NCBI RefSeq assembly: GCF_020010925.1
Contig: NZ_JAGJBZ010000002.1
Location: 2,604,001-2,668,000, forward strand
From: Streptomyces griseiscabiei
GTDB lineage: Bacteria > Actinomycetota > Actinomycetes > Streptomycetales > Streptomycetaceae
Length of the DNA stretch: 64,000 nt
Direction of reading: 5' to 3'
Position numbers and translations under genes: made by a program. Below are positions 1 through 64,000 of this stretch, one piece after another; positions within the stretch are counted from its first letter, which is position 1, and each line of letters begins with the position of its first letter. The notes under the pieces were generated by a model. It saw only the letters and a program-made list of their open reading frames with translations, ran no database searches and was not told the DNA's origin.

Positions 1-571
1 GGACGACCGTGCAGCCGGCCGCGAGCGCCGGGGCGACCTTCCAACTCGCCAGTGTCAGCGGGAAGTTCCATGGTACGACCGCGCCCACCACCCCGGCGGG
101 CTCCCGGGTGACGAGGGCCAGGGAGTCGGGGGCGGTGTGCGGCGACTCGTCGGTGAGCTTGTCGGCCAGCTGCCCGTACCAGCGGAACGTGGTGATCGCG
201 GCGCGCAGTTCGATGTCGTGCGCCTCCGTGTACGGCTTGCCCATCTCCAGAGTGATGGTCAGGGCGAGCCTCTCCCGCTGCTCTTCGAGGAGTTCGGCGA
301 CCCGGAGCAGGACGCGGCCCCGGTCGGCGGGGGCCAGACGCGGCCAGGGGCCGGAGTCGAAGGCGCGGCGGGCGGCGGCCACGGCGAGGCCGACCTCGGC
401 GTCGCCGGCGTCGGCGACCTCGACGAGGACCTGCCCGTCGCGGGGGGACACGACGGCGAAGGAGGCGCCCCCGCCCGCTTCGTCCACCCCGTCGATGTGG
501 TGCCTGCCGGGCAGGTCCAGCTCCTTGGCGCGACGGAGCAGTACGTCGTGTGCGGGGGCGGGGGCGGGCAT
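1..571 (-). CDS. NAD(P)-dependent aldehyde dehydrogenase, PuuC-like (N-terminal part only)
   Basis: About 190 N-terminal residues are present; the gene runs off the left edge, so the catalytic Cys and Glu are not visible. The visible part has the family's cofactor-domain start: an RWYGQLADK stretch, then VREP-type residues and PWNFPL followed by WKVAPALAAG. The RWY region resembles gamma-glutamyl-gamma-aminobutyraldehyde dehydrogenase (PuuC) and related amine-pathway enzymes. The ATG at 571 follows a GGAGC ribosome-binding sequence. It lies 45 bp downstream of the permease gene on the same strand, so the two are probably co-transcribed. With the glutamine-synthetase-like gene at 8.7 kb, this fits oxidation of an aldehyde derived from a glutamylated or free amine. 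The family assignment is secure; the substrate is inferred. Confidence 0.85.
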   Translation of the reverse strand, partial: MPAPAPAHDVLLRRAKELDLPGRHHIDGVDEAGGGASFAVVSPRDGQVLVEVADAGDAEVGLAVAAARRAFDSGPWPRLAPADRGRVLLRVAELLEEQRERLALTITLEMGKPYTEAHDIELRAAITTFRWYGQLADKLTDESPHTAPDSLALVTREPAGVVGAVVPWNFPLTLASWKVAPALAAGCTVV

Positions 572-616
572 GGGCGCTCCTCTTCTTGTCGTTTCTCGGT
601 GGTTCCTGGACCGGGG

Positions 617-2074
617 TCAGTCCGTGGCCGGCCGGCCGCCCCGGGTCACCCGTGCCGCGACGAGACCCAGGACCAGCACCACCGGCACGGTCAGCTGCAG
701 CCACATCGCGGTGGTGCTGTCGCCGCCGATGAGGGTGGTGAAGTTCACGATGATCAGCCAGATCGCCCCGGCGATGCCGAGCGCGCCGAGCACCGGTGCG
801 ATCAGTGTGTTCCAGGGCCGGGTGTCGGCGCGGGTGCGGCGGAAGAAGACGACCACGGAGACGGAGGTCAGGAAGTACAGCAGCATCATCGCGAGGACGG
901 CCACACCGCTGAACCAGGAGAACAGCGTCAGCACGGGATCCTTGCCCAGCACGGCGAACGGGACGATCAGGGCCGCCGCGATCACGGTCTGGACGACACC
1001 GGCCGCCCAGGGGGAGTGGCGGCTGTTGAGCGTGGTCAGCCCGCGCGGCAGCAGACCCTCGCGGCCCAGGGAGAACAGATAGCGGTTGGCGGAGTTGTGG
1101 AACGCCAGGATGCCGGCGAACAGGGAGGTGGCCAGCAGCACGGGCAGGACGTCGCCGGTCCAGGCGCCGAACTCCGCCGCGATGGGGGCGAAGACCCAGC
1201 CCGCCGCGTCGCCGCCCTCCAGCGCCTTGCCCGCCTCCGCCGTGGCCTGGGACGCGCCGTGCGCGGAGACCAGCATCCAGGAGGTGAAGGCGAAGAAGCC
1301 GGTGACCACCGCGACCGACAGATAGGTGGCGCGCGGCACCGTCTTCCTGGGCTCCCGGGCCTCCTCGCCGTAGATGGCGGTCGCCTCGAAGCCGAACATC
1401 GACGCCACGGCGAACATCAGCGCCACCCCGGGGGCGCCCTGGAGCGCCGCGTCGGGCGAGAAGCTGTCGGCGAGGCCGAGCCCCTCGGGGCCGCCGCCCT
1501 TGACGAAGGTCACCACGGCGAAGGCGATCAGGATGCTGAACTCCGCCAGCACGAACACGGCCAGCACCTTGGCGCCCATCTCGATCCCGGCGGCGCCGAG
1601 GACCTGGACGACCACCATCGTCACCAGCGCCCACACCCACCAGGCGATGCTGACATCGGCGTAGTGCTCGACGAGACCGCTCACCGTGGCGCCGTAGAGC
1701 CCGTACATCGCGGCCTGGATGGCGCAGTACGCGAAGAGCGCGACACCGGCGCTGCCGGAGCCGGCCGACCGGCCGAGTCCCTTGCCGATGTAGGTGTAGA
1801 AGGCGCCGGCGTCGACGACATGGCGGCCCATGGTGACGAAGCCGATGGAGAAGAGCAGGATCACGACGCCGGCCGCGATGTACGCGGCGGGGACCCCGGC
1901 GCCGTTGCCGATGACGACGGCGATGGGGACGGCGCCGGCGATGCCCGTCAGCGGGGCCTGGGCGGAAAGGACGAAGAAGAGGATGCCCAGGACACCGAGC
2001 GAATCGGGCTTGAGCCTGCCTGCCGTGGAGGGGTCTGGTGCGTGGTGCGGGGCGACCGCCGTCTGACTGTCCAC
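617..2074 (-). CDS. APC-superfamily amino acid/amine permease
   Basis: The 485-residue protein has about twelve hydrophobic segments and the amino acid-polyamine-organocation signature near the N-terminus (FFVLSAQAPLTGIAGAVP), then FGFEATAIYGEEAREPRKT in the middle, typical of bacterial APC permeases. It should sit in the plasma membrane and import an amino acid or amine by cation symport. An in-frame GTG at 2083 would add three residues, but the GTG at 2074 has AGGTGA five bases upstream and is preferred. A palindrome GTTTAGGCCCAAAC lies at 2112-2125, the same operator type as near the ferredoxin and glutamine-synthetase-like genes. PuuP-type transporters accompany PuuA/PuuC enzymes in glutamylation pathways, which supports amine import here. 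The exact substrate is unknown. Confidence 0.88.
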   Translation of the reverse strand: MDSQTAVAPHHAPDPSTAGRLKPDSLGVLGILFFVLSAQAPLTGIAGAVPIAVVIGNGAGVPAAYIAAGVVILLFSIGFVTMGRHVVDAGAFYTYIGKGLGRSAGSGSAGVALFAYCAIQAAMYGLYGATVSGLVEHYADVSIAWWVWALVTMVVVQVLGAAGIEMGAKVLAVFVLAEFSILIAFAVVTFVKGGGPEGLGLADSFSPDAALQGAPGVALMFAVASMFGFEATAIYGEEAREPRKTVPRATYLSVAVVTGFFAFTSWMLVSAHGASQATAEAGKALEGGDAAGWVFAPIAAEFGAWTGDVLPVLLATSLFAGILAFHNSANRYLFSLGREGLLPRGLTTLNSRHSPWAAGVVQTVIAAALIVPFAVLGKDPVLTLFSWFSGVAVLAMMLLYFLTSVSVVVFFRRTRADTRPWNTLIAPVLGALGIAGAIWLIIVNFTTLIGGDSTTAMWLQLTVPVVLVLGLVAARVTRGGRPATD

Positions 2075-2111
2075 TCGGATCACCTGTCGGGGACGGGGAG
2101 GGATGGGTTTC

Positions 2112-2125
2112 GTTTAGGCCCAAAC
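2112..2125. promoter_or_regulatory. Operator-like palindrome upstream of the permease
   Basis: GTTTAGGCCCAAAC has arms GTTTRG/CCAAAC (one mismatch), flanked by C and G to extend the symmetry. A half-site GTTTGG follows at 2156-2161. The same 14-bp pattern recurs at 8574-8587 and 8681-8694, so all three probably bind one regulator, most simply the TetR protein encoded at 2280-2966. Confidence 0.65.
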
Positions 2126-2233
2126 GAGTTGCCTCATCGTGGGCCCGAACTATCCGTTTGGCAAGGGGGCTCGTGAAGATTTTCAGGAGGTGTGGCCGAC
2201 GGGTGCGACAGGAGCGCGCGGGCACACCGAGAA

Positions 2234-2258
2234 GCCCCGGACGACGGACGCCCGGGGC
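2234..2258 (-). terminator. Probable terminator hairpin after the TetR gene
   Basis: GCCCCGG and CCGGGGC can pair across an 11-base loop, 22 bases past the TetR stop codon. No T tract follows, as is usual in Streptomyces. It would separate the TetR transcript from the permease promoter. Confidence 0.45.
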
Positions 2259-2279
2259 CGTGACCACTGAGGTCAGAGG

Positions 2280-2966
2280 CTATGCGAGGGCGTCGCCCAC
2301 CACGTCGGCGTCGCTCACCGCGTCGGCGTCGCCCACCGCGTCGGCCTCGTCGTCCCGGCGGGCGTCGCCGTTCGCGTGCAGCAGCCGCAGCAGGGTGCGC
2401 AGCTCCTCCACGGCCCGGTCCGTGACCTCCGGCTCGTCGAAGACCAGCTGGTGCAGCACCAGCCCGTCCAGCGCGGCGAAGACCAGCCGGGTCAGCGCCT
2501 GGTCCGCGCCGGCCGGGAGCATCCGGCCCAGCTCGCGCCGGGCGGCGTCGAAGTACTCGTCGTACAGCTCACGGATCTGCGGCAGCAGCTCCGGCCGGCG
2601 GCGGGACTCCAGCAGCAGCTCGTACTGGAACGCCTGGGTGTCCGGATCGGCCGTGACCATCTCGGACAGCCCGACGGAGAAGTCCGCGACCCTGCCGGTG
2701 CCCGGTTCCAGGGAGCTGGTGTCGAGCGAGGTGCGGATGGTGTGGGCGAGGGCCTCCTCGATCAGCGCGTCCCGCGACCCGAAGTGGTGCACGACGAGAC
2801 CATGGGTGACCCCCGCCTGCTCCGCGACCGCCCGGTAGGTGAGCTTGCGCAGCCCGCCCCGCGCCACCACGTGCACGGCGGCGTTCAGCAGGGCCTCGCG
2901 GCCCGCGCCGTAGTGGAGGCGCTTGCGTGGCCGTCGGCTCTTCGGGACGTCGGCGGAGTCGGTCAT
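2280..2966 (-). CDS. TetR-family transcriptional regulator
   Basis: The 228-residue protein has an N-terminal TetR DNA-binding domain at about residues 17-65 (GREALLNAAVHVVARGG, then YRAVAEQAGVTHGLVVHHFG) and a helical ligand-binding domain. The ATG at 2966 begins MTDSADVPKSRRPRKR; no other start keeps a cleaner N-terminus. It lies between the meta-cleavage enzyme genes and the permease on the same strand, so it is the natural candidate regulator of the locus and of the GTTTGGnnCCAAAC operators. The last 20 or so residues are an acidic Asp-Ala-Val tail encoded by three 18-bp tandem repeats, unusual for the family. Ligand unknown; a pathway amine or aromatic acid is likely by context. Confidence 0.88.
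   Translation of the reverse strand: MTDSADVPKSRRPRKRLHYGAGREALLNAAVHVVARGGLRKLTYRAVAEQAGVTHGLVVHHFGSRDALIEEALAHTIRTSLDTSSLEPGTGRVADFSVGLSEMVTADPDTQAFQYELLLESRRRPELLPQIRELYDEYFDAARRELGRMLPAGADQALTRLVFAALDGLVLHQLVFDEPEVTDRAVEELRTLLRLLHANGDARRDDEADAVGDADAVSDADVVGDALA
2290..2343. repeat. Three 18-bp tandem repeats inside the TetR gene
   Basis: Units at 2290-2307, 2308-2325 and 2326-2343 follow GCGTCGCYCACCRCGTCG, differing at two positions. They encode the repeated Val-Gly/Ser-Asp-Ala-Asp tail of the regulator. Copy number could vary by slippage without shifting the frame. Confidence 0.85.
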
Positions 2967-3025
2967 GCGCGTGACCCTACCCGCCTTCCTCCCGCCCGCC
3001 ACGGGCCCGTCTCCACCCCGGGAGG

Positions 3026-3871
3026 TCACCGCCGGGGCGGGCGGACGCCACGGAACTCCCAGTCGCCGCCGAGCGCGGTGGACAGCACCTCCTCGGACTC
3101 GGTGGGCTGCGCGCCCACGTCGCTCCGTACGGCGGTGGGGCCGGTCACGATGTGGTTGGTGAGCCGGCCGAGGCCCTCCACCTCCACCTCGACGACATCG
3201 CCGGGCTGGACCGGCCGGGAGTTGGCCGGGGTGCCGGAGAGCAGGACGTCGCCCGGGTACAGCGTGATGGTGCGGGCGATGTCGGCGACGAGGTAGTGCA
3301 TGTCCCACTTCATCTCGTCCGTCGAACCGTCCTGGACGACCTCGCCGTTGACGTACGTCCGCAGCCGCTTGCCGTGGAAGTCCCAGTCGGTGACGAGCCC
3401 CGGCCCGAGCGGGCAGAGGGTGTCGGAGCCCTTCACCCGCAGCATCGAACCGGCGTCGGTGTCACGGAAGTCGTGCAGACCGTAGTCGTTGGCGACCGTG
3501 TAGCCGGCGATGTACTCGCCCGCCTCGGCGGGGGAGATGTTCCGCGCGGTCTTCCCGATGACGATGGCGACCTCGCCCTCGTAGTTGAGCCACTTGCAGC
3601 CGTCGGGCCGGACGATCGCGCCCTGGTGGGAGTTGAGGGAGGAGGTCGGCTTGTGGAAGTAGGTGGGTGTCTGAGGAAGATCGATCTGGAACTCGTCGAC
3701 GCGGCTGCGGTGGTTGAGGTGGACGGCGATCACCTTGGACGGCACGACCGGCGGGAGGTGCCGGGCCTCCTCGGTCTTGACGCGGCGGCCGTCACCGGCG
3801 ACCAGTTCGTCGCCGTCGACGGTGACGTCGACGGTGGCTCCGTCGAGAAGGATGCGGCGGTACTCAGGCAT
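3026..3871 (-). CDS. Fumarylacetoacetate-hydrolase-family protein (HpaG-like)
   Basis: The 281-residue protein carries the FAH fold: YFHKPTSSL, then the metal-site motif YEGEVAIVIGK near residue 97 and GYTVANDYGLHDFR, with TLYPGDVLLSGTPAN near the end. The family comprises Mg-dependent hydrolases, hydratases and decarboxylases acting on ring-cleavage products. In the homoprotocatechuate pathway the FAH-family member HpaG decarboxylates and isomerises the tricarboxylate made by HpaE. Here it directly follows HpaD-like and HpaE-like genes and overlaps the former by 8 bp, so translational coupling is likely. The ATG has GGAG seven bases upstream. The role as isomerase/decarboxylase comes from the neighbours, not from a diagnostic residue. 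Confidence 0.85.
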   Translation of the reverse strand: MPEYRRILLDGATVDVTVDGDELVAGDGRRVKTEEARHLPPVVPSKVIAVHLNHRSRVDEFQIDLPQTPTYFHKPTSSLNSHQGAIVRPDGCKWLNYEGEVAIVIGKTARNISPAEAGEYIAGYTVANDYGLHDFRDTDAGSMLRVKGSDTLCPLGPGLVTDWDFHGKRLRTYVNGEVVQDGSTDEMKWDMHYLVADIARTITLYPGDVLLSGTPANSRPVQPGDVVEVEVEGLGRLTNHIVTGPTAVRSDVGAQPTESEEVLSTALGGDWEFRGVRPPRR

Positions 3872-4790
3872 GGGTGGGCTCCGTGGTGGTGGTCGTAGGG
3901 GTGCTGCCGGTCCAGCCGTCGGCGGGGCGGTCGAACCAGAGGTGGACCTGTCCGGTGCCGATGGAGTTCTCGTACGCGCCGTACTGGCGGGCCCTGGCGG
4001 TGCAGGCCCGCTCGCCGAGCGCGCCGGCCATCATCAGGTAGTGGAAGAACTTCGCCTCGGGCTTGTACTTCCAGAACGCGTCCATGGTGTCGAGGACCCT
4101 GTCGTGGCGGCCCTCCTTGAACCAGGCGATGCGCTCGTGGTCCGCCTCGCGCGCCTCGGGCGTGAAGATGTGGACCGGGTCGCTGGACTCGTGGTCGCGC
4201 AGCTCGCGCAACGGCCAGAAGGTGTGCGACAGCGCTCCGGAGGCGATCACCAGCACACGCCGCCCCTCGGTCGCGGCGATCCCGTCGGCGAGCGCCCGCC
4301 CCAGCCGCAGATGGTCCTCCATGTCCCCGGTCTGGCAGACCCCGATGGTCACCCACCGCTTGTCCGGCAGGCCCTCGCCGAGGAACTTCCAGAGGTTGAT
4401 CGTGGCGTAGTAGATCGGCAGGTACTCGTCCTCGATCGCGGTGATCCAGGTGCCGTGCTTGTCGGCGAACTTCTCGATGTTGTGGGCGAGTTCGGGGTCA
4501 CCGGGGAAGTCGTACGGCATCCGGCACATCCCGCGCGGCAGCTCCTCGGAGGTGAAGAGCCCGGCCCTGCGCTGCTGGGCGGTGACCACGAACTCGACCG
4601 TGGTGGCCCAGTGGGAGTCGAGGACGACGACGGTGTCGTAGTCGTCGCGCTCGAAGACGTCCTTGCGCAACTGCCGGAGCCCGGTGACGAGGGTGATCTC
4701 CCTGCCCTCGTTCAGCTCCAGCCGGTCGGCCTCCGGCAGCACGATGGTGGGGACGTGGGCGAGCAGCCCGGCCCCGACGATCTCACCCAT
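3864..4790 (-). CDS. hpaD: Class III extradiol dioxygenase, 3,4-dihydroxyphenylacetate 2,3-dioxygenase-like
   Basis: The 308-residue protein belongs to the LigB-type non-haem iron dioxygenases. It starts GEIVGAGLLAHVPT with the early metal-ligand His, followed by VVVLDSHW, TSEELPRGMCRM, LVIASGALSHTFW and a C-terminal SIGTGQVHLWFD. These correspond in order to the HpaD of enteric bacteria (THVP, DTHW, TSNELP, ASGSLSH, SSGTGQVN). The expected reaction is O2-dependent meta-cleavage of homoprotocatechuate or a close catechol. It overlaps the HpaE-like gene upstream and the FAH gene downstream by 8 bp each, so it belongs to a tightly coupled operon. GGAGG lies about nine bases before the ATG. Another catechol could be the true substrate. 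Confidence 0.82.
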   Translation of the reverse strand: MGEIVGAGLLAHVPTIVLPEADRLELNEGREITLVTGLRQLRKDVFERDDYDTVVVLDSHWATTVEFVVTAQQRRAGLFTSEELPRGMCRMPYDFPGDPELAHNIEKFADKHGTWITAIEDEYLPIYYATINLWKFLGEGLPDKRWVTIGVCQTGDMEDHLRLGRALADGIAATEGRRVLVIASGALSHTFWPLRELRDHESSDPVHIFTPEAREADHERIAWFKEGRHDRVLDTMDAFWKYKPEAKFFHYLMMAGALGERACTARARQYGAYENSIGTGQVHLWFDRPADGWTGSTPTTTTTEPTHA

Positions 4791-6246
4791 GGTCCTGGTT
4801 CCCTCCGTTCGGCGCGGTCACGGTGTTCTTCAGGTCGCAGTAGAAGTCGAAGCTCCAGGTGCCGCCCTCCCGGCCGACCCCGGAGTGCCGGGAGCCGCCG
4901 AAGGGCGCCCGCAGGTCGCGGACGAAGAAGCAGTTCACCCAGACCGTGCCCGCGACCAGCCGCTCGGTCACCCGCGCGGCGCGCTCGGTGTCACCGGTGG
5001 CGACGGTGGCCGCCAGTCCGAACCGGGTGTCGTTGGCGAGCCGGACCGCCTCGTCCTCGTCGGTGAAGGTCTGCAGGGTCAGGACCGGCCCGAAGACCTC
5101 CTCCTGCACGATCTCCGAGTCCTGGGCGACATCGGTGAGCAGCGTGGGCGCGTAGTACTGCCCGTCCTTCGGGTGCCCGCCGACGACCACCCGGGCCCCG
5201 TCCGCGACCGCCCGCCGCACGAACCCGTCGATCTTCTCCAGCTGCAGGGGATGGATGTTGGGCCCGATGTCGGTGGTCTCGTCCCGGGGGTCCCCCTGTA
5301 CGAGGGCTCCGGCCTTCTCGACGAACCTCCGGGTGAACTCCTCGGCGACCGATTCCTCCACCAGGAACCGGGTGGCCGCGAGACAGACCTGCCCGGCGTT
5401 GTCGTACTGCTCCACCGCGAGGTCGACGGCCAGCTCCAGATCGGCGTCCGCGAACACCAGCAGCGGTGACTTGCCGCCCAGTTCGAGGCTGAGCGGAGTG
5501 AGGTTCGGCGCCGCCGACGCGGCGATCCGCTTGGCCGTCGGCACCGACCCGGTGAAGCTGATCCGCCGTACGTCCGGATGCGAGGTGAGCGCGTCACCGA
5601 TCTCCGACCCGTACCCCTGTACGACATTGAGCACCCCGGCGGGCAGCCCCGCCTCGGCGGCGATGTCCGCCAGCAGCGACGCGGTCAGCGGTGTCCACTC
5701 GGCGGGCTTCAGAATCACCGTGTTGCCGGCCGCCAGCGCCGGCGCGACCTTCCAGGTGGCCAGCATCAGCGGCGCGTTCCACGGAGTGATCAGCACGGAC
5801 GGCCCCGCCGGGTCCCAGCTCACGTGGTTGGCGTGCCCGCGTGTCTCGAACTCCTCGTGCTCCAGCGTCAGCAGCCGGTCCGCGAAGAACCGGAAGTTGT
5901 GCGCCACCCGGGGCATGACGCCTCGGCGGTGGGAGCGCAGCAGGGCCCCGTTGTCGTTCGTCTCGACGATCGCCAGCTCTTCGAGCCGCTTCTCGACCCC
6001 GTCGGCGACGGCGTGCAGCAGACGGGCGCGCTCGGCGCGAGGGGTGGCGGCCCAGGCGGGGAACGCCTCCCGGGCGGCGGCGACGGCGGCCTCGACCTCG
6101 GCCGCACCGCCACGGGCGATCTCACCGAGAACGCGCCCGTCGATGGGGGAGACATCGGTGAAGGTCCCGGCGGAGGCGACCCGCCGCCCACCGATCCAGT
6201 GTCGGGTGTCGACGGAGACCCCGGCGACGATGATCTTGTCAGACAT
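4783..6246 (-). CDS. hpaE: 5-carboxymethyl-2-hydroxymuconate-semialdehyde-type dehydrogenase
   Basis: The 487-residue aldehyde dehydrogenase has VLITPWNAPLMLATWK, the glycine motif FTGSVPTAK, catalytic Glu in LELGGKSPLL and the catalytic Cys in NAGQVCLAATR, with EEVFGPVL and a C-terminal FGGSRHSGVGREGG. The MPRVAHNFRFFADRLL and WVNCFFVRDLRAPFGG regions match HpaE of the homoprotocatechuate pathway. It would oxidise the semialdehyde released by the HpaD-like enzyme next to it. The ATG at 6246 is preferred, with GGAG eight bases upstream; a longer in-frame extension would run into the repeat at 6281-6326 and is not believable coding sequence. Confidence 0.85.
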   Translation of the reverse strand: MSDKIIVAGVSVDTRHWIGGRRVASAGTFTDVSPIDGRVLGEIARGGAAEVEAAVAAAREAFPAWAATPRAERARLLHAVADGVEKRLEELAIVETNDNGALLRSHRRGVMPRVAHNFRFFADRLLTLEHEEFETRGHANHVSWDPAGPSVLITPWNAPLMLATWKVAPALAAGNTVILKPAEWTPLTASLLADIAAEAGLPAGVLNVVQGYGSEIGDALTSHPDVRRISFTGSVPTAKRIAASAAPNLTPLSLELGGKSPLLVFADADLELAVDLAVEQYDNAGQVCLAATRFLVEESVAEEFTRRFVEKAGALVQGDPRDETTDIGPNIHPLQLEKIDGFVRRAVADGARVVVGGHPKDGQYYAPTLLTDVAQDSEIVQEEVFGPVLTLQTFTDEDEAVRLANDTRFGLAATVATGDTERAARVTERLVAGTVWVNCFFVRDLRAPFGGSRHSGVGREGGTWSFDFYCDLKNTVTAPNGGNQDHG

Positions 6247-6280
6247 GAAGATGGCTCCAGATGTACGAAGAGGGGAACGG

Positions 6281-6326
6281 CCGCGCCCCTTCAGGGGCGC
6301 GGGGAACTGCGCGACCAGCCACAACG
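6281..6326. repeat. Interspersed Streptomyces palindromic repeat, copy 1
   Basis: A palindrome (CCGCGCCCCT, TC, AGGGGCGCGG; 6281-6302) runs straight into GGGGAACTGCGCGACCAGCC. The core from 6293 to 6314 is identical to two copies at 40300-40321 and 40379-40400. It fills the gap between the decarboxylase-family gene and the HpaE-like gene and may act as a hairpin within the operon. Such elements are widespread in Streptomyces genomes. Confidence 0.8.
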
Positions 6327-6348
6327 AACCCGCAGTCGCCCACGAACC

Positions 6349-7161
6349 TCACTCGGCAACCGCTTCGGACGTCCCGGACTCCAACAACCGTCCGCCGTCC
6401 CAGACAACGCCCACCTGCCGGTAGTACGCGGCGATCGGCTCACGAACCTCCAGCCGAGCCAACTCCTCCGTAGGCGCCTCGAACAACTCCAGCTCGGCCT
6501 CACCCATCCACGCCTGACCCGCCTCGAAGGACGCCGCCCCGGTCTCGATCAGCTCGTCGAGCGCCAGCCCCTTGCCGTTCTCGATGGACGGCAGCCACCG
6601 GTGGTGCGCCATGGGGTGCGCGTTCACGAACCCGTTGGTCTCCGCGGGCTCCCGCAGCGTGACCACGGTCTGGGCGAGGCGCCGGTCGGCGGCGGCCAGC
6701 GTCGCCCCGAACCGCGCCCCGGCGGCGATCCGCGGAGCGGGCCCGTACGGATGGGGCCGCGTCTGGTGGATGGACCCGAGCTTCTTCGGATACCCCTGGT
6801 GCAGCCCACGGGCGATCGCGAAGTCCTTGTCGACCCAGATGTAGACGCACCGCGAGTACGTCCGCCCCTTGTACCCGCAGCGGACGACCGCGAAGGCCTC
6901 CTTGTACTGCGAGAGCACCGGATCGAGCAGCTCGGCCCCCGACGCGGAGCAGGACTGCCAGTCGGCCCAGATCAGCGCGACCGCGCCCGGGTCCTCGTCG
7001 GCCAGTTCCAGCGGCTCGGGCAGCAGCTCACGTACCCGCGCCGGGTCCGTGCGGTACTCGACGGTGAGCAGGTCGCCCGAGTAGCGCCACGGCGGGGCGG
7101 GGATCAGCGACGAGGCACCGCTCGCCGTCTTGGGGTGGAAGTAGCCACGGACAGCAGACAT
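6349..7161 (-). CDS. Acetoacetate-decarboxylase-family protein
   Basis: The 270-residue protein has family landmarks: an early PPWRYSGDLLTVEYRTDP, the central CVYIWVDKDFAIARG, then GYPKKLGSI, which holds the lysine pair that forms the Schiff base in acetoacetate decarboxylase. Family members also include non-decarboxylating enzymes that catalyse aldol or dehydration chemistry. Its gene lies between the ferredoxin reductase (12 bp away) and the HpaE-like gene, all on one strand. It could decarboxylate or rearrange a beta-keto intermediate of the ring-cleavage branch, but no standard homoprotocatechuate enzyme belongs to this family. The family call is firm; the reaction is open. Confidence 0.8.
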   Translation of the reverse strand: MSAVRGYFHPKTASGASSLIPAPPWRYSGDLLTVEYRTDPARVRELLPEPLELADEDPGAVALIWADWQSCSASGAELLDPVLSQYKEAFAVVRCGYKGRTYSRCVYIWVDKDFAIARGLHQGYPKKLGSIHQTRPHPYGPAPRIAAGARFGATLAAADRRLAQTVVTLREPAETNGFVNAHPMAHHRWLPSIENGKGLALDELIETGAASFEAGQAWMGEAELELFEAPTEELARLEVREPIAAYYRQVGVVWDGGRLLESGTSEAVAE

Positions 7162-7173
7162 GAGAGGGGATCC

Positions 7174-8364
7174 TTACGCGGTGAGGGCGGGCTGCTTCAG
7201 CAGTTCGGCGCGGTAGCGGGCGGCGGCGGACACGGCCCGGGGGCCGCCGAGCGCGACGACGCCGACCAGCCGGCCGCCGTGGTGGTAACCGACCAGGACA
7301 TCGGCGGCGGGGTCGCCGTCCAGGACCCGTACGTCGTCCCGGCCGAGCACGGGTGCGCCGAAGGACTGGAGCCGGAAGTCGTGCTGGTCGCTCCAGAACG
7401 TGGGAAGCGGCGCGAAGGGCGGCAGCTCGGCGCCGGTGAGGACCTTCGCCGCGTGCTTGGCGGTGTCGGTGGGGATGGACCAGTGCTCGACCCGGCGGGG
7501 CACGCCGTCGTAGCGGGCGTTGGGGAACCGGGCGACATCACCGACGGCGACCACCTCGGGTCGGCCGCCGACCCGCAGCTGGGCGCAGGTGAGCACGCCG
7601 TCGGAGAGGTCGAGGCCGTTGCCCTCCAGCCACTCCACGTTGGCGACCGAGCCCACCGACTCCACGACCACGTCGGCGGGCAGGACGGTCCCGTCGTCCA
7701 GCACGACGCCGGTGACCCGGTCCTCGCCCTCGAACCCGGCGACGCCCCTGCCGAGCGCGAACCGCACCCCGCGCTCCTCGTGCCGCCGCAGCAGCGCGCG
7801 CCCGAGGAGTTCGCCGAGCGGCCCGACCATGGGCAGCTCCAGCGGATCGACGACGGTGACCTCGGCGACGCCGAGTCCCACGGCGGTGGCGGCGACCTCG
7901 CAGCCGATGAAACCGGCACCGACCACGACCACCCGGACCCCGGGCCGGGTCAGCTCGTCCCGCAGGCCCTGCGCGTCGGCGAGGGTGCGGACCGTGTGCC
8001 GGCCGGTCAGGGGGCCGGGGCAGCGCAGCCGCCGGGGCCGCATCCCGGTGGCGACGACCAGGGCGTCGTAGGCGAGCACCGAGCCGTCGTCCAGTGCGAC
8101 GGTCCGGTCGGCCAGGCGGGAGGCGACGACCTTCGTACCGAGGCGCCACTCCACGTCGGCCACGCTCGCCCGGGGGCGGAAGGCCAGCGACTCGAAGGGC
8201 GCCTTTCCGGCCAGCACCTCCTTGGAGAGCGGGGGCCGGTTGTACGGCATGTGGGGCTCGTCGCCGACGACGGTGACCGCCCCGGTCCAGCCGGCCGCGC
8301 GCAGCTGCTCGGCGGCGCGCAGCCCGGCCATGGAGGCGCCGGCCACGACAACGCGTGTGCTCAT
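7174..8364 (-). CDS. FAD-dependent ferredoxin reductase for the P450 system
   Basis: The 396-residue flavoprotein starts with an FAD-binding dinucleotide fold (VVVAGASMAGLRAAEQL), has PYNRPPLSKEVL, a second dinucleotide fold for NAD(P)H at about residues 145-175 (VVVVGAGFIGCEVAA) and a late FAD motif VVAVGDVARFPN. This is the putidaredoxin-reductase/rubredoxin-reductase architecture. It starts at an ATG five bases after the ferredoxin stop, so the two are co-translated. It should pass NAD(P)H electrons to that ferredoxin and then to the P450 encoded divergently at 10.1 kb, in the cytoplasm. Confidence 0.9.
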   Translation of the reverse strand: MSTRVVVAGASMAGLRAAEQLRAAGWTGAVTVVGDEPHMPYNRPPLSKEVLAGKAPFESLAFRPRASVADVEWRLGTKVVASRLADRTVALDDGSVLAYDALVVATGMRPRRLRCPGPLTGRHTVRTLADAQGLRDELTRPGVRVVVVGAGFIGCEVAATAVGLGVAEVTVVDPLELPMVGPLGELLGRALLRRHEERGVRFALGRGVAGFEGEDRVTGVVLDDGTVLPADVVVESVGSVANVEWLEGNGLDLSDGVLTCAQLRVGGRPEVVAVGDVARFPNARYDGVPRRVEHWSIPTDTAKHAAKVLTGAELPPFAPLPTFWSDQHDFRLQSFGAPVLGRDDVRVLDGDPAADVLVGYHHGGRLVGVVALGGPRAVSAAARYRAELLKQPALTA

Positions 8365-8369
8365 GGCGG

Positions 8370-8558
8370 TCAGGCCTCGATCCGGATGGCCTGCAGCGGA
8401 CAGACGTCGGCGGCTTCCTCGACCTCGTCGAGCAGCGCGTCGTCGGGGTCGCTGACATAGGCCAGGCGCCCGTTCCCGTCGAGCTGGAAGACGTCGGGGG
8501 CGGCGAAGACACACTGCCCGTGGTCCTGGCACTTGTTCATGTCGACGACGACCTTCAT
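8370..8558 (-). CDS. Small 3Fe-4S-type ferredoxin
   Basis: The 62-residue protein has Cys in CQDHGQC (residues about 10-16) and VCPLQAI near the end, i.e. a C-x5-C ... C-P pattern with His where a fourth cluster Cys would be. This is typical of actinobacterial 3Fe-4S ferredoxins serving P450s. An ATG with GGAGGT four bases upstream fixes the start; longer in-frame starts overlap the operator at 8574-8587. It is the first gene of the leftward operon and electron donor for the P450, reduced by the next gene's product. Confidence 0.92.
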   Translation of the reverse strand: MKVVVDMNKCQDHGQCVFAAPDVFQLDGNGRLAYVSDPDDALLDEVEEAADVCPLQAIRIEA

Positions 8559-8723
8559 GGTGACCTCCAACTCGTTTGGCTTCAAACAACATAGGAAGTC
8601 GCCCACCCCTGGTCAATACCTGTCCAGGTGGATAATTTTTCTGTCCGACCCCCTTGCGGGCCGCTGTGGTCGTTCTTATCGTTTGGCACCAAACAACTGG
8701 TCCGAGCCGCCGAGGAGACAACG
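8559..8723. promoter_or_regulatory. Divergent promoter region with two operator palindromes
   Basis: This 165-bp gap separates the leftward ferredoxin operon from the rightward glutamine-synthetase-like gene. It holds GTTTGGCTTCAAAC at 8574-8587 and GTTTGGCACCAAAC at 8681-8694, one for each arm. Both are followed by AAC and resemble the site at 2112-2125. GAGGAG at 8712-8717 is the ribosome-binding site of the rightward gene. Coordinated repression by one regulator is the simplest reading. Confidence 0.7.
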
Positions 8724-10094
8724 GTGAGCGCATCCGAAACACCGGCCGTCAGGCACCAAGCCGTCGCGCACCACCAGGAGCGGCTGGCCGCCGAGGGCAT
8801 CGACGTGGTCCGGGTGACCTATCCGGACCTGATCGGCACCGACCGGGCCCGTGACGTGCTGCTGGAGCAGCTGCCGACGGCGTGCGAACACGGCCTCGCC
8901 TTCTGCAAGGCCGTCTACCACACCTCGCCGCAGGGCGATGTCGTCCCCGTCGCGGGCGGTCTGGACGCCGGACTGCCGGACATCCACGTCCGCCCGGACC
9001 TCGACACCCTGGTCGCCCTGCCCTGGGAGCCCGGCGTCGCCACCTGTCTCGGCGAGACCATCGACCCGGCCACCGGGGCACCCGCCCCCGAGTCCCCCCG
9101 GGACCTGCTGCGCTCGGTGCTCGCCCGCTGCGCCGAACAGGGCCTGCGCCCGGTGGTCGGCCCCGAGCTCGAATACTTCCTCTGCGACGAGGACCCCGGC
9201 TCCCCGAGCGGCTGGAAGCGCTACTCCGGCGCCGCCGGCGTCGTCTACACCGCCGGTCTGCGCGCCGACCCCGACAACCACCTCCTGCGCACCCTGCGCC
9301 AGCTCCGCGATCTGCGCATCGGGGTCACCAACGGCAACCACGAGTTCGACGGCGGCCAGTTCGAGATCAACCTCACCCACTCCGAGGCCCTCAGCGCCGC
9401 CGACCGCTCCTTCCGCTTCAAGGCCGCCGTCAAGGAACTTGCGCGCAAGGAGGGCCGCCTCGCCACCTTCATGGCCCGGCCCTTCAACGACGCGGGCGGC
9501 TCCGGCTTCCACCTCCACCTCTCCTGCGACGACGAGCAGGGGAACAACGCCTTCGACGACCCCGAGGGCCGGTACGGGCTGTCCACGACCGCCCGGCACG
9601 CCATCGCCGGTGTCCTCGCCCACGCCCCGGCCCTCGCCGCCCTCGCCAACCCCACCGTCAACTCCTACAAGCGCTTCGGCCCGGACACCCTCGCCCCCTG
9701 GCTGATCGACTGGGGCCTGGACAACCGCAGCGCCATGGTCCGCATCCCGCCCGAGCGCGGCTTGGGCGCCCGCCTCGAACTGCGCCTCGGCGACGCCGGC
9801 GCCAACCCGTATCTGCTGATCGCCGGCACCATCGCCGCCGCGCTGCTCGGGGTGCTGGCGGGCGAGGAACCCGCCGCCCCCCTGGAGGGCTACGGCTACG
9901 ACACCGCCCGCGCGGCCGTCCTGCCGATGAGCCTGCCCGCCGCTCTCGACGCGCTGGAGGCGGACACCGCACTCACCGAGATCCTCGGCAAGGACTTCAC
10001 CACCTCGTACCTCACCTACAAGCGCGACGAGGTCGCACGCTTCCAACGGCACGTCACCGACTGGGAGTTCACCGAGTACGCCTACCACCTGTGA
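8724..10094 (+). CDS. Glutamine-synthetase-like ligase (probable gamma-glutamylamide synthetase)
   Basis: The 456-residue protein keeps the GS catalytic landmarks: metal ligands in GPELEYF (about residues 147-152), GGQFEIN (Glu214), GSGFHLHLS (His263/265), NSYKRF, NRSAMVRIP and the LELR glutamate near 352. It lacks the conserved N-terminal GS stretches of true GlnA and resembles PuuA/GlnA3/GlnA4-type enzymes that join glutamate to an amine using ATP. The GTG at 8724 was chosen because GAGGAG lies six bases upstream and the operator would lie inside a longer version. A P450 gene follows 20 bp later. With the permease and PuuC-like dehydrogenase it suggests a gamma-glutamyl amine pathway; the amine is unknown, aromatic by context. 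Confidence 0.85.
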   Translation: MSASETPAVRHQAVAHHQERLAAEGIDVVRVTYPDLIGTDRARDVLLEQLPTACEHGLAFCKAVYHTSPQGDVVPVAGGLDAGLPDIHVRPDLDTLVALPWEPGVATCLGETIDPATGAPAPESPRDLLRSVLARCAEQGLRPVVGPELEYFLCDEDPGSPSGWKRYSGAAGVVYTAGLRADPDNHLLRTLRQLRDLRIGVTNGNHEFDGGQFEINLTHSEALSAADRSFRFKAAVKELARKEGRLATFMARPFNDAGGSGFHLHLSCDDEQGNNAFDDPEGRYGLSTTARHAIAGVLAHAPALAALANPTVNSYKRFGPDTLAPWLIDWGLDNRSAMVRIPPERGLGARLELRLGDAGANPYLLIAGTIAAALLGVLAGEEPAAPLEGYGYDTARAAVLPMSLPAALDALEADTALTEILGKDFTTSYLTYKRDEVARFQRHVTDWEFTEYAYHL

Positions 10095-10114
10095 CGCCCG
10101 GGAGAACCACCACC

Positions 10115-11419
10115 ATGACCACTTCCGCCCACCTTCCCACCGCCTTCGCCCGCGAGGCCGTGGAAGAGCCCATGCCGCTGGACGACGTAAACCTCGCCGA
10201 CCTCGACAACTTCACCGACGGCATCACACCGTGGCGCATGTTCCACACCCTGCGCCACCACGACCCCGTGCACTGGCAGCCCGAGGAGGCCCCCAACTCC
10301 GGCTTCTGGTCGGTCACCCGGCACGCCGACATCGCCACCGTCGACCGCGACGCCGAGACCTTCACCTCCACGAAGTTCGTCAACCTCGAAGAGGTCGACG
10401 ACGACCAGATCAGGACCCGCGCCTCCATCCTCGAACTGGACGGCGTCCGCCACCGCGCCCTGCGCAGCCTGCTCCAGCGCCAGTTCGGCGCCAACGTCAT
10501 CAACAGCTACGCCGACTTCCTGCGCGGCCTCACCGCCACCACCCTCGACACCGCCCTCGCCAAGGGCACCTTCGACTTCGTCGCCGACGTCTCCGCGGAC
10601 TTCCCCATCAACGTCCTCGCCCGACTCCTCGACGTCCCCCCGGAGGACAACCAGAAGCTCATCGACTGGGGCAACCGCATCATCGGCAACACCGACCCCG
10701 ACTACGCCGACGTCCTGCTCGGCAGCGCGGAGAGCGAGCAGTACAAGCATCTGCCCTTCCGCTCGCCCGCCTCCCTCGAAGTCTTCGAGTACGGCCGTGA
10801 ACTGGCCCGGCAGCGCCGCGGCGGCGACGGCACCGACCTGGTCTCCCGGCTCGTCAACACCACCCCGCGCGACGGGGTCCCGCTCTCCGCGCAGGACTTC
10901 GACAACTACTTCCTGCTGCTCGTCGTCGCCGGCAACGAGACCACCCGCCACACCATCACCCACTCCATGCTGGCCCTGCTCCAGCACCCCGAGCAGCTCG
11001 CCCGCCTCCAGGAGGACCCCTCCCTGATCCCGCTGGCGACCGAGGAGTTCCTGCGCTGGGCGTCCCCCGTCTACCACTTCCGCCGCACCGCGACCCGTGA
11101 CGTCGACCTCGGCGGCAAGCGGATCAAGGAGGGCGACAAGGTCGTCATGTGGTACGCCTCCGGCAACCGCGACGAGGCGGTCTTCGGCGACCCCTACGAC
11201 TTCGACGTGGCCCGCGCCGACAACGACCATGTCACCTTCGGCAAGGGCAGCCCGCACCTGTGCCTGGGCAATCTGCTGGCCCGCACCGAGATCCGCATCA
11301 TGTTCGAGGAGCTGATCCCGCGCCTCGCCGACATCCGCCTCGCCGGCGAGGTGCCCCGCGTCCGCTCCAACTTCGTCAACGGCATCAAGAAACTGCCGGT
11401 CGAGGTCACCCTCGCCTGA
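10115..11419 (+). CDS. Cytochrome P450 (class I, ferredoxin-dependent)
   Basis: The 434-residue soluble P450 has the I-helix LLLVVAGNETTRHT, the ExxR helix in TEEFLRWASP and a haem-ligand loop FGKGSPHLCLGNLLA. This loop has one residue more than the usual FGxGxHxCxG, as seen in CYP124/125/142-like enzymes. GGGAG precedes the ATG by about ten bases. It is expressed with the glutamine-synthetase-like gene, while its ferredoxin and reductase are encoded divergently under a matching operator. It would hydroxylate a pathway compound, possibly making the catechol that the HpaD-like enzyme opens. The P450 identity is certain; the substrate is inferred. Confidence 0.92.
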   Translation: MTTSAHLPTAFAREAVEEPMPLDDVNLADLDNFTDGITPWRMFHTLRHHDPVHWQPEEAPNSGFWSVTRHADIATVDRDAETFTSTKFVNLEEVDDDQIRTRASILELDGVRHRALRSLLQRQFGANVINSYADFLRGLTATTLDTALAKGTFDFVADVSADFPINVLARLLDVPPEDNQKLIDWGNRIIGNTDPDYADVLLGSAESEQYKHLPFRSPASLEVFEYGRELARQRRGGDGTDLVSRLVNTTPRDGVPLSAQDFDNYFLLLVVAGNETTRHTITHSMLALLQHPEQLARLQEDPSLIPLATEEFLRWASPVYHFRRTATRDVDLGGKRIKEGDKVVMWYASGNRDEAVFGDPYDFDVARADNDHVTFGKGSPHLCLGNLLARTEIRIMFEELIPRLADIRLAGEVPRVRSNFVNGIKKLPVEVTLA

Positions 11420-11451
11420 GCGTCGGCCGCCCTCCCCCGGTGCGCCCGCGC

Positions 11452-11472
11452 GCGGCGACTTCACGTCGTCGC
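11452..11472 (+). terminator. Possible terminator after the P450 gene
   Basis: GCGGCGAC and GTCGTCGC can form an eight-bp stem with one G-T wobble around a five-base loop, 33 bases past the stop codon. It would end the two-gene rightward transcript before the flavoprotein gene. Confidence 0.35.
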
Positions 11473-11533
11473 ACGCCTGCCTCCGCTCCTCCTCCGCCGG
11501 TAGCGTGGGACGACGTCGACCTGAGGTGGGGCC

Positions 11534-12694
11534 ATGCGGGCGATCGTCGTGGGGGCGGGCATCGGCGGACTGGCCGCGACCCTGAGTCTGCGGCACGCCG
11601 GGTGCGAGGTGACCCTGGTCGAGCAGGCGCCGCGCTTCACCGAGATCGGCGCCGGTATCCAGCTGGCGCCGAACGCCACCCGCGTCCTGCGCCGGCTCGG
11701 CGTCCTCGACGCGGTCGACGCCCGGTCCTCCCGGCCGTCCCGGCTGAGCTTTCGCACCTGGTCCGACGGCGGCGAGATCTGCCACTACGCGCTGGGCCGC
11801 GCGGCCGAGGACGCGTTCGGGGCGCCGTATCTCCAGGTCCACCGGGCCGATCTGCACCAGGCCCTCGCCGCCGCGGTGCCGCCCGCCGCGGTGCGGCTGG
11901 ACACCGTCGCCGTGGGCATCGACCAGGACGACACCTCCGCGCGGGTGACGACGGCCGACGGCGACCGGCTGACGGCGGACCTGGTCGTCGCCGCGGACGG
12001 TATACGATCCGCCGCCCGCCGATGGCTCTTCGGCGCCGACGAGGCGCTGTTCTCGGGGACCGCCGCCTACCGCTCGCTGGTGCCGGCCGAGCGGGTGGCC
12101 GACCTCGACCTCCCGGAGTACGCCCTCTGGCTCGGACCCGGACGGCACGTCGTGCACTACTGGGTACGGGGCGGCGAACTGCTCAACGTCGTGGGCGTCG
12201 TCGGCACCGACGCGGCCCGCGAGTCATGGACCGCCCGCGCCGAGCCGGAGGAGCAACTGCGCGCGTTCGAGGGGTGGGACCCCCGGGTGCGCGACGTCCT
12301 CGGCCGCACCGGCACGGTGCTCCGCCAGGGCATCCACACCCGCGCCCCGCTCGCCCGCTGGAACGTCGGCCGGGTCACGCTGCTCGGCGACAGCGCCCAC
12401 GCCATGGTGCCCTTCCAGGCCCAGGGTGCCGCCCAGGCCCTCGTCGACGCGGCCGTCCTCGGTGACTGCCTCACGGGCGCGGCACCGGCCGACGTGCCCG
12501 ACGCGCTCGACCGGTACGTGCGCCGACGGCTGGCCACCGCCACACGGGTGCAGGCCGGGTCGGCGCGGGCCGGTGAGGACTACCACCTCCCGGACGGGCC
12601 GGAGGCGCTCGCCCGCGACGCCCGGCTGGCCGCGCGGGCGGCGGAGAACGAGTTCGGCCCGCACGCGGGCGCGTGGGGGATCGACGAGGCGTAG
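11534..12694 (+). CDS. Class A flavoprotein monooxygenase (salicylate hydroxylase-like)
   Basis: The 386-residue enzyme has GAGIGGLAATLSLRHAG at the N-terminus for FAD, VVAADGIRSAARRWLFG (DG fingerprint) and GRVTLLGDSAHAMVPFQAQGA (GD motif). This is the single-component FAD/NAD(P)H hydroxylase family that includes salicylate and 3-hydroxybenzoate 6-hydroxylases. It would hydroxylate, sometimes decarboxylatively, an aromatic acid in the cytoplasm. GAGGTG lies just upstream of the ATG. It follows the P450 gene by 114 bp but has no GTTTGGnnCCAAAC site, so it may be regulated separately. Next comes a dicarboxylate transporter, which fits general aromatic/organic acid use. Substrate unknown. Confidence 0.85.
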   Translation: MRAIVVGAGIGGLAATLSLRHAGCEVTLVEQAPRFTEIGAGIQLAPNATRVLRRLGVLDAVDARSSRPSRLSFRTWSDGGEICHYALGRAAEDAFGAPYLQVHRADLHQALAAAVPPAAVRLDTVAVGIDQDDTSARVTTADGDRLTADLVVAADGIRSAARRWLFGADEALFSGTAAYRSLVPAERVADLDLPEYALWLGPGRHVVHYWVRGGELLNVVGVVGTDAARESWTARAEPEEQLRAFEGWDPRVRDVLGRTGTVLRQGIHTRAPLARWNVGRVTLLGDSAHAMVPFQAQGAAQALVDAAVLGDCLTGAAPADVPDALDRYVRRRLATATRVQAGSARAGEDYHLPDGPEALARDARLAARAAENEFGPHAGAWGIDEA

Positions 12695-12767
12695 GCGAGC
12701 GCGCAGGCGGAGACGGCTGTCGGTGGCACGGGGTGTCCTTTTCGGACGAACATCCAATATTTCAGCG

Positions 12768-12843
12768 AGGAGACTCCACGGGGTTCTGTGGAGTCTCCTG
12801 TTGATCCATAGTTACGGGCGTGTTTCGGAAGTCTCCTTCCGAA
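12768..12843. promoter_or_regulatory. Two perfect inverted repeats upstream of dctA
   Basis: AGGAGACTCCAC (12768-12779) and GTGGAGTCTCCT (12788-12799) form a perfect 12-bp stem with an eight-base loop. TTCGGAA (12824-12830) and TTCCGAA (12837-12843) form a second one. Both lie within 105 bp of the GTG start. Neither is followed by a T tract. They could be a terminator for the upstream gene plus an operator, or a leader hairpin for dctA. Confidence 0.5.
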
Positions 12844-12870
12844 TAGCGGAAGAAAGCTCGGAGGAAGCCC

Positions 12871-14373
12871 GTGTCGCTGTCCGTCCCGTCATCGTCACCG
12901 TCCCTGCCACGCCGCGCCGCCCGTCTGCTGCGCACCTCACTGTTCCTTCAGGTCGGCCTCGCCCTGGCGCTCGGGCTTCTCGTGGGACGGCTCTGGCCCG
13001 ATGTGGGCACGGCCGTCCAACCGCTGGGCGACGGCTTCGTGAGGCTCATCAAGGCGGTGATCGCGCCGCTGGTGTTCTGTGTCGTCGTCACCGGCATCGC
13101 CAAGGCCGGGAATCTGCGGGCGTTCGGGCGGATCGGCCTCAAGGCCCTGATCTGGTTCGAGGTGGCGACCACGTTCGCCCTGCTCATCGGCCTGGTCGCG
13201 GGCAACCTCTTCGCCCCGGGCGCCGGGATGAACGTCGACCCGGCCAAGCTCGACGCCGGAGCGGTCGACGACCGGACGGGCGGCGGTTCGCTGCCGTCGA
13301 CCAGTGAGTTCCTGCTGCACGCGCTGCCCGAGAGCGCGGTGGGCGCCTTCGCCGAGAACTCGCTGCTCCAGGTCCTGGTCCTGGCCTGTCTGGTGGGCGC
13401 CGCGCTGCTGCATCTCGGCCACACCAAGGTGCCCAAGATCCTGCCCGCCGTCGAGCAGGCGCAGGAGGTCGTCTTCGCGATCGTCGGCTTCATCATGAAG
13501 CTCGCCCCGCTCGCCGTCTTCGGGGCCACCGCCCACCTCGTCGGGCAGTACGGGCTGGGCGTGATGTCGACGTACGGCAAGCTCATCGCCGTCTGCTACG
13601 GCGTGGCCGCGCTGTTCCTGCTGCTGCTCGCGGTCGTGCTCAAGGCGGTCACCGGGCTGAGCCTGTGGCAGTTCGTCCGCTACACCCGTGAGGAGATGCT
13701 GCTCGCGCTGGGCACCGCCTCCAGCGAGACCGTCATGCCCCGCATGATGCAGAAGCTGCGCCACGCCGGGTGCCGGGACGACGCCGTGGGGCTCGTGGTG
13801 CCCACGGGGTACTCCTTCAACCTCGACGGCGCGTCCATCTACCTCTCCATCGCCACGCTCTTCATCGCCCAGGCCGTCGGCGTCGACCTCACGCTCGGCC
13901 AGCAGGTCACCGTCGTCCTGATGCTGATGCTCACCAGCAAGGGCATGGCGGGCGTCCCCGGTTCGGCCTTCCTCGCCCTCTCCGCGACCGCCTCCGCGCT
14001 CGGGGTCATCCCCGCCGGCGCGGTCGCCCTCCTCCTCGGCGTCGACCGCATCATGGACTCCATGCGCGTCGCCACCAACCTCCTCGGCAACTGCGTCGCC
14101 GCCTTCGGCGTCTCCCGCTGGGAGGGCGCCCTCGACACGGCCCGCGCGAAGAAGGTACTGGGCGGAGAGATGCCCTTCGTGGAGGAGTCGGACGACGAGC
14201 CCCACGGCGAACCGAGCGGCACCGCGGCCGCACCTGAGCCCCTGCCCGCCGCCGGACCGGAGGCCCCGCTCAAGTCCGGCCTCGCGGCCCCGCGCGAGGC
14301 CCTCGTCGGCCCCCGCGAACCCGCCGAGGCCCAGGCCGAGCCGAGCAAGAACCGCCCGCTGGAGACACCTTGA
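12871..14373 (+). CDS. dctA: Proton/sodium:C4-dicarboxylate symporter, DctA type
   Basis: The 500-residue membrane protein belongs to the dicarboxylate/amino acid:cation symporter family. It has FVRLIKAVIAPLVFCVVVTGIA, the serine-rich signature GTASSETVMPRM, VPTGYSFNLDGASIYLS, MLTSKGMAGVPGSAFL and VDRIMDSMRVATNLLGN in the order seen in DctA. It should import succinate, fumarate or malate. GGAGGA lies five bases before the GTG start. After about residue 440 comes a 60-residue Ala/Pro/Glu-rich tail not needed for transport. A perfect 12-bp inverted repeat lies upstream, suggesting transcriptional or leader control. Confidence 0.92.
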   Translation: MSLSVPSSSPSLPRRAARLLRTSLFLQVGLALALGLLVGRLWPDVGTAVQPLGDGFVRLIKAVIAPLVFCVVVTGIAKAGNLRAFGRIGLKALIWFEVATTFALLIGLVAGNLFAPGAGMNVDPAKLDAGAVDDRTGGGSLPSTSEFLLHALPESAVGAFAENSLLQVLVLACLVGAALLHLGHTKVPKILPAVEQAQEVVFAIVGFIMKLAPLAVFGATAHLVGQYGLGVMSTYGKLIAVCYGVAALFLLLLAVVLKAVTGLSLWQFVRYTREEMLLALGTASSETVMPRMMQKLRHAGCRDDAVGLVVPTGYSFNLDGASIYLSIATLFIAQAVGVDLTLGQQVTVVLMLMLTSKGMAGVPGSAFLALSATASALGVIPAGAVALLLGVDRIMDSMRVATNLLGNCVAAFGVSRWEGALDTARAKKVLGGEMPFVEESDDEPHGEPSGTAAAPEPLPAAGPEAPLKSGLAAPREALVGPREPAEAQAEPSKNRPLETP

Positions 14374-14506
14374 GCGGGAGTTCGCCCGGACCTGGCGAAG
14401 TCGTGGGGTCGTGGTCCGCCCGGCGCGGGCGACTTGAGCCACGATTCCCTTCAGGCGTGGCCTCCCCACCGCCCCCGTCCCCAGTCGGCCTCGCCCCCGG
14501 CCGGCC

Positions 14507-15400
14507 TCACCCAACCCCGCCCTCACCCCCGTCCGCCCCGCCCCCTCGGGCGAGTGGCCCCAGGAAGCGGATGTGCGGCCGGTCGGTGGGGCCGGGGCGG
14601 GTGATCGTGGCCCGTACGCCGTAGACGTCGGCGATCAGGGACTCGGTGAGGATGTCGTGGGGGGCGCCGACGGCCACGACGCGGCCCTGTTTCAGGATCA
14701 CCAGCCGGTCGCAGTACATCGCGGCGAGGTTCAGATCGTGCAGGGCGACGACGCTGGTGAGGCGGAGGTCGCCGACCAGGGTCAGCAGGGCCAGCTGGTG
14801 CTGGATGTCGAGGTGGTTGGTGGGCTCGTCCAGGAGCAGCTCGTGCGGCTCCTGGGCCAGGGCGCGGGCGATCTGGACCCGCTGGCGCTCCCCGCCGGAC
14901 AGGGTGTGCCAGGACCGGTGGGCCTTGTCGGTCAGACCGGTGCGGGCCAGCGCCGTACGGACGGCCTCCTCGTCGTCGGCGGCGACGGGCGCCCAGGCCC
15001 GGCGATGCGGGACACGGCCCAGCCGTACGACGTCCAGGACGGTCAACTCGACCTGGGTGTCGGACTGTTGGGCCACCACGGCGATCCGCCGGGCGACCGC
15101 GCGGCGGCCCACCCGGTCGAGCGGCTCGCCGTCGAGGGTGACGACGCCCGAGGCCGGCGCGATGACCCCGGCGAGCAGACGCAGCAGCGTGGACTTGCCC
15201 GAGCCGTTGGGGCCGAGCAGTCCGGTGACGGTCCCGGGACGCGGCGCCAGGCTGACCCCGTCCAGGATCAACGTGCCGTCGGCGCTGCGGGAGACCCGCT
15301 CGGCGCGCAGCCCGGCCGTCCCTGTCGCATCCATCGCATGCATCGCATCCATCGAGTCCGTGGCTTCCACGGCGTCCGTGGTGGCGGCCCGGTCGTTCAT
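14507..15400 (-). CDS. btuD: ABC transporter ATP-binding protein, cobalamin/iron-chelate type
   Basis: The 297-residue ATPase has Walker A GLLGPNGSGKSTLLRLL, Q-loop VVAQQ, the signature LSGGERQRVQIARAL, Walker B HELLLDEPTNHLDI and the switch His in VVALHDLNL, as in FecE/BtuD ATPases. Its ATG overlaps the permease stop (ATGA), and AGGAG lies six bases upstream, so the start is firm despite an odd first 30 residues rich in Asp-Ala-Met from a repeated GCATSCATC pattern. It is the third gene of a substrate-binding protein/permease/ATPase operon that opens with a cobalamin riboswitch. It therefore probably energises vitamin B12 import; the family alone could equally serve ferric siderophores. Confidence 0.85.
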   Translation of the reverse strand: MNDRAATTDAVEATDSMDAMHAMDATGTAGLRAERVSRSADGTLILDGVSLAPRPGTVTGLLGPNGSGKSTLLRLLAGVIAPASGVVTLDGEPLDRVGRRAVARRIAVVAQQSDTQVELTVLDVVRLGRVPHRRAWAPVAADDEEAVRTALARTGLTDKAHRSWHTLSGGERQRVQIARALAQEPHELLLDEPTNHLDIQHQLALLTLVGDLRLTSVVALHDLNLAAMYCDRLVILKQGRVVAVGAPHDILTESLIADVYGVRATITRPGPTDRPHIRFLGPLARGGGADGGEGGVG

Positions 15401-16503
15401 CGGCTGCTCCTGGTCCGGTACATGATGGCGACGAAGGCGGGGACGCCGATGAGGGACGTCACCACACCCACCGGGACCTCCTGCGGATCAAGGACGGTAC
15501 GGGCGAGGGTGTCGACCCACACCAGGAACACCGCCCCGGCCAGGGCGGTGGCCGGCAGCAGCCGTCCGTGCCCGGACCCGGTGAGCGCGCGGGCGGCGTG
15601 CGGCAGGACCAGCCCGACGAAGCCGATCGCCCCGGCCGAGGCGACCAGGGCCGCCGTCAGCAGCGCGGTGACGCACAGCAGGACCAGCCGGGTGCGGGCC
15701 ACGGAGACACCGAGCGAGGCCGCCGCGTCCTGCCCGAACGCGAACGCGTCCAGCGCGTGGCTGTGCCCCAGACAGACCAGCAGCACCACGACCAGCACGG
15801 CCAGACACACCGTCACATCCGTCCAGTCCGCCCCGCTGAGCGAGCCGAGCAGCCAGAACAGCACCGCGCGGGTCGTCTCGGCGTCGGCGGCGGTCATCAC
15901 CATGAAGGAGGTGAGCGCGGAGAACAGCTGCATGGCCGCGACACCGACGAGCACCACGCGGTCCGTGCTGCCGCCCAGCGTCTGGCTGAGCAGCAGCACC
16001 AGCCCGAAGGAGACCACCGCGCCCAGGAACGCGCCCCCGGACACCGACAGCGCACCGCCGCCCACGCCGAGCACCACGACCACGACGGCGCCGGTCGACG
16101 CCCCGGAGGAGACGCCCAGCACGAAGGGATCGGCCAGCGGATTGCGCAGCAGGGACTGCATGACCGCGCCGCACACCGCCAGTCCGGCCCCGCACACGGC
16201 GGCCAGCAGCGTGCGCGGCAGCCGCAGATTCCACACGATGCCGTCCCGGATGGGCGTCAACTCCGTGTGCCCCCAGCCGAGATGGGCGACCACCGTGGAC
16301 CAGACGTCGACCACGCCGATGTCCGCGGGCCCGATGGTGATCGCCACGGCCACGGAGACCGCGAGCGCCACGAGCCCGGCCGTCCACGCCACCGACCGCC
16401 GCAGCACCCGTACGACGAGCGGCGCCGGACCGGCGGTTCCCCCCTTCCCCGCCGTCCCCTTCCCCGCCGTCCCCGTCCGTACGTGGGCCTTTGCACCGGT
16501 CAT
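15397..16503 (-). CDS. btuC: ABC transporter permease, FecCD/BtuC family
   Basis: The 368-residue membrane protein has about ten hydrophobic segments and FecCD landmarks: WNLRLPRTLLAAVCGAGLAV, GAVMQSLLRNPLADPFVLGV, the ATPase-contact loop region with LGVSVARTR and GAIGFVGLVLPHAAR, then QEVPVGVVTSLIGVPAF. It overlaps the binding-protein gene (ATGA at 16500-16503) and the ATPase gene (ATGA at 15397-15400), so the three are translationally coupled. A cobalamin riboswitch upstream of the operon points to B12 as substrate. The first 30 residues are Gly/Thr/Lys-rich with a repeated AGKGT unit. Confidence 0.87.
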   Translation of the reverse strand: MTGAKAHVRTGTAGKGTAGKGGTAGPAPLVVRVLRRSVAWTAGLVALAVSVAVAITIGPADIGVVDVWSTVVAHLGWGHTELTPIRDGIVWNLRLPRTLLAAVCGAGLAVCGAVMQSLLRNPLADPFVLGVSSGASTGAVVVVVLGVGGGALSVSGGAFLGAVVSFGLVLLLSQTLGGSTDRVVLVGVAAMQLFSALTSFMVMTAADAETTRAVLFWLLGSLSGADWTDVTVCLAVLVVVLLVCLGHSHALDAFAFGQDAAASLGVSVARTRLVLLCVTALLTAALVASAGAIGFVGLVLPHAARALTGSGHGRLLPATALAGAVFLVWVDTLARTVLDPQEVPVGVVTSLIGVPAFVAIMYRTRSSR

Positions 16504-17561
16504 CCCGCGAGGCCGAACTCGCGGAGCGCCGCCGCCACCTTCTCCACGCCCTCGACGGTCCGCACGGTCGGGTTCATCGCCTGCCCGGACAGCAGCACGT
16601 ACCGCTTCTTCTTCACCGCCGTCATGTTCCTGGTGACGGGATCGGACTCCAGGAACTCGATCTTCTTCGCTGCCGTCTCCGCCGTCTGCTCCTCGCGGAC
16701 CAGGTCGCCGATGACGAGGACGTCGGGGTCGCGGTCGGCGACGGCCTCCCAGTTGACCTGGGGCCACTCCTCCTCGGTGTCGTCGAAGACGTTCTTCGCG
16801 CCCAGTTCGCGGGTGATGACCCCGGGGGCCCCGCAGCAGCCCGCGAGGTACGGGGACTGGGCGTTGGCGAACCAGTACAGGACGGTGACGCCCTCGGCGT
16901 CGAGGCCCGCGGTCGCCTTCTCCACCCGGGACTTCAGCTCCGCCACCAGCTTCTCGCCGCGCTTCTCGACCCCGAAGATCCGCGCCAGATCGCGCACTTC
17001 GCCGTAGACCGCGTCCATGGTCAGCGGCTCGGTGCGGACGCCGTCGCCGTCACCGCTGTTGTCCTTGCCGACGCAGTCGGAGGGGGAGAGATAGGTGGGG
17101 ACGCCGAGCTTCTCGAACTCCGCGCGGGTCGCCACCCCGCCCTTGCCGAGGGTGGACGCGAACGAGGAGACGACGAGGTCGGGTTCGGCGTCCAGGACCT
17201 TCTCGAACGAGGGCGCGTTGTCGGCGAGCCGCGGCACCTTCGCGTTCGCCTTCTCCAGGGCCTTCGGCAGCGGGTCGGTCCAGGTGGCGGTGCCCGCCAT
17301 GCGGTCGGCGAGGCCGAGGGAGAGCAGGATCTCGGTGGTGCCCTGGTTGAGGGAGACGGCACGCTCGGGCGGGCTGTCCACCCGCACCCGCTCACCGCAG
17401 TTGTCGAGGGTGACCGGATGACCGGTGGACTCGCCCGGGGCCGCTCCCTCGGCGGCGGACGTGCCGGACCCGGCGGACCCGGAGCCCCCGCAGCCGGTCA
17501 GCAGCAGCGAACCGGCGGCCAGGAGGAGGACGGCATGACGGACAGGACGTGCGATCGGCAC
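16500..17561 (-). CDS. btuF: Substrate-binding lipoprotein, probable cobalamin-binding (BtuF-like)
   Basis: The 353-residue protein begins with a lipoprotein signal ending in LLLTGC (Cys about residue 24), followed by a Gly/Ser linker and a periplasmic-binding-protein fold: PPERAVSLNQGTTEILLSLGLADRMAGTATW, EPDLVVSSFAS and DPDVLVIGDL. A single long helix between lobes is expected for the BtuF/FhuD class. It would sit on the outer face of the membrane and deliver ligand to the permease. A GTG start at 17561 follows GGAAG. The riboswitch 80 bp upstream makes cobalamin the best candidate ligand. Protein similarity alone would not separate it from siderophore-binding relatives. Confidence 0.82.
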   Translation of the reverse strand: MPIARPVRHAVLLLAAGSLLLTGCGGSGSAGSGTSAAEGAAPGESTGHPVTLDNCGERVRVDSPPERAVSLNQGTTEILLSLGLADRMAGTATWTDPLPKALEKANAKVPRLADNAPSFEKVLDAEPDLVVSSFASTLGKGGVATRAEFEKLGVPTYLSPSDCVGKDNSGDGDGVRTEPLTMDAVYGEVRDLARIFGVEKRGEKLVAELKSRVEKATAGLDAEGVTVLYWFANAQSPYLAGCCGAPGVITRELGAKNVFDDTEEEWPQVNWEAVADRDPDVLVIGDLVREEQTAETAAKKIEFLESDPVTRNMTAVKKKRYVLLSGQAMNPTVRTVEGVEKVAAALREFGLAG

Positions 17562-17639
17562 GGGACTTCCTTCGGCGTCGAGGGCTCATGCGCGAAGCCC
17601 GGTCGTACGGAGCTGTCCCGGGCACCCCTCGGCGCCGGG

Positions 17640-17800
17640 GACCGCCAGCAGGTCTTCGGACTCGGGTTCACCCGGACGAGACGCCTTCCCGGACCGCGAT
17701 CGTGACCGCCGTCCAGTGGCCGTTGCCCCGCCCGTCACCCTCACCGCTGCGCGTCAGCTCCGGATTCACACCGGATTCCCTGACCCGTACGCGTCGATGC
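17640..17800 (-). promoter_or_regulatory. Cobalamin (adenosylcobalamin) riboswitch
   Basis: On the minus strand the conserved elements occur in order: GGGAATCCGGTG (complement of 17769-17780), then AATCCGGAGCTGACGCGCAG, then a GGCCACTGGACGG segment near 17708-17720, and the B12 box TCCGAAGACCTGCTGGC around 17644-17662. These are the diagnostic parts of RF00174. Between the aptamer and the GTG at 17561, GCCCGG (17597-17602) can pair with CCGGGC (17618-17623), a possible expression platform. High cobalamin would switch off the downstream ABC importer. Ends are approximate. Confidence 0.9.
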
Positions 17801-17860
17801 GCGCACATGGGTTCGACTGGCGTCGGCAAGCTATCACAGGCCCCCGGCCCACCCGTTGAC

Positions 17861-17900
17861 CTGCCCGCCTGCCCGCCTGCCCGCCTGCCCGCCTGCCCGC
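17861..17900. repeat. Tandem octamer repeat, five copies of CTGCCCGC
   Basis: Five exact head-to-tail copies of an eight-base unit lie between the riboswitch and the ridA stop codon. A shorter run of five-base units follows at about 17915-17933. No protein or RNA structure is evident; simple-sequence slippage is the likely origin. Confidence 0.85.
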
Positions 17901-17934
17901 CCCTCCGCCCTCGCCGTGCCGTGCCGTGCCGTGT

Positions 17935-18342
17935 TCAGTCGACGACCGCGGTGGCCTCGATCTCGACCAGATGCTCGGGGATGTCCAGCGCCGCGACGCC
18001 GAGGAGGGTGGCGGGCGGGGTGGCGGTGACCCCGAGCTTCCCGGCCGCCCGGGAGATGCCCTCCATGAGGGCGGGCATCTTGTCGGGCGTCCAGTCGACG
18101 ACATGGATGTTGATCTTCGCCACGTCGTCGAAGGAGGCCCCGGCTCCGGCCAGCGCGGTGCCGACGTTCAGATAGCACCGCTCGACCTGGGCGGCCAGGT
18201 CGCCGACGCCGACGGTGACCTGGTCGGCGTCCCAGGAGACCTGTCCCGCGACGAACACCAGCTTCGTGCCCGTCGCGACGGACACCTGCCGGTACGCGTC
18301 GATCTTCGGCAGTCCGTCGGGGTTCACCAGGGTGATGGCCAT
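17935..18342 (-). CDS. RidA/YjgF family enamine/imine deaminase
   Basis: The 135-residue protein has the RidA pattern: VFVAGQVSWD, AAQVERCYLNVGTALAGAGASFDDVAKINIHVVD and ATLLGVAALDIPEHLVEIEATAV. Canonical RidA has an Arg just before the C-terminal catalytic segment; here the corresponding position reads PPATLLGV. This looks like one of the Rid subfamilies lacking that Arg, so deaminase activity is not assured. GAGGAG lies nine bases before the ATG. It is a cytosolic trimer in known relatives. It stands alone between a palindrome-bearing promoter and the riboswitch region. Confidence 0.85.
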   Translation of the reverse strand: MAITLVNPDGLPKIDAYRQVSVATGTKLVFVAGQVSWDADQVTVGVGDLAAQVERCYLNVGTALAGAGASFDDVAKINIHVVDWTPDKMPALMEGISRAAGKLGVTATPPATLLGVAALDIPEHLVEIEATAVVD

Positions 18343-18405
18343 GTCGTACGTCTCCTCGTCATGAGCGCCCGAAGGGCAACACGTGGGGTTCACGTGCTCT
18401 CTCGT

Positions 18406-18420
18406 GGTTACCGGGTAACC
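18406..18420. promoter_or_regulatory. Perfect 15-bp palindrome upstream of ridA
   Basis: GGTTACCGGGTAACC is a perfect inverted repeat, 64 bp before the ridA start. A related imperfect copy, GGTTACC-TCGT-GGTGACC, lies at 18468-18485. The pair looks like operator sites for an unidentified dimeric regulator controlling ridA. Confidence 0.5.
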
Positions 18421-18500
18421 GTAGGAGAGTGGCCGCTGACGTGGAAGAACGCACTTTTCGGTGCCTGGGTTACCTCGTGGTGACCCTGCAGTTCAGGCGG

Positions 18501-18540
18501 TCGTGCGGTCGTGCGGTCGTGCGGTCGTGCGGTCGTGCGG
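18501..18540. repeat. Tandem octamer repeat, five copies of TCGTGCGG
   Basis: Five exact head-to-tail copies lie just past the stop codon of the membrane-anchored protein (18550-18552, minus strand). It differs in sequence from the octamer array at 17861-17900 but has the same unit length and copy number. Confidence 0.85.
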
Positions 18541-18549
18541 TCGGGCGAG

Positions 18550-19338
18550 TCAGGCGGCGGGTTTCCACCCGGGGATCGTCGGCAGGACCTTCTCGGCGAC
18601 GCGGAACAGGGCCTCGTCGTCGGGTGTCATGGAGTCCTGGCGGTAGATGACGAGTTCGAAGGTGCTGCCACTGTCCTTCGGGTCCGTCGCGACCAGCAGC
18701 CGACGGGCGACACCACCGGGGCCGGACGCGGCGTCGGCGCCGTCGAACCCGAAGGAGATGGCGATGGTCTGGCCCGAGTACAGGGCCGCCGTGTGCCCGA
18801 GCACCTTCCTGGTCTCGGCGCCGGAGCCCAGATAGCCGACCGACTCGGCGACCGGGAGGTCGTCGTACGACGCCGAGAGCTCGACGGTGTACGTGTCCAG
18901 CCTGACGGTCGCTTCGGGGGTGACGGTCTTCGTGCCGTCGGCCCAGGTGGACTCGTTGTCACTGCCCGAGGCGGTGACCGCCTTCTCGGTCGGGGTGCCG
19001 AGGAGCCCCGGCAGGTCGGAACGGTTCAGCGCGGTGCACAACCGGGCACCGGAGACCTCGCCCCGCGGCGCCGGCGAGGCGTCGTCCGAGGCCGAGCAGG
19101 TCGCCGGTCCCGAGGACTCCTGCGTCCCACCGAGCAGGTCCCCCAGCAGCCACATGCCCCCCAGGATCACCCCGACGGTCGCCACCGCCGAGAACACCTG
19201 GGCCCCGGTGCTCATCTCCTTCCCGGACCTGGGCACGGGCCCGGACGCGGGCGCCCCGCCGACGACCGCTCCCGACCCTGCCCCCGCCTCCGGTTCCGCC
19301 GTCGAACCCGTTCCGGAACCGCTGAAGTCGTCGACCAT
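18550..19338 (-). CDS. Membrane-anchored protein of unknown function (DUF6215-like?)
   Basis: The 262-residue protein has a 40-residue Gly/Ser/Pro-rich N-terminus and one membrane helix at about residues 50-67 ([19 protein letters not shown]). A likely extracellular domain of about 190 residues has Cys in ATCSASD and ARLCTALN. The anchor with a short cytosolic side suggests a surface-exposed domain. No catalytic motif is recognisable. The layout resembles Streptomyces proteins carrying DUF6215, but this is recalled, not verified. The ATG at 19338 (MVDDFSGSG) is preferred over an in-frame upstream start that adds a basic, improbable leader; no strong ribosome-binding site is seen. Neighbours give no functional clue. 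Confidence 0.6.
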
Positions 19339-19495
19339 GCCCCCGTGCCCCCACGTTGATGTGCACACGCCCCCCGTGCGCCGGGGGAGCCTAGCCGGTG
19401 ATCGTCGCGAGGCGAAACGGAATTCCGGCCGCCGCGAGCCCGGCACGGGAGAGGTCGACTATCCTGCCGTGGCCCGCGCGAAAGGACGGAACGCC

Positions 19496-20515
19496 ATGAC
19501 CGAGCACGGCTCTCTGGGCGTCGCCGTCGTCGGCACCGGCCGGATGGGCGCCGACCACGCCCGCCGGATCGCGCGGGTGATCAGCGGTGCCCATGTGGCA
19601 GCCGTCGTCGACCCGGACACCGACCGGGCCGGTACCGTCGCCGCCGGCATCGGGGGCTGCGCGGCCTACGGCGACCTCGCCGAGGCGCTGGCCGCCCCCG
19701 GCGTCGACGCCGTCCTCGTCGCCTCCCCGGGCCCCGCCCACGAGGCCGCCCTGCTCACCGCCTTCGCCCACGACCTGCCCGTCCTGTGCGAGAAGCCCCT
19801 CACCCCGGACACGGCTTCCGCGCTGCGGCTGCTGGAGGCGGAGCAGCGCCTCGGCCACCGCCGGGTCCAGGTGGGTTTCATGCGCCGCTACGACCGCGAG
19901 TACGTCAAGCTCAAGTCCCTGCTGGACAGCGGCGAGCTGGGCCGGCCGCTGCTGCTGCACCACCGGCACCGCAATGCCGGGGCCCCGCCCGGCTTCACCG
20001 ACGCGATGGCGCTCAACGACTCCGTCGCGCACGAGATGGACGTCACCCGCTGGCTGCTCGGCCAGGAGATCACCGCCGTCACCGTGCTGCGGCCCCGGCC
20101 GAGCGCGTACGCCCCCGAGGGCCTGAGCGACCCCCAGTTCGTGGTGTTCGAGACCGACGGCGGAGCCGTCGTCGACGTCGAGATCTTCCTCAGCGCCCGC
20201 TACGGCTACCAGGTGCAGGCCGAGGCCGTCTGCGAGAACGGCACGGCCCGCGTCGGCGACGGGCACGACATGCTCGTCACCACGGCGGGCCGCTGGGGCG
20301 GCACGGTCACCCCGGGCTACCTCGAACGCTTCGAGGACGCCTACGACCGTCAGGTGCAGGCCTGGGTCGACGCCACCCGGCGCGGCGAGGTCACCGGACC
20401 CGGCACCTGGGACGGGTACGCCGTCGCCGCGATCTCCGAGGCGGGTGTCCGCGCCCAGACCGAGGGCGTCCGTGTCGAGGTGGAACTCGTCGAACGCCCG
20501 GCTCTCCACCGCTGA
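19496..20515 (+). CDS. Gfo/Idh/MocA-family NAD(P)-dependent dehydrogenase
   Basis: The 339-residue protein has a Rossmann fold start [17 protein letters not shown] and the family hallmark EKP in [12 protein letters not shown]. The C-terminal alpha/beta domain has [15 protein letters not shown] and [15 protein letters not shown], where a catalytic His is expected. It resembles inositol 2-dehydrogenases, but the family also acts on many other sugars. AAAGGA lies seven bases before the ATG. It is followed 147 bp later by a secreted alpha-L-fucosidase gene, so a sugar substrate is plausible. The exact reaction cannot be told from sequence. Confidence 0.85.
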
Positions 20516-20525
20516 CATCCCTCGC

Positions 20526-20553
20526 CCCGAGACATGTGATGTTTCATCTCGGG
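20526..20553. promoter_or_regulatory. Hairpin enclosing an operator-like palindrome upstream of the fucosidase
   Basis: CCCGAGA (20526-20532) and TCTCGGG (20547-20553) can pair and probably terminate the upstream dehydrogenase transcript. Overlapping them, GAGACATGTGATGTTTC (20529-20545) is a near-palindrome of the form GARACATnnnATGTYTC, typical of a GntR/FadR-type operator. It lies 118 bp before the fucosidase start. Confidence 0.45.
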
Positions 20554-20662
20554 CGGACTGCTCGATTACCCGTCAAAACGGTCAACTATCCAGCATCACC
20601 AGGCACATTCATCCCTGCGCAACCGTTGACAGTGGTGGGCCGCATGCCTGACGTTCGTGCGT

Positions 20663-22891
20663 ATGTCGCAACCGATCAGCAGGCGCACGTTACTGGCCGG
20701 CGCCACGGCCGTCGCGGCGGCCACCCACGCCACCCATGCCACCCACGCGTTCGCGGCCGGGCGCGCCCCGGTCGCAGCGCGGGCCTACACACCCACCTGG
20801 GACTCCGTGAACCGACACCCCGCCGCTCCCGAGTGGTTCAGGGACGCCAAGTTCGGCGTCTACTTCCACTGGGGCGTCTTCAGCGTCCCCGCGTACGACA
20901 GCGAGTGGTACCCGCGGAACATGTACGCGCCGGGCCACAAGGCGAACAGACACCACATCGCCACGTACGGCGATCCGGCGACCGAGTGGCCGTATCACCG
21001 CTTCATCGACGGCGCCGAGGATCTCGCGGGCGACCACGTGGAGTTCGCGCCGAGACTCAAGTCGGCGGGCGGGAACTTCGACCCCGAGGAATGGGCCCAG
21101 CTGTTCGTCGACGCGGGCGCCCGGTTCGCCGGGCCGGTCGCCGAGCACCACGACGGCTACTCGATGTGGGACAGCCGGGTCAACGAGTGGAACTCCGTGG
21201 CCAAGGGGCCGCACCTGGACCTGCTGAAGCTCTTCACCGACGCCATCCGCGCCCGGAAGCTGAAGCTCCTGGTCGCCATGCACCACGCGTACAACTACAC
21301 GGGCTACTTCGAGCACGCGCCCGCCCAGTCCGACCCGAGCCTGAAGAAGCTGTACGGGCAGTTGACGCCGGAGGCGGAGAACCAGCTCTGGTACGACAAG
21401 CTCAAGGAGGTCGTCGACCGGTCCCGGCCCGACATCCTCTGGCAGGACTGGCGGCTCGACCACGTCGACGAGGCCCAGCGGCTGAACTTCCTGTCGTACT
21501 ACTTCAACCAGGCCGAGAAGTGGGGCAAGGAGGTCGTCGCCACCTACAAGGACGGCCTCAACAGCCATGGCGCCGTCTTCGACTACGAGCGCGGCGGCCC
21601 CGCCGACCTCACCGCGCCCTACTGGCTGACCGACGACAGCATCTCCGACTCCAGCTGGTGCTACACCGAGGGCATCGGCTACTACTCGCTCGCGCAGATG
21701 CTGCACTCGTTCGTCGACCGCGTCAGCAAGAACGGCACCGTGCTCCTCAACATCGCGCCCACCGCCGACGGGACGATCCCGCAGGGGCAGCGCGCGATCC
21801 TGCTCGGCATCGGCGACTATCTGAAGCGCTTCGGCGAGTCGGTCTACGGCACCCGCGCCTGGACCGCGTACGGCGAGGGCCCCACGAAGATGGGCGGCGG
21901 CTCCTTCACCCGCCCCACCGCGGGCACCCCGCAGGACATCCGCTTCACCCGGAACAAGGCGGGCACCGTCCTGTACGCGACCGTCCTCGGCTGGCCCGGC
22001 GGTTCGCTGACGGTCAGGACGCTCGGCTCGGACCGGATCGACCTGGACTCCCTGTCCTCGGTGCGGCTCCTCGACGCCACCGCCGGTACGTACATCGACC
22101 TCGACGATCCGGTCCAGGACGCGACGGGCCTGAAGGTGACCCTTCCGCCGACGGCCCCGTTCGAGGCCCCCGCGTACGTCCTCAAGTTCCGTTTCTCCGG
22201 CCGGATCCCCGTCCTGCGCCCCCTCACGGGCGCCTTGGTCTTCGAGGACGCCCGCTACACCGGCGACAGCGCCGTACTCGCCCTCGGCGACTACCCGGCG
22301 GAACGGCTGACGCTCTCCGGCATGCAGCCGCGCACCCTCTCGTCCCTGAGACTCGCCCCGGGATACGAACTGGTCGGACACTCCGGCGACGACCTCACCG
22401 GCACGGCGTGGACGTTCACCGCGGACACCGCCCGGGTCCGGCACCGGATCGCCTCGCTGCGGGTCGGGTTCGACCCCGCCGCGTCCTTCCGGATCACCAA
22501 TGTCACCAACGGGCTCGCCCTGGCCGGCGGGGGAGACGCCCCCTCCGGCGCCGACCTCGCGCAGCGGACCTGGGACGGCTCCGCCGGCCAACAGTGGCAC
22601 GCCGTGCACATCGGCGACGGCCACTACCGGCTGGAGAACCGGGCGGGCGGTCTGGTCGCCGACGGCCGGGGCGCCACCGGCGACGGCGCCACCGTCCGGC
22701 AGGCGGTGTGGAACGGCGGGACGAACCAGCAGTGGCTGATCACCCACCGGGGCGACGGCCGCTACTCCCTCGCCAACCGCACCACGGGCCTCGTCCTCGA
22801 CGGCGGCGGCAACGTCTCCTCCGGTTCCGCCGCCAAGCAGTGGACCTGGGGCACCAGCACCAACCTGCTGTGGACCTTCACCGAGGTCTGA
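20663..22891 (+). CDS. Secreted GH29 alpha-L-fucosidase with ricin-type lectin domain
   Basis: The 742-residue protein starts with a Tat signal (SRRTLLAGATAVAAA, then a His-Ala-Thr repeat). The GH29 catalytic domain follows at about residues 45-410: WFRDAKFGVYFHWGVFS, EHHDGYSMWDS and RPDILWQDW, where the Asp is the expected nucleophile, and NGTVLLNIAPTADG. A beta-sandwich comes next, then a C-terminal beta-trefoil of about 130 residues with two QxW motifs (GQQWHAV, NQQWLIT). It should release alpha-linked L-fucose outside the cell while binding a glycan. An ATG at 20663 was taken; a GTG two codons upstream is possible and neither has a clear ribosome-binding site. No fucose importer is seen nearby. 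Confidence 0.9.
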   Translation: MSQPISRRTLLAGATAVAAATHATHATHAFAAGRAPVAARAYTPTWDSVNRHPAAPEWFRDAKFGVYFHWGVFSVPAYDSEWYPRNMYAPGHKANRHHIATYGDPATEWPYHRFIDGAEDLAGDHVEFAPRLKSAGGNFDPEEWAQLFVDAGARFAGPVAEHHDGYSMWDSRVNEWNSVAKGPHLDLLKLFTDAIRARKLKLLVAMHHAYNYTGYFEHAPAQSDPSLKKLYGQLTPEAENQLWYDKLKEVVDRSRPDILWQDWRLDHVDEAQRLNFLSYYFNQAEKWGKEVVATYKDGLNSHGAVFDYERGGPADLTAPYWLTDDSISDSSWCYTEGIGYYSLAQMLHSFVDRVSKNGTVLLNIAPTADGTIPQGQRAILLGIGDYLKRFGESVYGTRAWTAYGEGPTKMGGGSFTRPTAGTPQDIRFTRNKAGTVLYATVLGWPGGSLTVRTLGSDRIDLDSLSSVRLLDATAGTYIDLDDPVQDATGLKVTLPPTAPFEAPAYVLKFRFSGRIPVLRPLTGALVFEDARYTGDSAVLALGDYPAERLTLSGMQPRTLSSLRLAPGYELVGHSGDDLTGTAWTFTADTARVRHRIASLRVGFDPAASFRITNVTNGLALAGGGDAPSGADLAQRTWDGSAGQQWHAVHIGDGHYRLENRAGGLVADGRGATGDGATVRQAVWNGGTNQQWLITHRGDGRYSLANRTTGLVLDGGGNVSSGSAAKQWTWGTSTNLLWTFTEV

Positions 22892-22912
22892 GCCCCGGCG
22901 CCCGCCGCCCGC

Positions 22913-23953
22913 TCACGCCTCCCCGGTCAGATCCAGCAGCACCTTGGAGGCGACCGTCCGGTCCTGAGCGGTGTCGAACGCGGCGACGGACCGCTCCAGC
23001 GGGAAGGTGTGCGTGACCACCGGGTCGACCGGGAGGCCCTGGGCCAGCAGGGACAGGGCCTCGTCGAACTCGGCGTCGAAGCGGAAGGAGCCCCGCAGCT
23101 CCAGCTCACGGGTGACCGCCACATTGCCGAGCAGCCCGATCTCCCCGGGCGGCAGCAGCCCGAGCATCACGACGATCCCGCCCCGCCGGGCCCGTTCCAC
23201 ACAGCTGCGCAGCCCGGCGGGCGCCCCGGACGCCTCCACGGCGATGTCGAAGACCCCGGCCCAGTTCGGGTCGTCGGGCCGGTCCGCCCGCGCCACGGCG
23301 GTGGCGCCCACCTCGGCCGCGATCCGCAGCGGCTCCTCGTGCAGATCGCTGACGACGACCTCGGCGGCGCCCGCGTGCCGCAGCGCGGCCACGACCAGAC
23401 AACCGATGGGGCCGGCCCCGGTGACCAGGACCCGCTTGCCGCGCACCTCGCCCGCCCGGCGTACGGCGTGCAGGGCCACCGACAGCGGCTCGGCGAGCAC
23501 GGCCCGGCGCAGGTCCAGCCCGGGCGGCAGCGCCCGGACCTGGCCGGCGGGCACGGTGATGTGCTGCGCGAACCCGCCCTGCACATGCGGGGTGTGGGCC
23601 GCGCTGCCCAGATAGCGGGTGTGCGCGCAGACGTTGCGGACACCGCGTACGCACTCGGGGCAGACCCCGCAGGGCGTGGCGGGATGGATCGCGACCGGCG
23701 CGCCCACCGCCGGGGTGTCCGGCCCCTCGACCCCGTCCCCGAGGGCGGCGACATGGCCGACCACCTCGTGGCCGAGCACCATGGGCTCGCTCACCGCGAA
23801 GTCGCCCACCCGGCCCCGGTGGTAGTAGTGCAGATCGCTGCCGCAGATCCCGCCGAGGGCGACGGCGACCGCGATCTCACCGGGCGCGGGACCGGCGTAC
23901 GGCCGCTCCTCGACCCGGAGGTCACCGGCTCCGTGGACAACACAGGCGTGCAT
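22913..23953 (-). CDS. idnD: Zinc-dependent L-idonate 5-dehydrogenase-like enzyme
   Basis: The 346-residue medium-chain dehydrogenase has the catalytic zinc site GGICGSDLHYYHRG and GHEVVGHV, the structural zinc cysteines in CGVCPECVRGVRNVC and the coenzyme fold VLVTGAGPIGCLVVAALRHAG. GSDLHYYHRGRVGDF matches L-idonate 5-dehydrogenases. It would convert L-idonate to 5-ketogluconate with NAD(P). AAGGAG lies five bases upstream of the ATG. It is the last gene of a leftward operon with a gluconate-5-dehydrogenase-like SDR and a hydroxyacid dehydrogenase. A different sugar acid or polyol substrate is possible. Confidence 0.82.
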   Translation of the reverse strand: MHACVVHGAGDLRVEERPYAGPAPGEIAVAVALGGICGSDLHYYHRGRVGDFAVSEPMVLGHEVVGHVAALGDGVEGPDTPAVGAPVAIHPATPCGVCPECVRGVRNVCAHTRYLGSAAHTPHVQGGFAQHITVPAGQVRALPPGLDLRRAVLAEPLSVALHAVRRAGEVRGKRVLVTGAGPIGCLVVAALRHAGAAEVVVSDLHEEPLRIAAEVGATAVARADRPDDPNWAGVFDIAVEASGAPAGLRSCVERARRGGIVVMLGLLPPGEIGLLGNVAVTRELELRGSFRFDAEFDEALSLLAQGLPVDPVVTHTFPLERSVAAFDTAQDRTVASKVLLDLTGEA

Positions 23954-24000
23954 GGGGGCTCCTTGAGAGGTCGGCCGGGACCGGCCGGGGGGCTGCCGGG

Positions 24001-24771
24001 TCACAGGACAGACAGCATGCCGCCGTCGACGTACAGCAGCTGGCCGTTGACGAAGTCCGAGGCGGGGGAGGAGAGGAAGAGCAGGGCGCCGACGAGGTCC
24101 CGGACGTCGCCCCAGCGGCCGGCCGGGGTCCGCCCCCGCACCCAGGCGCTGAACTCCTCGTCCGCGACCAGCGCGGAGGTCAGCTCGGTGTCGAAGTAGC
24201 CGGGGCCGATGCCGTTGACCTGGATGCCGTGCGGCCCGAGGTCGGCGCACATGCCCTTGGTGAGCATCTTCAGGCCGCCCTTGGTCGCCGAGTAGGGCGC
24301 GATACCGGGGCGGACCGCCTCGCTCTGCAGCGAACAGATGTTGACGATCTTGCCCTGGCCCCGGGGGACCATCCGGCGGGCGACCTCGCGGCCCACGAGG
24401 AAGGCGCTGGTGAGGTTGGTGTCGAGCAGGCCGTACCAGTCCTCGTCGGTGAAGTCCAGGAACGGGGCCCGGCGTTGGGCACCGGTGTTGTTGACGAGGA
24501 TGTCGATCGGTCCGGCCCGGTCCTCGATCCGGGCGACGGCGGCGGCCACGGCGGCGGAGTCGGTGACGTCGAAGGCCTCCGCGAGGACCGCCTCGCCGAA
24601 GGTCTCGGCCAGTTCCTCGCGGGTGGTCTCCAGGACGGCGGTGTCCCGGCCGTTGAGGACGACCGTGCAGCCGGCCTCCAGCAGCCCGGCGGCCAGGGCC
24701 CGGCCGATGCCGCGGCTCGAACCGGTGACCAGGGCGACCTTGCCGGTGACGTCGAAGAGGGGGTGGCTCAT
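24001..24771 (-). CDS. idnO: Gluconate 5-dehydrogenase-like SDR
   Basis: The 256-residue classical SDR has VALVTGSSRGIGRAL for the cofactor, NNTGAQRRAPFLDF, the catalytic Ser in KIVNICSLQS and YSATKGG (Tyr-x3-Lys). The sequence around NNTGAQRR and PGYFDTEL resembles 5-keto-D-gluconate 5-reductases. Placed between an L-idonate-dehydrogenase-like gene and a 2-ketoacid reductase, it would interconvert 5-ketogluconate and D-gluconate. GAGAGG precedes the ATG. The nine-base gap to the next gene upstream indicates one transcript. Confidence 0.82.
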   Translation of the reverse strand: MSHPLFDVTGKVALVTGSSRGIGRALAAGLLEAGCTVVLNGRDTAVLETTREELAETFGEAVLAEAFDVTDSAAVAAAVARIEDRAGPIDILVNNTGAQRRAPFLDFTDEDWYGLLDTNLTSAFLVGREVARRMVPRGQGKIVNICSLQSEAVRPGIAPYSATKGGLKMLTKGMCADLGPHGIQVNGIGPGYFDTELTSALVADEEFSAWVRGRTPAGRWGDVRDLVGALLFLSSPASDFVNGQLLYVDGGMLSVL

Positions 24772-24780
24772 ACGGGCCTC

Positions 24781-25773
24781 TCAGGGGTGGTTCGGGGTGG
24801 AGGGGGAGGCGGCGCCGCCCGGCAGCGGGGTCCGCGCGGGGCCGCCCGCGAGGACGTCGAGGATGTTGTCGACCGCGAGGTCCACCATGGCGGCCCGGGT
24901 GGCCACGGTGGCCGAGCCGACATGGGGGAGGGCCACTACATTGGGCTCGCCGACCAGGGGCGACAACTCGGTGCCCATCGGCTCGCGTGCGAAGACGTCC
25001 AGGCCGGCGGAGTGGATGGTGCCGTTCCGCAGCGCCTTCAGCAGGGCGTCCTCGTCCACGACACCGCCGCGCGCGGTGTTGACCAGGGTGGCGGTCGGCT
25101 TCATGGCCGCCAGCTCGGCCGCGCCGATGAGGTGACGGGTCGCCGGGGTCAGCGGGACGTTGAGCGAGACCACGTCGGACTCGGCGAGCAGGGTGGGCAG
25201 GTCCACCGGCGTGGAGAGCGCGTCCTCGCGCGCGGACCGGCTGTGGTGCAGCACCCGCATGCCGAAGCCGTGGGCCCGGCGGGCCACCGCCCGCCCGATC
25301 TGGCCGTAGCCGACGACGCCGAGCGTGGCGCCGTACACGTCCAGGCCCAGATGGTCGCCCATGCGGGGCACGTCCCACTGCCCCGCGGTGAGCGAGTCGC
25401 CGGCGGCGCCCAGCAGCCGGCGGGCCATCAGGATCAGGGCGAACGTCAGATCGGCGGTGGTCTCGGCGAGGACGCCGGGGGTGTGGGTGACCACGACACC
25501 CCGCTCGGCGGCGGCCTCCCGGTCCACGGCGTCGAAGCCCATGCTGGCCAGCGCGACGACCTTCAGCGAGGGTCCGGCGGCGTCCAGCAGCGCGGCGTCC
25601 ACCCGGTCGTTGCCCAGACAGAGGATGCCGCTCGCCCCGGGGGCGAGGGCGCGCAGCTCGGCCGGTTCGGGTTTCCCGGTGCCGTCCCAGCGCACCGCCT
25701 CCACCCGGCCGGTCAGCCGGTCCAGGCCGCCGCCGGGGAGGGCGGGCCGGGTGATGAGCACTCGCTGCGCCAT
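24781..25773 (-). CDS. D-2-hydroxyacid dehydrogenase (2-ketogluconate/glyoxylate reductase type)
   Basis: The 330-residue enzyme has the NAD(P)-binding motif GVVGYGQIGRAVARRA and the three active-site elements in order: Arg in NTARGGVVDE, Glu in DVFAREPMG and His in LPHVGSAT. This is the GyaR/GhrB class that reduces glyoxylate, hydroxypyruvate or 2-ketogluconate. It is the first gene of the leftward operon, with GGGAG six bases before its ATG. TTTCC/GGAAA repeats at 25787-25828 separate it from the divergent IclR gene. With the idnD/idnO-like genes, 2-ketogluconate reduction is the favoured role. Confidence 0.85.
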   Translation of the reverse strand: MAQRVLITRPALPGGGLDRLTGRVEAVRWDGTGKPEPAELRALAPGASGILCLGNDRVDAALLDAAGPSLKVVALASMGFDAVDREAAAERGVVVTHTPGVLAETTADLTFALILMARRLLGAAGDSLTAGQWDVPRMGDHLGLDVYGATLGVVGYGQIGRAVARRAHGFGMRVLHHSRSAREDALSTPVDLPTLLAESDVVSLNVPLTPATRHLIGAAELAAMKPTATLVNTARGGVVDEDALLKALRNGTIHSAGLDVFAREPMGTELSPLVGEPNVVALPHVGSATVATRAAMVDLAVDNILDVLAGGPARTPLPGGAASPSTPNHP

Positions 25774-25786
25774 ACACGCTCCCTAA

Positions 25787-25828
25787 TTTTCCCATTGAAT
25801 GGAAAGATTGTCTGCTCAATGGAAAACA
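25787..25828. promoter_or_regulatory. Probable IclR operator sites
   Basis: TTTTCCCATTGAATGGAAAG (25787-25806) is a near-palindrome. ATGGAAA recurs at 25819-25825 with the flanks CAATGGAAAAC. They overlap the expected promoter of the leftward dehydrogenase operon. Paired TTTCC/GGAAA elements fit IclR-family binding, so the regulator encoded at 25950 is the obvious partner. Confidence 0.6.
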
Positions 25829-25949
25829 TCGTCGGCGTGCCGGGCCTCCGCTGTCAACCACCGGGAGACGTGCCGCGCGCGCCGCCGACCGGCACCGCTG
25901 AGTGGGAGGCCTTTCCGGCCAGTGGTAATTCCAGTGGTAACTTGCCGCT

Positions 25950-26717
25950 GTGACTGGGAGCGAAGTACCGGCGGACGTGGTCGGACGGGCGATCCGGCTG
26001 CTCGTTCTGGTGGGCGAGCGCCCGCTCGGCATCACCCTGTCCGAACTGGCCCGCGCCAGCGGTGTGCCCGTCAGCACGGCCCACCGGCTGGTCAACTCCC
26101 TGTGCCGCGAGGGCCTGGTGGAGTTCGAGTCCGACGGCAAGCGCTACAAACCGGGCCTCAGGCTCTTCCAGCTCGGCCAGCAGGCGGGCCAGGTGTACGG
26201 ATTCGCCGGCACCGCCCTGCCCGTGATGCAGCGCGTCACCCGGCAGACCGAGGAAGCCACCCTGATGTCCGTCCTCGACGGCACCCGGCATCTGTATGTG
26301 CACTACGTGGACGGTCCGCTCCCGGTCGGCGTCCGCAGCGACCCCGGACGGCACGGCCCGCTGCACTGCACCTCGATGGGCAAGGTCCTGATGGCCTTCG
26401 CCCCCGACGACGTACGCGCCGACCTCCTGGACCGCGTCGAGCTGACCCCGCACGGCCCCAACAGCGTCACCGACCGCGACATCCTGCGCGCCCAGGTCGC
26501 CCGCGCCGCCGAACTGGGGTACGCCACCGCCGACGAGGAGCACCACGCCGGGCTGCGCGCCGTCGCCGTCCCGATCCTGCGGCCCGACGGCACCGTCTTC
26601 GCCGCCCTGTCCACCGCCGCGCCCGCCTTCCGCCGCAGCCTGGACGACCTCGTCGCCATGGTCCCGCTGCTGCGGTCGGCGGCCGACGAACTGGGCGTGA
26701 GGCTCCCGGCCCGTTGA
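25950..26717 (+). CDS. IclR-family transcriptional regulator
   Basis: The 255-residue protein has an N-terminal winged helix-turn-helix (GITLSELARASGVPVSTAHRLVNSLCREGLVEF, residues about 25-60) and a C-terminal effector domain with GRHGPLHCTSMGKVLMA and DEEHHAGLRAVAVPI. It is divergent from the idonate-type dehydrogenase operon and probably controls it and itself. The GTG start has no Shine-Dalgarno, but TAACTT lies seven bases upstream as a -10 element, so a leaderless mRNA is likely. Twelve-base direct repeats CCAGTGGTAAYT at 25919-25942 lie over this promoter. Confidence 0.87.
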   Translation: MTGSEVPADVVGRAIRLLVLVGERPLGITLSELARASGVPVSTAHRLVNSLCREGLVEFESDGKRYKPGLRLFQLGQQAGQVYGFAGTALPVMQRVTRQTEEATLMSVLDGTRHLYVHYVDGPLPVGVRSDPGRHGPLHCTSMGKVLMAFAPDDVRADLLDRVELTPHGPNSVTDRDILRAQVARAAELGYATADEEHHAGLRAVAVPILRPDGTVFAALSTAAPAFRRSLDDLVAMVPLLRSAADELGVRLPAR

Positions 26718-26787
26718 CCCCGATGCCCTCCTGCGGTGAACTGCCCCGCGACGGCGGCGACTTCACGGCTGGGAGGGCTCGGCGGAC

Positions 26788-27633
26788 ATGGAAAACCCGG
26801 ACGGCAGGCACAACGGCAGGCACAACGGAAGGCCCACAGGACAGCTCGACGGGAAGACCGCGCTGGTCACCGGGGCAGGTACCGGCATCGGCCGGGAGAC
26901 GGCGCTGATGCTCGCCGAGGCGGGCGCGACCGTGGTCCTCGTGGGACGCCGGCGGCATGTCCTCGACGAGGTCGCCGCCGTCGTCGAGGGCGCCGGGGGC
27001 ACGGCGCTCACCCACCCCGCCCATGTCGAGAACGCCGACGACGTACGGGAGTTGGTCGACCGGACCCGGGAGACCGCCGGGCCCGTCGACATCCTGGTCA
27101 ACAACGCGGGCGGCGCGAGCAAGGCCGTCGACGTCCGCTGGACCGGCGAGGAGGAGTGGAACGCCGTCCTGGGCGTCAACCTCACCGCCGTCTATCTGCT
27201 CACCCGGGCCGTCCTCCCGGACATGCTGGCGCGCGGCGGCGGCTCGATCGTCACGATCTCCTCACTGGCCGCGTTACGGCCCACCCTCCTCGGCGGCGCG
27301 CCCTACGGCGCGGCCAAGGCGGGCGTACGGAACTTCATGACCTATCTGCACAACACCTTCCGCAACGACCTGATCCGCGCCACCTGCATCCTCCCCGGCG
27401 AGGTCAACACCCCGGTCCTGGACGGCCGCGCCGTCCCGCCGGGCGAGGAGCAGCGGGCGGCCATGGTGCAGCCGCAGGACGTGGCACGGGCCGTACTGCT
27501 GTGCGCCACGCTGCCGCCGCGCACGGTCGTCGAGGAGCTGGTCATCGCCCCCACCCGGCTGCGGGACACCTCCGCCGACGTCGAGGCGAGCCGCTGGATC
27601 GGCGCCCCGGAGGAGGTCCGCCCGGCGGGCTGA
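26788..27633 (+). CDS. Short-chain dehydrogenase/reductase
   Basis: The 281-residue classical SDR has ALVTGAGTGIGRETALML, NNAGGASKAVDVRW, the catalytic Ser in VTISSLAALRP and YGAAKAGVR (Tyr-x3-Lys). The first 20 residues contain a duplicated GRHN unit before the fold begins, so an internal start is possible, though none has a better ribosome-binding site than GGGAGG about 11 bases before this ATG. It follows the IclR gene by 70 bp and may be part of the same sugar-acid locus. The substrate cannot be predicted. Confidence 0.82.
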   Translation: MENPDGRHNGRHNGRPTGQLDGKTALVTGAGTGIGRETALMLAEAGATVVLVGRRRHVLDEVAAVVEGAGGTALTHPAHVENADDVRELVDRTRETAGPVDILVNNAGGASKAVDVRWTGEEEWNAVLGVNLTAVYLLTRAVLPDMLARGGGSIVTISSLAALRPTLLGGAPYGAAKAGVRNFMTYLHNTFRNDLIRATCILPGEVNTPVLDGRAVPPGEEQRAAMVQPQDVARAVLLCATLPPRTVVEELVIAPTRLRDTSADVEASRWIGAPEEVRPAG

Positions 27634-27671
27634 GCGGCCGGGCACACGGAAACGTCCGGGCACACGGAAAA

Positions 27672-27706
27672 CGTCCGGGCCGGCCCACGAAGGGCCGACC
27701 CGGACG
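27672..27706. terminator. Bidirectional terminator hairpin between the SDR and katG
   Basis: CGTCCGGG-C-CGGCCC pairs with GGGCCG-A-CCCGGACG: 15 positions with one C-A mismatch and an ACGAA loop. It sits between two convergent genes, 39 bases past the SDR stop and 21 bases past the katG stop, and should end both transcripts. Confidence 0.75.
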
Positions 27707-27726
27707 CTCTGTGCGGGTGGTGCGGA

Positions 27727-29991
<2,265 letters not shown>

Positions 29992-30435
29992 CTACGGTGC
30001 TGGACTGCTGGCTGTGGAACATGCGGGGCACAGGCCCCAGTAGATGACCTCGGCCTCGTCGATCGCGAAGCCGCGGTCGTCGGAGGCGGTCAGACACGGG
30101 GCGTGCCCGACCGCGCAGTCGACGTCGACCACGACACCGCACGAGCGGCACACGAGGTGGTGGTGGTTGTCCCCGACACGGCCCTCGTACAGGGCGGGGC
30201 TGCCGGGTGGTTCGAGGCGGCGCACGAGCCCCGCGCCGGTGAGCGCGTTGAGTGCTTCGTACACGGCCTGGAGCGATATGTGGCCCACACGGTCGCGGAC
30301 CCCGGTGGCGATCGCCTCGACGCCGAGATGGTCGCCGTCCCGGACGGTCTCCAGCAGCGCCACGCGCGCGGCCGTCACCCGCAGGCCGGCACCGCGCAGC
30401 TCCTCGGCGGTGTTCGGAGGCTGGGATGCGGTCAT
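29992..30435 (-). CDS. furA: Fur-family peroxide-responsive repressor (FurA/FurS type)
   Basis: The 147-residue protein has the winged helix GLRVTAARVALLETVRDGDHLGVEAIA, HISLQAVYEALNALTGAGLV and the metal-site segment DNHHHLVCRSCGVVVDVDC, plus a second CPAC near the C-terminus, giving two CxxC zinc pairs. Such FurA proteins sense peroxide or redox state and repress the adjacent catalase-peroxidase. The ATG at 30435 is preferred; an upstream TTG gives an unlikely extension. An A/T-rich box at 30461-30474 lies just upstream. Confidence 0.9.
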   Translation of the reverse strand: MTASQPPNTAEELRGAGLRVTAARVALLETVRDGDHLGVEAIATGVRDRVGHISLQAVYEALNALTGAGLVRRLEPPGSPALYEGRVGDNHHHLVCRSCGVVVDVDCAVGHAPCLTASDDRGFAIDEAEVIYWGLCPACSTASSPAP

Positions 30436-30460
30436 GGCGACCAACCTACCCCCCTAAACA

Positions 30461-30474
30461 CGAATAGTTCAAGA
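30461..30474 (-). promoter_or_regulatory. FurA-box-like site upstream of furA-katG
   Basis: On the minus strand TCTTGAACTATTCG lies 26 bases before the furA start. It resembles the actinobacterial furA operator (TCTTGACTnATTC followed by an A-rich stretch) and stands out as A/T-rich. Autoregulation of furA-katG is the expected role. Confidence 0.65.
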
Positions 30475-30612
30475 AAGCGAGCGATCCAAGTTTGCGGTGG
30501 GCCGCCCAGGGCGATCAGATCAGCCCAAGGTGAGCAGCAGGATCGCGATCATGGCGCCTACCAGCCCGGTTGTCCGCCGGAAGTTCACCCGTTCGTGAAC
30601 CTGTCCGCGGTG

Positions 30613-31410
30613 CTACGGCTTGCGCGCCACCCCGCCGAAGCAGTCCACCTCTCCCGGTTCGCCGGCGGCGTCGCCCCGCTCGGGCCGCCATCGGGTCACC
30701 GGGACGAGGCCCGGCGCGATGAACTCCCACCCGTCGAAGAACCGGGTGAGCTGCTCGGGCGAGCGGTTGACACGCGGGTTGTCGCTCGCCGCGTTCCATC
30801 GCTCGGCCGTCGCCCGCATCTCCTCCGGCCGGTACACCTCCGTGCTGTCGGCGAGCACGAGACGGCTGCCGGAGGACAGGGCGTCGAGCAGCCGGGTGAC
30901 GGCGGTGTACGCGCTCTCGCCGGGCAGATGGGCGGTGACGCCGAGCAGCAGCAGGGCGACCGGACGGCCGAGGTCCAGGGTCTCGGCGGCACGGGCGAGG
31001 ACGGTGTCCGGGTCGCGCAGATCGGCGGCGACGAAGGCGGTGGCCCCCTCGGGGGTGCTGGTGAGCAGGGCACTGGCGTGGGCGAGGACGGTCGGGTCGT
31101 GGTCGACGTAGACGACGCGCGCCTCCCGGGCCGAGCGCTGCGCGACCTCGTGGGTGTGGTCCGCGGTGGGCAGCCCGGGTCCGATGTCGAGGAACTGGCG
31201 CAAGCCGGCCTCCTCGGTGAGATGGACGACCGCGCGGCGCAGGAACCGCCGCTGGGCGCGGGCGATGCCGACGATCCGGGGGTTCACGGCACGGATCTCG
31301 TCACCGACCCGCCGGTCGGTCTCGTAGCAGTCCTTGCCGCCCAGCCAGTAGTTCCAGATCCGGGCCGAGTGCGGCACATCGCTGCCGATGACCGGACGGT
31401 CAAGTGGCAT
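30613..31410 (-). CDS. DUF574-type SAM-dependent methyltransferase
   Basis: The 265-residue protein starts PHSARIWNYWLGGKDCYETDR, the signature of the actinobacterial S-adenosyl methyltransferase family PF04672 (DUF574). FLDIGPGLPTADHTHEVAQ and VVYVDHDPTVLAHASALL follow, forming the SAM-binding fold. Streptomyces genomes contain many paralogues of unknown substrate. It is transcribed alone, 177 bp from furA and divergent from the GlxA-type regulator gene. An 18-bp inverted repeat (GTTCAC-6-GTGAAC, 30583-30600) lies just past its stop codon. Confidence 0.85.
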   Translation of the reverse strand: MPLDRPVIGSDVPHSARIWNYWLGGKDCYETDRRVGDEIRAVNPRIVGIARAQRRFLRRAVVHLTEEAGLRQFLDIGPGLPTADHTHEVAQRSAREARVVYVDHDPTVLAHASALLTSTPEGATAFVAADLRDPDTVLARAAETLDLGRPVALLLLGVTAHLPGESAYTAVTRLLDALSSGSRLVLADSTEVYRPEEMRATAERWNAASDNPRVNRSPEQLTRFFDGWEFIAPGLVPVTRWRPERGDAAGEPGEVDCFGGVARKP

Positions 31411-31634
31411 ACCCGCTCCCCGTGTCGACTGCCGCCGCCCCCGGCCCGCCGGCTCCCGCTGTCCCGTGCCCGCCGGCTTCCGGAGCGGCCGTCCAACCTA
31501 GCGGGATCTCCCCGTGCGCGACCGGCGATCGGCCGTCGCCACGACGGCCCACCGTCGAGTTCCGGCCGACCGAACGGCGCCCGGCCCGCGGTGGGCCCGG
31601 CGGCCATGATCCGGGGCCCGCGTAACCTCTCCCT

Positions 31635-32591
31635 GTGCCCGCCTCCCCCCTGCATCGCGTCGCCGTCCTCGTGCTCGACGGGGCGAAGCCGCTCGACGTC
31701 GGGATTCCCGCGCAGGTGTTCACGACCCGCGCGAGCATGCCGTACGAGGTGCGGGTCTGCGGGGCGGCGCCCGGCCTCGTGACCGGCGGCGACGGTCTCG
31801 CGTACAACGTCGCCCACGGCCTGGACGCGCTCGCCTGGGCCGACATCGTCTTCGTCCCCGGCTACCGGTTCCCGGACCGCGACGACCCGCCGCCGGCCGT
31901 CGTCGAGGCGCTGGTCGCCGCCCACGACCGGGGCGCACGGCTCGCGGCCATCTCGACGGGCGCCTTCGCGCTCGCCGCCACCGGCCTGCTCGACGGCAGG
32001 CGCGCCACGACGCACTGGCACTACGCGCGGGCACTCGCCGCGAAGCACCCGCTCGTCCGGGTCGACGAGAACGTGCTCTTCGTCGACGAGGGCAGCGTGC
32101 TCACCTCGGCCGGCGCCGCCTCCGGCCTCGACCTGTGCCTGCACATCCTGCGCGGCGACCTCGGGGTGGCCGCCTCCAACCACGCCGCCCGGCGGCTGGT
32201 CGCCGCCCCCTACCGCAGCGGCGGCCAGGCCCAGTACGTGCCGCGCAGCGTCCCCGAGCCGCTCGGCGAGCGCTTCGCCGACACCCGGGAGTGGGCGCTG
32301 CACCGGCTCGGCGAGCCCCTCACCCTCGATCTGCTGGCGCGGCAGGCGGGCGTCTCGCCGCGCACCTTCTCCCGGCGCTTCGTCGAGGAGACGGGCTACA
32401 CCCCGATGCAGTGGGTGATGCGCGCCCGCATCGACCTGGCCCGCGAGCTGCTCGAACGCTCCGAGCGCGGCGTCGAGCAGATCGCCGCCGACGTCGGCCT
32501 CGGCACGGGCGCCAATCTGCGCCTGCACTTCCAGCACATCCTCGGCACCACCCCGAGCGAGTACCGGCGCACCTTCACCAAGGGCGAGTGA
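31635..32591 (+). CDS. GlxA-type regulator (DJ-1/PfpI-like domain plus AraC helix-turn-helix)
   Basis: The 318-residue protein joins a DJ-1/PfpI-like domain (residues about 8-175) to an AraC DNA-binding domain with two helix-turn-helices (LDLLARQAGVSPRTFSRRF and EQIAADVGLGTGANLRLHF). The usual nucleophile position reads AISTGAF, with Ser where active relatives have Cys, so the domain is probably a sensor only. The GTG has no ribosome-binding site but TAACCT lies seven bases upstream, indicating a leaderless transcript. A GAPDH gene follows 109 bp downstream. Targets unknown. Confidence 0.87.
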   Translation: MPASPLHRVAVLVLDGAKPLDVGIPAQVFTTRASMPYEVRVCGAAPGLVTGGDGLAYNVAHGLDALAWADIVFVPGYRFPDRDDPPPAVVEALVAAHDRGARLAAISTGAFALAATGLLDGRRATTHWHYARALAAKHPLVRVDENVLFVDEGSVLTSAGAASGLDLCLHILRGDLGVAASNHAARRLVAAPYRSGGQAQYVPRSVPEPLGERFADTREWALHRLGEPLTLDLLARQAGVSPRTFSRRFVEETGYTPMQWVMRARIDLARELLERSERGVEQIAADVGLGTGANLRLHFQHILGTTPSEYRRTFTKGE

Positions 32592-32608
32592 CCCACCTCG
32601 CACCGCTT

Positions 32609-32641
32609 GGCGGGATCCTTTTGAACCATGGCGATCCCGCC
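32609..32641. promoter_or_regulatory. Nine-bp inverted repeat between the GlxA gene and gapA
   Basis: GGCGGGATC (32609-32617) and GATCCCGCC (32633-32641) are a perfect inverted repeat around a 15-base A/T-richer loop. It could end the upstream transcript or serve as an operator for the GAPDH gene. Confidence 0.4.
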
Positions 32642-32700
32642 ACTGTCGGCGGCTCCGGGCGCGGGCGAGCCTGGTGGGGAGAAGGGAAGGGACCTCACTC

Positions 32701-33696
32701 ATGACTCGCATCGCCATCAACGGATTCGGCCGCATCGGACGCAATGTGCTCCGCGCCCTGCTGGAGCGCGACAGCGCCCTGGAGGTCGTCGCCGTCAACG
32801 ACCTCACCGAGCCCGCCACGCTCGCCCGGCTGCTGGCCTACGACAGCACGGCCGGCCGGCTCGGACGCCCGGTGACCGTCGACGGGGACACCCTCGTCGT
32901 CGACGGCCGCCGGATCAGGGTGACGGCCGAGCGCGAACCGGCGAACCTGCCGTGGGCCGAACTCGGCGTCGACATCGTCCTGGAGGCCACCGGCCGCTTC
33001 ACCTCGGCGAAGGCCGCCCGCGCCCACCTCGACGCGGGCGCCAAGAAGGTGCTCGTGAGCGCCCCCTCGGACGGCGCGGACGTCACGCTCGCGTTCGGTG
33101 TCAACTCCGACACCTACGACCCGGACGTGCACACGATCGTCTCGAACGCCTCCTGCACCACCAACGCGCTCGCGCCCCTGGCCAAGGTCCTCGACGACCT
33201 CGCCGGTATCGAGCACGGCTTCATGACGACGGTGCACGCCTACACCCAGGAGCAGAACCTCCAGGACGGCCCGCACCGCGACCCCCGGCGCGCCCGCGCC
33301 GCCGGCGTCAACATCGTGCCGACCACGACCGGCGCCGCCAAGGCGATCGGCCTGGTCCTGCCGAACCTCGACGGCAAGCTGTCGGGCGACTCGATCCGCG
33401 TCCCCGTGCCGGTCGGCTCGATCGTGGAGCTGAACACGACCGTCGCCCGCGACGTCACCCTTGACGACGTGCTGGCGGCGTACCGCACCGCGGCCGAGGG
33501 TCCGCTCGCCGGTGTCCTGGAGTACTCGGACGACCCGCTGGTGTCGGCCGACATCGTCGGCAACCCCGCCTCGTCGATCTTCGACTCCGCCCTCACCCGC
33601 GTCGACGGCCGCCACGTCAAGGTCGTCGCCTGGTACGACAACGAGTGGGGCTTCTCGAACCGCGTGATCGACACGCTGCAGCTGCTCGCCGGCTGA
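32701..33696 (+). CDS. gap: Glyceraldehyde-3-phosphate dehydrogenase
   Basis: The 331-residue enzyme has the NAD fold start IAINGFGRIGRNVLRAL, the active-site motif SNASCTTNALAPLAKVL (catalytic Cys about residue 153), HAYTQEQNLQDG and the C-terminal WYDNEWGFSNRV. It catalyses the glycolytic oxidation of glyceraldehyde 3-phosphate, or the reverse. GAAGGGAAGGGA precedes the ATG. It is a single gene, not next to pgk and tpi, so it may be a second GAPDH with a conditional role. It converges on the lactate-utilisation operon (13-bp gap), whose rhamnose partner pathway makes triose phosphate. Confidence 0.93.
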   Translation: MTRIAINGFGRIGRNVLRALLERDSALEVVAVNDLTEPATLARLLAYDSTAGRLGRPVTVDGDTLVVDGRRIRVTAEREPANLPWAELGVDIVLEATGRFTSAKAARAHLDAGAKKVLVSAPSDGADVTLAFGVNSDTYDPDVHTIVSNASCTTNALAPLAKVLDDLAGIEHGFMTTVHAYTQEQNLQDGPHRDPRRARAAGVNIVPTTTGAAKAIGLVLPNLDGKLSGDSIRVPVPVGSIVELNTTVARDVTLDDVLAAYRTAAEGPLAGVLEYSDDPLVSADIVGNPASSIFDSALTRVDGRHVKVVAWYDNEWGFSNRVIDTLQLLAG

Positions 33697-33709
33697 CAGC
33701 GGACACGAT

Positions 33710-34360
33710 CTAGGGGGTACCGGTCACCAGCACCACTTCCAGGGTGCGCGGGCCGTGTACCCCCTCCACCCGGTCCAGTTCGATGTCACTGGTGGCGGAC
33801 GGGCCGGAGATCCACGTCAACGGGCGTGTCGGGTCGAGGAGTTCGAGGGCCTGGGGGACCGACGACACGACCTGGTCGGGGACGCGTACGACACAGATGT
33901 GATGGTCCGGCACGAGGGTGATCCGGCGGCGCCCCTGGTCGGGGGAGCCGTCGAGGACGAGGGTGCCGGTCTCGGCGATCGCGACGGCGCAGCCGGTGAC
34001 CACGCTGTCCACCGCGTCCAGTTCGTGCGCGGTGCTCTCCGGGCGGTCCGCCACCCGCGTCACGTCCGTCGCCGCCAGCCACGCCTCGGGCAGCCCCGGC
34101 GGCACCAGTACCGTCTTCGAGCCGTGCTCGCCGAGCAGCCCGGCGACGACCCCGGCGAGTCCGTCCGCGTCCGTGCGGTGCACGAGCGCCCGGTAGTCCG
34201 CCAGGTTCTCCGCCAGCAGCTCCACCGTCTTGGCGACGCTCCGCCCGCCGTGCTCACGGAGATACCCCCGGGCAACGGCCTGCTCGTACGGTGTGTCGTC
34301 CCGTCGTACGTCGGCGAGGGCGCGCCGCACCCGGCCCAGGATCAGATCCCTGCTGCTCAC
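33710..34360 (-). CDS. lutC: Lactate utilisation protein LutC (LUD domain)
   Basis: The 216-residue protein has the LUD-domain pattern: VTGCAVAIAETGTLVLDGSP, ITLVPDHHICVVRVPDQVV and WISGPSATSDIELDRVEGVHG. LutABC oxidises L-lactate to pyruvate. The GTG start overlaps the lutB stop by four bases (GTGA), and AAGGAGG lies upstream inside lutB. It is the last gene of the leftward lutA-lutB-lutC set. Confidence 0.9.
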   Translation of the reverse strand: MSSRDLILGRVRRALADVRRDDTPYEQAVARGYLREHGGRSVAKTVELLAENLADYRALVHRTDADGLAGVVAGLLGEHGSKTVLVPPGLPEAWLAATDVTRVADRPESTAHELDAVDSVVTGCAVAIAETGTLVLDGSPDQGRRRITLVPDHHICVVRVPDQVVSSVPQALELLDPTRPLTWISGPSATSDIELDRVEGVHGPRTLEVVLVTGTP

Positions 34361-35835
34361 TTCACGTCCTCCTTGCCGCCGTCGGTCCGCTGCCACCAGT
34401 CCCGGAACGGCTCGGCGGGCAGTGCGGGGATGTCCCGGCTGGCACTCCACGCCCTGCCGGGGCCCGGCAGCGTACGGGGGTGGAAGCGGCGGGTGCGGGA
34501 CGCCAGCCGCTGCCCGGTGCGCAGCGCCCCGGGGTGGCTGAACGCCCAGCGCGCCGCCCGCATCGCCGCCCGCTCGGCGGCGTGTCCCTTCGCGGGCTTG
34601 AGGACGACCTTGTTGCCGTTCTCCGTCACCGGCCCGCCCTGCGCGATCCGCTCCCGCAGATGCACCAGCACCTCGGGGATGTCGATGGCGACCGGGCACA
34701 CCTCGTAGCAGGCGCCGCACAGCGAGGAGGCGTACGGCAGGGAGGCGTCGATCTCGCTTGCTGTGCCCCGGAGTTGGGGGCTGAGGATCGCGCCGATCGG
34801 GCCCGGGTACACCGAGCCGTACGCGTGACCGCCCGCCCGCTCGTACACCGGGCAGACATTGAGACACGCCGAGCAGCGGATGCAGCGCAGGGCCTGCCGG
34901 CCGACCTCGTCGGCGAGGGTGTCGGTGCGGCCGTTGTCGATGAGGACCAGATGGAAGGTCCCCGGCCCGTCCTCGTCGGTCGTGCCGGTCCAGGTGGAGG
35001 TGTAGGGGTTCATCCGCTCGGCGGTGGAGGAGCGGGGGAGGGTCTGCAGGAACACCTCCAGGTCCTGCCAGGTCGGCACGATCTTCTCGATGCCGACCAC
35101 CGAGATCAGGGTCTCGGGGAGGGTGAGGCACATCCGGCCGTTGCCCTCGGACTCCACGACCACCAGTGTGCCGGTCTCCGCGACCATGAAGTTGGCGCCG
35201 GAGACGCCCACCTTGGCCCGCAGGAACTTCTCCCGCAGATGCAGCCGCGCCGCCTCCGCCAGCTCGGCGGGCGTGTCGGTCAGGCCCTCGGGGGCCGGGC
35301 GGCCCCACTCGCTCATCTCCCGGGCGAAGATGTCCCGGATCTCGCCCCGGTTGCGGTGGATCGCCGGGACCAGGATGTGCGAGGGCCGGTCCTTGCCCAA
35401 CTGCACGATGAGTTCGGCGAGATCGGTCTCGTAGGCGTGGATGCCCTCGGCCTCCAGCGCCTCGTTCAGCCCGATCTCCTGCGTGGCCATCGACTTGACC
35501 TTGACGACCTCGCTCTCCCCGGTCGCCTTGACGAGATAGGTGACGATCCGGTTGGCCTCGTCCGCGTCGGCGGCCCAGTGGACTGTGCCGCCCGCCGCCG
35601 TGACCGACTCCTCCAACTGCACGAGATAGCGGTCGAGATGACGGAGCGTATGGTCCTTGATCTGCTTCCCCGCCTCGCGCAGCGCGGCCCAGTCGGACAC
35701 CTCCGCGACCGCGGTCGCGCGTTTGGCGCGGATGGTGTGGGTGGCGTGCCGCAGATTCCCGCGCAGGGTCGTGTTGTGCACGGCCTCGTGCGCGGCCTTC
35801 GGGAAGGCCGGCATGCCGACGAATGTCCCGCTCAT
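34357..35835 (-). CDS. lutB: Lactate utilisation iron-sulfur protein LutB
   Basis: The 492-residue protein combines an N-terminal LUD domain with an iron-sulfur region: CIRCSACLNVCPVYERAGGHAYGSVYPGP and SSLCGACYEVCPVAIDIPE supply two CxxCxxCxxxCP clusters. ETGTLVVVESEGNGRM lies in the LUD domain. A C-terminal extension rich in Arg follows. It acts with LutA and LutC in oxidising L-lactate. The ATG overlaps the lutA stop (ATGA at 35832-35835). Confidence 0.92.
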   Translation of the reverse strand: MSGTFVGMPAFPKAAHEAVHNTTLRGNLRHATHTIRAKRATAVAEVSDWAALREAGKQIKDHTLRHLDRYLVQLEESVTAAGGTVHWAADADEANRIVTYLVKATGESEVVKVKSMATQEIGLNEALEAEGIHAYETDLAELIVQLGKDRPSHILVPAIHRNRGEIRDIFAREMSEWGRPAPEGLTDTPAELAEAARLHLREKFLRAKVGVSGANFMVAETGTLVVVESEGNGRMCLTLPETLISVVGIEKIVPTWQDLEVFLQTLPRSSTAERMNPYTSTWTGTTDEDGPGTFHLVLIDNGRTDTLADEVGRQALRCIRCSACLNVCPVYERAGGHAYGSVYPGPIGAILSPQLRGTASEIDASLPYASSLCGACYEVCPVAIDIPEVLVHLRERIAQGGPVTENGNKVVLKPAKGHAAERAAMRAARWAFSHPGALRTGQRLASRTRRFHPRTLPGPGRAWSASRDIPALPAEPFRDWWQRTDGGKEDVK

Positions 35836-36587
35836 ACCAGCGGCTCCTCTTCCGTGCTCGCCAGGATCTCCGCGATGTGCACCGGCCGCAGGGCCGTCCG
35901 CAGCCGGGTCATCGTGCCCCCGAGGTGCATCAGACACGAGTTGTCGGCCGCGCACAGCACCTCGGCGCCCGTCGACTCGGCGTTGCGCACCTTGTCCGCG
36001 CCCATGGCCGCCGAGACATCGGAGTTCTTCACGGCGAACGTACCGCCGAAGCCGCAGCACTCGTCGGCCCCCGGCAGCTCCACCAACTCCAGCCCCTTCA
36101 CGGCCTGCAGCAGCCTGCGGGGCCGTTCCCCGAGCCCCAGGCTCCGCAGCCCGTGGCAGGTCGGGTGATAGGTCACCTTGTGCGGGTAGTGGGCGCCGAC
36201 ATCCGTCACGCCCAGCACGTCCACCAGGAACTCGGTCAGCTCGTACGTCTTGGGCACGACCGGCGCCAGCGTCCGCGCCAGGGTGTCCCCGCGCCCCTCC
36301 GCCCGCGCCCGCTCGCCCATCCGCGGATACAGCTCCCGCACCATCGCCCCGCAGGAGCCGGACGGCGTCACGATCGCCTCGTACTCCCGGAATACATCGG
36401 AGAACTTCCGGGCCAGCGGCTCGGCCTCCCGTCGGTACCCGGTGTTGTAGTGCGCCTGCCCGCAGCAGGTCTGACCCATCGGGAAGTCGACCTCGACGCC
36501 CAGCCTGGTCAGCAGTTTCACCACGGCTCGGCCGGTGTCCGGATAGAGCGTGTCGTTGACACAGGTCAGGAACAGGGCGACACGCAT
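35832..36587 (-). CDS. lutA: Lactate utilisation protein LutA (CCG-domain Fe-S protein)
   Basis: The 251-residue protein has two cysteine-rich CCG domains: MGQTCCGQAHYNTGY with PSGSCGAMVR, and TYHPTCHGLRSLGLG with ELPGADECCGFGGTFAVKN. This is the LutA/YkgE family, a heterodisulfide-reductase-like subunit. AAGGAG lies six bases before the ATG. It begins the lut operon, 127 bp after the rhamnulokinase stop on the same strand, so read-through from the rhamnose genes is possible. L-lactate from rhamnose breakdown is a likely substrate source. Confidence 0.92.
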   Translation of the reverse strand: MRVALFLTCVNDTLYPDTGRAVVKLLTRLGVEVDFPMGQTCCGQAHYNTGYRREAEPLARKFSDVFREYEAIVTPSGSCGAMVRELYPRMGERARAEGRGDTLARTLAPVVPKTYELTEFLVDVLGVTDVGAHYPHKVTYHPTCHGLRSLGLGERPRRLLQAVKGLELVELPGADECCGFGGTFAVKNSDVSAAMGADKVRNAESTGAEVLCAADNSCLMHLGGTMTRLRTALRPVHIAEILASTEEEPLV

Positions 36588-36714
36588 CGCGGCTCCTTGT
36601 GGGTCGGTCATCGGATGAGTGCAGGGTACGACGCGAGTACGCGGAGGGCGAGAGGCCCGGCGCCCCACTTGTGGACGCGGGGCACGCGAAGGGCCTCCCG
36701 GGACATGGCCCCGC

Positions 36715-38178
36715 TCACCGCGCGGTGAGCCGGGCCTCCGCCGCGCGCCAGGCCGCCGGGTCGCCCTGCGGCTCGTACCGCACCAGCGGCTGGGTACGGG
36801 CGAGGAGGCGCCGCATGGCGGCCCGGTCGCCCACCAGACCGTCGGCGCGGGCCTGGACGAGGACATTGCCCAGGGCCGCCGCCTCCGCCGGACCCGCCAC
36901 CACCGGCAGCCCGCAGGCGTCGGCGGTGAGCCGGCAGAGCAGCGCGTTACGGGTGCCGCCGCCCACGATGTGGACCACGTCCACGGGGTGGTCGGCCAGC
37001 GCCTGGGCCTCGGCCACGGCCTTGCGATGGGCGAGGGCGAGGGAGTCGAGGATGCAGCGGGTGATCTCGGCGGGCGTCCCCGGAACCGGTTGCCCCGACT
37101 CCCGGCACGCCTCGGCGATCCGCTCGGGCATCCGGCCGGGCGCGAGGAACGCCGAGTCCCCGGCGTCCACCACCGACCGCAGCGCGGGCACCCCCGCCGC
37201 GGCGCGCAGCAGCTCACCGAGATCCGGGTCCCCCCACTCCCGTACGCACTCCTGCAGCAGCCACAGCCCCATGATGTTCCGGAGATAGCGGACCGTGCCG
37301 TCGAGCCCCAGCTCATTGGTGAAGTTGGCGGCCCGGCTCGCCTCGGTCAGCACCGGGGCGTCCAGCTCCAGGCCGGCCAGCGACCAGGTGCCGGTGCAGA
37401 TGTACGCGAACCGCTCGCCGGTCGCCGGGACGGCGGCCACCGCCGAGGCGGTGTCGTGCGAGCCGACCGTGGTCACCGGCACGGGACCGCCGAGCCCCGT
37501 GGCCTCCAGCACCTCGGGGCGCAGCAGCCCCGCCGGGTCGCCGGGCCGCCGCAGCGGCGCGAACAGCCCCAGATCGACCCCGAGCCGCTCGGCCACGTCG
37601 TACGACCAGTCGCCGGTCCGGGGATCGATCAGCTGCGTCGTCGAGGCGTTGGTCAGCTCGGTGCCCTGCTCCCCGGTCAGCCAGTACGCCAGCAGATCGG
37701 GGATGAGCAACAGCCGCTTGGCGTAAGACAGTTGAGCGGAGGAGCGGGCCGCCGCCAGCTGGTAGAGCGTGTTGAAGGGCGCGTACTGCAACCCGGTCGC
37801 CGCGTACAGCTCGGCGGCGGGCACGGTGGCCCACACCTTCTCCGCGACACCCTCGGTCCGGGCGTCCCGGTAGTGCACCGGATTGCCCAGCAGGGCCCCG
37901 TCCGCGTCCAGCAGCCCGTAGTCGACGGCCCAGCTGTCGATCCCGACGGAGTCGACCCGCCCGTCGCCGAGGGCACCGGCCGCCCTCAGCCCGTCGAGGA
38001 CCCCCGCGTACAGCGACAGCACGTCCCAGCGCAGCCCCTCGGGGGTGCGCACCGGCCGGTTCGGGAACCGGTGGGCCTCCACCAGCTCCAGCGAGTCCCG
38101 CGCCGCGCGGCCGACCATGACCCGCCCACTGGACGCGCCGAGGTCGACCGCCGCGTACGACGCCACGGACGTGCTCAT
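36715..38178 (-). CDS. rhaB: Rhamnulokinase
   Basis: The 487-residue FGGY-family carbohydrate kinase begins AAVDLGASSGRVMVGR (phosphate loop), then GIDSWAVDYGLLD with the catalytic Asp, DARTEGV, VGSHDTASAVAAVP and VHIVGGGTRNALLCRLTADA. The DSWAVDYGLL and LQYAPFNTLYQL motifs are specific to RhaB. It phosphorylates L-rhamnulose at C1 using ATP. Its ATG overlaps the upstream fusion gene's stop by four bases, so translation is coupled. Confidence 0.93.
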   Translation of the reverse strand: MSTSVASYAAVDLGASSGRVMVGRAARDSLELVEAHRFPNRPVRTPEGLRWDVLSLYAGVLDGLRAAGALGDGRVDSVGIDSWAVDYGLLDADGALLGNPVHYRDARTEGVAEKVWATVPAAELYAATGLQYAPFNTLYQLAAARSSAQLSYAKRLLLIPDLLAYWLTGEQGTELTNASTTQLIDPRTGDWSYDVAERLGVDLGLFAPLRRPGDPAGLLRPEVLEATGLGGPVPVTTVGSHDTASAVAAVPATGERFAYICTGTWSLAGLELDAPVLTEASRAANFTNELGLDGTVRYLRNIMGLWLLQECVREWGDPDLGELLRAAAGVPALRSVVDAGDSAFLAPGRMPERIAEACRESGQPVPGTPAEITRCILDSLALAHRKAVAEAQALADHPVDVVHIVGGGTRNALLCRLTADACGLPVVAGPAEAAALGNVLVQARADGLVGDRAAMRRLLARTQPLVRYEPQGDPAAWRAAEARLTAR

Positions 38179-40214
38179 CGGAGGAAGGCGGCGGCCACGC
38201 CGGCGTCGACCGGGACGTGCAGACCGGTGGTGTGGGTCAGCTCCCCGCCGGTCAGCGCGAACACCGCGTTGGCCACGTGCTCGGGGAGCACCTCGCGCTT
38301 GAGGATGGTCCGCTGGGCGTAGAACTCGCCGAGCTTCTCCTCCTCGATCCCGTAGGTCGCCGCGCGCTGGGCACCCCAGCCGGCCGCGAAGATCCCCGAA
38401 CCGCGCACCACACCGTCCGGGTTGACGCCGTTGACGCGGATGCCGTGCTCACCCAGCTCGGCGGCGAGCAGCCGCACCTGGTGCGCCTGGTCGGCCTTGG
38501 TGGCGGAGTAGGCGATGTTGTTGGGCCCGGCGAAGACCGCGTTCTTCGAGGCGATGTAGACGATGTCACCACCCAGCCCCTGCGCGATCATCACACGGGC
38601 GGCCTCACGCGACACCAGGAACGACCCGCGGGCCATGATGTCGTGCTGCAGGTCCCAGTCCTTCGCGGAGGTCTCCAGCAGCGGCTTGGAGATGGAGATC
38701 CCCGCGTTGTTGACGACGAGATCGACGCCGCCGAAGGCCAGCGCGGCGGCCTTGAACGCCTCGGCGATCTGCCCCTCGTCGGTCACGTCGACGGTCACGG
38801 CGACGGCCTTGTCCGCCCCGCCCAGCTCCTCGGCGACGGCGGCGGCGTTCTCGGCGTCGAGGTCGGCGACGACCACACACGCCCCCTCGGCCACCAGCCG
38901 GTGCGCGATGGCCTTCCCGATCCCGCTGCCCGCACCGGTCACCAGCGCGACCCGGGTCGCCAGCGGCTTCGGCTTCGGCATCCGCTGGAGCTTGGCCTCC
39001 TCCAGCGCCCAGTACTCGATCCGGAACTTCTCCGACTCCTCGATCGGCGCGTACGTCGACACCGCCTCGGCGCCCCGCATCACGTTGATCGCGTTGACGT
39101 AGAACTCGCCGGCGACCCGCGCGGTCTGCTTGTCCTTGCCGAAGCTGAACATGCCCACGCCCGGGACCAGCACGATCGCCGGGTCGGCGCCGCGCATCGC
39201 GGGGGAGTCGGGCAGCGCGTTCCGCTCGTAGTAGGCGGCGTACTCCTCGCGGTACTCGGCGTGCAGCTCCTTGAGCCGGGCGATCGCGGAGTCCAGGTCG
39301 GCGGTCGGCGGCAGGTCGAGGACCAGCGGCCGGACCTTCGTCCGCAGGAAGTGGTCGGGGCAGGAGGTGCCCAGCGCGGCGAGCCGGGGGTGCTCGGCGG
39401 CGGCCAGGAAGTCGAGGACCACGTCGGAGTCGGTGAAGTGCCCGACCTGGGCCCTGTCCCGCGAGGCGATCGCCCTCACGTGCGGGGCGAGAGCGGCGGC
39501 CCGCTCGCGACGCGCGGCGGCTTCGAGGGCCTGGTACCCCTCGACGACGGGCCCGAAGGGCTCCGCCTTCCCCTTCTCCTGAAGGAACCGCTCGGCGGTC
39601 CGGATGATGTGCAGCGAGTTCTTCTCGCACTCCTCGGCGGTGTCACCCCAGGCGGTGATGCCGTGGCCGCCGAGGACGCACCCGACGGCCTGCGGGTTGG
39701 CCTCCTTGATGGCCGCGATGTCCAGCCCCAGCTGGAACCCGGGCCGCCGCCACGGCACCCACACCACGCTGTCCCCGAAACACTCGGCGGTCAGCTTCTC
39801 CCCGTCCACCGCACAGGCGAGCGCGATCCCGGAGTCCGGGTGCAGATGATCGACATGGGCGGCGTCCACGAGCCCGTGCATCGCCGTGTCGATCGACGGC
39901 GCCGCGCCGCCCTTGCCGTGCAGGCAGTAGTCGAACGCGGCGACCATCTCGTCCTCGCGCTCCACCCCCGGATACACCTCGACCAGCGCCCGCATCCGGT
40001 CCAGCCGCAGCACGGCGAGCCCCGCCTCGGTCAGGGTCCCCAGGTCACCGCCGGACCCCTTCACCCACATCAGCTCCACATCACCCCCGGTGACGGGATC
40101 GGTGTCGGTCCCCTTCGCGGACGCGTTGCCACCGGCGTAGTTGGTGTTCCGGGCATCGGCACCGAGCCGACGCGACCGGGCGAGCAGGGCTGCGGCTTCG
40201 GGATGGGTTGCCAT
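38175..40214 (-). CDS. Bifunctional rhamnulose-1-phosphate aldolase/L-lactaldehyde dehydrogenase
   Basis: The 679-residue fusion has an N-terminal class II aldolase domain (about residues 1-420) with zinc-ligand HVDHLHPDSGIALAC and GHGITAWGDT. A C-terminal SDR domain follows: VALVTGAGSGIGKAIAHRL, NNAGISISKPLLE and YSATKADQ. This matches RhaE-RhaW-type bifunctional enzymes. The aldolase splits rhamnulose 1-phosphate into DHAP and L-lactaldehyde, which the second domain oxidises to L-lactate. It lies between rhaI and rhaB. The adjacent LutABC operon would take the lactate to pyruvate. The start ATG follows AAGGATT. Confidence 0.9.
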   Translation of the reverse strand: MATHPEAAALLARSRRLGADARNTNYAGGNASAKGTDTDPVTGGDVELMWVKGSGGDLGTLTEAGLAVLRLDRMRALVEVYPGVEREDEMVAAFDYCLHGKGGAAPSIDTAMHGLVDAAHVDHLHPDSGIALACAVDGEKLTAECFGDSVVWVPWRRPGFQLGLDIAAIKEANPQAVGCVLGGHGITAWGDTAEECEKNSLHIIRTAERFLQEKGKAEPFGPVVEGYQALEAAARRERAAALAPHVRAIASRDRAQVGHFTDSDVVLDFLAAAEHPRLAALGTSCPDHFLRTKVRPLVLDLPPTADLDSAIARLKELHAEYREEYAAYYERNALPDSPAMRGADPAIVLVPGVGMFSFGKDKQTARVAGEFYVNAINVMRGAEAVSTYAPIEESEKFRIEYWALEEAKLQRMPKPKPLATRVALVTGAGSGIGKAIAHRLVAEGACVVVADLDAENAAAVAEELGGADKAVAVTVDVTDEGQIAEAFKAAALAFGGVDLVVNNAGISISKPLLETSAKDWDLQHDIMARGSFLVSREAARVMIAQGLGGDIVYIASKNAVFAGPNNIAYSATKADQAHQVRLLAAELGEHGIRVNGVNPDGVVRGSGIFAAGWGAQRAATYGIEEEKLGEFYAQRTILKREVLPEHVANAVFALTGGELTHTTGLHVPVDAGVAAAFLR

Positions 40215-40299
40215 GTGCGATCAATCCTTACGGTGAGATGGGTACGGGGTTCAGCTCGGGGGTCGGGGTGCGTCGCCGGGTGCGGGTCCGTGGGGCTTC

Positions 40300-40400
40300 T
40301 CGCGCAGTTCCCCGCGCCCCTGAAAAGCAGGGGCTGCGCCCCGTGCTTTTCGTCCCGAAAGGGCCGCAGGCCGCTTTCAGGGGCGCGGGGAACTGCGCGA
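40300..40400. repeat. Inverted pair of interspersed repeats bracketing a hairpin
   Basis: The 22-bp core AGGGGCGCGGGGAACTGC plus GCGA occurs on the minus strand at 40300-40321 and on the plus strand at 40379-40400, identical to 6293-6314. Between them AAAAGCA-GGGGC pairs with GCCCC-G-TGCTTTT (about 40324-40351), a terminator-like stem ending in TTTT. The block fills the gap between rhaI and the aldolase fusion gene and may uncouple their expression. Confidence 0.8.
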
Positions 40401-40460
40401 CCGGCCACGAACCGGCCCGCAGCCCGCGACGAACAAGAACAGGCAGACGGAACCCGGAGA

Positions 40461-41630
40461 TCAGGCCCCCCACCCCGCCTGTTCCCCACCCACCCGCTCC
40501 TCGACGATCTTCGCCGCCCACCCGGACGCGCGGTAGGCCTTCAACGGCTCGGGGTCCAACCCCATCTCCTCCCGCACCTCCCGCAGCAACGGCCGCACAT
40601 CCGTGTTGTACGCGTCCATCACGACCGCGTTCGCCTCCAGCACATCCCCGTCCCGCTGAGCAACAGCAAGGGCCTCCCGGTCAACGAGCAGCGCCTTCGC
40701 CGTCGCCTCCTGCACATTCATCACCGACCGGATGATCGCCGGGATCTTCGCCTCGATGTTGTGGCACTGGTCGAGCATGAACGCGACCTCGGGAGTGAAC
40801 CCACCCCCACGCACCACCTCGTACATGATCCGGAACAGCTGGAAGGGATCGGCCGCCCCGACCATCAGGTCGTCGTCCGCGTAGAAGCGCGAGTTGAAGT
40901 CGAACGCCCCGAGCTTCCCCTCCCGCAGCAGCGTCGCCACGATGAACTCGATGTTGGTGCCCGGCGCGTGGTGCCCGGTGTCGACCACGACCTGCGCCTT
41001 CGGCCCGAGCTTCAGGCAGTGCGCGTAGGCGGTGCCCCAGTCCGGGACATCGGTCGAGTAGAACGCCGGCTCGAAGAACTTGTACTCCAGCAGCATCCGC
41101 TGGTCGTCCCCGAGCCGCGCGTACACCTCGGCGAGGCCCTCGGCCAGCCGGTCCTGCCGCTCACGGATGTCGTCCTGGCCGGGATAGTTCGTACCGTCCG
41201 CGAACCACAGCTTGAGATCGCGCGACCCGGTCGCGTCCATGATGTCGACGCACTCCAGGAGATGATCGACGGCCTTGCGCCGGATCGCCGCGTCCGGGTG
41301 GCAGACGCTGCCGAGCTTGTAGTCGTCGTCCTGGAACGTGTTGGAGTTGATGGCGCCCAGCTTCACACCACGCTCCCGCGCGTGCTTCGACAGCTCTGCG
41401 TACCCGTCGGAGCCCTCCACCTTGTCCCACGGGATGTGCAGCGCCACGGTCGGGGCCACGCCGGTGAACTCGTGGACCTTCCCGGCGTCGTCCAGCTTCT
41501 CCCAGGGATCACGCGGGACACCCTGTTGGGCGAACACCTTGAAGCGGGTTCCGGAGTTCCCGTACGCCCACGACGGCGTCTCGACGGCCTGGGTCTTGAG
41601 GGCGGCCTTCACCGCGGCGAGCTCGGTCAC
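40461..41630 (-). CDS. rhaI: L-rhamnose isomerase
   Basis: The 389-residue TIM-barrel isomerase has VALHIPWDKVEG, LKLWFADGTNYPGQDD, LEYKFFEPAFYSTDVPDWG, VVDTGHHAPGTNIEF and FDFNSRFYADDDLMVGAADPFQLF, which supply the His, Asp and Glu metal ligands. It matches the RhaI type found in Pseudomonas and actinobacteria rather than E. coli RhaA. It interconverts L-rhamnose and L-rhamnulose. It is the first gene of the leftward rhamnose operon; the operator-like palindrome at 41657-41670 is 27 bp upstream. Confidence 0.92.
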   Translation of the reverse strand: MTELAAVKAALKTQAVETPSWAYGNSGTRFKVFAQQGVPRDPWEKLDDAGKVHEFTGVAPTVALHIPWDKVEGSDGYAELSKHARERGVKLGAINSNTFQDDDYKLGSVCHPDAAIRRKAVDHLLECVDIMDATGSRDLKLWFADGTNYPGQDDIRERQDRLAEGLAEVYARLGDDQRMLLEYKFFEPAFYSTDVPDWGTAYAHCLKLGPKAQVVVDTGHHAPGTNIEFIVATLLREGKLGAFDFNSRFYADDDLMVGAADPFQLFRIMYEVVRGGGFTPEVAFMLDQCHNIEAKIPAIIRSVMNVQEATAKALLVDREALAVAQRDGDVLEANAVVMDAYNTDVRPLLREVREEMGLDPEPLKAYRASGWAAKIVEERVGGEQAGWGA

Positions 41631-41656
41631 GTCAGGGCTCCTACCGGCTTCGATGT

Positions 41657-41834
41657 CTGAAACGATTCAGCACCGGAAACTATGAGTGCCTCGCCGGACT
41701 GTCAAGCCCTGTGCTCAATACCGTTCTCCGTGACCCTGTTGTGACCACTTCTATCGAAAGAATTTCGACCGGAACCCATTGACGTGACATGCGACTGATG
41801 CCTAACGTCCCGGCAACCTAGTTGAAACCTTTCA
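41657..41834. promoter_or_regulatory. Divergent rhamnose promoter region with three operator-like palindromes
   Basis: The 258-bp gap between rhaI and the importer operon contains CTGAAACGATTCAG (41657-41670) near rhaI and TGAAACCTTTCA (41823-41834) near the importer, both LacI-type with the TGAAA/TTTCA pattern. Between them TCGAAA-GAA-TTTCGA (41754-41768) is a perfect inverted repeat of a different type. The LacI regulator at 48556 probably binds the two outer sites. Confidence 0.7.
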
Positions 41835-41888
41835 CGACGGAGTGAGGCAGCTTCTCCGCTAGCCACCGGCCGTCGTCGAGGAGCCTCC

Positions 41889-43406
41889 ATGACCCACCGG
41901 TCCGACACGGGTCCGGCCCCCGTTCTCGCGCTGAAGGGCGTCTCCAAGTCCTTCGGCGCCGTACGCGCCCTGCGGGACGTGTCCCTCGAACTGTTCCCGG
42001 GCGAGGTGCACGCACTCGCCGGGGAGAACGGCGCGGGCAAGTCGACCCTGATCAAGAGCCTCGCCGGGGTGCACCGACCGGACTCCGGTCAGGTGCTCCT
42101 CGACGGCGAGCCCACGGTCTTCCACGGCCCGGCCGACGCCCGGGACGCGGGTATCGCCGTGATCTACCAGGAGCCCACGCTCTTCCCCGACCTTTCGATC
42201 GCCGAGAACATCTTCATGGGCCGCCAGCCACGGCGCGCCCTCGGCCGCATCGATCACAAGGCCACCCACGCGGCGACCCTCGCCCTGATGCAGCGGCTCG
42301 GTGTCGAACTCGACCCCGACCGCCCGGCGCGCGGACTGTCCATCGCCGACCAGCAGATCGTCGAGATCGCCAAGGCGCTCTCCTTCGACGCCCGCGTCCT
42401 GATCATGGACGAGCCCACGGCGGCCCTCACCGGCAGCGAGGTGGCCCGGCTCTTCGGCGTCGTCCGCACCCTGCGCGAGCAGGGCTCCGCCGTCCTGTTC
42501 ATCTCCCACCGGCTGGAGGAGATCTTCCAGATCTGCCAGCGGGTCACCACCCTGCGCGACGGCGCCTGGATCTCCAGCGAACCGATCGACGGCATGACCG
42601 AGGACGACCTGGTCCGCCGCATGGTCGGCCGCGACCTGGAGGAGCTGTACCCGAAGCAGGACGTCGAGGCGGGTGAAGTCGCGCTGAGCGTGCGGCGGTT
42701 GACCCGCGAGGGCGTCTTCACCGATGTCTCCTTCGACGTCCGCCGCGGCGAGATCGTGGGCCTTGCCGGTCTCGTCGGCGCCGGCCGCACCGAGGTCGCG
42801 CGGGCCGTCTTCGGCATCGACCGCTGGGACGCGGGCGAGGTCGACCTCGACGGCCGCGCGCTCACCAACGGCGCCCCGTCCGTCGCGATGGCCGCCGGGC
42901 TCGCCCTGGTCCCCGAGGACCGCCGCGCCCAGGGCCTGGTGATGGACATGTCCATCGAGCGGAACATCGGCCTCACCGGGCTCCGTACGAGCGTCAGGGC
43001 CGGCCTCGTCGACCGCGGCGCCGAACGCGACCGCTCCCTCGACTGGGCGGTCAAGCTCCAGGTCAAGTACGCCCGGATCGCCGACACCGTCAACACCCTG
43101 TCCGGCGGCAACCAGCAGAAGGTCGTCCTCGCCAAGTGGCTCGCCACCGGCCCCAAGGTGCTGATCGTCGACGAGCCCACCCGGGGCATCGACGTCGGCA
43201 CCAAGGCCGAGGTGCACCGCCTCCTCAGTCAGCTCGCCGCCGACGGGGTCGCCGTGCTGATGATCTCCTCCGACCTGCCCGAGATCCTCGGTATGGCCGA
43301 CCGCGTGCTCGTGATGCACGAGGGCCGGCTCACCGCCGAGATCCCTCGCTCCGAAGCCACCGAGGAATCCGTGATGGCCGCAGCCACCGGGAGGGCCGCC
43401 GCATGA
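41889..43406 (+). CDS. rhaT: Rhamnose ABC importer, duplicated ATP-binding protein
   Basis: The 505-residue protein has two ABC domains in the RbsA layout. The first has Walker [19 protein letters not shown] and Walker [13 protein letters not shown]. The second has the degenerate [16 protein letters not shown] in place of Walker A but an intact [15 protein letters not shown] and [13 protein letters not shown]. This asymmetry is normal for sugar importers. It powers uptake of L-rhamnose with the two permeases and the binding protein downstream. The ATG was chosen at 41889, after GAGGAGCC. Its stop overlaps the next gene (ATGA). Confidence 0.92.
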
Positions 43407-44443
43407 CGGTGACCACCCCTCAGAACAGCCCCGTCACCGAGGTGCCCAAGTCCAGCGGCACCCGGCTCGTGGACCGCGTCTTCAAGATGCGCGAACTCGC
43501 CATCCTGGTCGTCTTCCTGGTGATGATCGTCGTCACCCAGCTCGGCAACAGCGAGTTCCTCACCGAACAGGGCATCAAGGACCTGCTGCTCAACGCGACC
43601 ATCCTGGTGCTGGTCGCCGTCGGCCAGTCCCTGGTCGTCATCACCCGCAACGTCGACCTGTCGGTCGGCTCCACCCTCGGCATCAGCGCCTTCGCCGCCG
43701 GTACCTATCTCCAGGGCGGCGGCAACGCGGTCGTGGCCGTGGCTCTCGCGGTCCTGATGGGCATCGGCTTCGGTCTGCTGAACGGACTGCTCGTCAGCCT
43801 CGGTCAGGTCCCCGCCCTCGTCGTCACCCTCGGCACGCTGTACATCATCCGGGGCATCGACTCGATCTGGGTCGGCTCCCGCCAGATCACCGCGTCCGCC
43901 CTCCCCGACGGCTTCGTCGACTTCGGCTCCGGCGGCATCTCCGCGGTGCCCTACCTGGCGCTGATCGCGGTGGCGGTGCTGGTGGCGACGGCGTACTACA
44001 TGAAGCACTTCGGCAGCGGACGCGAGCTGTACGCCCTCGGCTCCAACCCGGAGGCCGCCCGGCTCGCCGGTATCCCGGTCCGCAAGCGCATCCTGGTCGC
44101 CTACACGTTCTGCGGCGCCCTCGCCGGCCTCGCCGGAGCGCTGTACCTGGCCCGCTTCGGCAACGTCGACTCCAGCACCGGCAACGGCTACGAACTCACC
44201 GTCGTCAGCGCGGTCGTCGTCGGCGGTGTCGTCTTCACCGGCGGCTCCGGCAGCGTCTACGGCGCGGCGCTCGGCGCCCTGCTGCTGACCTCCATCAACA
44301 GCGTGCTGCCCGCCCTCGGCGTCAGCTCGGTGTGGGTGCTGGCCATCAACGGCATCCTGCTCATCCTCGCCATCGCCGTGGACCGCGTCGTCGCGCTGCG
44401 GGTGGCGGCAGCCCTGAAGAAGAGGAACGCCCGCCATGGCTGA
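43403..44443 (+). CDS. rhaP: Rhamnose ABC importer permease 1
   Basis: The 346-residue membrane protein belongs to the RbsC/BPD-transp-2 family, with about nine hydrophobic segments and signatures [65 protein letters not shown] and [27 protein letters not shown]. It pairs with the next gene to form the pore. The ATG overlaps the ATPase stop by four bases. Confidence 0.9.
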
Positions 44444-45449
44444 CTCCACCCTGTCGCGCGCGATCCGCTGGGACACCGTGGTCGGCGCCACCCTGATCGT
44501 CGTCCTCCTGCTCTCCTTCACCACCGTCGACGGGTTCGGCAACGCCCTCAACCTGTCGTTCCTCATCGGCAACACCCTGCCGATCGCGCTGGTCGCCCTC
44601 CCGATGACCCTCCTCGTGGTCTCCGGCGAGATCGACCTGTCCGTCGCCTCCACCGCCGGACTCTCCGGCGCGGTGATGGGCGCCCTGTGGAACCAGGGCA
44701 TGACCATCGAGACGATCATCCCGATCTGTCTGGCCCTCGGCGTGGTCTGCGGACTGATCAACGGTCTGCTGGTCACCAAGCTCGGTCTGTCCTCCCTCGC
44801 CGTCACCATCGGTACGCTCGCCGCCTACCGGGGCATCGCGCAGATCGTGCTCGGCTCCGACGCCGTGACCGACTTCCCCACCCAGTACCTGGACTTCGCG
44901 GCCGGCCGGATCGGCGACAGCTTCGTCCCGCAGGCCTTCATCCCCTTCCTGGTGCTGCTCGTCATCGCCGTGATCGCCCTGCACGCCACCCCGTTCGGGC
45001 GCTCCCTGTTCGCGATCGGCGCCAGCGAGGAGGCCGCGCGCTTCACCGGTATCCGCGTCAAGCGCCAGAAGCTGATCCTCTTCACCGTGACGGGCCTCAT
45101 GGCCTCCCTCACCGGTATCTTCTGGGCGCTGCACTACGCCAGCGCCCGCTACGACAACGCGACCGGCCTCGAACTCTCCGTCATCGCCGCCGTGTTGCTC
45201 GGCGGCATCGACTTCGACGGCGGCAAGGGGACGCTCGGCGGCGCGATCGCCGGTGTGTTCCTGCTCGGCACCCTGCAGAACGTCATGAGCCTCCAGGACG
45301 TCTCCGCCCAGTCGCAGATCGTCGTCACCGGTGTCCTGCTCGTCCTCTCCGTGCTCGGCCCCCGGGTCGCACGCCAGATCTCCGTCGCCAGAGCCGGCCG
45401 CAGAGCGGCCTCGGCGCCGGTTGCCAAGGCGCCCACACCAGCCCCCTGA
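44436..45449 (+). CDS. rhaQ: Rhamnose ABC importer permease 2
   Basis: The 337-residue RbsC-family permease has VVSGEIDLSVASTAGLSGAV, AVTIGTLAAYRGIAQIVLG, GASEEAARFTGIRVKRQKLILFTVTGLMASLTG and AAVLLGGIDFDGGKGTLGGAIAGVFLLG. It overlaps the first permease by 8 bp and clearly differs from it, so they form a heterodimer. A C-terminal Ala/Pro-rich tail follows. Confidence 0.9.
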   Translation: MADSTLSRAIRWDTVVGATLIVVLLLSFTTVDGFGNALNLSFLIGNTLPIALVALPMTLLVVSGEIDLSVASTAGLSGAVMGALWNQGMTIETIIPICLALGVVCGLINGLLVTKLGLSSLAVTIGTLAAYRGIAQIVLGSDAVTDFPTQYLDFAAGRIGDSFVPQAFIPFLVLLVIAVIALHATPFGRSLFAIGASEEAARFTGIRVKRQKLILFTVTGLMASLTGIFWALHYASARYDNATGLELSVIAAVLLGGIDFDGGKGTLGGAIAGVFLLGTLQNVMSLQDVSAQSQIVVTGVLLVLSVLGPRVARQISVARAGRRAASAPVAKAPTPAP

Positions 45450-45517
45450 ACGGCTGGCCCCCCACCGCCGATCCAGTACAGCCCACCGTTCCGTCCCTCC
45501 GTATCAAAGGACCCCTC

Positions 45518-46600
45518 ATGCGCAAGGCAACCCTCCGTCGCTCCTGTGCGGCCCTCGCCGCGGCCACCTCCCTCGCACTCGCCCTGACCGCCTGTGGCGG
45601 CACCACCAAGAGCGACGTCAAGGACGACTCCGCCTCCGCCGCGGCGACCGGCAAGGCCGACCCGAACGCCGAGCTGAAGAAGGGCCTGACCGTCGGCTTC
45701 CTGCCGAAGCAGGTCAACAACCCGTACTTCACCTCCGCCGACAAGGGCGGCGAGGCGGCCCTGAAGGAGCTGGGCTCCAGCTACAAGGAGGTCGGCCCGT
45801 CCAGCGCCACGGACACCTCCGGCCAGGTCAACTACGTCAACACGCTCACCCAGCAGCAGGTCGACGCGATCGCCGTCTCCGCGCAGGACCCGGGCGCCCT
45901 GTGCACCGCGCTCAAGCAGGCCATGAGCAACGACATCAAGGTCGTCACCTACGACTCCGACACCAAGCCGGAGTGCCGCAACGCCTTCGTCTCGCAGGCC
46001 AGCGCCGAGGACCTCGGCCGCACCGAGGTCCAGCTGCTCGCCGAGCAGATCGGCTACAAGGGCGAGATCGCCGTTCTGTCGGCCGCGCAGACCGCGACCA
46101 ACCAGAACACCTGGATCGACTTCATGAAGGACGAGCTGAAGGACCCCAAGTACAAGGACATCAAGCTCGTCAAGGTCGCCTACGGTGACGACGACGCCCA
46201 GAAGTCGTTCCAGCAGACACAGGGCCTGCTGCAGGAGTACCCGAACCTGAAGGGGATCATCTCCCCGACCACGGTCGGCATCAAGGCCGCCGCCCAGTAC
46301 CTGTCGGGCTCCAAGTACAAGGGCAAGGTCAAGCTGACCGGCCTCGGCACCCCCAACGACATGCGCAAGTACGTCAAGGACGGCACCGTCGAGGGCTTCG
46401 AGCTGTGGGACCCGGCGAAGCTCGGCGAGCTGGCCGCCCGTACCTCCGTGGCGCTGGTCTCCGGTCAGATCACCGGCAAGGAGGGCGAGACCTTCACCGC
46501 CGGCGACATGGGTGAGTACACCATCGGCAAGGACGGTGTGATCAGCCTCGGCAAGCCGACCGTGTTCACCAAGGACAACATCGACCAGTTCAACTTCTGA
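45518..46600 (+). CDS. rhaS: Rhamnose-binding lipoprotein
   Basis: The 360-residue protein has a lipoprotein signal ending LALALTAC (Cys about residue 28) and a class I sugar-binding fold: LTVGFLPKQVNNPYFTSADKGGE, NTLTQQQVDAIAVSAQDPGAL, VVTYDSD and GYKGEIAVLSAAQTATNQNTW. It lies on the membrane surface and feeds L-rhamnose to the permeases. AAAGGA lies six bases before the ATG. The mutarotase gene follows 17 bp later. Confidence 0.92.
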   Translation: MRKATLRRSCAALAAATSLALALTACGGTTKSDVKDDSASAAATGKADPNAELKKGLTVGFLPKQVNNPYFTSADKGGEAALKELGSSYKEVGPSSATDTSGQVNYVNTLTQQQVDAIAVSAQDPGALCTALKQAMSNDIKVVTYDSDTKPECRNAFVSQASAEDLGRTEVQLLAEQIGYKGEIAVLSAAQTATNQNTWIDFMKDELKDPKYKDIKLVKVAYGDDDAQKSFQQTQGLLQEYPNLKGIISPTTVGIKAAAQYLSGSKYKGKVKLTGLGTPNDMRKYVKDGTVEGFELWDPAKLGELAARTSVALVSGQITGKEGETFTAGDMGEYTIGKDGVISLGKPTVFTKDNIDQFNF

Positions 46601-46617
46601 GCGACTTAGGGGTGTTG

Positions 46618-46938
46618 ATGAAGCGCGTGTGCTTTCTGCTGAAGGTCAGGGCGGACCGCCTCGACGAGTACCGCGAGCGGCACGCCGCCGTGTGGCCCGA
46701 GATGCTTCAGGCGCTCTCGGCCACCGGCTGGCACAACTACTCGCTCTTCCTGCGCGAGGACGGCCTCCTGGTCGGCTACGTGGAGACCGAGGACTTCGAA
46801 GCCGCCCTGGCCGGTATGGAGGCCACCGACGTCAACGCCCGCTGGCAGACGGAGATGGCGCCGTTCTTCGAATCGCTGGACGGCGCCCGCCCCGACGAGG
46901 CCATGAAACCCCTCACCGAGGTCTTCCACCTGGCCTGA
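46618..46938 (+). CDS. rhaM: L-rhamnose mutarotase
   Basis: The 106-residue protein matches RhaM (about 104 residues): KRVCFLLKVRADRLDEYRERHAAVWPEMLQAL with the conserved His and Trp, GWHNYSLFLREDGLLVGYVE and a C-terminal EVFHL. It speeds interconversion of rhamnose anomers so the isomerase receives its preferred form. GTG and TTG lie just upstream in frame, but the ATG with AGGGG six bases away gives the canonical N-terminus. Confidence 0.92.
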   Translation: MKRVCFLLKVRADRLDEYRERHAAVWPEMLQALSATGWHNYSLFLREDGLLVGYVETEDFEAALAGMEATDVNARWQTEMAPFFESLDGARPDEAMKPLTEVFHLA

Positions 46939-47017
46939 CCCGTAGCTCCGCCCGACCCCCCACGTCGCAGCACCCTCCCCTCCCCCTCCCCACCTCGCTC
47001 GACAACGGAGTCCCGAG

Positions 47018-48442
47018 ATGAAGAGACGTACGCTGCTCGGCGCCGCACTCGCCGGTGCCGTGGCGACCCCCGCCCTCGGCGCCACGGCCGCCCGCGCCGC
47101 CGACCCCGGCCCGTCCGTCACCCAGACCGGCAACACCCTGCTGGACAGCCAGGCCATCTTCTTCGTGTCCTACGACGGCCTGGTCAACAACAACGCGTTC
47201 CAGAAGAACGCCCTGCTGACCTACAAGGGCTACCAGTACGCCGTCTGGTACACCGCCGACCGCAACGCCGTCGTCGGCCGCCGGGTCCTCGGCTCCGGCA
47301 CCTGGTCCACCGTCAAGGTCGGCCACACCCTGCGCTACAACGACTCCCACAACGTCATCTCCATGGGCGTCTCCAGGACCGACGGCCGCCTCCACCTCAA
47401 CATGGACTCGCACAGCGACGGCTTCACCTATGTCAAGTCGGTCGCCGGGCTCATGGACAACCCGGGCGGGCTCAGCTGGGTCGCGAGCCGTTTCGGTGCC
47501 CCGCAGTCCACCCTCGACGGACTCGCCCTCACCTCGCAGTTCACCTACCCGCAGTTCGTCTCGACGCCCGACGGCAAGCTCCAGTTGAGCTACCGCGCCG
47601 GTATCTCCGGCAACGGCCGCAACGCCCTCGCCGAGTACGACGGCACCTCCTGGACCAACCTCGGCGAGTGGACGTCCTCCACCGGCACGTACACCAGCGA
47701 GCACGGCTCCTCGACGGCCCGCAACATGTACCTGCACGGCATCGACTACGACCGCAACGGCCGCCTGCACGCCCTGTTCACCTGGCGCGAGCAGAACGGC
47801 GCCGTGATGTGCAACGGCGGCGGCATCACCAACCACGACACCGGCTACGTCTACTCCGACGACCGGGGCCGTACCTGGCGCAACAACGCGGGCACCGTCG
47901 TCGGCACCACCGGCGGTTCCGACAAGGTCTCCGTCACCGACGCGGGCCTGGTGGTGGACGCGCTCAACCCGGACCACTCCCTGATGAACCAGGAGAGCCA
48001 GTGGACCGACTCCGCCGGCCGGCCGCACGCCATCATCAGCTACGTCCCCGGCCGCTTCGGCCAGTGCACCACCAACTACGTCGCCAACCGCACGGCCAAC
48101 GGCCGCGCCTTCCTCGTCCGCAAGAGCGCCTCCGGCCCCTGGACGAAGACCGAGATACCGGTGCCGCTCAACTCCAGCCAGCGCACCAAACTGGTCATGG
48201 ACAAGTACAACAACGCCTACGCGATCTTCCCGTTCGGCCGGATCGCCGGCGCCTCGGCGGCCTCCGGGCACACCGACTGGACGATCCTGTTCGACGGCTC
48301 CGGGCTCAACGCCTTCGGCGAGGTCGTCTTCGACGAGAGCCGTATCGCCCAGGACAATGTGCTGTCCGTGATGTACCAGGTGAAGTCCAGCGGTACGACC
48401 CCCTCGGCGCTCCGCGTCATCGACTTCGCCCTGCCCGCCTGA
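47018..48442 (+). CDS. Secreted BNR/beta-propeller protein, candidate rhamnoside-cleaving enzyme
   Basis: The 474-residue protein starts with a Tat signal (MKRRTLLGAALAGAVATPA, mature from about residue 31). The rest is a repetitive beta-rich sequence with BNR/Asp-box-like units (YVYSDDRGRTWRNNAG) and conserved NDSHNVISMGV, GRLHLNMDSHSDGF and HGIDYDRNGRLHALFTW. These resemble the seven-bladed propellers of BNR-4 proteins, a fold shared by GH145/PL42 enzymes that act on L-rhamnose-glucuronate linkages and by ulvan lyases. It sits between rhaM and the LacI gene in the rhamnose operon. It probably releases rhamnose outside the cell; the reaction (hydrolase or lyase) is inferred. Confidence 0.6.
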   Translation: MKRRTLLGAALAGAVATPALGATAARAADPGPSVTQTGNTLLDSQAIFFVSYDGLVNNNAFQKNALLTYKGYQYAVWYTADRNAVVGRRVLGSGTWSTVKVGHTLRYNDSHNVISMGVSRTDGRLHLNMDSHSDGFTYVKSVAGLMDNPGGLSWVASRFGAPQSTLDGLALTSQFTYPQFVSTPDGKLQLSYRAGISGNGRNALAEYDGTSWTNLGEWTSSTGTYTSEHGSSTARNMYLHGIDYDRNGRLHALFTWREQNGAVMCNGGGITNHDTGYVYSDDRGRTWRNNAGTVVGTTGGSDKVSVTDAGLVVDALNPDHSLMNQESQWTDSAGRPHAIISYVPGRFGQCTTNYVANRTANGRAFLVRKSASGPWTKTEIPVPLNSSQRTKLVMDKYNNAYAIFPFGRIAGASAASGHTDWTILFDGSGLNAFGEVVFDESRIAQDNVLSVMYQVKSSGTTPSALRVIDFALPA

Positions 48443-48555
48443 CTACCGTACGGGCGGCGTGTCCGCGCACCTGACCGGGCCGTTCCCGTGACGGTCCCGA
48501 AGGTAATGTGACCGTAGGCCCGCCGCTCCCGTACCTTCCTGGAGGTCCCTGTCCG

Positions 48556-49581
48556 ATGTCGCAGCCGGTGGGTATCAAGGACGTCGCCGCAGCCGCCGGA
48601 GTCTCCGTCGGCACGGTCTCCAACGTCATCAACCGGCCCGACTCGGTGGCGTCCGGCACCCGCGCCCGGGTGCTGGCCGCCATCGACCGCCTCGGCTACG
48701 TCCGCAGCGAGTCGGCACGCCAGCTGCGGGCCGGGCGGAGCCGCATCATGGGGCTGCTCGTGCTCGACATGGGCAACCCCTTCTTCGTCGACGTCGCGCG
48801 CGGAGCCGAGCGGGCCGCGCGCGACGCCGGACTCGGCGTGATGGTCTGCAACAGCGCGCAGAGCGCGGGCGAGGAGGCCGAGTACCTGTCGCTCTTCGCC
48901 GAACAGCGGGTGCGCGGTGTCCTGCTCACCCCGGCCGACGCCACCGGCCGCAACATCAAGGCGTTCCGCCGCCACGGCATCCCCTTCGTCCTCGTCGACC
49001 GGGTCGCCGAGGGCACCACCGAGTGCTCGGTCTCCGTGGACGACGTCGCCGGCGGCGCGCTCGCCGTACGGCATCTGGTGGACGCGGGCCACCGCTCCAT
49101 CGCGTACGTCAGCGGACCGGCGGGGCTCAACCAGGTCCGCGACCGCCGTACGGGCGCCCTCAACGCCCTGCGGGAGGCCGGGCTCGGCCCCGAGGCCCTG
49201 CGCGAGCTGCCCACCGAACGCCTCGACGTGGCCGCCGGCCGGGACGCGGGCGCCCGCCTCCTCGGCCTCGCCGACCGCCCCACCGCCGTCTTCTGCGCCA
49301 ACGACCTGCTCGCCCTCGGCGTGCTCCAGGCCATGTACGCGGCCGGGGTGAGCGTCCCCGACGACCTCGCCATCGTCGGTTACGACGACATCGAGTTCGC
49401 CGCCGCCGCGGCCGTCCCCCTCACCTCCGTACGGCAGCCCGCCGTCACCATGGGCGCCCTGGCCGCCGAACTCCTCCTGGAGGAGACCGAGGCCGAGACC
49501 GCACCCACGCGGCACGAACACCGCCGCGTGGTCCTCCAGCCCGAGCTGGTGGTGCGCCGCTCCAGCCTCTCGGCGCGCTGA
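48556..49581 (+). CDS. LacI-family regulator of rhamnose use
   Basis: The 341-residue protein has a LacI DNA-binding domain (GIKDVAAAAGVSVGTVSNVINRPDSV, residues about 6-30), hinge SESARQLRAGRS and a sugar-binding core with GLLVLDMGNPFFVDVARGAE and VGYDDIEFAAAAAVPLTSVRQP. GGAGG lies ten bases before the ATG at 48556. It ends the rightward rhamnose cluster, 113 bp after the propeller gene. It probably binds the TGAAA/TTTCA palindromes at 41658-41669 and 41823-41834, with L-rhamnose or a derivative as inducer. Confidence 0.9.
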   Translation: MSQPVGIKDVAAAAGVSVGTVSNVINRPDSVASGTRARVLAAIDRLGYVRSESARQLRAGRSRIMGLLVLDMGNPFFVDVARGAERAARDAGLGVMVCNSAQSAGEEAEYLSLFAEQRVRGVLLTPADATGRNIKAFRRHGIPFVLVDRVAEGTTECSVSVDDVAGGALAVRHLVDAGHRSIAYVSGPAGLNQVRDRRTGALNALREAGLGPEALRELPTERLDVAAGRDAGARLLGLADRPTAVFCANDLLALGVLQAMYAAGVSVPDDLAIVGYDDIEFAAAAAVPLTSVRQPAVTMGALAAELLLEETEAETAPTRHEHRRVVLQPELVVRRSSLSAR

Positions 49582-49594
49582 CCGGCTGTTCAGT

Positions 49595-49615
49595 GGCCGC
49601 GGGGCGCCCGCGGCC
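49595..49615 (+). terminator. Terminator hairpin after the rhamnose regulator gene
   Basis: GGCCGCGGG and CCCGCGGCC form a perfect nine-bp stem with a GCG loop, 13 bases past the LacI stop codon. No T tract follows. It would close the rightward rhamnose transcription unit. Confidence 0.7.
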
Positions 49616-49727
49616 GGCGTACTGATCCCCGGTTCAGCGAGAATTTCTTGATCCACGGGGTCGGCCGGGCGGAAAATGTGTGCTGGACTGGACCACGGCC
49701 TGGAATCCGTCCGCCCAAGGAGCCCTG

Positions 49728-51029
49728 TTGTCCGTCAGCTACCGGCAGCCCGGTGTCGTCCTCACCGACCGTCGTTTCGCCGTCCCCCTCGACCACGACG
49801 ACCCGGCGGGGGAGCGGATCGAGCTGTACGCGCGCGAGGTCGTCGCGAGCGACAAGGCGGACGCCGAACTGCCCTGGCTGGTCTATCTGCAGGGCGGCCC
49901 CGGCTTCGGGGCGAACCGTTTCGTCGGCCGTGAGGCCTGGCTGGAGCGGGCCCTCGCGGAGTACCGCGTCCTGCTCCTGGACCAGCGCGGCACCGGCGCC
50001 TCCACCCCCGCCAACCGCCAGACCCTCCCGCTGCGCGGCGGCCCCGCCGAACAGGCCGACTACCTCGCCCACTTCCGCGCCGACTCCATCGTCCGCGACT
50101 GCGAGGCCATCCGCCCCGGGATCACCGGCGGCGCCCCCTGGGCCGTCCTCGGCCAGAGCTTCGGCGGCTTCTGCGCGGTCGGCTATCTCTCCGAGGCGCC
50201 CGAGGGCCTGAGCCGGGTCGTCATCACCGGCGGACTGCCCTCCCTCGACGCAGGCGCCGACGAGGTCTACCAGGCCGCCTTCCCGCGCATCGAACGCAAG
50301 GTCGCCGCGCACTACGCCCGCTACCCGCAGGACGTCGAGCGGGCCCGGCACATCGCCGAGCACCTGCTCCAGCACGACGTCGTCCTCCCGGGCGGCTACC
50401 GCCTCACCGTCGAGGCGTTCCAGTCCCTCGGCATCCTGCTCGGCCGCGGCGACGGCAGCCACCGGCTGCACTTCCTGCTGGAGGACGCCTTCGTCCGCAC
50501 CCCCGGCGGTCCCGCCCTGGCCGACTCCTTCCAGGAGGAGGTCCAGGGCCTGCTGTCGTACGCGGGCCACCCCCTGTACGCGCTCCTGCACGAGGCCATC
50601 TACGGCCAGGACGCGGGCCCCACCGACTGGGCGGCGGAGCGGGTGCGCGGCCGGTTCCCGCAGTTCGACGCCGCCAAGGCACTCACCGGCGACGGCCCGG
50701 TGCTCTTCACGGGGGAGTCCGTGCACCCCTGGATGTTCGACAGCGACCCCGCCCTGCGCCCGCTCCGCGAGACCGCCGAGGAACTGGCCGGGCGGCGGGG
50801 CTGGACCCCCCTGTACGACCCGGACCGGCTCGCCGCCAACGAGGTGCCGGTCGCCGCCGCGATCTACCACGACGACATGTACGTCGACACGGCCCACTCC
50901 CTGCGCACCGCCCGCGCGATCCGGGGCCTGCGCACCTGGGTCACGGACGAGTTCGAGCACGACGGCGTCCGGGCCGGGGGACCGCGGGTCCTGGACCGGC
51001 TGCTGGCACTGACGCGCGACGACGCGTAA
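49728..51029 (+). CDS. Prolyl aminopeptidase-like alpha/beta hydrolase
   Basis: The 433-residue serine hydrolase of the S33 family has WLVYLQGGPGFGANRF (oxyanion region), VLLLDQRGTGASTP, the nucleophile elbow VLGQSFGGFCAVGYL and a C-terminal catalytic His region (DDMYVD and FEHDGVRAG). It would remove N-terminal proline or similar residues from peptides. The TTG at 49728 was chosen because AAGGAG lies five bases upstream; a GTG at 49680 is in frame without such a site. It is transcribed alone or with the PIG-L gene 39 bp downstream. Confidence 0.85.
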   Translation: MSVSYRQPGVVLTDRRFAVPLDHDDPAGERIELYAREVVASDKADAELPWLVYLQGGPGFGANRFVGREAWLERALAEYRVLLLDQRGTGASTPANRQTLPLRGGPAEQADYLAHFRADSIVRDCEAIRPGITGGAPWAVLGQSFGGFCAVGYLSEAPEGLSRVVITGGLPSLDAGADEVYQAAFPRIERKVAAHYARYPQDVERARHIAEHLLQHDVVLPGGYRLTVEAFQSLGILLGRGDGSHRLHFLLEDAFVRTPGGPALADSFQEEVQGLLSYAGHPLYALLHEAIYGQDAGPTDWAAERVRGRFPQFDAAKALTGDGPVLFTGESVHPWMFDSDPALRPLRETAEELAGRRGWTPLYDPDRLAANEVPVAAAIYHDDMYVDTAHSLRTARAIRGLRTWVTDEFEHDGVRAGGPRVLDRLLALTRDDA

Positions 51030-51068
51030 CGCCGACCGGTTGTCAGTGCCCGGGGCTACTGTGCCGAT

Positions 51069-51821
51069 ATGACCGACCCGCAGCAGGACCAGCCGGACCA
51101 GCTCGAACCCCTGCCCGACGACTGGACGCGCGCCCTCGCCGTCGTGGCCCACCCGGACGACCTCGAATACGGCTGCTCGGCGGCGATCGCCGCCTGGACC
51201 GACGCCGGCCGCGAGGTCGCCTATGTCCTGGCCACCCGGGGTGAGGCCGGCATCGACACCCTGGAGCCCGCGCGCTGCGGCCCGCTGCGCGAGCGGGAGC
51301 AGCGGGCGAGCGCGGCCGTGGTGGGGGTGTCGGTGGTCGAGTTCCTCGACCACCGGGACGGCGTCGTCGAGTACGGGCCCGCCCTGCGCCGGGACATCGC
51401 CGCCGCCGTCCGCCGGCACCGCCCCGAGCTGATCGTCACCCTCAACCACCGCGACACCTGGGGCGGGGTCGCCTGGAACACCCCCGACCATGTGGCGGTG
51501 GGCCGCGCCACCCTGGACGCCGCCGGGGACGCGGGGAACCGCTGGATCTTCCCCGAACTCGTCGAACAGGGCCTGGAGCCCTGGGACGGCGTCCGCTGGG
51601 TCGCCGTCGCCGGTTCCTCCAGCCCCACCCACGCCGTCGACGCCACGGCGGGCCTGGACCGCGCGGTCGCCTCCCTCCTGGAACACCGCACCTACCTGGA
51701 GGTCCTGACCAAGGAGGACCCGGAGACATACGCCCGCGACTTCCTCACCGGCTTCGCCCGGAGCACGGGGGAGCGGTTCGGCGGCAGACCGGCCGTGGCC
51801 TTCGAGGTGTTCCCCCGGTGA
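51069..51821 (+). CDS. PIG-L/LmbE-family N-acetyl deacetylase
   Basis: The 250-residue zinc enzyme has the signature [19 protein letters not shown] (Asp-Asp-x-Glu), TRGEAGID and a late His motif [22 protein letters not shown]. The family removes N-acetyl groups from sugars such as GlcNAc-inositol or GlcNAc-peptidyl intermediates. No ribosome-binding site is seen; TACTGT six bases before the ATG may be the -10 of a leaderless promoter. Its stop overlaps the following acetyltransferase gene by four bases, suggesting the two act on one pathway. Substrate unknown. Confidence 0.87.
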
Positions 51822-52348
51822 CGGGCGACGGGAGCGCCGGGCCCGGGGTGCGGCTGGAGCCCTGGTCCGAGGACGACCTCGGGCTCCTGCGGCGCGGCAA
51901 CAGCCCCCGGATGACCGAGCACCTGGGCGGCCCGGAGACCGAGGAGGAACTGCTCGCCCGGCACCGCCGCTATCTCGCCGTGGCGCCCGGGCGGATGTAC
52001 CGGGTCGTGCTGGCCGGCTCCGGTGAGGCGGTCGGCTCGATCGGCTACTGGGAGCACGAGTGGCGGGGCGAGACCGTCTGGGAGACCGGATGGGGGATCC
52101 TGCCCGAGTTCCAGGGCCGGGGCCTCGCCGTACGGGCCGCCCGGGCGGTCGTCGAGGCGGCGCGGCAGGCACGGACGCACCGCTCTGTGCACGCGCTGCC
52201 GCGGGTGGCGAACACCGCGTCGAACGCGGTGTGCCGCGGGGCCGGGTTCACCCTGTTCGGCGAGGTCTCCGTGGAGTACCCGAAGGGGCACTGGAACATG
52301 TCGAACGACTGGCGGCTGGAGCTGGAGCTGGAGCCGGGGCGGGACTGA
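51818..52348 (+). CDS. GNAT-family N-acetyltransferase
   Basis: The 176-residue protein has the GNAT core: [59 protein letters not shown], where the GxGxA-type loop binds acetyl-CoA, and [25 protein letters not shown] near the end, as in RimJ/RimL relatives. The GTG start overlaps the deacetylase stop (GTGA). Substrate unknown; coupling to a deacetylase is notable. Confidence 0.85.
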
Positions 52349-52375
52349 GCGCCGGGGCGAGGGGGCCTCGTTAGG

Positions 52376-53215
52376 GTGGACCATGTGGAACAGACTTCCG
52401 AAGATCCCCTCGCCCTGCGTGACCTGCGTGCCGACTGCGGCGACTGCTTCGGTCTGTGCTGTGTCGCCCTGCCCTTCGCCCGCTCGGCGGACTTCGCCGT
52501 GGACAAGCCGGCGGGCAAGGCGTGCGGCAACCTCGGGGACGGCTTCCGGTGCGGCATCCACACCCGGCTGAAGGACGAGGGCTTCAACGGCTGCACGGTC
52601 TACGACTGCTTCGGCGCCGGGCAGAAGGTCTCCCAGGTCACCTTCGGGGGCGAGAGCTGGCGGACGGGCGGCCCCGAGCACGCCCGGCGGATGTTCGACG
52701 TGTTCCCGGTGGTCCGCCAACTCCACGAACTGCTCTGGTACTTGACGGAGTCGCTGACCCTCCCCGTCGCCGGCCCGCTGCGTGGAGACCTCCGCCGCCT
52801 GCGGGACGAGACCGTGGCGCTGACCACGAAGTCCCCCGAGGAACTGCGGGAGCTGGACGTCGCCGCGCACCGGGGCCGCGTCAACGAGCTGCTGCTGAAG
52901 GTGAGCGCGCTGATGCGGGCGGGCGCCGGGCGCAAGCGGAACCGGCGGGGCGCCGACCTCATGGGCGCCCGTCTCAAGGGCGCCGACCTGCGCGCGGCCG
53001 ACCTGCGCGGCGCCTACCTCATCGCCGCCGACCTGACCGGCGCCGATCTGCGCGGGGCGGACCTGATAGGCGCCGACCTCCGCGACACCGACCTCACCGA
53101 CGCGGACCTGACCGGCGCCTTCTTCCTGACCCAGCCCCAGATCGACGCCGCACGCGGCAGCGCCGGCACCCGGTTGCCGGACTCAGTCACCCGCCCCGGC
53201 CACTGGACGGGGTGA
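52376..53215 (+). CDS. Cys-rich domain plus pentapeptide-repeat protein
   Basis: The 279-residue protein starts with a cysteine-rich segment (residues about 20-75: CGDCFGLCC, KACGN, RCGIH, GCTVYDC) that probably binds zinc or an Fe-S cluster. A helical middle follows. From about 188 to 250 there are pentapeptide repeats (ADLMGARLKGADLRAADLRG) that form a right-handed beta-helix, as in gyrase-protecting Qnr-like proteins. The GTG at 52376 was used; a GTG three codons later is equally possible. The gene overlaps the convergent P450 gene by 33 bp. Function unknown. Confidence 0.75.
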   Translation: MDHVEQTSEDPLALRDLRADCGDCFGLCCVALPFARSADFAVDKPAGKACGNLGDGFRCGIHTRLKDEGFNGCTVYDCFGAGQKVSQVTFGGESWRTGGPEHARRMFDVFPVVRQLHELLWYLTESLTLPVAGPLRGDLRRLRDETVALTTKSPEELRELDVAAHRGRVNELLLKVSALMRAGAGRKRNRRGADLMGARLKGADLRAADLRGAYLIAADLTGADLRGADLIGADLRDTDLTDADLTGAFFLTQPQIDAARGSAGTRLPDSVTRPGHWTG

Positions 53216-54703
53216 GGCCCCCTCGGGGCCGTCCGTGCCTTCGCCTGCCCGCCGCCGCACGGTCAGCCGCAGCCCGTCCGGCATCAGGGTCAGCCGTTCC
53301 GCGACCCGCAGCCGGTACGCCGGATCCGGCCGCAGCTCGTAGCGGCGCAGCAGCAGCCCCAGCACCAACGTGGCCTCGTGCAGCGCGAACTGACGGCCGA
53401 TACAGGCCCGCGCCCCCGTCCCGAACGGCTTGAACGTGTGCGGGGCCCGCGCGCGGACGGCCGCCGCGTCGAAGCGGTCCGGGTCGAACCGCTCGGCGTC
53501 CGCGCCCCACACCTCCGGGTCCCGGTGCAGCATCGCCGTCAGCACCAGCGCCCAGGCACCCCGCCGCATCGGATGGACCCCGCCCAGCACGGTGTCCTCC
53601 CGGGCCTCCCGGGAGAAGGCCGGCGCCGTCGGCCACAGCCGCAGCGCCTCGTCCAGCACCCGGCGCAGATACCGCAGCCTCGCCACCTGCTCGTAGCCGG
53701 GCCGTGCGGCGCCGCCCCACACCTGGTCCACCTCGGCGCGGGCGCGGGCCGCCAGGCCGGGATGGAGGGCGAGGTAGTGCAGGGCGAAGGAGAGGGCGCC
53801 CGAGGTGGTCTCGTGCCCGGCGACCAGGAAGGTGATGACCTGGCGCCGTACGTTCTCGGCGGAGAGCCGCTCCCCGGTCTCCGGGTGCGCGGTCTCCAGC
53901 ATGCGGTCGAGCAGATCGCCGTCACCGCCCCCGCCGCCCTTGCCGGCCCGGCCGCCGGACGCCTGCCGGGCCCGCACCACCGCGTCGACCGTCTCGTTCA
54001 GGAAGGCCATGTCCGCCTGGTTGCGCCGGGCGGCGCCGCGCAGCAGCGGCAGCAGCGGGTCGGGGAGGATGTTGCGGCGCTGCGCGTAGGTCAGGGTGCC
54101 GACCATCGCGGCGACGAAGGGGTGCGGCCGGTCGCGCTCGAAGGAGCCGAAGTCATGGCCGAAGCCGGTGCGGGCGATCGTCTCCAGTGTCAGCTTGGTC
54201 ATGTCGCCGGGCACGTCCACGGTCTCGCCCGCCGCCCCCGCCCGGTCCCAGTGCTCCGTCAGCCGCTCGGCGACGTCGAGCATCATCGGGTGGTAGCCGG
54301 CCATGGCGTCCCGGCTGAAGCCGGGGGCGAGGACGTCGTGCGCCAGCTGCCAGTTGGGCTCGTGGTTGTACGCCGTGAAGAGTCCGTCCCCGGCCACCGG
54401 GCGCAGATTGGCGACACCGACGCCGACATGCTTGGCGAACCGCGACTCGTCCGCCATCTCGGCCGCCAGCGCGGCGCCCCCGACGAAGACGACCTCCTTG
54501 CCGAACGCCTTCCGCCGGAAGATCGGCCCGAGCCGGCGCCCGAGGCGCACGGACTCCTGGACCGGCGTCCGCACATTCGTGCCCAGCGCGTCGCCGACGA
54601 CGGGTATCCGGTACGGCGGGTGCGGGATGCGGTGCAGCTCGGGCCAGCCCAGTTCGGCGCTGCGGAATCCCCTGACAGCCGTCGCCCCTGTCGTCGCCGT
54701 CAT
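53183..54703 (-). CDS. Stand-alone CYP102-like cytochrome P450 haem protein
   Basis: The 506-residue P450 matches the CYP102 haem domain in order: DESRFAKHVGVGVANLRPVAGDGLFTAYNHEPNWQLAHDVLAPGFS, GFGHDFGSF, the I-helix FLVAGHETTSGAL, ExxR in DEALRLWPT and the haem loop FKPFGTGARACIGRQFALHEA. No reductase domain is attached, unlike CYP102A1, and the C-terminus ends in a short Gly/Pro/Glu tail. Fatty-acid hydroxylation is the family's usual activity; electrons must come from another protein. AGGGAG precedes the ATG at 54703. A TetR gene is divergent, sharing a palindromic intergenic region. Confidence 0.9.
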   Translation of the reverse strand: MTATTGATAVRGFRSAELGWPELHRIPHPPYRIPVVGDALGTNVRTPVQESVRLGRRLGPIFRRKAFGKEVVFVGGAALAAEMADESRFAKHVGVGVANLRPVAGDGLFTAYNHEPNWQLAHDVLAPGFSRDAMAGYHPMMLDVAERLTEHWDRAGAAGETVDVPGDMTKLTLETIARTGFGHDFGSFERDRPHPFVAAMVGTLTYAQRRNILPDPLLPLLRGAARRNQADMAFLNETVDAVVRARQASGGRAGKGGGGGDGDLLDRMLETAHPETGERLSAENVRRQVITFLVAGHETTSGALSFALHYLALHPGLAARARAEVDQVWGGAARPGYEQVARLRYLRRVLDEALRLWPTAPAFSREAREDTVLGGVHPMRRGAWALVLTAMLHRDPEVWGADAERFDPDRFDAAAVRARAPHTFKPFGTGARACIGRQFALHEATLVLGLLLRRYELRPDPAYRLRVAERLTLMPDGLRLTVRRRAGEGTDGPEGASPRPVAGAGD

Positions 54704-54750
54704 GACCACATCTCCCTCACGCGCACGCCGTGGCGCGGCCGTCACGGCTG

Positions 54751-54799
54751 TTGTACTCGGGTTCAATAGCGGTTTCAGTCTCGTCCCGTTGTTGAACCC
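54751..54799. promoter_or_regulatory. TTGAAC/GTTCAA operator region between the P450 and TetR genes
   Basis: TTGTACTCGGGTTCAA (54751-54766) is a near-palindrome. GGGTTCAA within it (54759-54766) is the inverse of TTGAACCC at 54792-54799, 25 bp away. Two dimer sites for the adjacent TetR protein are likely, controlling both divergent genes. A fatty-acid-responsive BM3R1-type circuit is the obvious comparison. Confidence 0.6.
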
Positions 54800-54819
54800 A
54801 CGTCAAGTAAGGTGCCGGT

Positions 54820-55428
54820 ATGGCAGCCAGGCAGGGAGAGCGCCCGCGGCGCCGGCTCAGCACCGAGGAGCGGCGCGAGCAGCTCCTCGCGGTGGGGGCC
54901 CGGCTCTTCTCGGAGAGCGCGTACGACGACGTGTGGATCGAGCAGGTGGCCGAGATCGCCGGCGTCTCCCGGGGGCTGCTCTACCACTACTTCCCGAACA
55001 AGCGGGTCTTCTTCGCGGCCGTGGTGGAGCGCGAGAGCGAGCGGATGCTGCGGATCATGCACCCGGCACCGGGCCGGTCGGCGCGCGAGCGGCTCGGGAA
55101 CGGCCTGGACGCGTTTCTGCTCCATGTCGAGGAACACGCCCACGGCTTCCGGGCCTTCCACCGCGCGGACGCCACCGGCGACCAGGCCGTGCGCAGGGTC
55201 TACCAGCGCGCGCTGGCCGCGCAGGAGGCGCAAATCCTGGCGGCGCTCGCCTCGGACGCCGAGTTCGCGGCGGCGCTCGACGCGCGGCCGGAGACCCGTC
55301 TCGCGGTGCGTGGCTGGCTGTCGTTCACCACGGCCGTCTGTCTGGAGTGGCTGAGGGGCGCGGAGTTCTCCCGCGAGCAGGTGCGGGACCTCTGCGCGCG
55401 GGCGCTGTTCGGGGTGCTCACCCCCTGA
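54820..55428 (+). CDS. TetR-family regulator paired with the CYP102-like P450
   Basis: The 202-residue protein has the TetR domain RREQLLAVGARLFSESAYDDVWIEQVAEIAGVSRGLLYHYFPNKRVFF (residues about 18-62), then an all-helical ligand domain with a hydrophobic FTTAVCLEWLRGAEFS segment. It is divergent from the P450 gene by 116 bp. In Bacillus, CYP102 genes are controlled by the TetR-type repressor BM3R1, so the same logic probably applies. GTAAGG lies just before the ATG. Confidence 0.87.
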   Translation: MAARQGERPRRRLSTEERREQLLAVGARLFSESAYDDVWIEQVAEIAGVSRGLLYHYFPNKRVFFAAVVERESERMLRIMHPAPGRSARERLGNGLDAFLLHVEEHAHGFRAFHRADATGDQAVRRVYQRALAAQEAQILAALASDAEFAAALDARPETRLAVRGWLSFTTAVCLEWLRGAEFSREQVRDLCARALFGVLTP

Positions 55429-55515
55429 GCCGGTGCCCCGGTCGGTTCGCCGCGGGGAACGAGAAGTCCACGGACTGGACGCCGGTGGTTGGCGTACGCC
55501 CCGATCTTCGATAGG

Positions 55516-55534
55516 TTAGGCAAGGCTTACCTAA
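55516..55534 (+). promoter_or_regulatory. DmdR/IdeR-type iron box
   Basis: TTAGGCAAGGCTTACCTAA matches the 19-bp actinobacterial iron box TTAGGTTAGGCTCACCTAA at most positions and is nearly palindromic. It ends 12 bases before the DUF2470 start and touches the ribosome-binding GGGAGG, so iron-loaded DmdR would block transcription of that gene. Confidence 0.88.
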
Positions 55535-55546
55535 GGGAGGTTTGGG

Positions 55547-56272
55547 ATGGGTGACCGTCACACCTGGACGGCCGCGCCCGCCGCGGCGGAGCGTGCCCGC
55601 TCGGTGCTCGCGGCGGCATGGTCCTGCGCGGTGACCGCCGAGGGCGGCCGCGAGGAGTTCGTCGGCGCGCACAGCGTCACCGAGGACGGCCGGGTGATCC
55701 TGTGCGTCCCCGAGGACAGTACGCTCGTCGCCGCCGCGATCTGCGCGCCGCGCGGCGAGCCGTCCGCCGTGCTGGAGTTCGCCGACGTGGCGCCCGTCCC
55801 CGTGCGCAACCGCATCCGGGCCCGGCTGTGGATCGCCGGCTGGTTCGCGCCGAAGGACGGCGACCTGGAGTTCAAAGCCACCCGGATCGTGCTGCGCGAG
55901 CCGTCCGGCGCGGTCGTCGTCGACCTCGACGAGTTCGCCGCCGCCGCACCGGACCCGCTGGCCACGGCCGAGTCCCGGCTGCTGACCCATCTCGCCGACG
56001 CTCACCCCGACGCCGTCGAACGCCTCACCCGGCTCGTCCCGCACGACAGCCTGCACGGCGCCGTTCGCGTCCAGCCGCTCGCCGTCGACCGGCACGGACT
56101 GACCCTGCGCATCGAGCGGGCCCGCGGCAACGGCGACGTACGGCTGACGTTCCACAAGCCCGCGAACGACATGGCGCAGCTCACCGAGCGGATGCACGTC
56201 CTGCTCTCCCAGGCGAGCGCCGCGTCCTGCCCGCGCGCCCTACAGCGGCAGCGCACAGACGGCGACGGGTGA
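55547..56272 (+). CDS. Iron-regulated DUF2470 protein, HugZ-like
   Basis: The 241-residue protein has an N-terminal split-barrel domain like pyridoxamine-phosphate-oxidase relatives (VILCVPEDSTLVAAAI, IRARLWIAGWFAP) and a C-terminal DUF2470 domain (LLTHLADAHPDAVERLTRL, GAVRVQPLAVDRHGLTLRI). The same two-part layout is found in HugZ/HutZ haem-degrading proteins. GGGAGG lies six bases before the ATG. The perfect iron box upstream shows control by iron, supporting a role in haem-iron use or haem binding. The gene overlaps the convergent lactonase gene by 33 bp. Confidence 0.8.
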   Translation: MGDRHTWTAAPAAAERARSVLAAAWSCAVTAEGGREEFVGAHSVTEDGRVILCVPEDSTLVAAAICAPRGEPSAVLEFADVAPVPVRNRIRARLWIAGWFAPKDGDLEFKATRIVLREPSGAVVVDLDEFAAAAPDPLATAESRLLTHLADAHPDAVERLTRLVPHDSLHGAVRVQPLAVDRHGLTLRIERARGNGDVRLTFHKPANDMAQLTERMHVLLSQASAASCPRALQRQRTDGDG

Positions 56273-57490
56273 GGTGAACGGCGCGCCCGCGCGCCGCAGT
56301 TCACCGCTGCCGGGGTCGACCCGGAAGACACTCACCGCGCTCGACCGCTGCAACGCGGCGAACAGCAGCCCCCCGTCCGGCGACAGCGCGATCTGCCGCG
56401 GGAAGTCCCCGCCGGCCGGCACTGTGTCGAGCAGCCGCAGCCGGGCGCCGTCCGCCTCCACCGCGTACCGCGTCAGACTGTCGTGCCCCCGGTTGGCGAG
56501 ATACGCATGCGAGCCGTCCGGCGTCACGACCAGCTGCGCCGGGTAGTTCGTGCCCGCACCCGTGCCCGTGGACTGCGGGGCGCCCGGGGTGAGCCGCCCG
56601 CTGCCCGGATCGTAGGCGCAGACCACCACCGTGTCGTCCAGCTCGTTGGCCAGATAGGCGTACCGGCCGCCCGGATGGAAGGTGAGGTGCCGCGGTCCCG
56701 CGCCGGACCGGGTGCGCGCCCGGGAGACCTCGGTGAGCGTGCCCTCGGACTCGTTCAGACGGTAGGTGTAGACCGTGTCGGTGCCCAGGTCGACGGCGAG
56801 GACATGACCGCCGTCGGGGCTGGTGACGACCTGGTGCGCGTGCGGCCCGTCCTGACCGGGGCCCGGCGCCGGACTGCTGTGCACCACCAGATCCGTGCGC
56901 TCGCCCAGCGCCCCCGACTCCTCGACCGGGTGCACGGCGACACTGCCGGTGCCGTAGTTCGCGCTCAGCAGCCACCGGCCGCTCGGATGCACCGACAGCT
57001 GACACGGCGCCTCGCCGCCGCTGCTGCGGGTGCCGAGCACCTTCCGGTCGGACAGCCGCACGGCGGTCACCCCGCCGTCGGTGCGCTCGTTCACCGCGTA
57101 CAGCGTCCGCCCGTCCGGGTGCACGGCGAGATACGACGGGTCGGGGACCCCGGTGATCGTCCCCTTGCCCACGACACGGCCGCCGCGCGCGTCGTACGTG
57201 GCCACGCCGATCCCGGTGCCGCCGCCCTCGGCCGAGGTGTACGTGCCGATGTAGAGCGGCCGGGGGCCCGAGCGGGCGGCGGAGGGGGAGGTGGACGCGG
57301 ACCCGGTGCCGGTCTCCGTAGCCGGTGAGGGGGCTGTCGGGGCGTTCACCGCGGGGGAGGACGCGGCGGGGCCGGCCGCCTCGTCGGAGCCTCCGCAGCC
57401 GGCCGCGCCGACCGGTACGGCCGCCCCCGCCAGCAGGCCCAGGACACGGCGCCTGCTCCAGCCGCCTCGGTCCGCCGCCTCACTCGTCAT
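56240..57490 (-). CDS. Secreted lactonase-family beta-propeller lipoprotein
   Basis: The 416-residue protein has a Tat signal with lipobox (WSRRRVLGLLAGAAVPVGAAGC, Cys about residue 32), a Ser/Thr/Ala/Pro linker and a seven-bladed propeller of the 6-phosphogluconolactonase type: LYIGTYTSAEGGG, DPSYLAVHPDGRTLYAVNE, HAHQVVTSPDGGHVLAVDLG and RHLTFHPGGRYAYLANELDDTV. Cytosolic Pgl enzymes act on phosphogluconolactone; an exported lipoprotein must use an external lactone. GAGGTG precedes the ATG at 57490. Substrate unknown. Confidence 0.85.
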   Translation of the reverse strand: MTSEAADRGGWSRRRVLGLLAGAAVPVGAAGCGGSDEAAGPAASSPAVNAPTAPSPATETGTGSASTSPSAARSGPRPLYIGTYTSAEGGGTGIGVATYDARGGRVVGKGTITGVPDPSYLAVHPDGRTLYAVNERTDGGVTAVRLSDRKVLGTRSSGGEAPCQLSVHPSGRWLLSANYGTGSVAVHPVEESGALGERTDLVVHSSPAPGPGQDGPHAHQVVTSPDGGHVLAVDLGTDTVYTYRLNESEGTLTEVSRARTRSGAGPRHLTFHPGGRYAYLANELDDTVVVCAYDPGSGRLTPGAPQSTGTGAGTNYPAQLVVTPDGSHAYLANRGHDSLTRYAVEADGARLRLLDTVPAGGDFPRQIALSPDGGLLFAALQRSSAVSVFRVDPGSGELRRAGAPFTSPVAVCALPL

Positions 57491-57573
57491 TCGTGCACCT
57501 CGGGTGTCGCTCGTCGCTGCCGTCACCACCTTGACGGGTACGAGCACCTGAGCGCAAAGGCGGGGCAAAGACG

Positions 57574-57608
57574 ACGGCGGGCGTCGCGTGCCGTGCGACG
57601 CCCGCCGT
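57574..57608 (-). terminator. Strong terminator hairpin downstream of the hypothetical gene
   Basis: ACGGCGGGCGTCGC and GCGACGCCCGCCGT form a perfect 14-bp stem with a seven-base loop, starting 26 bases past the stop of the leftward gene at 57635. No T tract follows. It separates that gene from the lactonase gene. Confidence 0.8.
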
Positions 57609-57634
57609 CACCCCGGCGGGGGTGGCCGGGGCCG

Positions 57635-58765
57635 CTACCAGTCACCGTCCTGGACCGGCTTGCCCGGCGCGTCCCCGAGCGGCTTCACCTGGCCGGGAGC
57701 GGGCGCCTGCCACGGGTCGAGGTCGTCGCCGAGCCAGTCACCGACCGGCTTCACCGTGCCGAGGGCGTCGGCCGGGTCGAGGTCGTGGCCGTCCTCGTCG
57801 TAGTACGCGAACCAGGGCAGCCCCGCCCGGGTGTACGCCGCGCGGTCCACCGGGGACGGCGGCGGTGCCTCACCGGTGATCCGGCGCCACTCGGGAGGCG
57901 TCACCAGATGCACGAAGACCCGCCCGGCGGGCTGCTCGGTCCAGCTGCCGCGCGGCCAGGTGTCCCGGTAGACCTCCTGACGCATCGAACCCCCGACACC
58001 GAGACCCATCGCGGCGGGCGCCCGGCGCGGGGCGGCGGGAGCGCTGCGCGCACGGGCCGCCCCGGGAGCCGCCATCGGCGCGGCCGTGGGCGCCGCCGTC
58101 GGGCCGCCGGTCGACGGGGGCGGCATCGGCGCGGCGCCCGGCGGCATCGGTACCGGACCCGTGCCGGCGAAGAGGGTGGTGGTGCTCAACTCGCCGAGCG
58201 ACCGCTCCCGTTCGGCCCGCAGCCGCTCCTCCTCCCGCCACCGTGCGAGCCGCTCGTCGCCGAGCGGGAACGACTGCAACTGGACCCCGCCGAACACCTC
58301 CTCGCCGGTGACCTGGCCCTCGACCGTCGCGCCGAGCCCGAGGGGGACGGCCACGAACTGCCGGACCGTGCCCTTGCCGGAGTTGATGCCGTCCAGCCAC
58401 GGCTGACGCGGCAGCACCACATAGTTCTGCGGATCACGGACGAGCGAGCCGCTCCACGGCCTGCCCGACACCGCGCACACCTTGCCGACGCCGACCTGCA
58501 GCGCGGACGGTTCCGTGGAACCGCCGAAGTGCAGCCACATCGCCTCCCGCAGATACACGGGGAGCATCACCCCGCCGCGCGCCCGCATCTCCTCGGGAGC
58601 GGTGTCCGGAAAGTCCTCGACCCGGCGGATCGGGAAGTCGCCCAGTCCGGGCGGGAGTTGGTGTGTCCCCGTCTCCGGCAGGCGCAGGGTGCGGATGAAG
58701 CGCACCCGTACCCCGCCCGGCAGTCGCAGCGTGGTCCCGTCGATCCGTACGGCGCCTTCGGTCAT
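57635..58765 (-). CDS. Conserved hypothetical protein with Pro/Ala-rich linker
   Basis: The 376-residue protein has no recognised catalytic motif. Residues 1-185 form a probable beta-rich domain (LRLPGGVRVRFIRTLRLPE, VMLPVYLREAMWLHFGG, VGVGKVCAVSGRPWSG, GLGATVEGQVTGEEVFGGVQ). A charged helix (RLARWREEERLRAERERSL) follows, then about 60 residues of Pro/Ala/Gly, and a C-terminal domain with VFVHLVTPPEWRRITGE and WFAYYDEDGHDL. Lack of a signal or membrane helix suggests a cytosolic protein. GAGGGGAG lies upstream of the ATG. Similar proteins are, from memory, limited to Streptomyces and relatives. Confidence 0.7.
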   Translation of the reverse strand: MTEGAVRIDGTTLRLPGGVRVRFIRTLRLPETGTHQLPPGLGDFPIRRVEDFPDTAPEEMRARGGVMLPVYLREAMWLHFGGSTEPSALQVGVGKVCAVSGRPWSGSLVRDPQNYVVLPRQPWLDGINSGKGTVRQFVAVPLGLGATVEGQVTGEEVFGGVQLQSFPLGDERLARWREEERLRAERERSLGELSTTTLFAGTGPVPMPPGAAPMPPPSTGGPTAAPTAAPMAAPGAARARSAPAAPRRAPAAMGLGVGGSMRQEVYRDTWPRGSWTEQPAGRVFVHLVTPPEWRRITGEAPPPSPVDRAAYTRAGLPWFAYYDEDGHDLDPADALGTVKPVGDWLGDDLDPWQAPAPGQVKPLGDAPGKPVQDGDW

Positions 58766-58806
58766 TCCGTACGCTCCCCTCGATGGCGTAGGACGTCAGG
58801 TGGACG

Positions 58807-60063
58807 TCACCTAGTACGTCCGGCGAGGCCGGAGCGGTTCCGGCCGCGGGGGCGCGCGACGCGCACGCGGTCGCGCAGGCGCGTGAGCCGGGGGGAGCGC
58901 TCGCGCTGTTCCCGGGTGCAGCGGTCGAGCTCCTCCAGCAGCCGCTGCGAGCGGTGCTCGGTGTCCAGTTCGTCGAGCATGCGGTTGACCTCGGTCAGCA
59001 CGGCGCCGTGCAGCTGCCACTGGCGGGCGTCGCGCCGGACGTCCTCCAGCAGCAGCCGGGCCAGCTTGTCCCGGGTCGCGACGGCAGTCGACAGCTCGGC
59101 GGTGAGCCGGGCCTCCGCGGACTCGGCGCTCCGGCTGACATCGGTGGTGACCAGCACGGCGAAGCTGACCACCGCGTCACCGATCTCGGCGAGCAACTGC
59201 TCGACGGCGGCCCCCACCCGCGGCGAGAACAGCGGGCTCGGCTCCCGCTCCTTGGCGAGGTCGGTCAGGGTCCGGGCCAGCACCCGCAGGACCACCGTGC
59301 AGATCTCCAGCGTGTCCAGCCCGGTGCGCAGCACGACCCGGTGCAGCAGCCCCTCCCGTACCCGCGGATTGAGCTTCAGACTGTCCTCCGCCTGCTGGAG
59401 GGCGGCGTCCACCTCGACGATGTCGAAGTCGAGCTTGCGGGCCTCGTGGAGCCGCGCCGCCGCGGCCTGAGCCGGGGTGCGGCCCGCGGCCTCCTCGCCG
59501 ACCCGGATCATCAGCCGCCGCATCCGCCGCGCCAGGTCCTCGATGGACTCACCGGCCGCCTCCACCCACACCGGGGGAGCGAGCAGCAGATTGAAGGCGA
59601 GCCCGACGACCGCGCCGATCAGCGTCTCCAGGACCCGGTCCCAGGCCGTGTCGCCGACCCTGGTCACCCCGAGCACCAGCATCGCGCTGATCGCCACCTC
59701 GGGCACGAACTCGCTCACCCGCACCAGATGCCCCACCGCGAGCGAGGACAGGATGATCATCGCGAGGCTCCACCAGGTGAGGCCCACCAGGGCGCTGAAG
59801 CCGATGGCGATGACGACGCCGGCGACCACCGCGTTCACCCGGCGGATGCCCGTGGTGATCGTGGAGTAGAGGGTCACCTGGACGACGAGGAGCGCGGTCA
59901 GCGGTGCCGTGAGAGGTGCGGCCTCCGCACTGAGCTGCAACGCCACCACATAGGCCACGGTGGCCGCTGCCGCCGACCGTACCGCCTGCACGATCACCGG
60001 ATCCTGCCGCCACTTCCGGACCCGTGCGTCGATCAGGGCTCCCACGTCACTTACGTCTCGCAT
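58807..60063 (-). CDS. FUSC-type aromatic-acid-exporter-like membrane protein
   Basis: The 418-residue protein has five or six hydrophobic segments in residues 20-155 (AAAATVAYVVALQLS, TALLVVQVTLYSTITTGIRRVNAVVAGVVIAIGFSALVGL, LETLIGAVVGLAFNLLLAPPVWV), then a long helical cytoplasmic region rich in Glu and Arg. The N-terminal half matches the FUSC/ArAE fold linked to aromatic acid efflux. ATG at 60063 was used; AAGG lies right before it, so a GTG at 60045 is an alternative. Substrate unknown. Confidence 0.75.
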   Translation of the reverse strand: MRDVSDVGALIDARVRKWRQDPVIVQAVRSAAAATVAYVVALQLSAEAAPLTAPLTALLVVQVTLYSTITTGIRRVNAVVAGVVIAIGFSALVGLTWWSLAMIILSSLAVGHLVRVSEFVPEVAISAMLVLGVTRVGDTAWDRVLETLIGAVVGLAFNLLLAPPVWVEAAGESIEDLARRMRRLMIRVGEEAAGRTPAQAAAARLHEARKLDFDIVEVDAALQQAEDSLKLNPRVREGLLHRVVLRTGLDTLEICTVVLRVLARTLTDLAKEREPSPLFSPRVGAAVEQLLAEIGDAVVSFAVLVTTDVSRSAESAEARLTAELSTAVATRDKLARLLLEDVRRDARQWQLHGAVLTEVNRMLDELDTEHRSQRLLEELDRCTREQRERSPRLTRLRDRVRVARPRGRNRSGLAGRTR

Positions 60064-60113
60064 CCTTGCGCTGTTCCCGTTCCACCTCCTGGTCGAACTC
60101 ACGGGCGGGACGC

Positions 60114-60608
60114 TCAGTCGTACAGCCGGTCCAGGAATCCGGACAGATGGGACACCGTGCGGGCGATCTGCTCGTCCAGGGTGAGGCTCTCCTCGAACCG
60201 GCTCCCCGTGTCGAGCGGCTTCCTCCCGCGTACGTACAGCGAACACGCCAGGTCGGCGCACATGTACACACCGACCGAGTTCCCCTCGCGTCCGGCGGCG
60301 CCCGCCTTGCGTGCCGTCATCAGCGAGACCCCGCTGCCCCGGTGGGTCGTCAGGCACAGCGAGCACATGCTCCGGTGCAGCAGGCCGCGCTGCGCCGAGG
60401 GGAACCGCAGGGTGACGCCGACGGGCCGGCCGGCGCGCTCGGTGACCAGATAGCTCCGGTCGGGCGCCCCCGGGTCCCGCCAGCCGAGGAAGTCCAGGTG
60501 CTCCCAGGGCCGTCGCTCCAGATCGCGGGGGAGGGCGATCCGCTTCGCCTCGCCCTTGGAGCAGTTGACGAACGAGCCGCGGATGTCCTGCTCGGTGAGC
60601 GGCTTCAT
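60114..60608 (-). CDS. FBP-domain (EF-G-binding/FusB-like) zinc protein
   Basis: The 164-residue protein has the C-terminal treble-clef zinc finger of FusB-type proteins: SMCSLCLTTHRGSGVSLMTARKAG and SVGVYMCADLACSLYVRGRK, supplying four Cys. Such proteins bind elongation factor G and, in staphylococci, free it from fusidic-acid-stalled ribosomes. Only the finger half is present here, as in many actinobacterial homologues. GGAGGAACC precedes the ATG. The upstream region has overlapping CCTAG/CTAGG inverted repeats. Role in ribosome recycling is plausible but unproven. Confidence 0.78.
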   Translation of the reverse strand: MKPLTEQDIRGSFVNCSKGEAKRIALPRDLERRPWEHLDFLGWRDPGAPDRSYLVTERAGRPVGVTLRFPSAQRGLLHRSMCSLCLTTHRGSGVSLMTARKAGAAGREGNSVGVYMCADLACSLYVRGRKPLDTGSRFEESLTLDEQIARTVSHLSGFLDRLYD

Positions 60609-60645
60609 GGTGGTTCCTCCCGGGAGGGTCGACTATCGGATACAG

Positions 60646-60675
60646 CCTAGGGTCACTAGGTTTTCTCCTAAGTTA
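60646..60675 (-). promoter_or_regulatory. Overlapping inverted repeats upstream of the FBP gene
   Basis: CCTAG-GGTCA-CTAGG (60646-60660) overlaps CTAGG-TTTTCT-CCTAA (60656-60671). They lie 38 bp before the FBP start in the expected promoter. The second is similar to but shorter than an iron box, so DmdR is unlikely; the cognate regulator is unknown. Confidence 0.35.
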
Positions 60676-60705
60676 GTCTCCTGCCCGGCGGGGGGCCAAT
60701 GGATT

Positions 60706-61296
60706 TCAGAGCAGGGGTCGAGGCGGCCACACGCCGGGGTCCAGCACCCCCGACGCATAGGCGCGGGCCACCAGTTCGGTGCGGCCGGTGGCGGACCAGC
60801 GGGCGGAGAGACGGCGCAGGTGGTAGTTGACGCCGTCGACGGTGAGACCGGTGTCACGGGCGGCACGGGCGGTCGTGGCGCCGCCCGCGAGGAGGGCCAG
60901 GATGCGGGCCTCGGTGGGGCTCGCCGGGGGAGCGGGCGTCGGGTCGGCCGGCGCCGGGAGGTCGCCGAGGACACGGACCAGGACCAGGAGCGACGGGGTG
61001 ACGTCGGGGCCGTCGCTGATCGGGTCGGCGGTCAGTTCGCCGTGCCGGCGCCCCCCGTCGGAGGTGTCCCAGCGCACCGACACCGGGTAGCGCGAACGGT
61101 GCCGGAGCCGCAGCGCGTGCGCGATCCGCTCGACCTGCGTCGCCTCCTGCGGACGGAACAGCTCCAGCACCTCACGCCCGCGCAGGCTCCCCGGAGTCGT
61201 GCCCCACTCGGTCGCCATCGCGGGGTTCGCCAGCACCACGGAGCCGTACACGTCGCAGACGGCCACCGGCATCGGGATGCGGTCGAAGAGGGCCAT
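60706..61296 (-). CDS. PAS-LuxR-type transcriptional regulator
   Basis: The 196-residue protein has an N-terminal PAS domain (MPVAVCDVYGSVVLANPAMATEWG, GREVLELFRP and a late RYPVSVRWDTSDGG) and a C-terminal LuxR-type helix-turn-helix (TEARILALLAGGATTARAARDTGLTVDGVNYHLRRLSARW). A PAS-sensed cue would set DNA binding. The ATG at 61296 has GGAGGA eight bases upstream; a longer GTG start is possible. The gene is divergent from the CYP102-type P450/reductase, which it probably controls. Confidence 0.82.
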   Translation of the reverse strand: MALFDRIPMPVAVCDVYGSVVLANPAMATEWGTTPGSLRGREVLELFRPQEATQVERIAHALRLRHRSRYPVSVRWDTSDGGRRHGELTADPISDGPDVTPSLLVLVRVLGDLPAPADPTPAPPASPTEARILALLAGGATTARAARDTGLTVDGVNYHLRRLSARWSATGRTELVARAYASGVLDPGVWPPRPLL

Positions 61297-61394
61297 CGCC
61301 CGATTCCTCCACAGGACGGCGTCTCCCTGCCGCAGCTCCACCCCGGTCCCCGCCCCTCGCTCGCCGCCGCGCAACCCCGTAACGTGGTCCGCTC

Positions 61395-61410
61395 CTACAC
61401 AATCATGTAG
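61395..61410. promoter_or_regulatory. Short inverted repeat between the PAS-LuxR and P450-fusion genes
   Basis: CTACA-CAATCA-TGTAG is a perfect five-bp-arm repeat in the middle of the 201-bp divergent region. It is A/T-rich against the background and could be the binding site of the adjacent regulator. Confidence 0.4.
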
Positions 61411-61497
61411 TGCGATGGCACGAGTCAGCGGCCCTCGGCGGCAACCCTGGAACGCGGTACCCCGTACTTCCGCACCGTGAAAGGCAGTTGTCGCGCC

Positions 61498-64000
61498 ATG
61501 CCCCCCACCGCGCCGCACTCGAAGCCCGCCGAGTCCACCACGGCCGACCGGAACCCCGACGCCCCCCACGGCGTCCCCGTCGTCGACATCTCCGCCACGG
61601 GACCCGGAAGCACCCCCGTCCAGCAGGTCATGGGCCTGATGCGGGACCACGGGCCCGTGCTCGTACGGCGGCTGCACGGGCGGGACACCCTGTTCGTCGC
61701 GGATCTCGACCTGGTCGCCGACCTGTCCGACGAGACCCGGTTCGCCAAGGCCGTCGGTCCCGCGCTGGAGAACGTCCGGGAGTTCGCCGCCGACGGACTG
61801 TTCACCGCGTACGGCGACGAGCCGAACTGGGCGAAGGCGCACGACATCCTGATGCCGGCGTTCGCGCTGGGCTCGATGCGGACGTACCACCCGGTGATGC
61901 TGCGGGTGGCCCGCAGGCTGATCGACTCCTGGGACCGGGCGAGCGCCACCGGGCAGGCCGTGAACGTGGCGGACGACATGACCCGGATGACCCTCGACAC
62001 GATCGGACTCGCCGGCTTCGGCTACGACTTCGGCTCCTTCGAGCGCGACGAACCCCACCCCTTCGTCGAGGCCATGGTCCGCTGTCTGGAGTGGAGCATG
62101 AACCGGCTGAGCCGGCTTCCCGGCGACGACCACACAGCCGCGGACGCCGCCTTCCGGGCGGACGCCGAGTACCTCGCCGGGGTCGTCGACGACGTCATCG
62201 CCGCCCGCCTGCGGTCGGGGGAGACGGGCACCGACGACCTGCTCGGGCTCATGCTCACCGCCGAGCACCCGGCCGACGGCACCACCCTGGACACCGCCAA
62301 CATCCGCAACCAGGTCATCACCTTCCTCATCGCCGGCCATGAGACGACCTCCGGCGCGATGTCCTTCGCGCTGTACCACCTGGCCAAGCAGCCGGCCGTC
62401 CTCCAGCTCGTGCGGCGCGAGGTCGACGCCCTGTGGGGCGACGAGGCCGACCCCGAGCCGACGTTCGACGAGGTCGGACGGCTGACGTACACCCGGCAGG
62501 TGCTGAACGAGGCGCTGCGGCTGTGGCCGACGGCCGCCGCGTTCACCCGGTACGCCCGCGAGGACACCCTGCTCGGCGGCCGGATCCCCCTGCGCGCCGG
62601 ACAGACGGTGACCGTGCTCGGCCCGACGCTGCACCGGCAGCCCGTCTGGGGCGACAACCCCGAGCTCTTCGACCCCTCCCGGTTCACCGCCGAGGCGGAG
62701 GAGGCCCGCTCCCCGCACGCCTTCAAGCCCTTCGGCACCGGCGAACGCGCCTGCATCGGACGGCAGTTCGCCCTTCACGAGGCGACGATGCTGCTCGCCG
62801 TGCTCGTCCACCGCTACCGGCCGCACGACCACACCGACTACGCCCTCACGGTCAAGGAGACCCTCACCCTGAAGCCCGAGGGCTTCACCCTGACCCTGTC
62901 CCCGCGCACCCCCGCCGACCGTACGCACGCCCCGCTGCCCGGCGCCCGGTACGCCGACACCGCCCCGCGGTCCGACGAGACCACCTCTCTTTCCACCCGC
63001 GTACGCCCCGGCACCCGCGCCCTCTTCCTGCACGGCAGCAACTACGGCACCTGCCGCGAGATCGCCGCTCAACTGGCGGAAGAGGCGGCGGAGTTGGGGG
63101 CGGAGACGGAGGTCGCGTCCCTCGACACGTACGCCGGCGGGCTGCCCGCCGACCGCCCGGTCGTCGTCACCGCCGCCTCCTACAACGGCCGCCCCACCGA
63201 CGACGCCACCGCCTTCGCCGCCCAGCTCGACACCGACGAGGCCGCCTTCACCGGCAGTTACGCCGTCCTCGGCGTCGGCGACCGCAACTGGGCCGCCACC
63301 TACCAGCACGTCCCGGCCCGCATCGACGAACGCCTCGCCGCACTCGGCGGCACCCGTCTGCTGGACCGCGCCGCCGCCGACGCCTCCGGCGACCTCACCG
63401 GCGCCGTCCGCGCCTTCACGGCCGGCCTGCGCACCGCGCTGCTGAAGGAGTACGGCGACCCGGACGCCACCACCGGCGCCGACGAGCCGCCCGCCTCCGA
63501 CCACCGGGCGCCCGCCTCCGCCCACGAGGTCCGCACCCTCACCGGCGGCCCGCTGCACGCCGTCGCCGAGCGCCACGGACTGACCCCGATGACCGTCACC
63601 GAGGCGTACGACCTCACCGCCCCCGGCCACCCGCGCGCCAAGCGCTTCGTCCGGCTCGCCCTGCCCGAGGGCGCCGCCTACCGCACCGGCGACCATCTGA
63701 CCGTGCTGCCCGTCAACGACCCGGCGCTCGTCCGGCGGGCCGTCACCGCGCTGGGGCTCGACCCGGACGACGTCCTCGACATCCGTTCCCGGCGCCGCGA
63801 CGGCATCGCCGTCGACCGACCGGTGACGGCGCACCAACTTCTGTCCCACCACGTGGAGTTGCAGACCCGGCCGACGCCCGACCAGCTCTCCGCACTGGCC
63901 GCCGCCGACCCCTGCCCGCCGGAGCGCGCCGCCCTCGCCGCGAGCGCGGCCGACGGAACCGAGCACGGCACCCTGGTCGAGGTGATCGAGGCCAACCCGG
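61498..64000 (+). CDS. Self-sufficient CYP102-type P450/NADPH-P450 reductase fusion (3' end missing)
   Basis: About 834 residues are visible before the right edge. Residues 1-475 are a CYP102 haem domain with FAKAVGPALENVREFAADGLFTAY, I-helix FLIAGHETTSGAM, ExxR in NEALRLWPTAAAF and haem loop FKPFGTGERACIGRQFALHEA. From about residue 505 comes the FMN flavodoxin domain (ALFLHGSNYGTCREIA, VVVTAASYNGRPTDD, GVGDRNWAATYQHVPARID). The FAD domain begins near 690 (FVRLALPEGAAYRTGDHLTVLPVN). The order is that of P450 BM3, a fatty acid hydroxylase. AAAGG lies about 12 bases before the ATG; a GTG seven codons upstream is also possible. The gene is divergent from a PAS-LuxR regulator. Confidence 0.93.
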   Translation, partial: MPPTAPHSKPAESTTADRNPDAPHGVPVVDISATGPGSTPVQQVMGLMRDHGPVLVRRLHGRDTLFVADLDLVADLSDETRFAKAVGPALENVREFAADGLFTAYGDEPNWAKAHDILMPAFALGSMRTYHPVMLRVARRLIDSWDRASATGQAVNVADDMTRMTLDTIGLAGFGYDFGSFERDEPHPFVEAMVRCLEWSMNRLSRLPGDDHTAADAAFRADAEYLAGVVDDVIAARLRSGETGTDDLLGLMLTAEHPADGTTLDTANIRNQVITFLIAGHETTSGAMSFALYHLAKQPAVLQLVRREVDALWGDEADPEPTFDEVGRLTYTRQVLNEALRLWPTAAAFTRYAREDTLLGGRIPLRAGQTVTVLGPTLHRQPVWGDNPELFDPSRFTAEAEEARSPHAFKPFGTGERACIGRQFALHEATMLLAVLVHRYRPHDHTDYALTVKETLTLKPEGFTLTLSPRTPADRTHAPLPGARYADTAPRSDETTSLSTRVRPGTRALFLHGSNYGTCREIAAQLAEEAAELGAETEVASLDTYAGGLPADRPVVVTAASYNGRPTDDATAFAAQLDTDEAAFTGSYAVLGVGDRNWAATYQHVPARIDERLAALGGTRLLDRAAADASGDLTGAVRAFTAGLRTALLKEYGDPDATTGADEPPASDHRAPASAHEVRTLTGGPLHAVAERHGLTPMTVTEAYDLTAPGHPRAKRFVRLALPEGAAYRTGDHLTVLPVNDPALVRRAVTALGLDPDDVLDIRSRRRDGIAVDRPVTAHQLLSHHVELQTRPTPDQLSALAAADPCPPERAALAASAADGTEHGTLVEVIEANP

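Follow-up and report, generated by a model that had tools for sequence, protein, structure and literature searches.

A Conserved Streptomyces Locus With a Proposed Glutamate-Capped Route for Phenethylamine-Type Amines

Introduction

In Streptomyces griseiscabiei, genes resembling those for amine import and glutamylation lie together with genes for a cytochrome P450 system and for homoprotocatechuate-type ring cleavage, which raises the question of what substrate such a combination could serve and in what order its enzymes would act. The locus occupies positions 1..11419 of the stretch of DNA analyzed here (64,000 nt, hereafter the window). A first-pass annotation had proposed that an aromatic amine is imported, glutamylated, oxidized to a phenylacetate, hydroxylated and then cleaved. 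Our follow-up retains a single regulon for importing, glutamylating and meta-cleaving an aromatic amine, probably of the phenethylamine type, and departs from that order of steps. We lean slightly toward the view that the regulon degrades such an amine, most likely tyramine, with the glutamate cap in place throughout.

Results

The named genes were confirmed by profile matches (Aldedh, AA_permease, FAA_hydrolase, LigB, Aldedh with HpaE as best family, Pyr_redox_2, Gln-synt_C, and p450; Table 1). The aldehyde dehydrogenase (ALDH) gene at the window edge extends 925 bp past position 1, and its end is overlapped by 4 nt by a PuuD-type hydrolase gene, in agreement with the earlier expectation of a glutamyl hydrolase to the left of the window. 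That a glutamyl-amine oxidase might lie there as well had also been suggested; in 16 kb to the left, among those ORFs that were scanned, the neighbor past PuuD is cobN, followed by cobalamin genes, and no PuuB was found among the locus genes scanned. Two members absent from the first-pass annotation are the ADC/MppR-like gene and the TetR gene. The end of the locus at 11419 fits because the next two genes, encoding an FAD monooxygenase and DctA, are rarely found at high identity in 80 relatives; both were considered as members and rejected, with such copies in only 1 and 2 of the 80.

Table 1. Features of the locus, with positions in the window unless prefixed L009.
Feature	Position	Strand	Evidence and remarks
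PuuD-type gamma-glutamyl hydrolase, outside window, left	L009:14329-15078		profile search
PuuC-like aldehyde dehydrogenase, cut by window edge	1..571	-	whole = 498 aa, L009:15075-16571; PuuC = best family
APC amino-acid/amine permease	617..2083	-	AA_permease 88 bits, cut-off 24.6
Operator, before permease unit	2111..2125	.	1 mismatch to CGTTTGGNNNCAAAC
TetR-family regulator	2280..2966	-	PF00440, PF17940
FAH-type enzyme (HpaG-like), proposed decarboxylase/isomerase	3026..3871	-	FAA_hydrolase 196 bits
HpaD-like class III extradiol dioxygenase	3864..4790	-	LigB 88.7 bits
HpaE-like semialdehyde dehydrogenase	4783..6246	-	HpaE 544 bits; start taken at MSDK
ADC-fold (MppR-like) enzyme, proposed hydratase-aldolase	6349..7161	-	ADC 199 bits
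Ferredoxin reductase	7174..8364	-	Pyr_redox_2 + Reductase_C
Ferredoxin, 62 aa	8370..8558	-	C-x5-C + CP motifs, read from sequence
Operator, before ferredoxin unit	8573..8587	.	exact CGTTTGGNNNCAAAC
Operator, before ligase unit	8680..8694	.	exact CGTTTGGNNNCAAAC
Glutamine-synthetase-like ligase	8724..10094	+	Gln-synt_C 318 bits
Cytochrome P450	10115..11419	+	p450 profile; FGKGSPHLCLG + AGNET motifs

As had been claimed, the genes in question make up a single locus under a common operator, and both features are conserved. Of 80 Streptomyces loci, 63 have all eleven core genes and 70 have PuuD. Allowing up to two mismatches, CGTTTGGNNNCAAAC gave 6 matches in the window (three sites read on both strands) vs 1.73 expected, a number reached by 1 of 100 shuffles. 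Two sites lie between the ferredoxin and ligase genes in 73/73 relatives where both genes could be placed, and one lies ahead of the permease in 71 of the 73 with a placed permease. Among shuffled intergenic regions, one site occurred in 19 of 1,460 and two in none, while one or two sites turned up in 64 of 1,600 pieces of 230 bases drawn at random from these loci with the real sites still included. The likeliest candidate binder of the operator is a MarR-type regulator. An operator-like site at C2:2687584 adjoins a MarR gene with orthologs in the stretches of 36/80 relatives; a brief look at one-mismatch sites on C1 and C4 revealed nothing connected.

Other Actinomycetota, and also Novosphingobium, have rearranged versions of the locus; that of Novosphingobium includes the ligase, P450, HpaD, HpaE, FAH, ADC, a second ALDH, and MarR. 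Fourteen such divergent loci were counted, setting aside L163 (no ligase), L170 and L171 (contig edges), and L172-L178 (HpaD paralog only). Amino-acid (PLP) decarboxylases are encoded in 5 of the 14; for those of L159, L160, and L165 the top-scoring family is diaminobutyrate decarboxylase, at scores far under the cut-off. A PuuD/GATase gene is present in only 6 of the 14 stretches and absent from the other 8, and the one in L165 scores best as another glutamine amidotransferase. L160 and L167 each lack FAH as well as ADC. In L163, the ring genes and ADC are accompanied by HpaB and a flavin reductase, and the stretch holds no ligase, P450, or PuuD. Trees of HpaD (20 rows of 24 sought, with L162, L166, L180, and L181 left out), FAH (16/23), and HpaE (18/23), built in quick mode and used for groupings only given their long branches, all pair L163 with a ligase-free Sphingobium row (SH-aLRT 90-93) and place Novosphingobium among ligase-type actinobacterial rows. 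The ligase-linked rows are not a single clade in any of the three.

In the ligase, the FDGSS and PGFEAP of the genome's own GlnA are replaced while NRSA and RxExR are kept; taking the first pair to be ammonium-site and the second to be glutamate/ATP motifs, the former have been lost and the latter retained. Its relatives of solved structure do not separate the possible substrates. Of all families, the window ALDH matches PuuC best, at 553.8 bits and below the equivalog cut-off of 850, and it has the catalytic Cys303 and Glu268 motifs. PuuC is also the best family for two distant ALDHs (L161 and L165). L163 encodes a PuuC-like ALDH at 57% with neither ligase nor PuuD in the stretch, and such an ALDH alone is thus no proof of a glutamylated substrate. 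For the hydrolase, PuuD is the best family at 70 bits vs an equivalog cut-off of 266, and Peptidase_C26 scores 168 vs 20.5.

The ring-cleavage enzymes likewise score under their equivalog cut-offs: HpaD 123.5 vs 316, HpaE 544 vs 638, HpaG-C 212 vs 276 for the FAH-type enzyme (best solved relative HpaG, 1gtt), and MppR 175 vs 380 for the ADC-fold enzyme, which has 6eej/4zbo and MppR as solved relatives and keeps the GYPKK lysine motif. Aligned with canonical HpaD, the HpaD-like enzyme keeps AHVP, DSHW, and PEAKF, presumably the His and Glu metal-ligand motifs of class III extradiol enzymes. HpaD-like enzymes of ligase loci also contain ELPRG, which canonical HpaD does not, and the L163 HpaD, with no ligase at its locus, still has the arginine (EMPRAI). 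Relatives of HpaH, HpaI, and HpaF were found in 0 of 99 loci and ADC in 94 of them; elsewhere in the genome, HpaH and HpaI gave only matches under the cut-off (201/352 and 138/369). Across the loci, ADC stands in for HpaH and HpaI, and we propose that the ADC-fold enzyme would split 2-oxo-3-enoates.

The best solved chains for the P450 are CYP125 and CYP124, which we take to be lipid/steroid hydroxylases. CYP151-type P450s act on cyclic amines (morpholine/piperidine), and a reading of that type was considered and set aside in view of these nearest chains. No HpaB was found in the genome by a search that was positive in 4/14 controls, which makes the P450 the obvious hydroxylase. Beside the ligase there is no Rieske dioxygenase; the P450, ferredoxin, and reductase are there instead.

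Discussion

From these genes we infer the reactions, their order, and the substrate as follows. The permease would import the amine and the ligase would convert tyramine to gamma-glutamyltyramine, which the P450 with its ferredoxin and reductase may hydroxylate at ring position 3 to gamma-glutamyldopamine. The HpaD-like enzyme would then open the ring by 2,3 cleavage with glutamate still attached, the HpaE-like enzyme would oxidize the semialdehyde, and the FAH-type enzyme would decarboxylate the product. Hydration and chain splitting by the ADC-fold enzyme would release pyruvate and gamma-glutamyl-4-aminobutanal, for oxidation by the PuuC-like ALDH to gamma-glutamyl-GABA and hydrolysis by the PuuD-like enzyme to GABA and glutamate. 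The eight carbons would be accounted for as pyruvate (3), CO2 (1), and GABA (4). We see an even chance that glutamate serves in this way as a protecting group that stays on while the ring is hydroxylated and opened by extradiol cleavage and while the product is oxidized, decarboxylated, and split by a retro-aldol reaction, so that tyramine or dopamine yields pyruvate, CO2, and GABA by a route that joins the Puu pathway at gamma-glutamyl-4-aminobutanal, one ADC-fold enzyme replacing two Hpa enzymes. With the glutamate kept on, PuuC and PuuD would act last; every enzyme would have a role, and the lack of HpaH, HpaI, and, among the locus genes scanned, PuuB would be explained. The PuuC and PuuD pair, these absences, and the divergent HpaD fit retention of the glutamyl group through ring cleavage better than the phenylacetate-first order proposed earlier, which now looks less likely.

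Several observations were weighed on either side of the glutamate-capped reading. Counted against it were the PuuC, PuuD, HpaD, HpaE, HpaG, and MppR scores, all under equivalog cut-offs, the lack of an HpaF-type isomerase, the few divergent stretches with PuuD, the relatives of the P450, and the undiscriminating relatives of the ligase, as well as the gene losses of L160 and L167, the ALDH and HpaD arginine of L163, the diaminobutyrate-like decarboxylases, and the scattering of ligase rows over more than one clade. Counted for it were the conservation of the gene set, PuuC as best family of the window ALDH and of two distant ones, the presence of ADC where HpaH, HpaI, and HpaF are missing, the ammonium-site motifs lost from the ligase, and the lack of HpaB in the genome, as well as the exchange in L163 of ligase, P450, and PuuD for HpaB and a flavin reductase, the decarboxylases at 5/14 divergent loci, and the tree positions of L163 and Novosphingobium.

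Among the alternatives, the one that survives best, though we think it unlikely, has the nitrogen removed first: the P450 might oxidize the nitrogen-bound carbon of the glutamylated amine to give glutamine and an aldehyde, which the PuuC-like ALDH would convert to hydroxyphenylacetate, leaving HpaD to cleave free homoprotocatechuate. In L163 the same ring tail goes with HpaBC and without a ligase, so a phenylacetate is probably within its reach, and the better-scoring families of the window ALDH include phenylacetaldehyde dehydrogenase (473 bits vs 554 for PuuC). However, PuuD would be left without a role, a dealkylating P450 would leave the locus without a ring hydroxylase in a genome where HpaB is absent, and ELPRG marks the HpaD-like enzymes of ligase loci and not canonical ones. 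Two further explanations are improbable to a similar degree. The operator could govern two independent modules, one for aliphatic-amine glutamylation (permease, ligase, PuuC, and PuuD) and one for aromatic ring cleavage; each half does resemble a known module and L163 holds the ring half by itself, but in rearranged loci of two phyla the ring genes are still found with the ligase and P450, and the scan of locus genes turned up no PuuB for the amine half. Equally doubtful is an aniline-type route, in which an aromatic NH2 is glutamylated, the P450 removes the tag in forming a catechol, the PuuD-like enzyme does no more than undo the glutamylation, and meta-cleavage acts on the free catechol: ligase, GAT-like enzyme, and oxygenase do make up the aniline/1-naphthylamine architecture (PMC11335346), yet the oxygenase here is a P450 rather than a Rieske dioxygenase, and there would be no explanation for the PuuC-like ALDH or for the decarboxylases at 5/14 divergent loci.

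If the glutamate-capped reading is true, it would describe a widespread aromatic-amine route that bypasses amine oxidases and the free aldehydes they release, with GABA as the ring-cleavage product that carries the nitrogen. Functions would also follow for genes that many Streptomyces genomes now list as 3,4-dihydroxyphenylacetate dioxygenase, catechol 1,2-dioxygenase, acetoacetate decarboxylase, or glutamine synthetase. No description of a glutamate-tagged ring-cleavage route was found in the literature searched, which covered few subscription papers, nor in the accessible part of PMC10606097.

Comparison With Known Systems

The proposed route shares with the Puu pathway for putrescine (PuuA, B, C, D) a ligase, a PuuC-like ALDH, and a PuuD-like hydrolase, and would share the intermediates gamma-glutamyl-4-aminobutanal and gamma-glutamyl-GABA. 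It differs in that the scanned locus genes include no PuuB, ring cleavage would be the source of the aldehyde, and the scores lie below equivalog cut-offs. The homoprotocatechuate pathway (HpaD, E, F, G, H, I) passes through corresponding HpaD, HpaE, and HpaG steps in the same logical sequence, whereas here relatives of HpaF, HpaH, and HpaI are missing, ADC stands instead, and HpaD, HpaE, and HpaG-C are under cut-offs. MppR and Sbi00515 are ADC-fold aldolase-dehydratases; among solved structures they are the best relatives of the ADC gene, which keeps the lysine motif but falls short of the MppR cut-off. In the tyramine/dopamine catabolon of Pseudomonas putida U, both amines are reportedly degraded with homoprotocatechuate-type ring cleavage after the amine is oxidized off, with no glutamylation. 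Aromatic-amine breakdown and the type of cleavage would thus be common to both, and glutamylation particular to the locus described here. In aniline and 1-naphthylamine degradation (AtdA1-A5 and NpaA1-A5), a GS-like ligase glutamylates the aromatic amine, a GAT-like hydrolase is present, and ring oxygenation and cleavage follow, as proposed for our locus; according to PMC11335346, a GAT-like enzyme in the aniline operons merely reverses glutamylation, which we counted against the glutamate-capped reading. There a Rieske dioxygenase forms a free diol before cleavage, whereas here a P450 takes its place and the tag would be kept.

Predicted ring cleavage with the glutamyl tag retained

The mechanism that we propose for the locus, including substrate, steps and products, is a prediction. 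A tyramine-type amine would be glutamylated and carried to ring cleavage as gamma-glutamyldopamine, which would undergo 2,3-cleavage, oxidation, decarboxylation and hydration/retro-aldol cleavage to pyruvate, CO2 and OHC-CH2-CH2-CH2-NH-gammaGlu. Hpa chemistry is established, and this product set is extrapolated from it. The aldehyde is an intermediate of the Puu pathway and would pass to PuuC; since ring cleavage would already yield the Puu aldehyde, PuuB would not be needed. Both the aldehyde dehydrogenase (ALDH) in the window and two distant ALDHs match PuuC better than any other family. Benzylamine would finish at beta-alanine and aniline at a shorter product, and on these grounds the PuuC/PuuD tail speaks for a side chain of two carbons.

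Compared with GlnA from the same genome, the FDGSS aspartate region and the PGFEAP glutamate are missing from the glutamine synthetase (GS)-like ligase, which has kept the glutamate/ATP motifs. Other GS-like paralogs of this genome lack the FDGSS and PGFEAP features too. The HpaD-like enzyme has intact metal-ligand motifs. Of the 163 HpaD-like rows, a number that counts near copies and records that overlap, 154 have ELPRG, an arginine-containing motif that is absent from canonical HpaD rows. The nine exceptions are seven HpaB-linked paralogs (L172-L178), a Sphingobium row (L100) and the actinobacterial locus L163, which keeps the arginine. The seven, from Streptomyces genomes, are 56-57% HpaD paralogs without the ligase set, near relatives of HpaB (7/7) and HpaC (4/7). 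Neighbors of the L177 paralog (PvcA/DIT1, TauD, asparagine synthase, PLP decarboxylase, aminotransferase and methyltransferase) perhaps form a DOPA-derived natural-product cluster.

Relatives of HpaH, HpaI and HpaF were found in none of 99 loci (80 Streptomyces loci and 19 others, with the own genome and L163 among them), while the acetoacetate-decarboxylase-fold (ADC) enzyme is present in 80/80 and 14/19, respectively. Conversely, comparison loci L100, L179 and L180 have HpaH (3/3), HpaI (2/3) and HpaF (1/3) and no ADC (0/3). From this sequence distribution we propose that the ADC-fold enzyme may replace HpaH and HpaI. Its solved relatives perform aldolase-dehydratase chemistry, which would allow such a replacement; an open-access literature search on this role found no paper. 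In L100, on a plasmid of Sphingobium sp. TomTYG64, HpaH and HpaI accompany the HpaD/HpaE/FAH relatives, and a gene annotated as 3-oxosteroid 1-dehydrogenase is nearby.

Since HpaB has no match in the own genome, the phenol would probably be hydroxylated by the P450, although the solved relatives of this P450, CYP125/CYP124, count against that role.

Natural comparisons

In L163, the HpaE/ADC/FAH/HpaD tail is accompanied by HpaB (363/480 bits) and a flavin reductase, and no ligase, P450 or PuuD lies within the stretch. No P450 match at E<=1e-60 occurs in its genome, and ligase relatives elsewhere reach only 34-35%. HpaBC thus occupies the place that ligase, P450 and PuuD have in other loci, which suggests a 4-hydroxyphenyl substrate. 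L163 also has a PuuC-like ALDH (57%), so that this ALDH alone is no proof of a glutamylated substrate. In S. lunaelactis, plasmid pSLUN1 encodes ligase, PuuC, PuuD, ADC and ring genes, with no P450 match at E<=1e-60 on the entire plasmid. Immediately after FAH is a decarboxylase (best family tyrosine decarboxylase, 129/905 bits; PF00282, 89.5 bits); if DOPA were the substrate, ring hydroxylation would not be needed. For the L159, L160 and L165 decarboxylases the best family is diaminobutyrate decarboxylase, likewise far below cut-off.

Conservation

The relatives of the locus mark the own genome as a Streptomyces. Among 80 Streptomyces loci with 85-94% HpaD-like identity, 63 carry the full set of eleven core genes, and PuuD is present in 70; of the 17 loci with gaps in the set, 10 stop at a contig edge. 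HpaD-like matches (E<=1e-40) occur in 66/391 sampled genomes of the order and 36/396 of the phylum, with the own genome counted in both. Across 14 divergent loci (L096, L098, L099, L158-L162, L164-L169), the stretches contain ligase (12; just outside in L164 and L169), P450 (11; just outside in L169), HpaE (12), ADC (11), FAH (10, one at 32% identity), a PuuD/GATase gene (6) and a PLP amino-acid decarboxylase (5). Novosphingobium sp. EMRT-2 has ligase, P450, HpaD, HpaE, FAH, ADC, a second ALDH and MarR inside about 11 kb; no PuuD was seen at that locus. A second P450, usually with its own ferredoxin, occurs in 18 of 89 stretches searched, often between TetR and permease. In some loci it is followed by FolD (13), PurU (8) and GcvT-like (3) genes, which suggests a folate-linked demethylation variant.

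Layout and regulation

Features of the locus and related stretches (window, C2:2604001-2668000 of a 10.6 Mb assembly; C2, contig)
Feature	Position	Strand	
Arm 1, from 8.6 kb outward: ligase, P450	8724-11419	+	
Arm 2, from 8.6 kb outward: ferredoxin, ferredoxin reductase, ADC-fold enzyme, HpaE-like ALDH, HpaD-like dioxygenase, FAH, TetR	8558 down to 2280	-	
Unit 3: APC permease, PuuC-like ALDH, then PuuD-type hydrolase past window edge			
After P450: FAD monooxygenase, DctA-like transporter	window 11534-14373		
Second P450, example in a relative	L097:16672-18122		
Distant MarR gene and neighbors, own genome	L012:7191-11990 (C2 about 2686-2691 kb)		

FAH/HpaD and HpaD/HpaE overlap by 8 nt each. 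The PuuD-type gene, outside the window, overlaps the end of the PuuC-like ALDH by 4 nt; left of it are cobN and further cobalamin genes. The two genes after the P450 are seldom common to relatives: the FAD monooxygenase fits 3-hydroxybenzoate 6-monooxygenase best, below cut-off, and the putative DctA-like transporter is named purely from sequence reading.

The operator CGTTTGGNNNCAAAC precedes all three units. Where placeable among the 80 relatives, the ferredoxin-ligase region has two sites (73/73) and the permease one (71/73). Genome-wide, at <=1 mismatch, there are nine matches, some being a single site on both strands, and one for the reversed control pattern. One exact copy outside the locus lies 75 kb off, 56 bp beyond the stop of a MarR gene with weak likeness to HpaR (44/121 bits; another family ranks first, 48/200 bits). 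MarR orthologs are in the stretches of 36/80 relatives, mostly immediately past PuuD, and 29 of these 36 have a related site (<=3 mismatches) ahead of MarR; this makes MarR the likelier candidate binder than TetR. Around the distant MarR gene are a LysE exporter, a luciferase-like oxidoreductase and an Amidohydro_3 enzyme, with ABC transporter genes further along; some neighbors may be regulon members.

Comparison with known systems

Searches of an open-access library, a scope outside which most subscription papers fall, found no description of a glutamyl tag that is kept during ring cleavage. That aromatic amines can be glutamylated is established from the aniline and 1-naphthylamine systems (PMC11335346). 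In contrast to the route predicted here, a Rieske dioxygenase there converts the glutamylated amine to a free diol, and a GAT-like enzyme undoes the glutamylation (PMC11335346).
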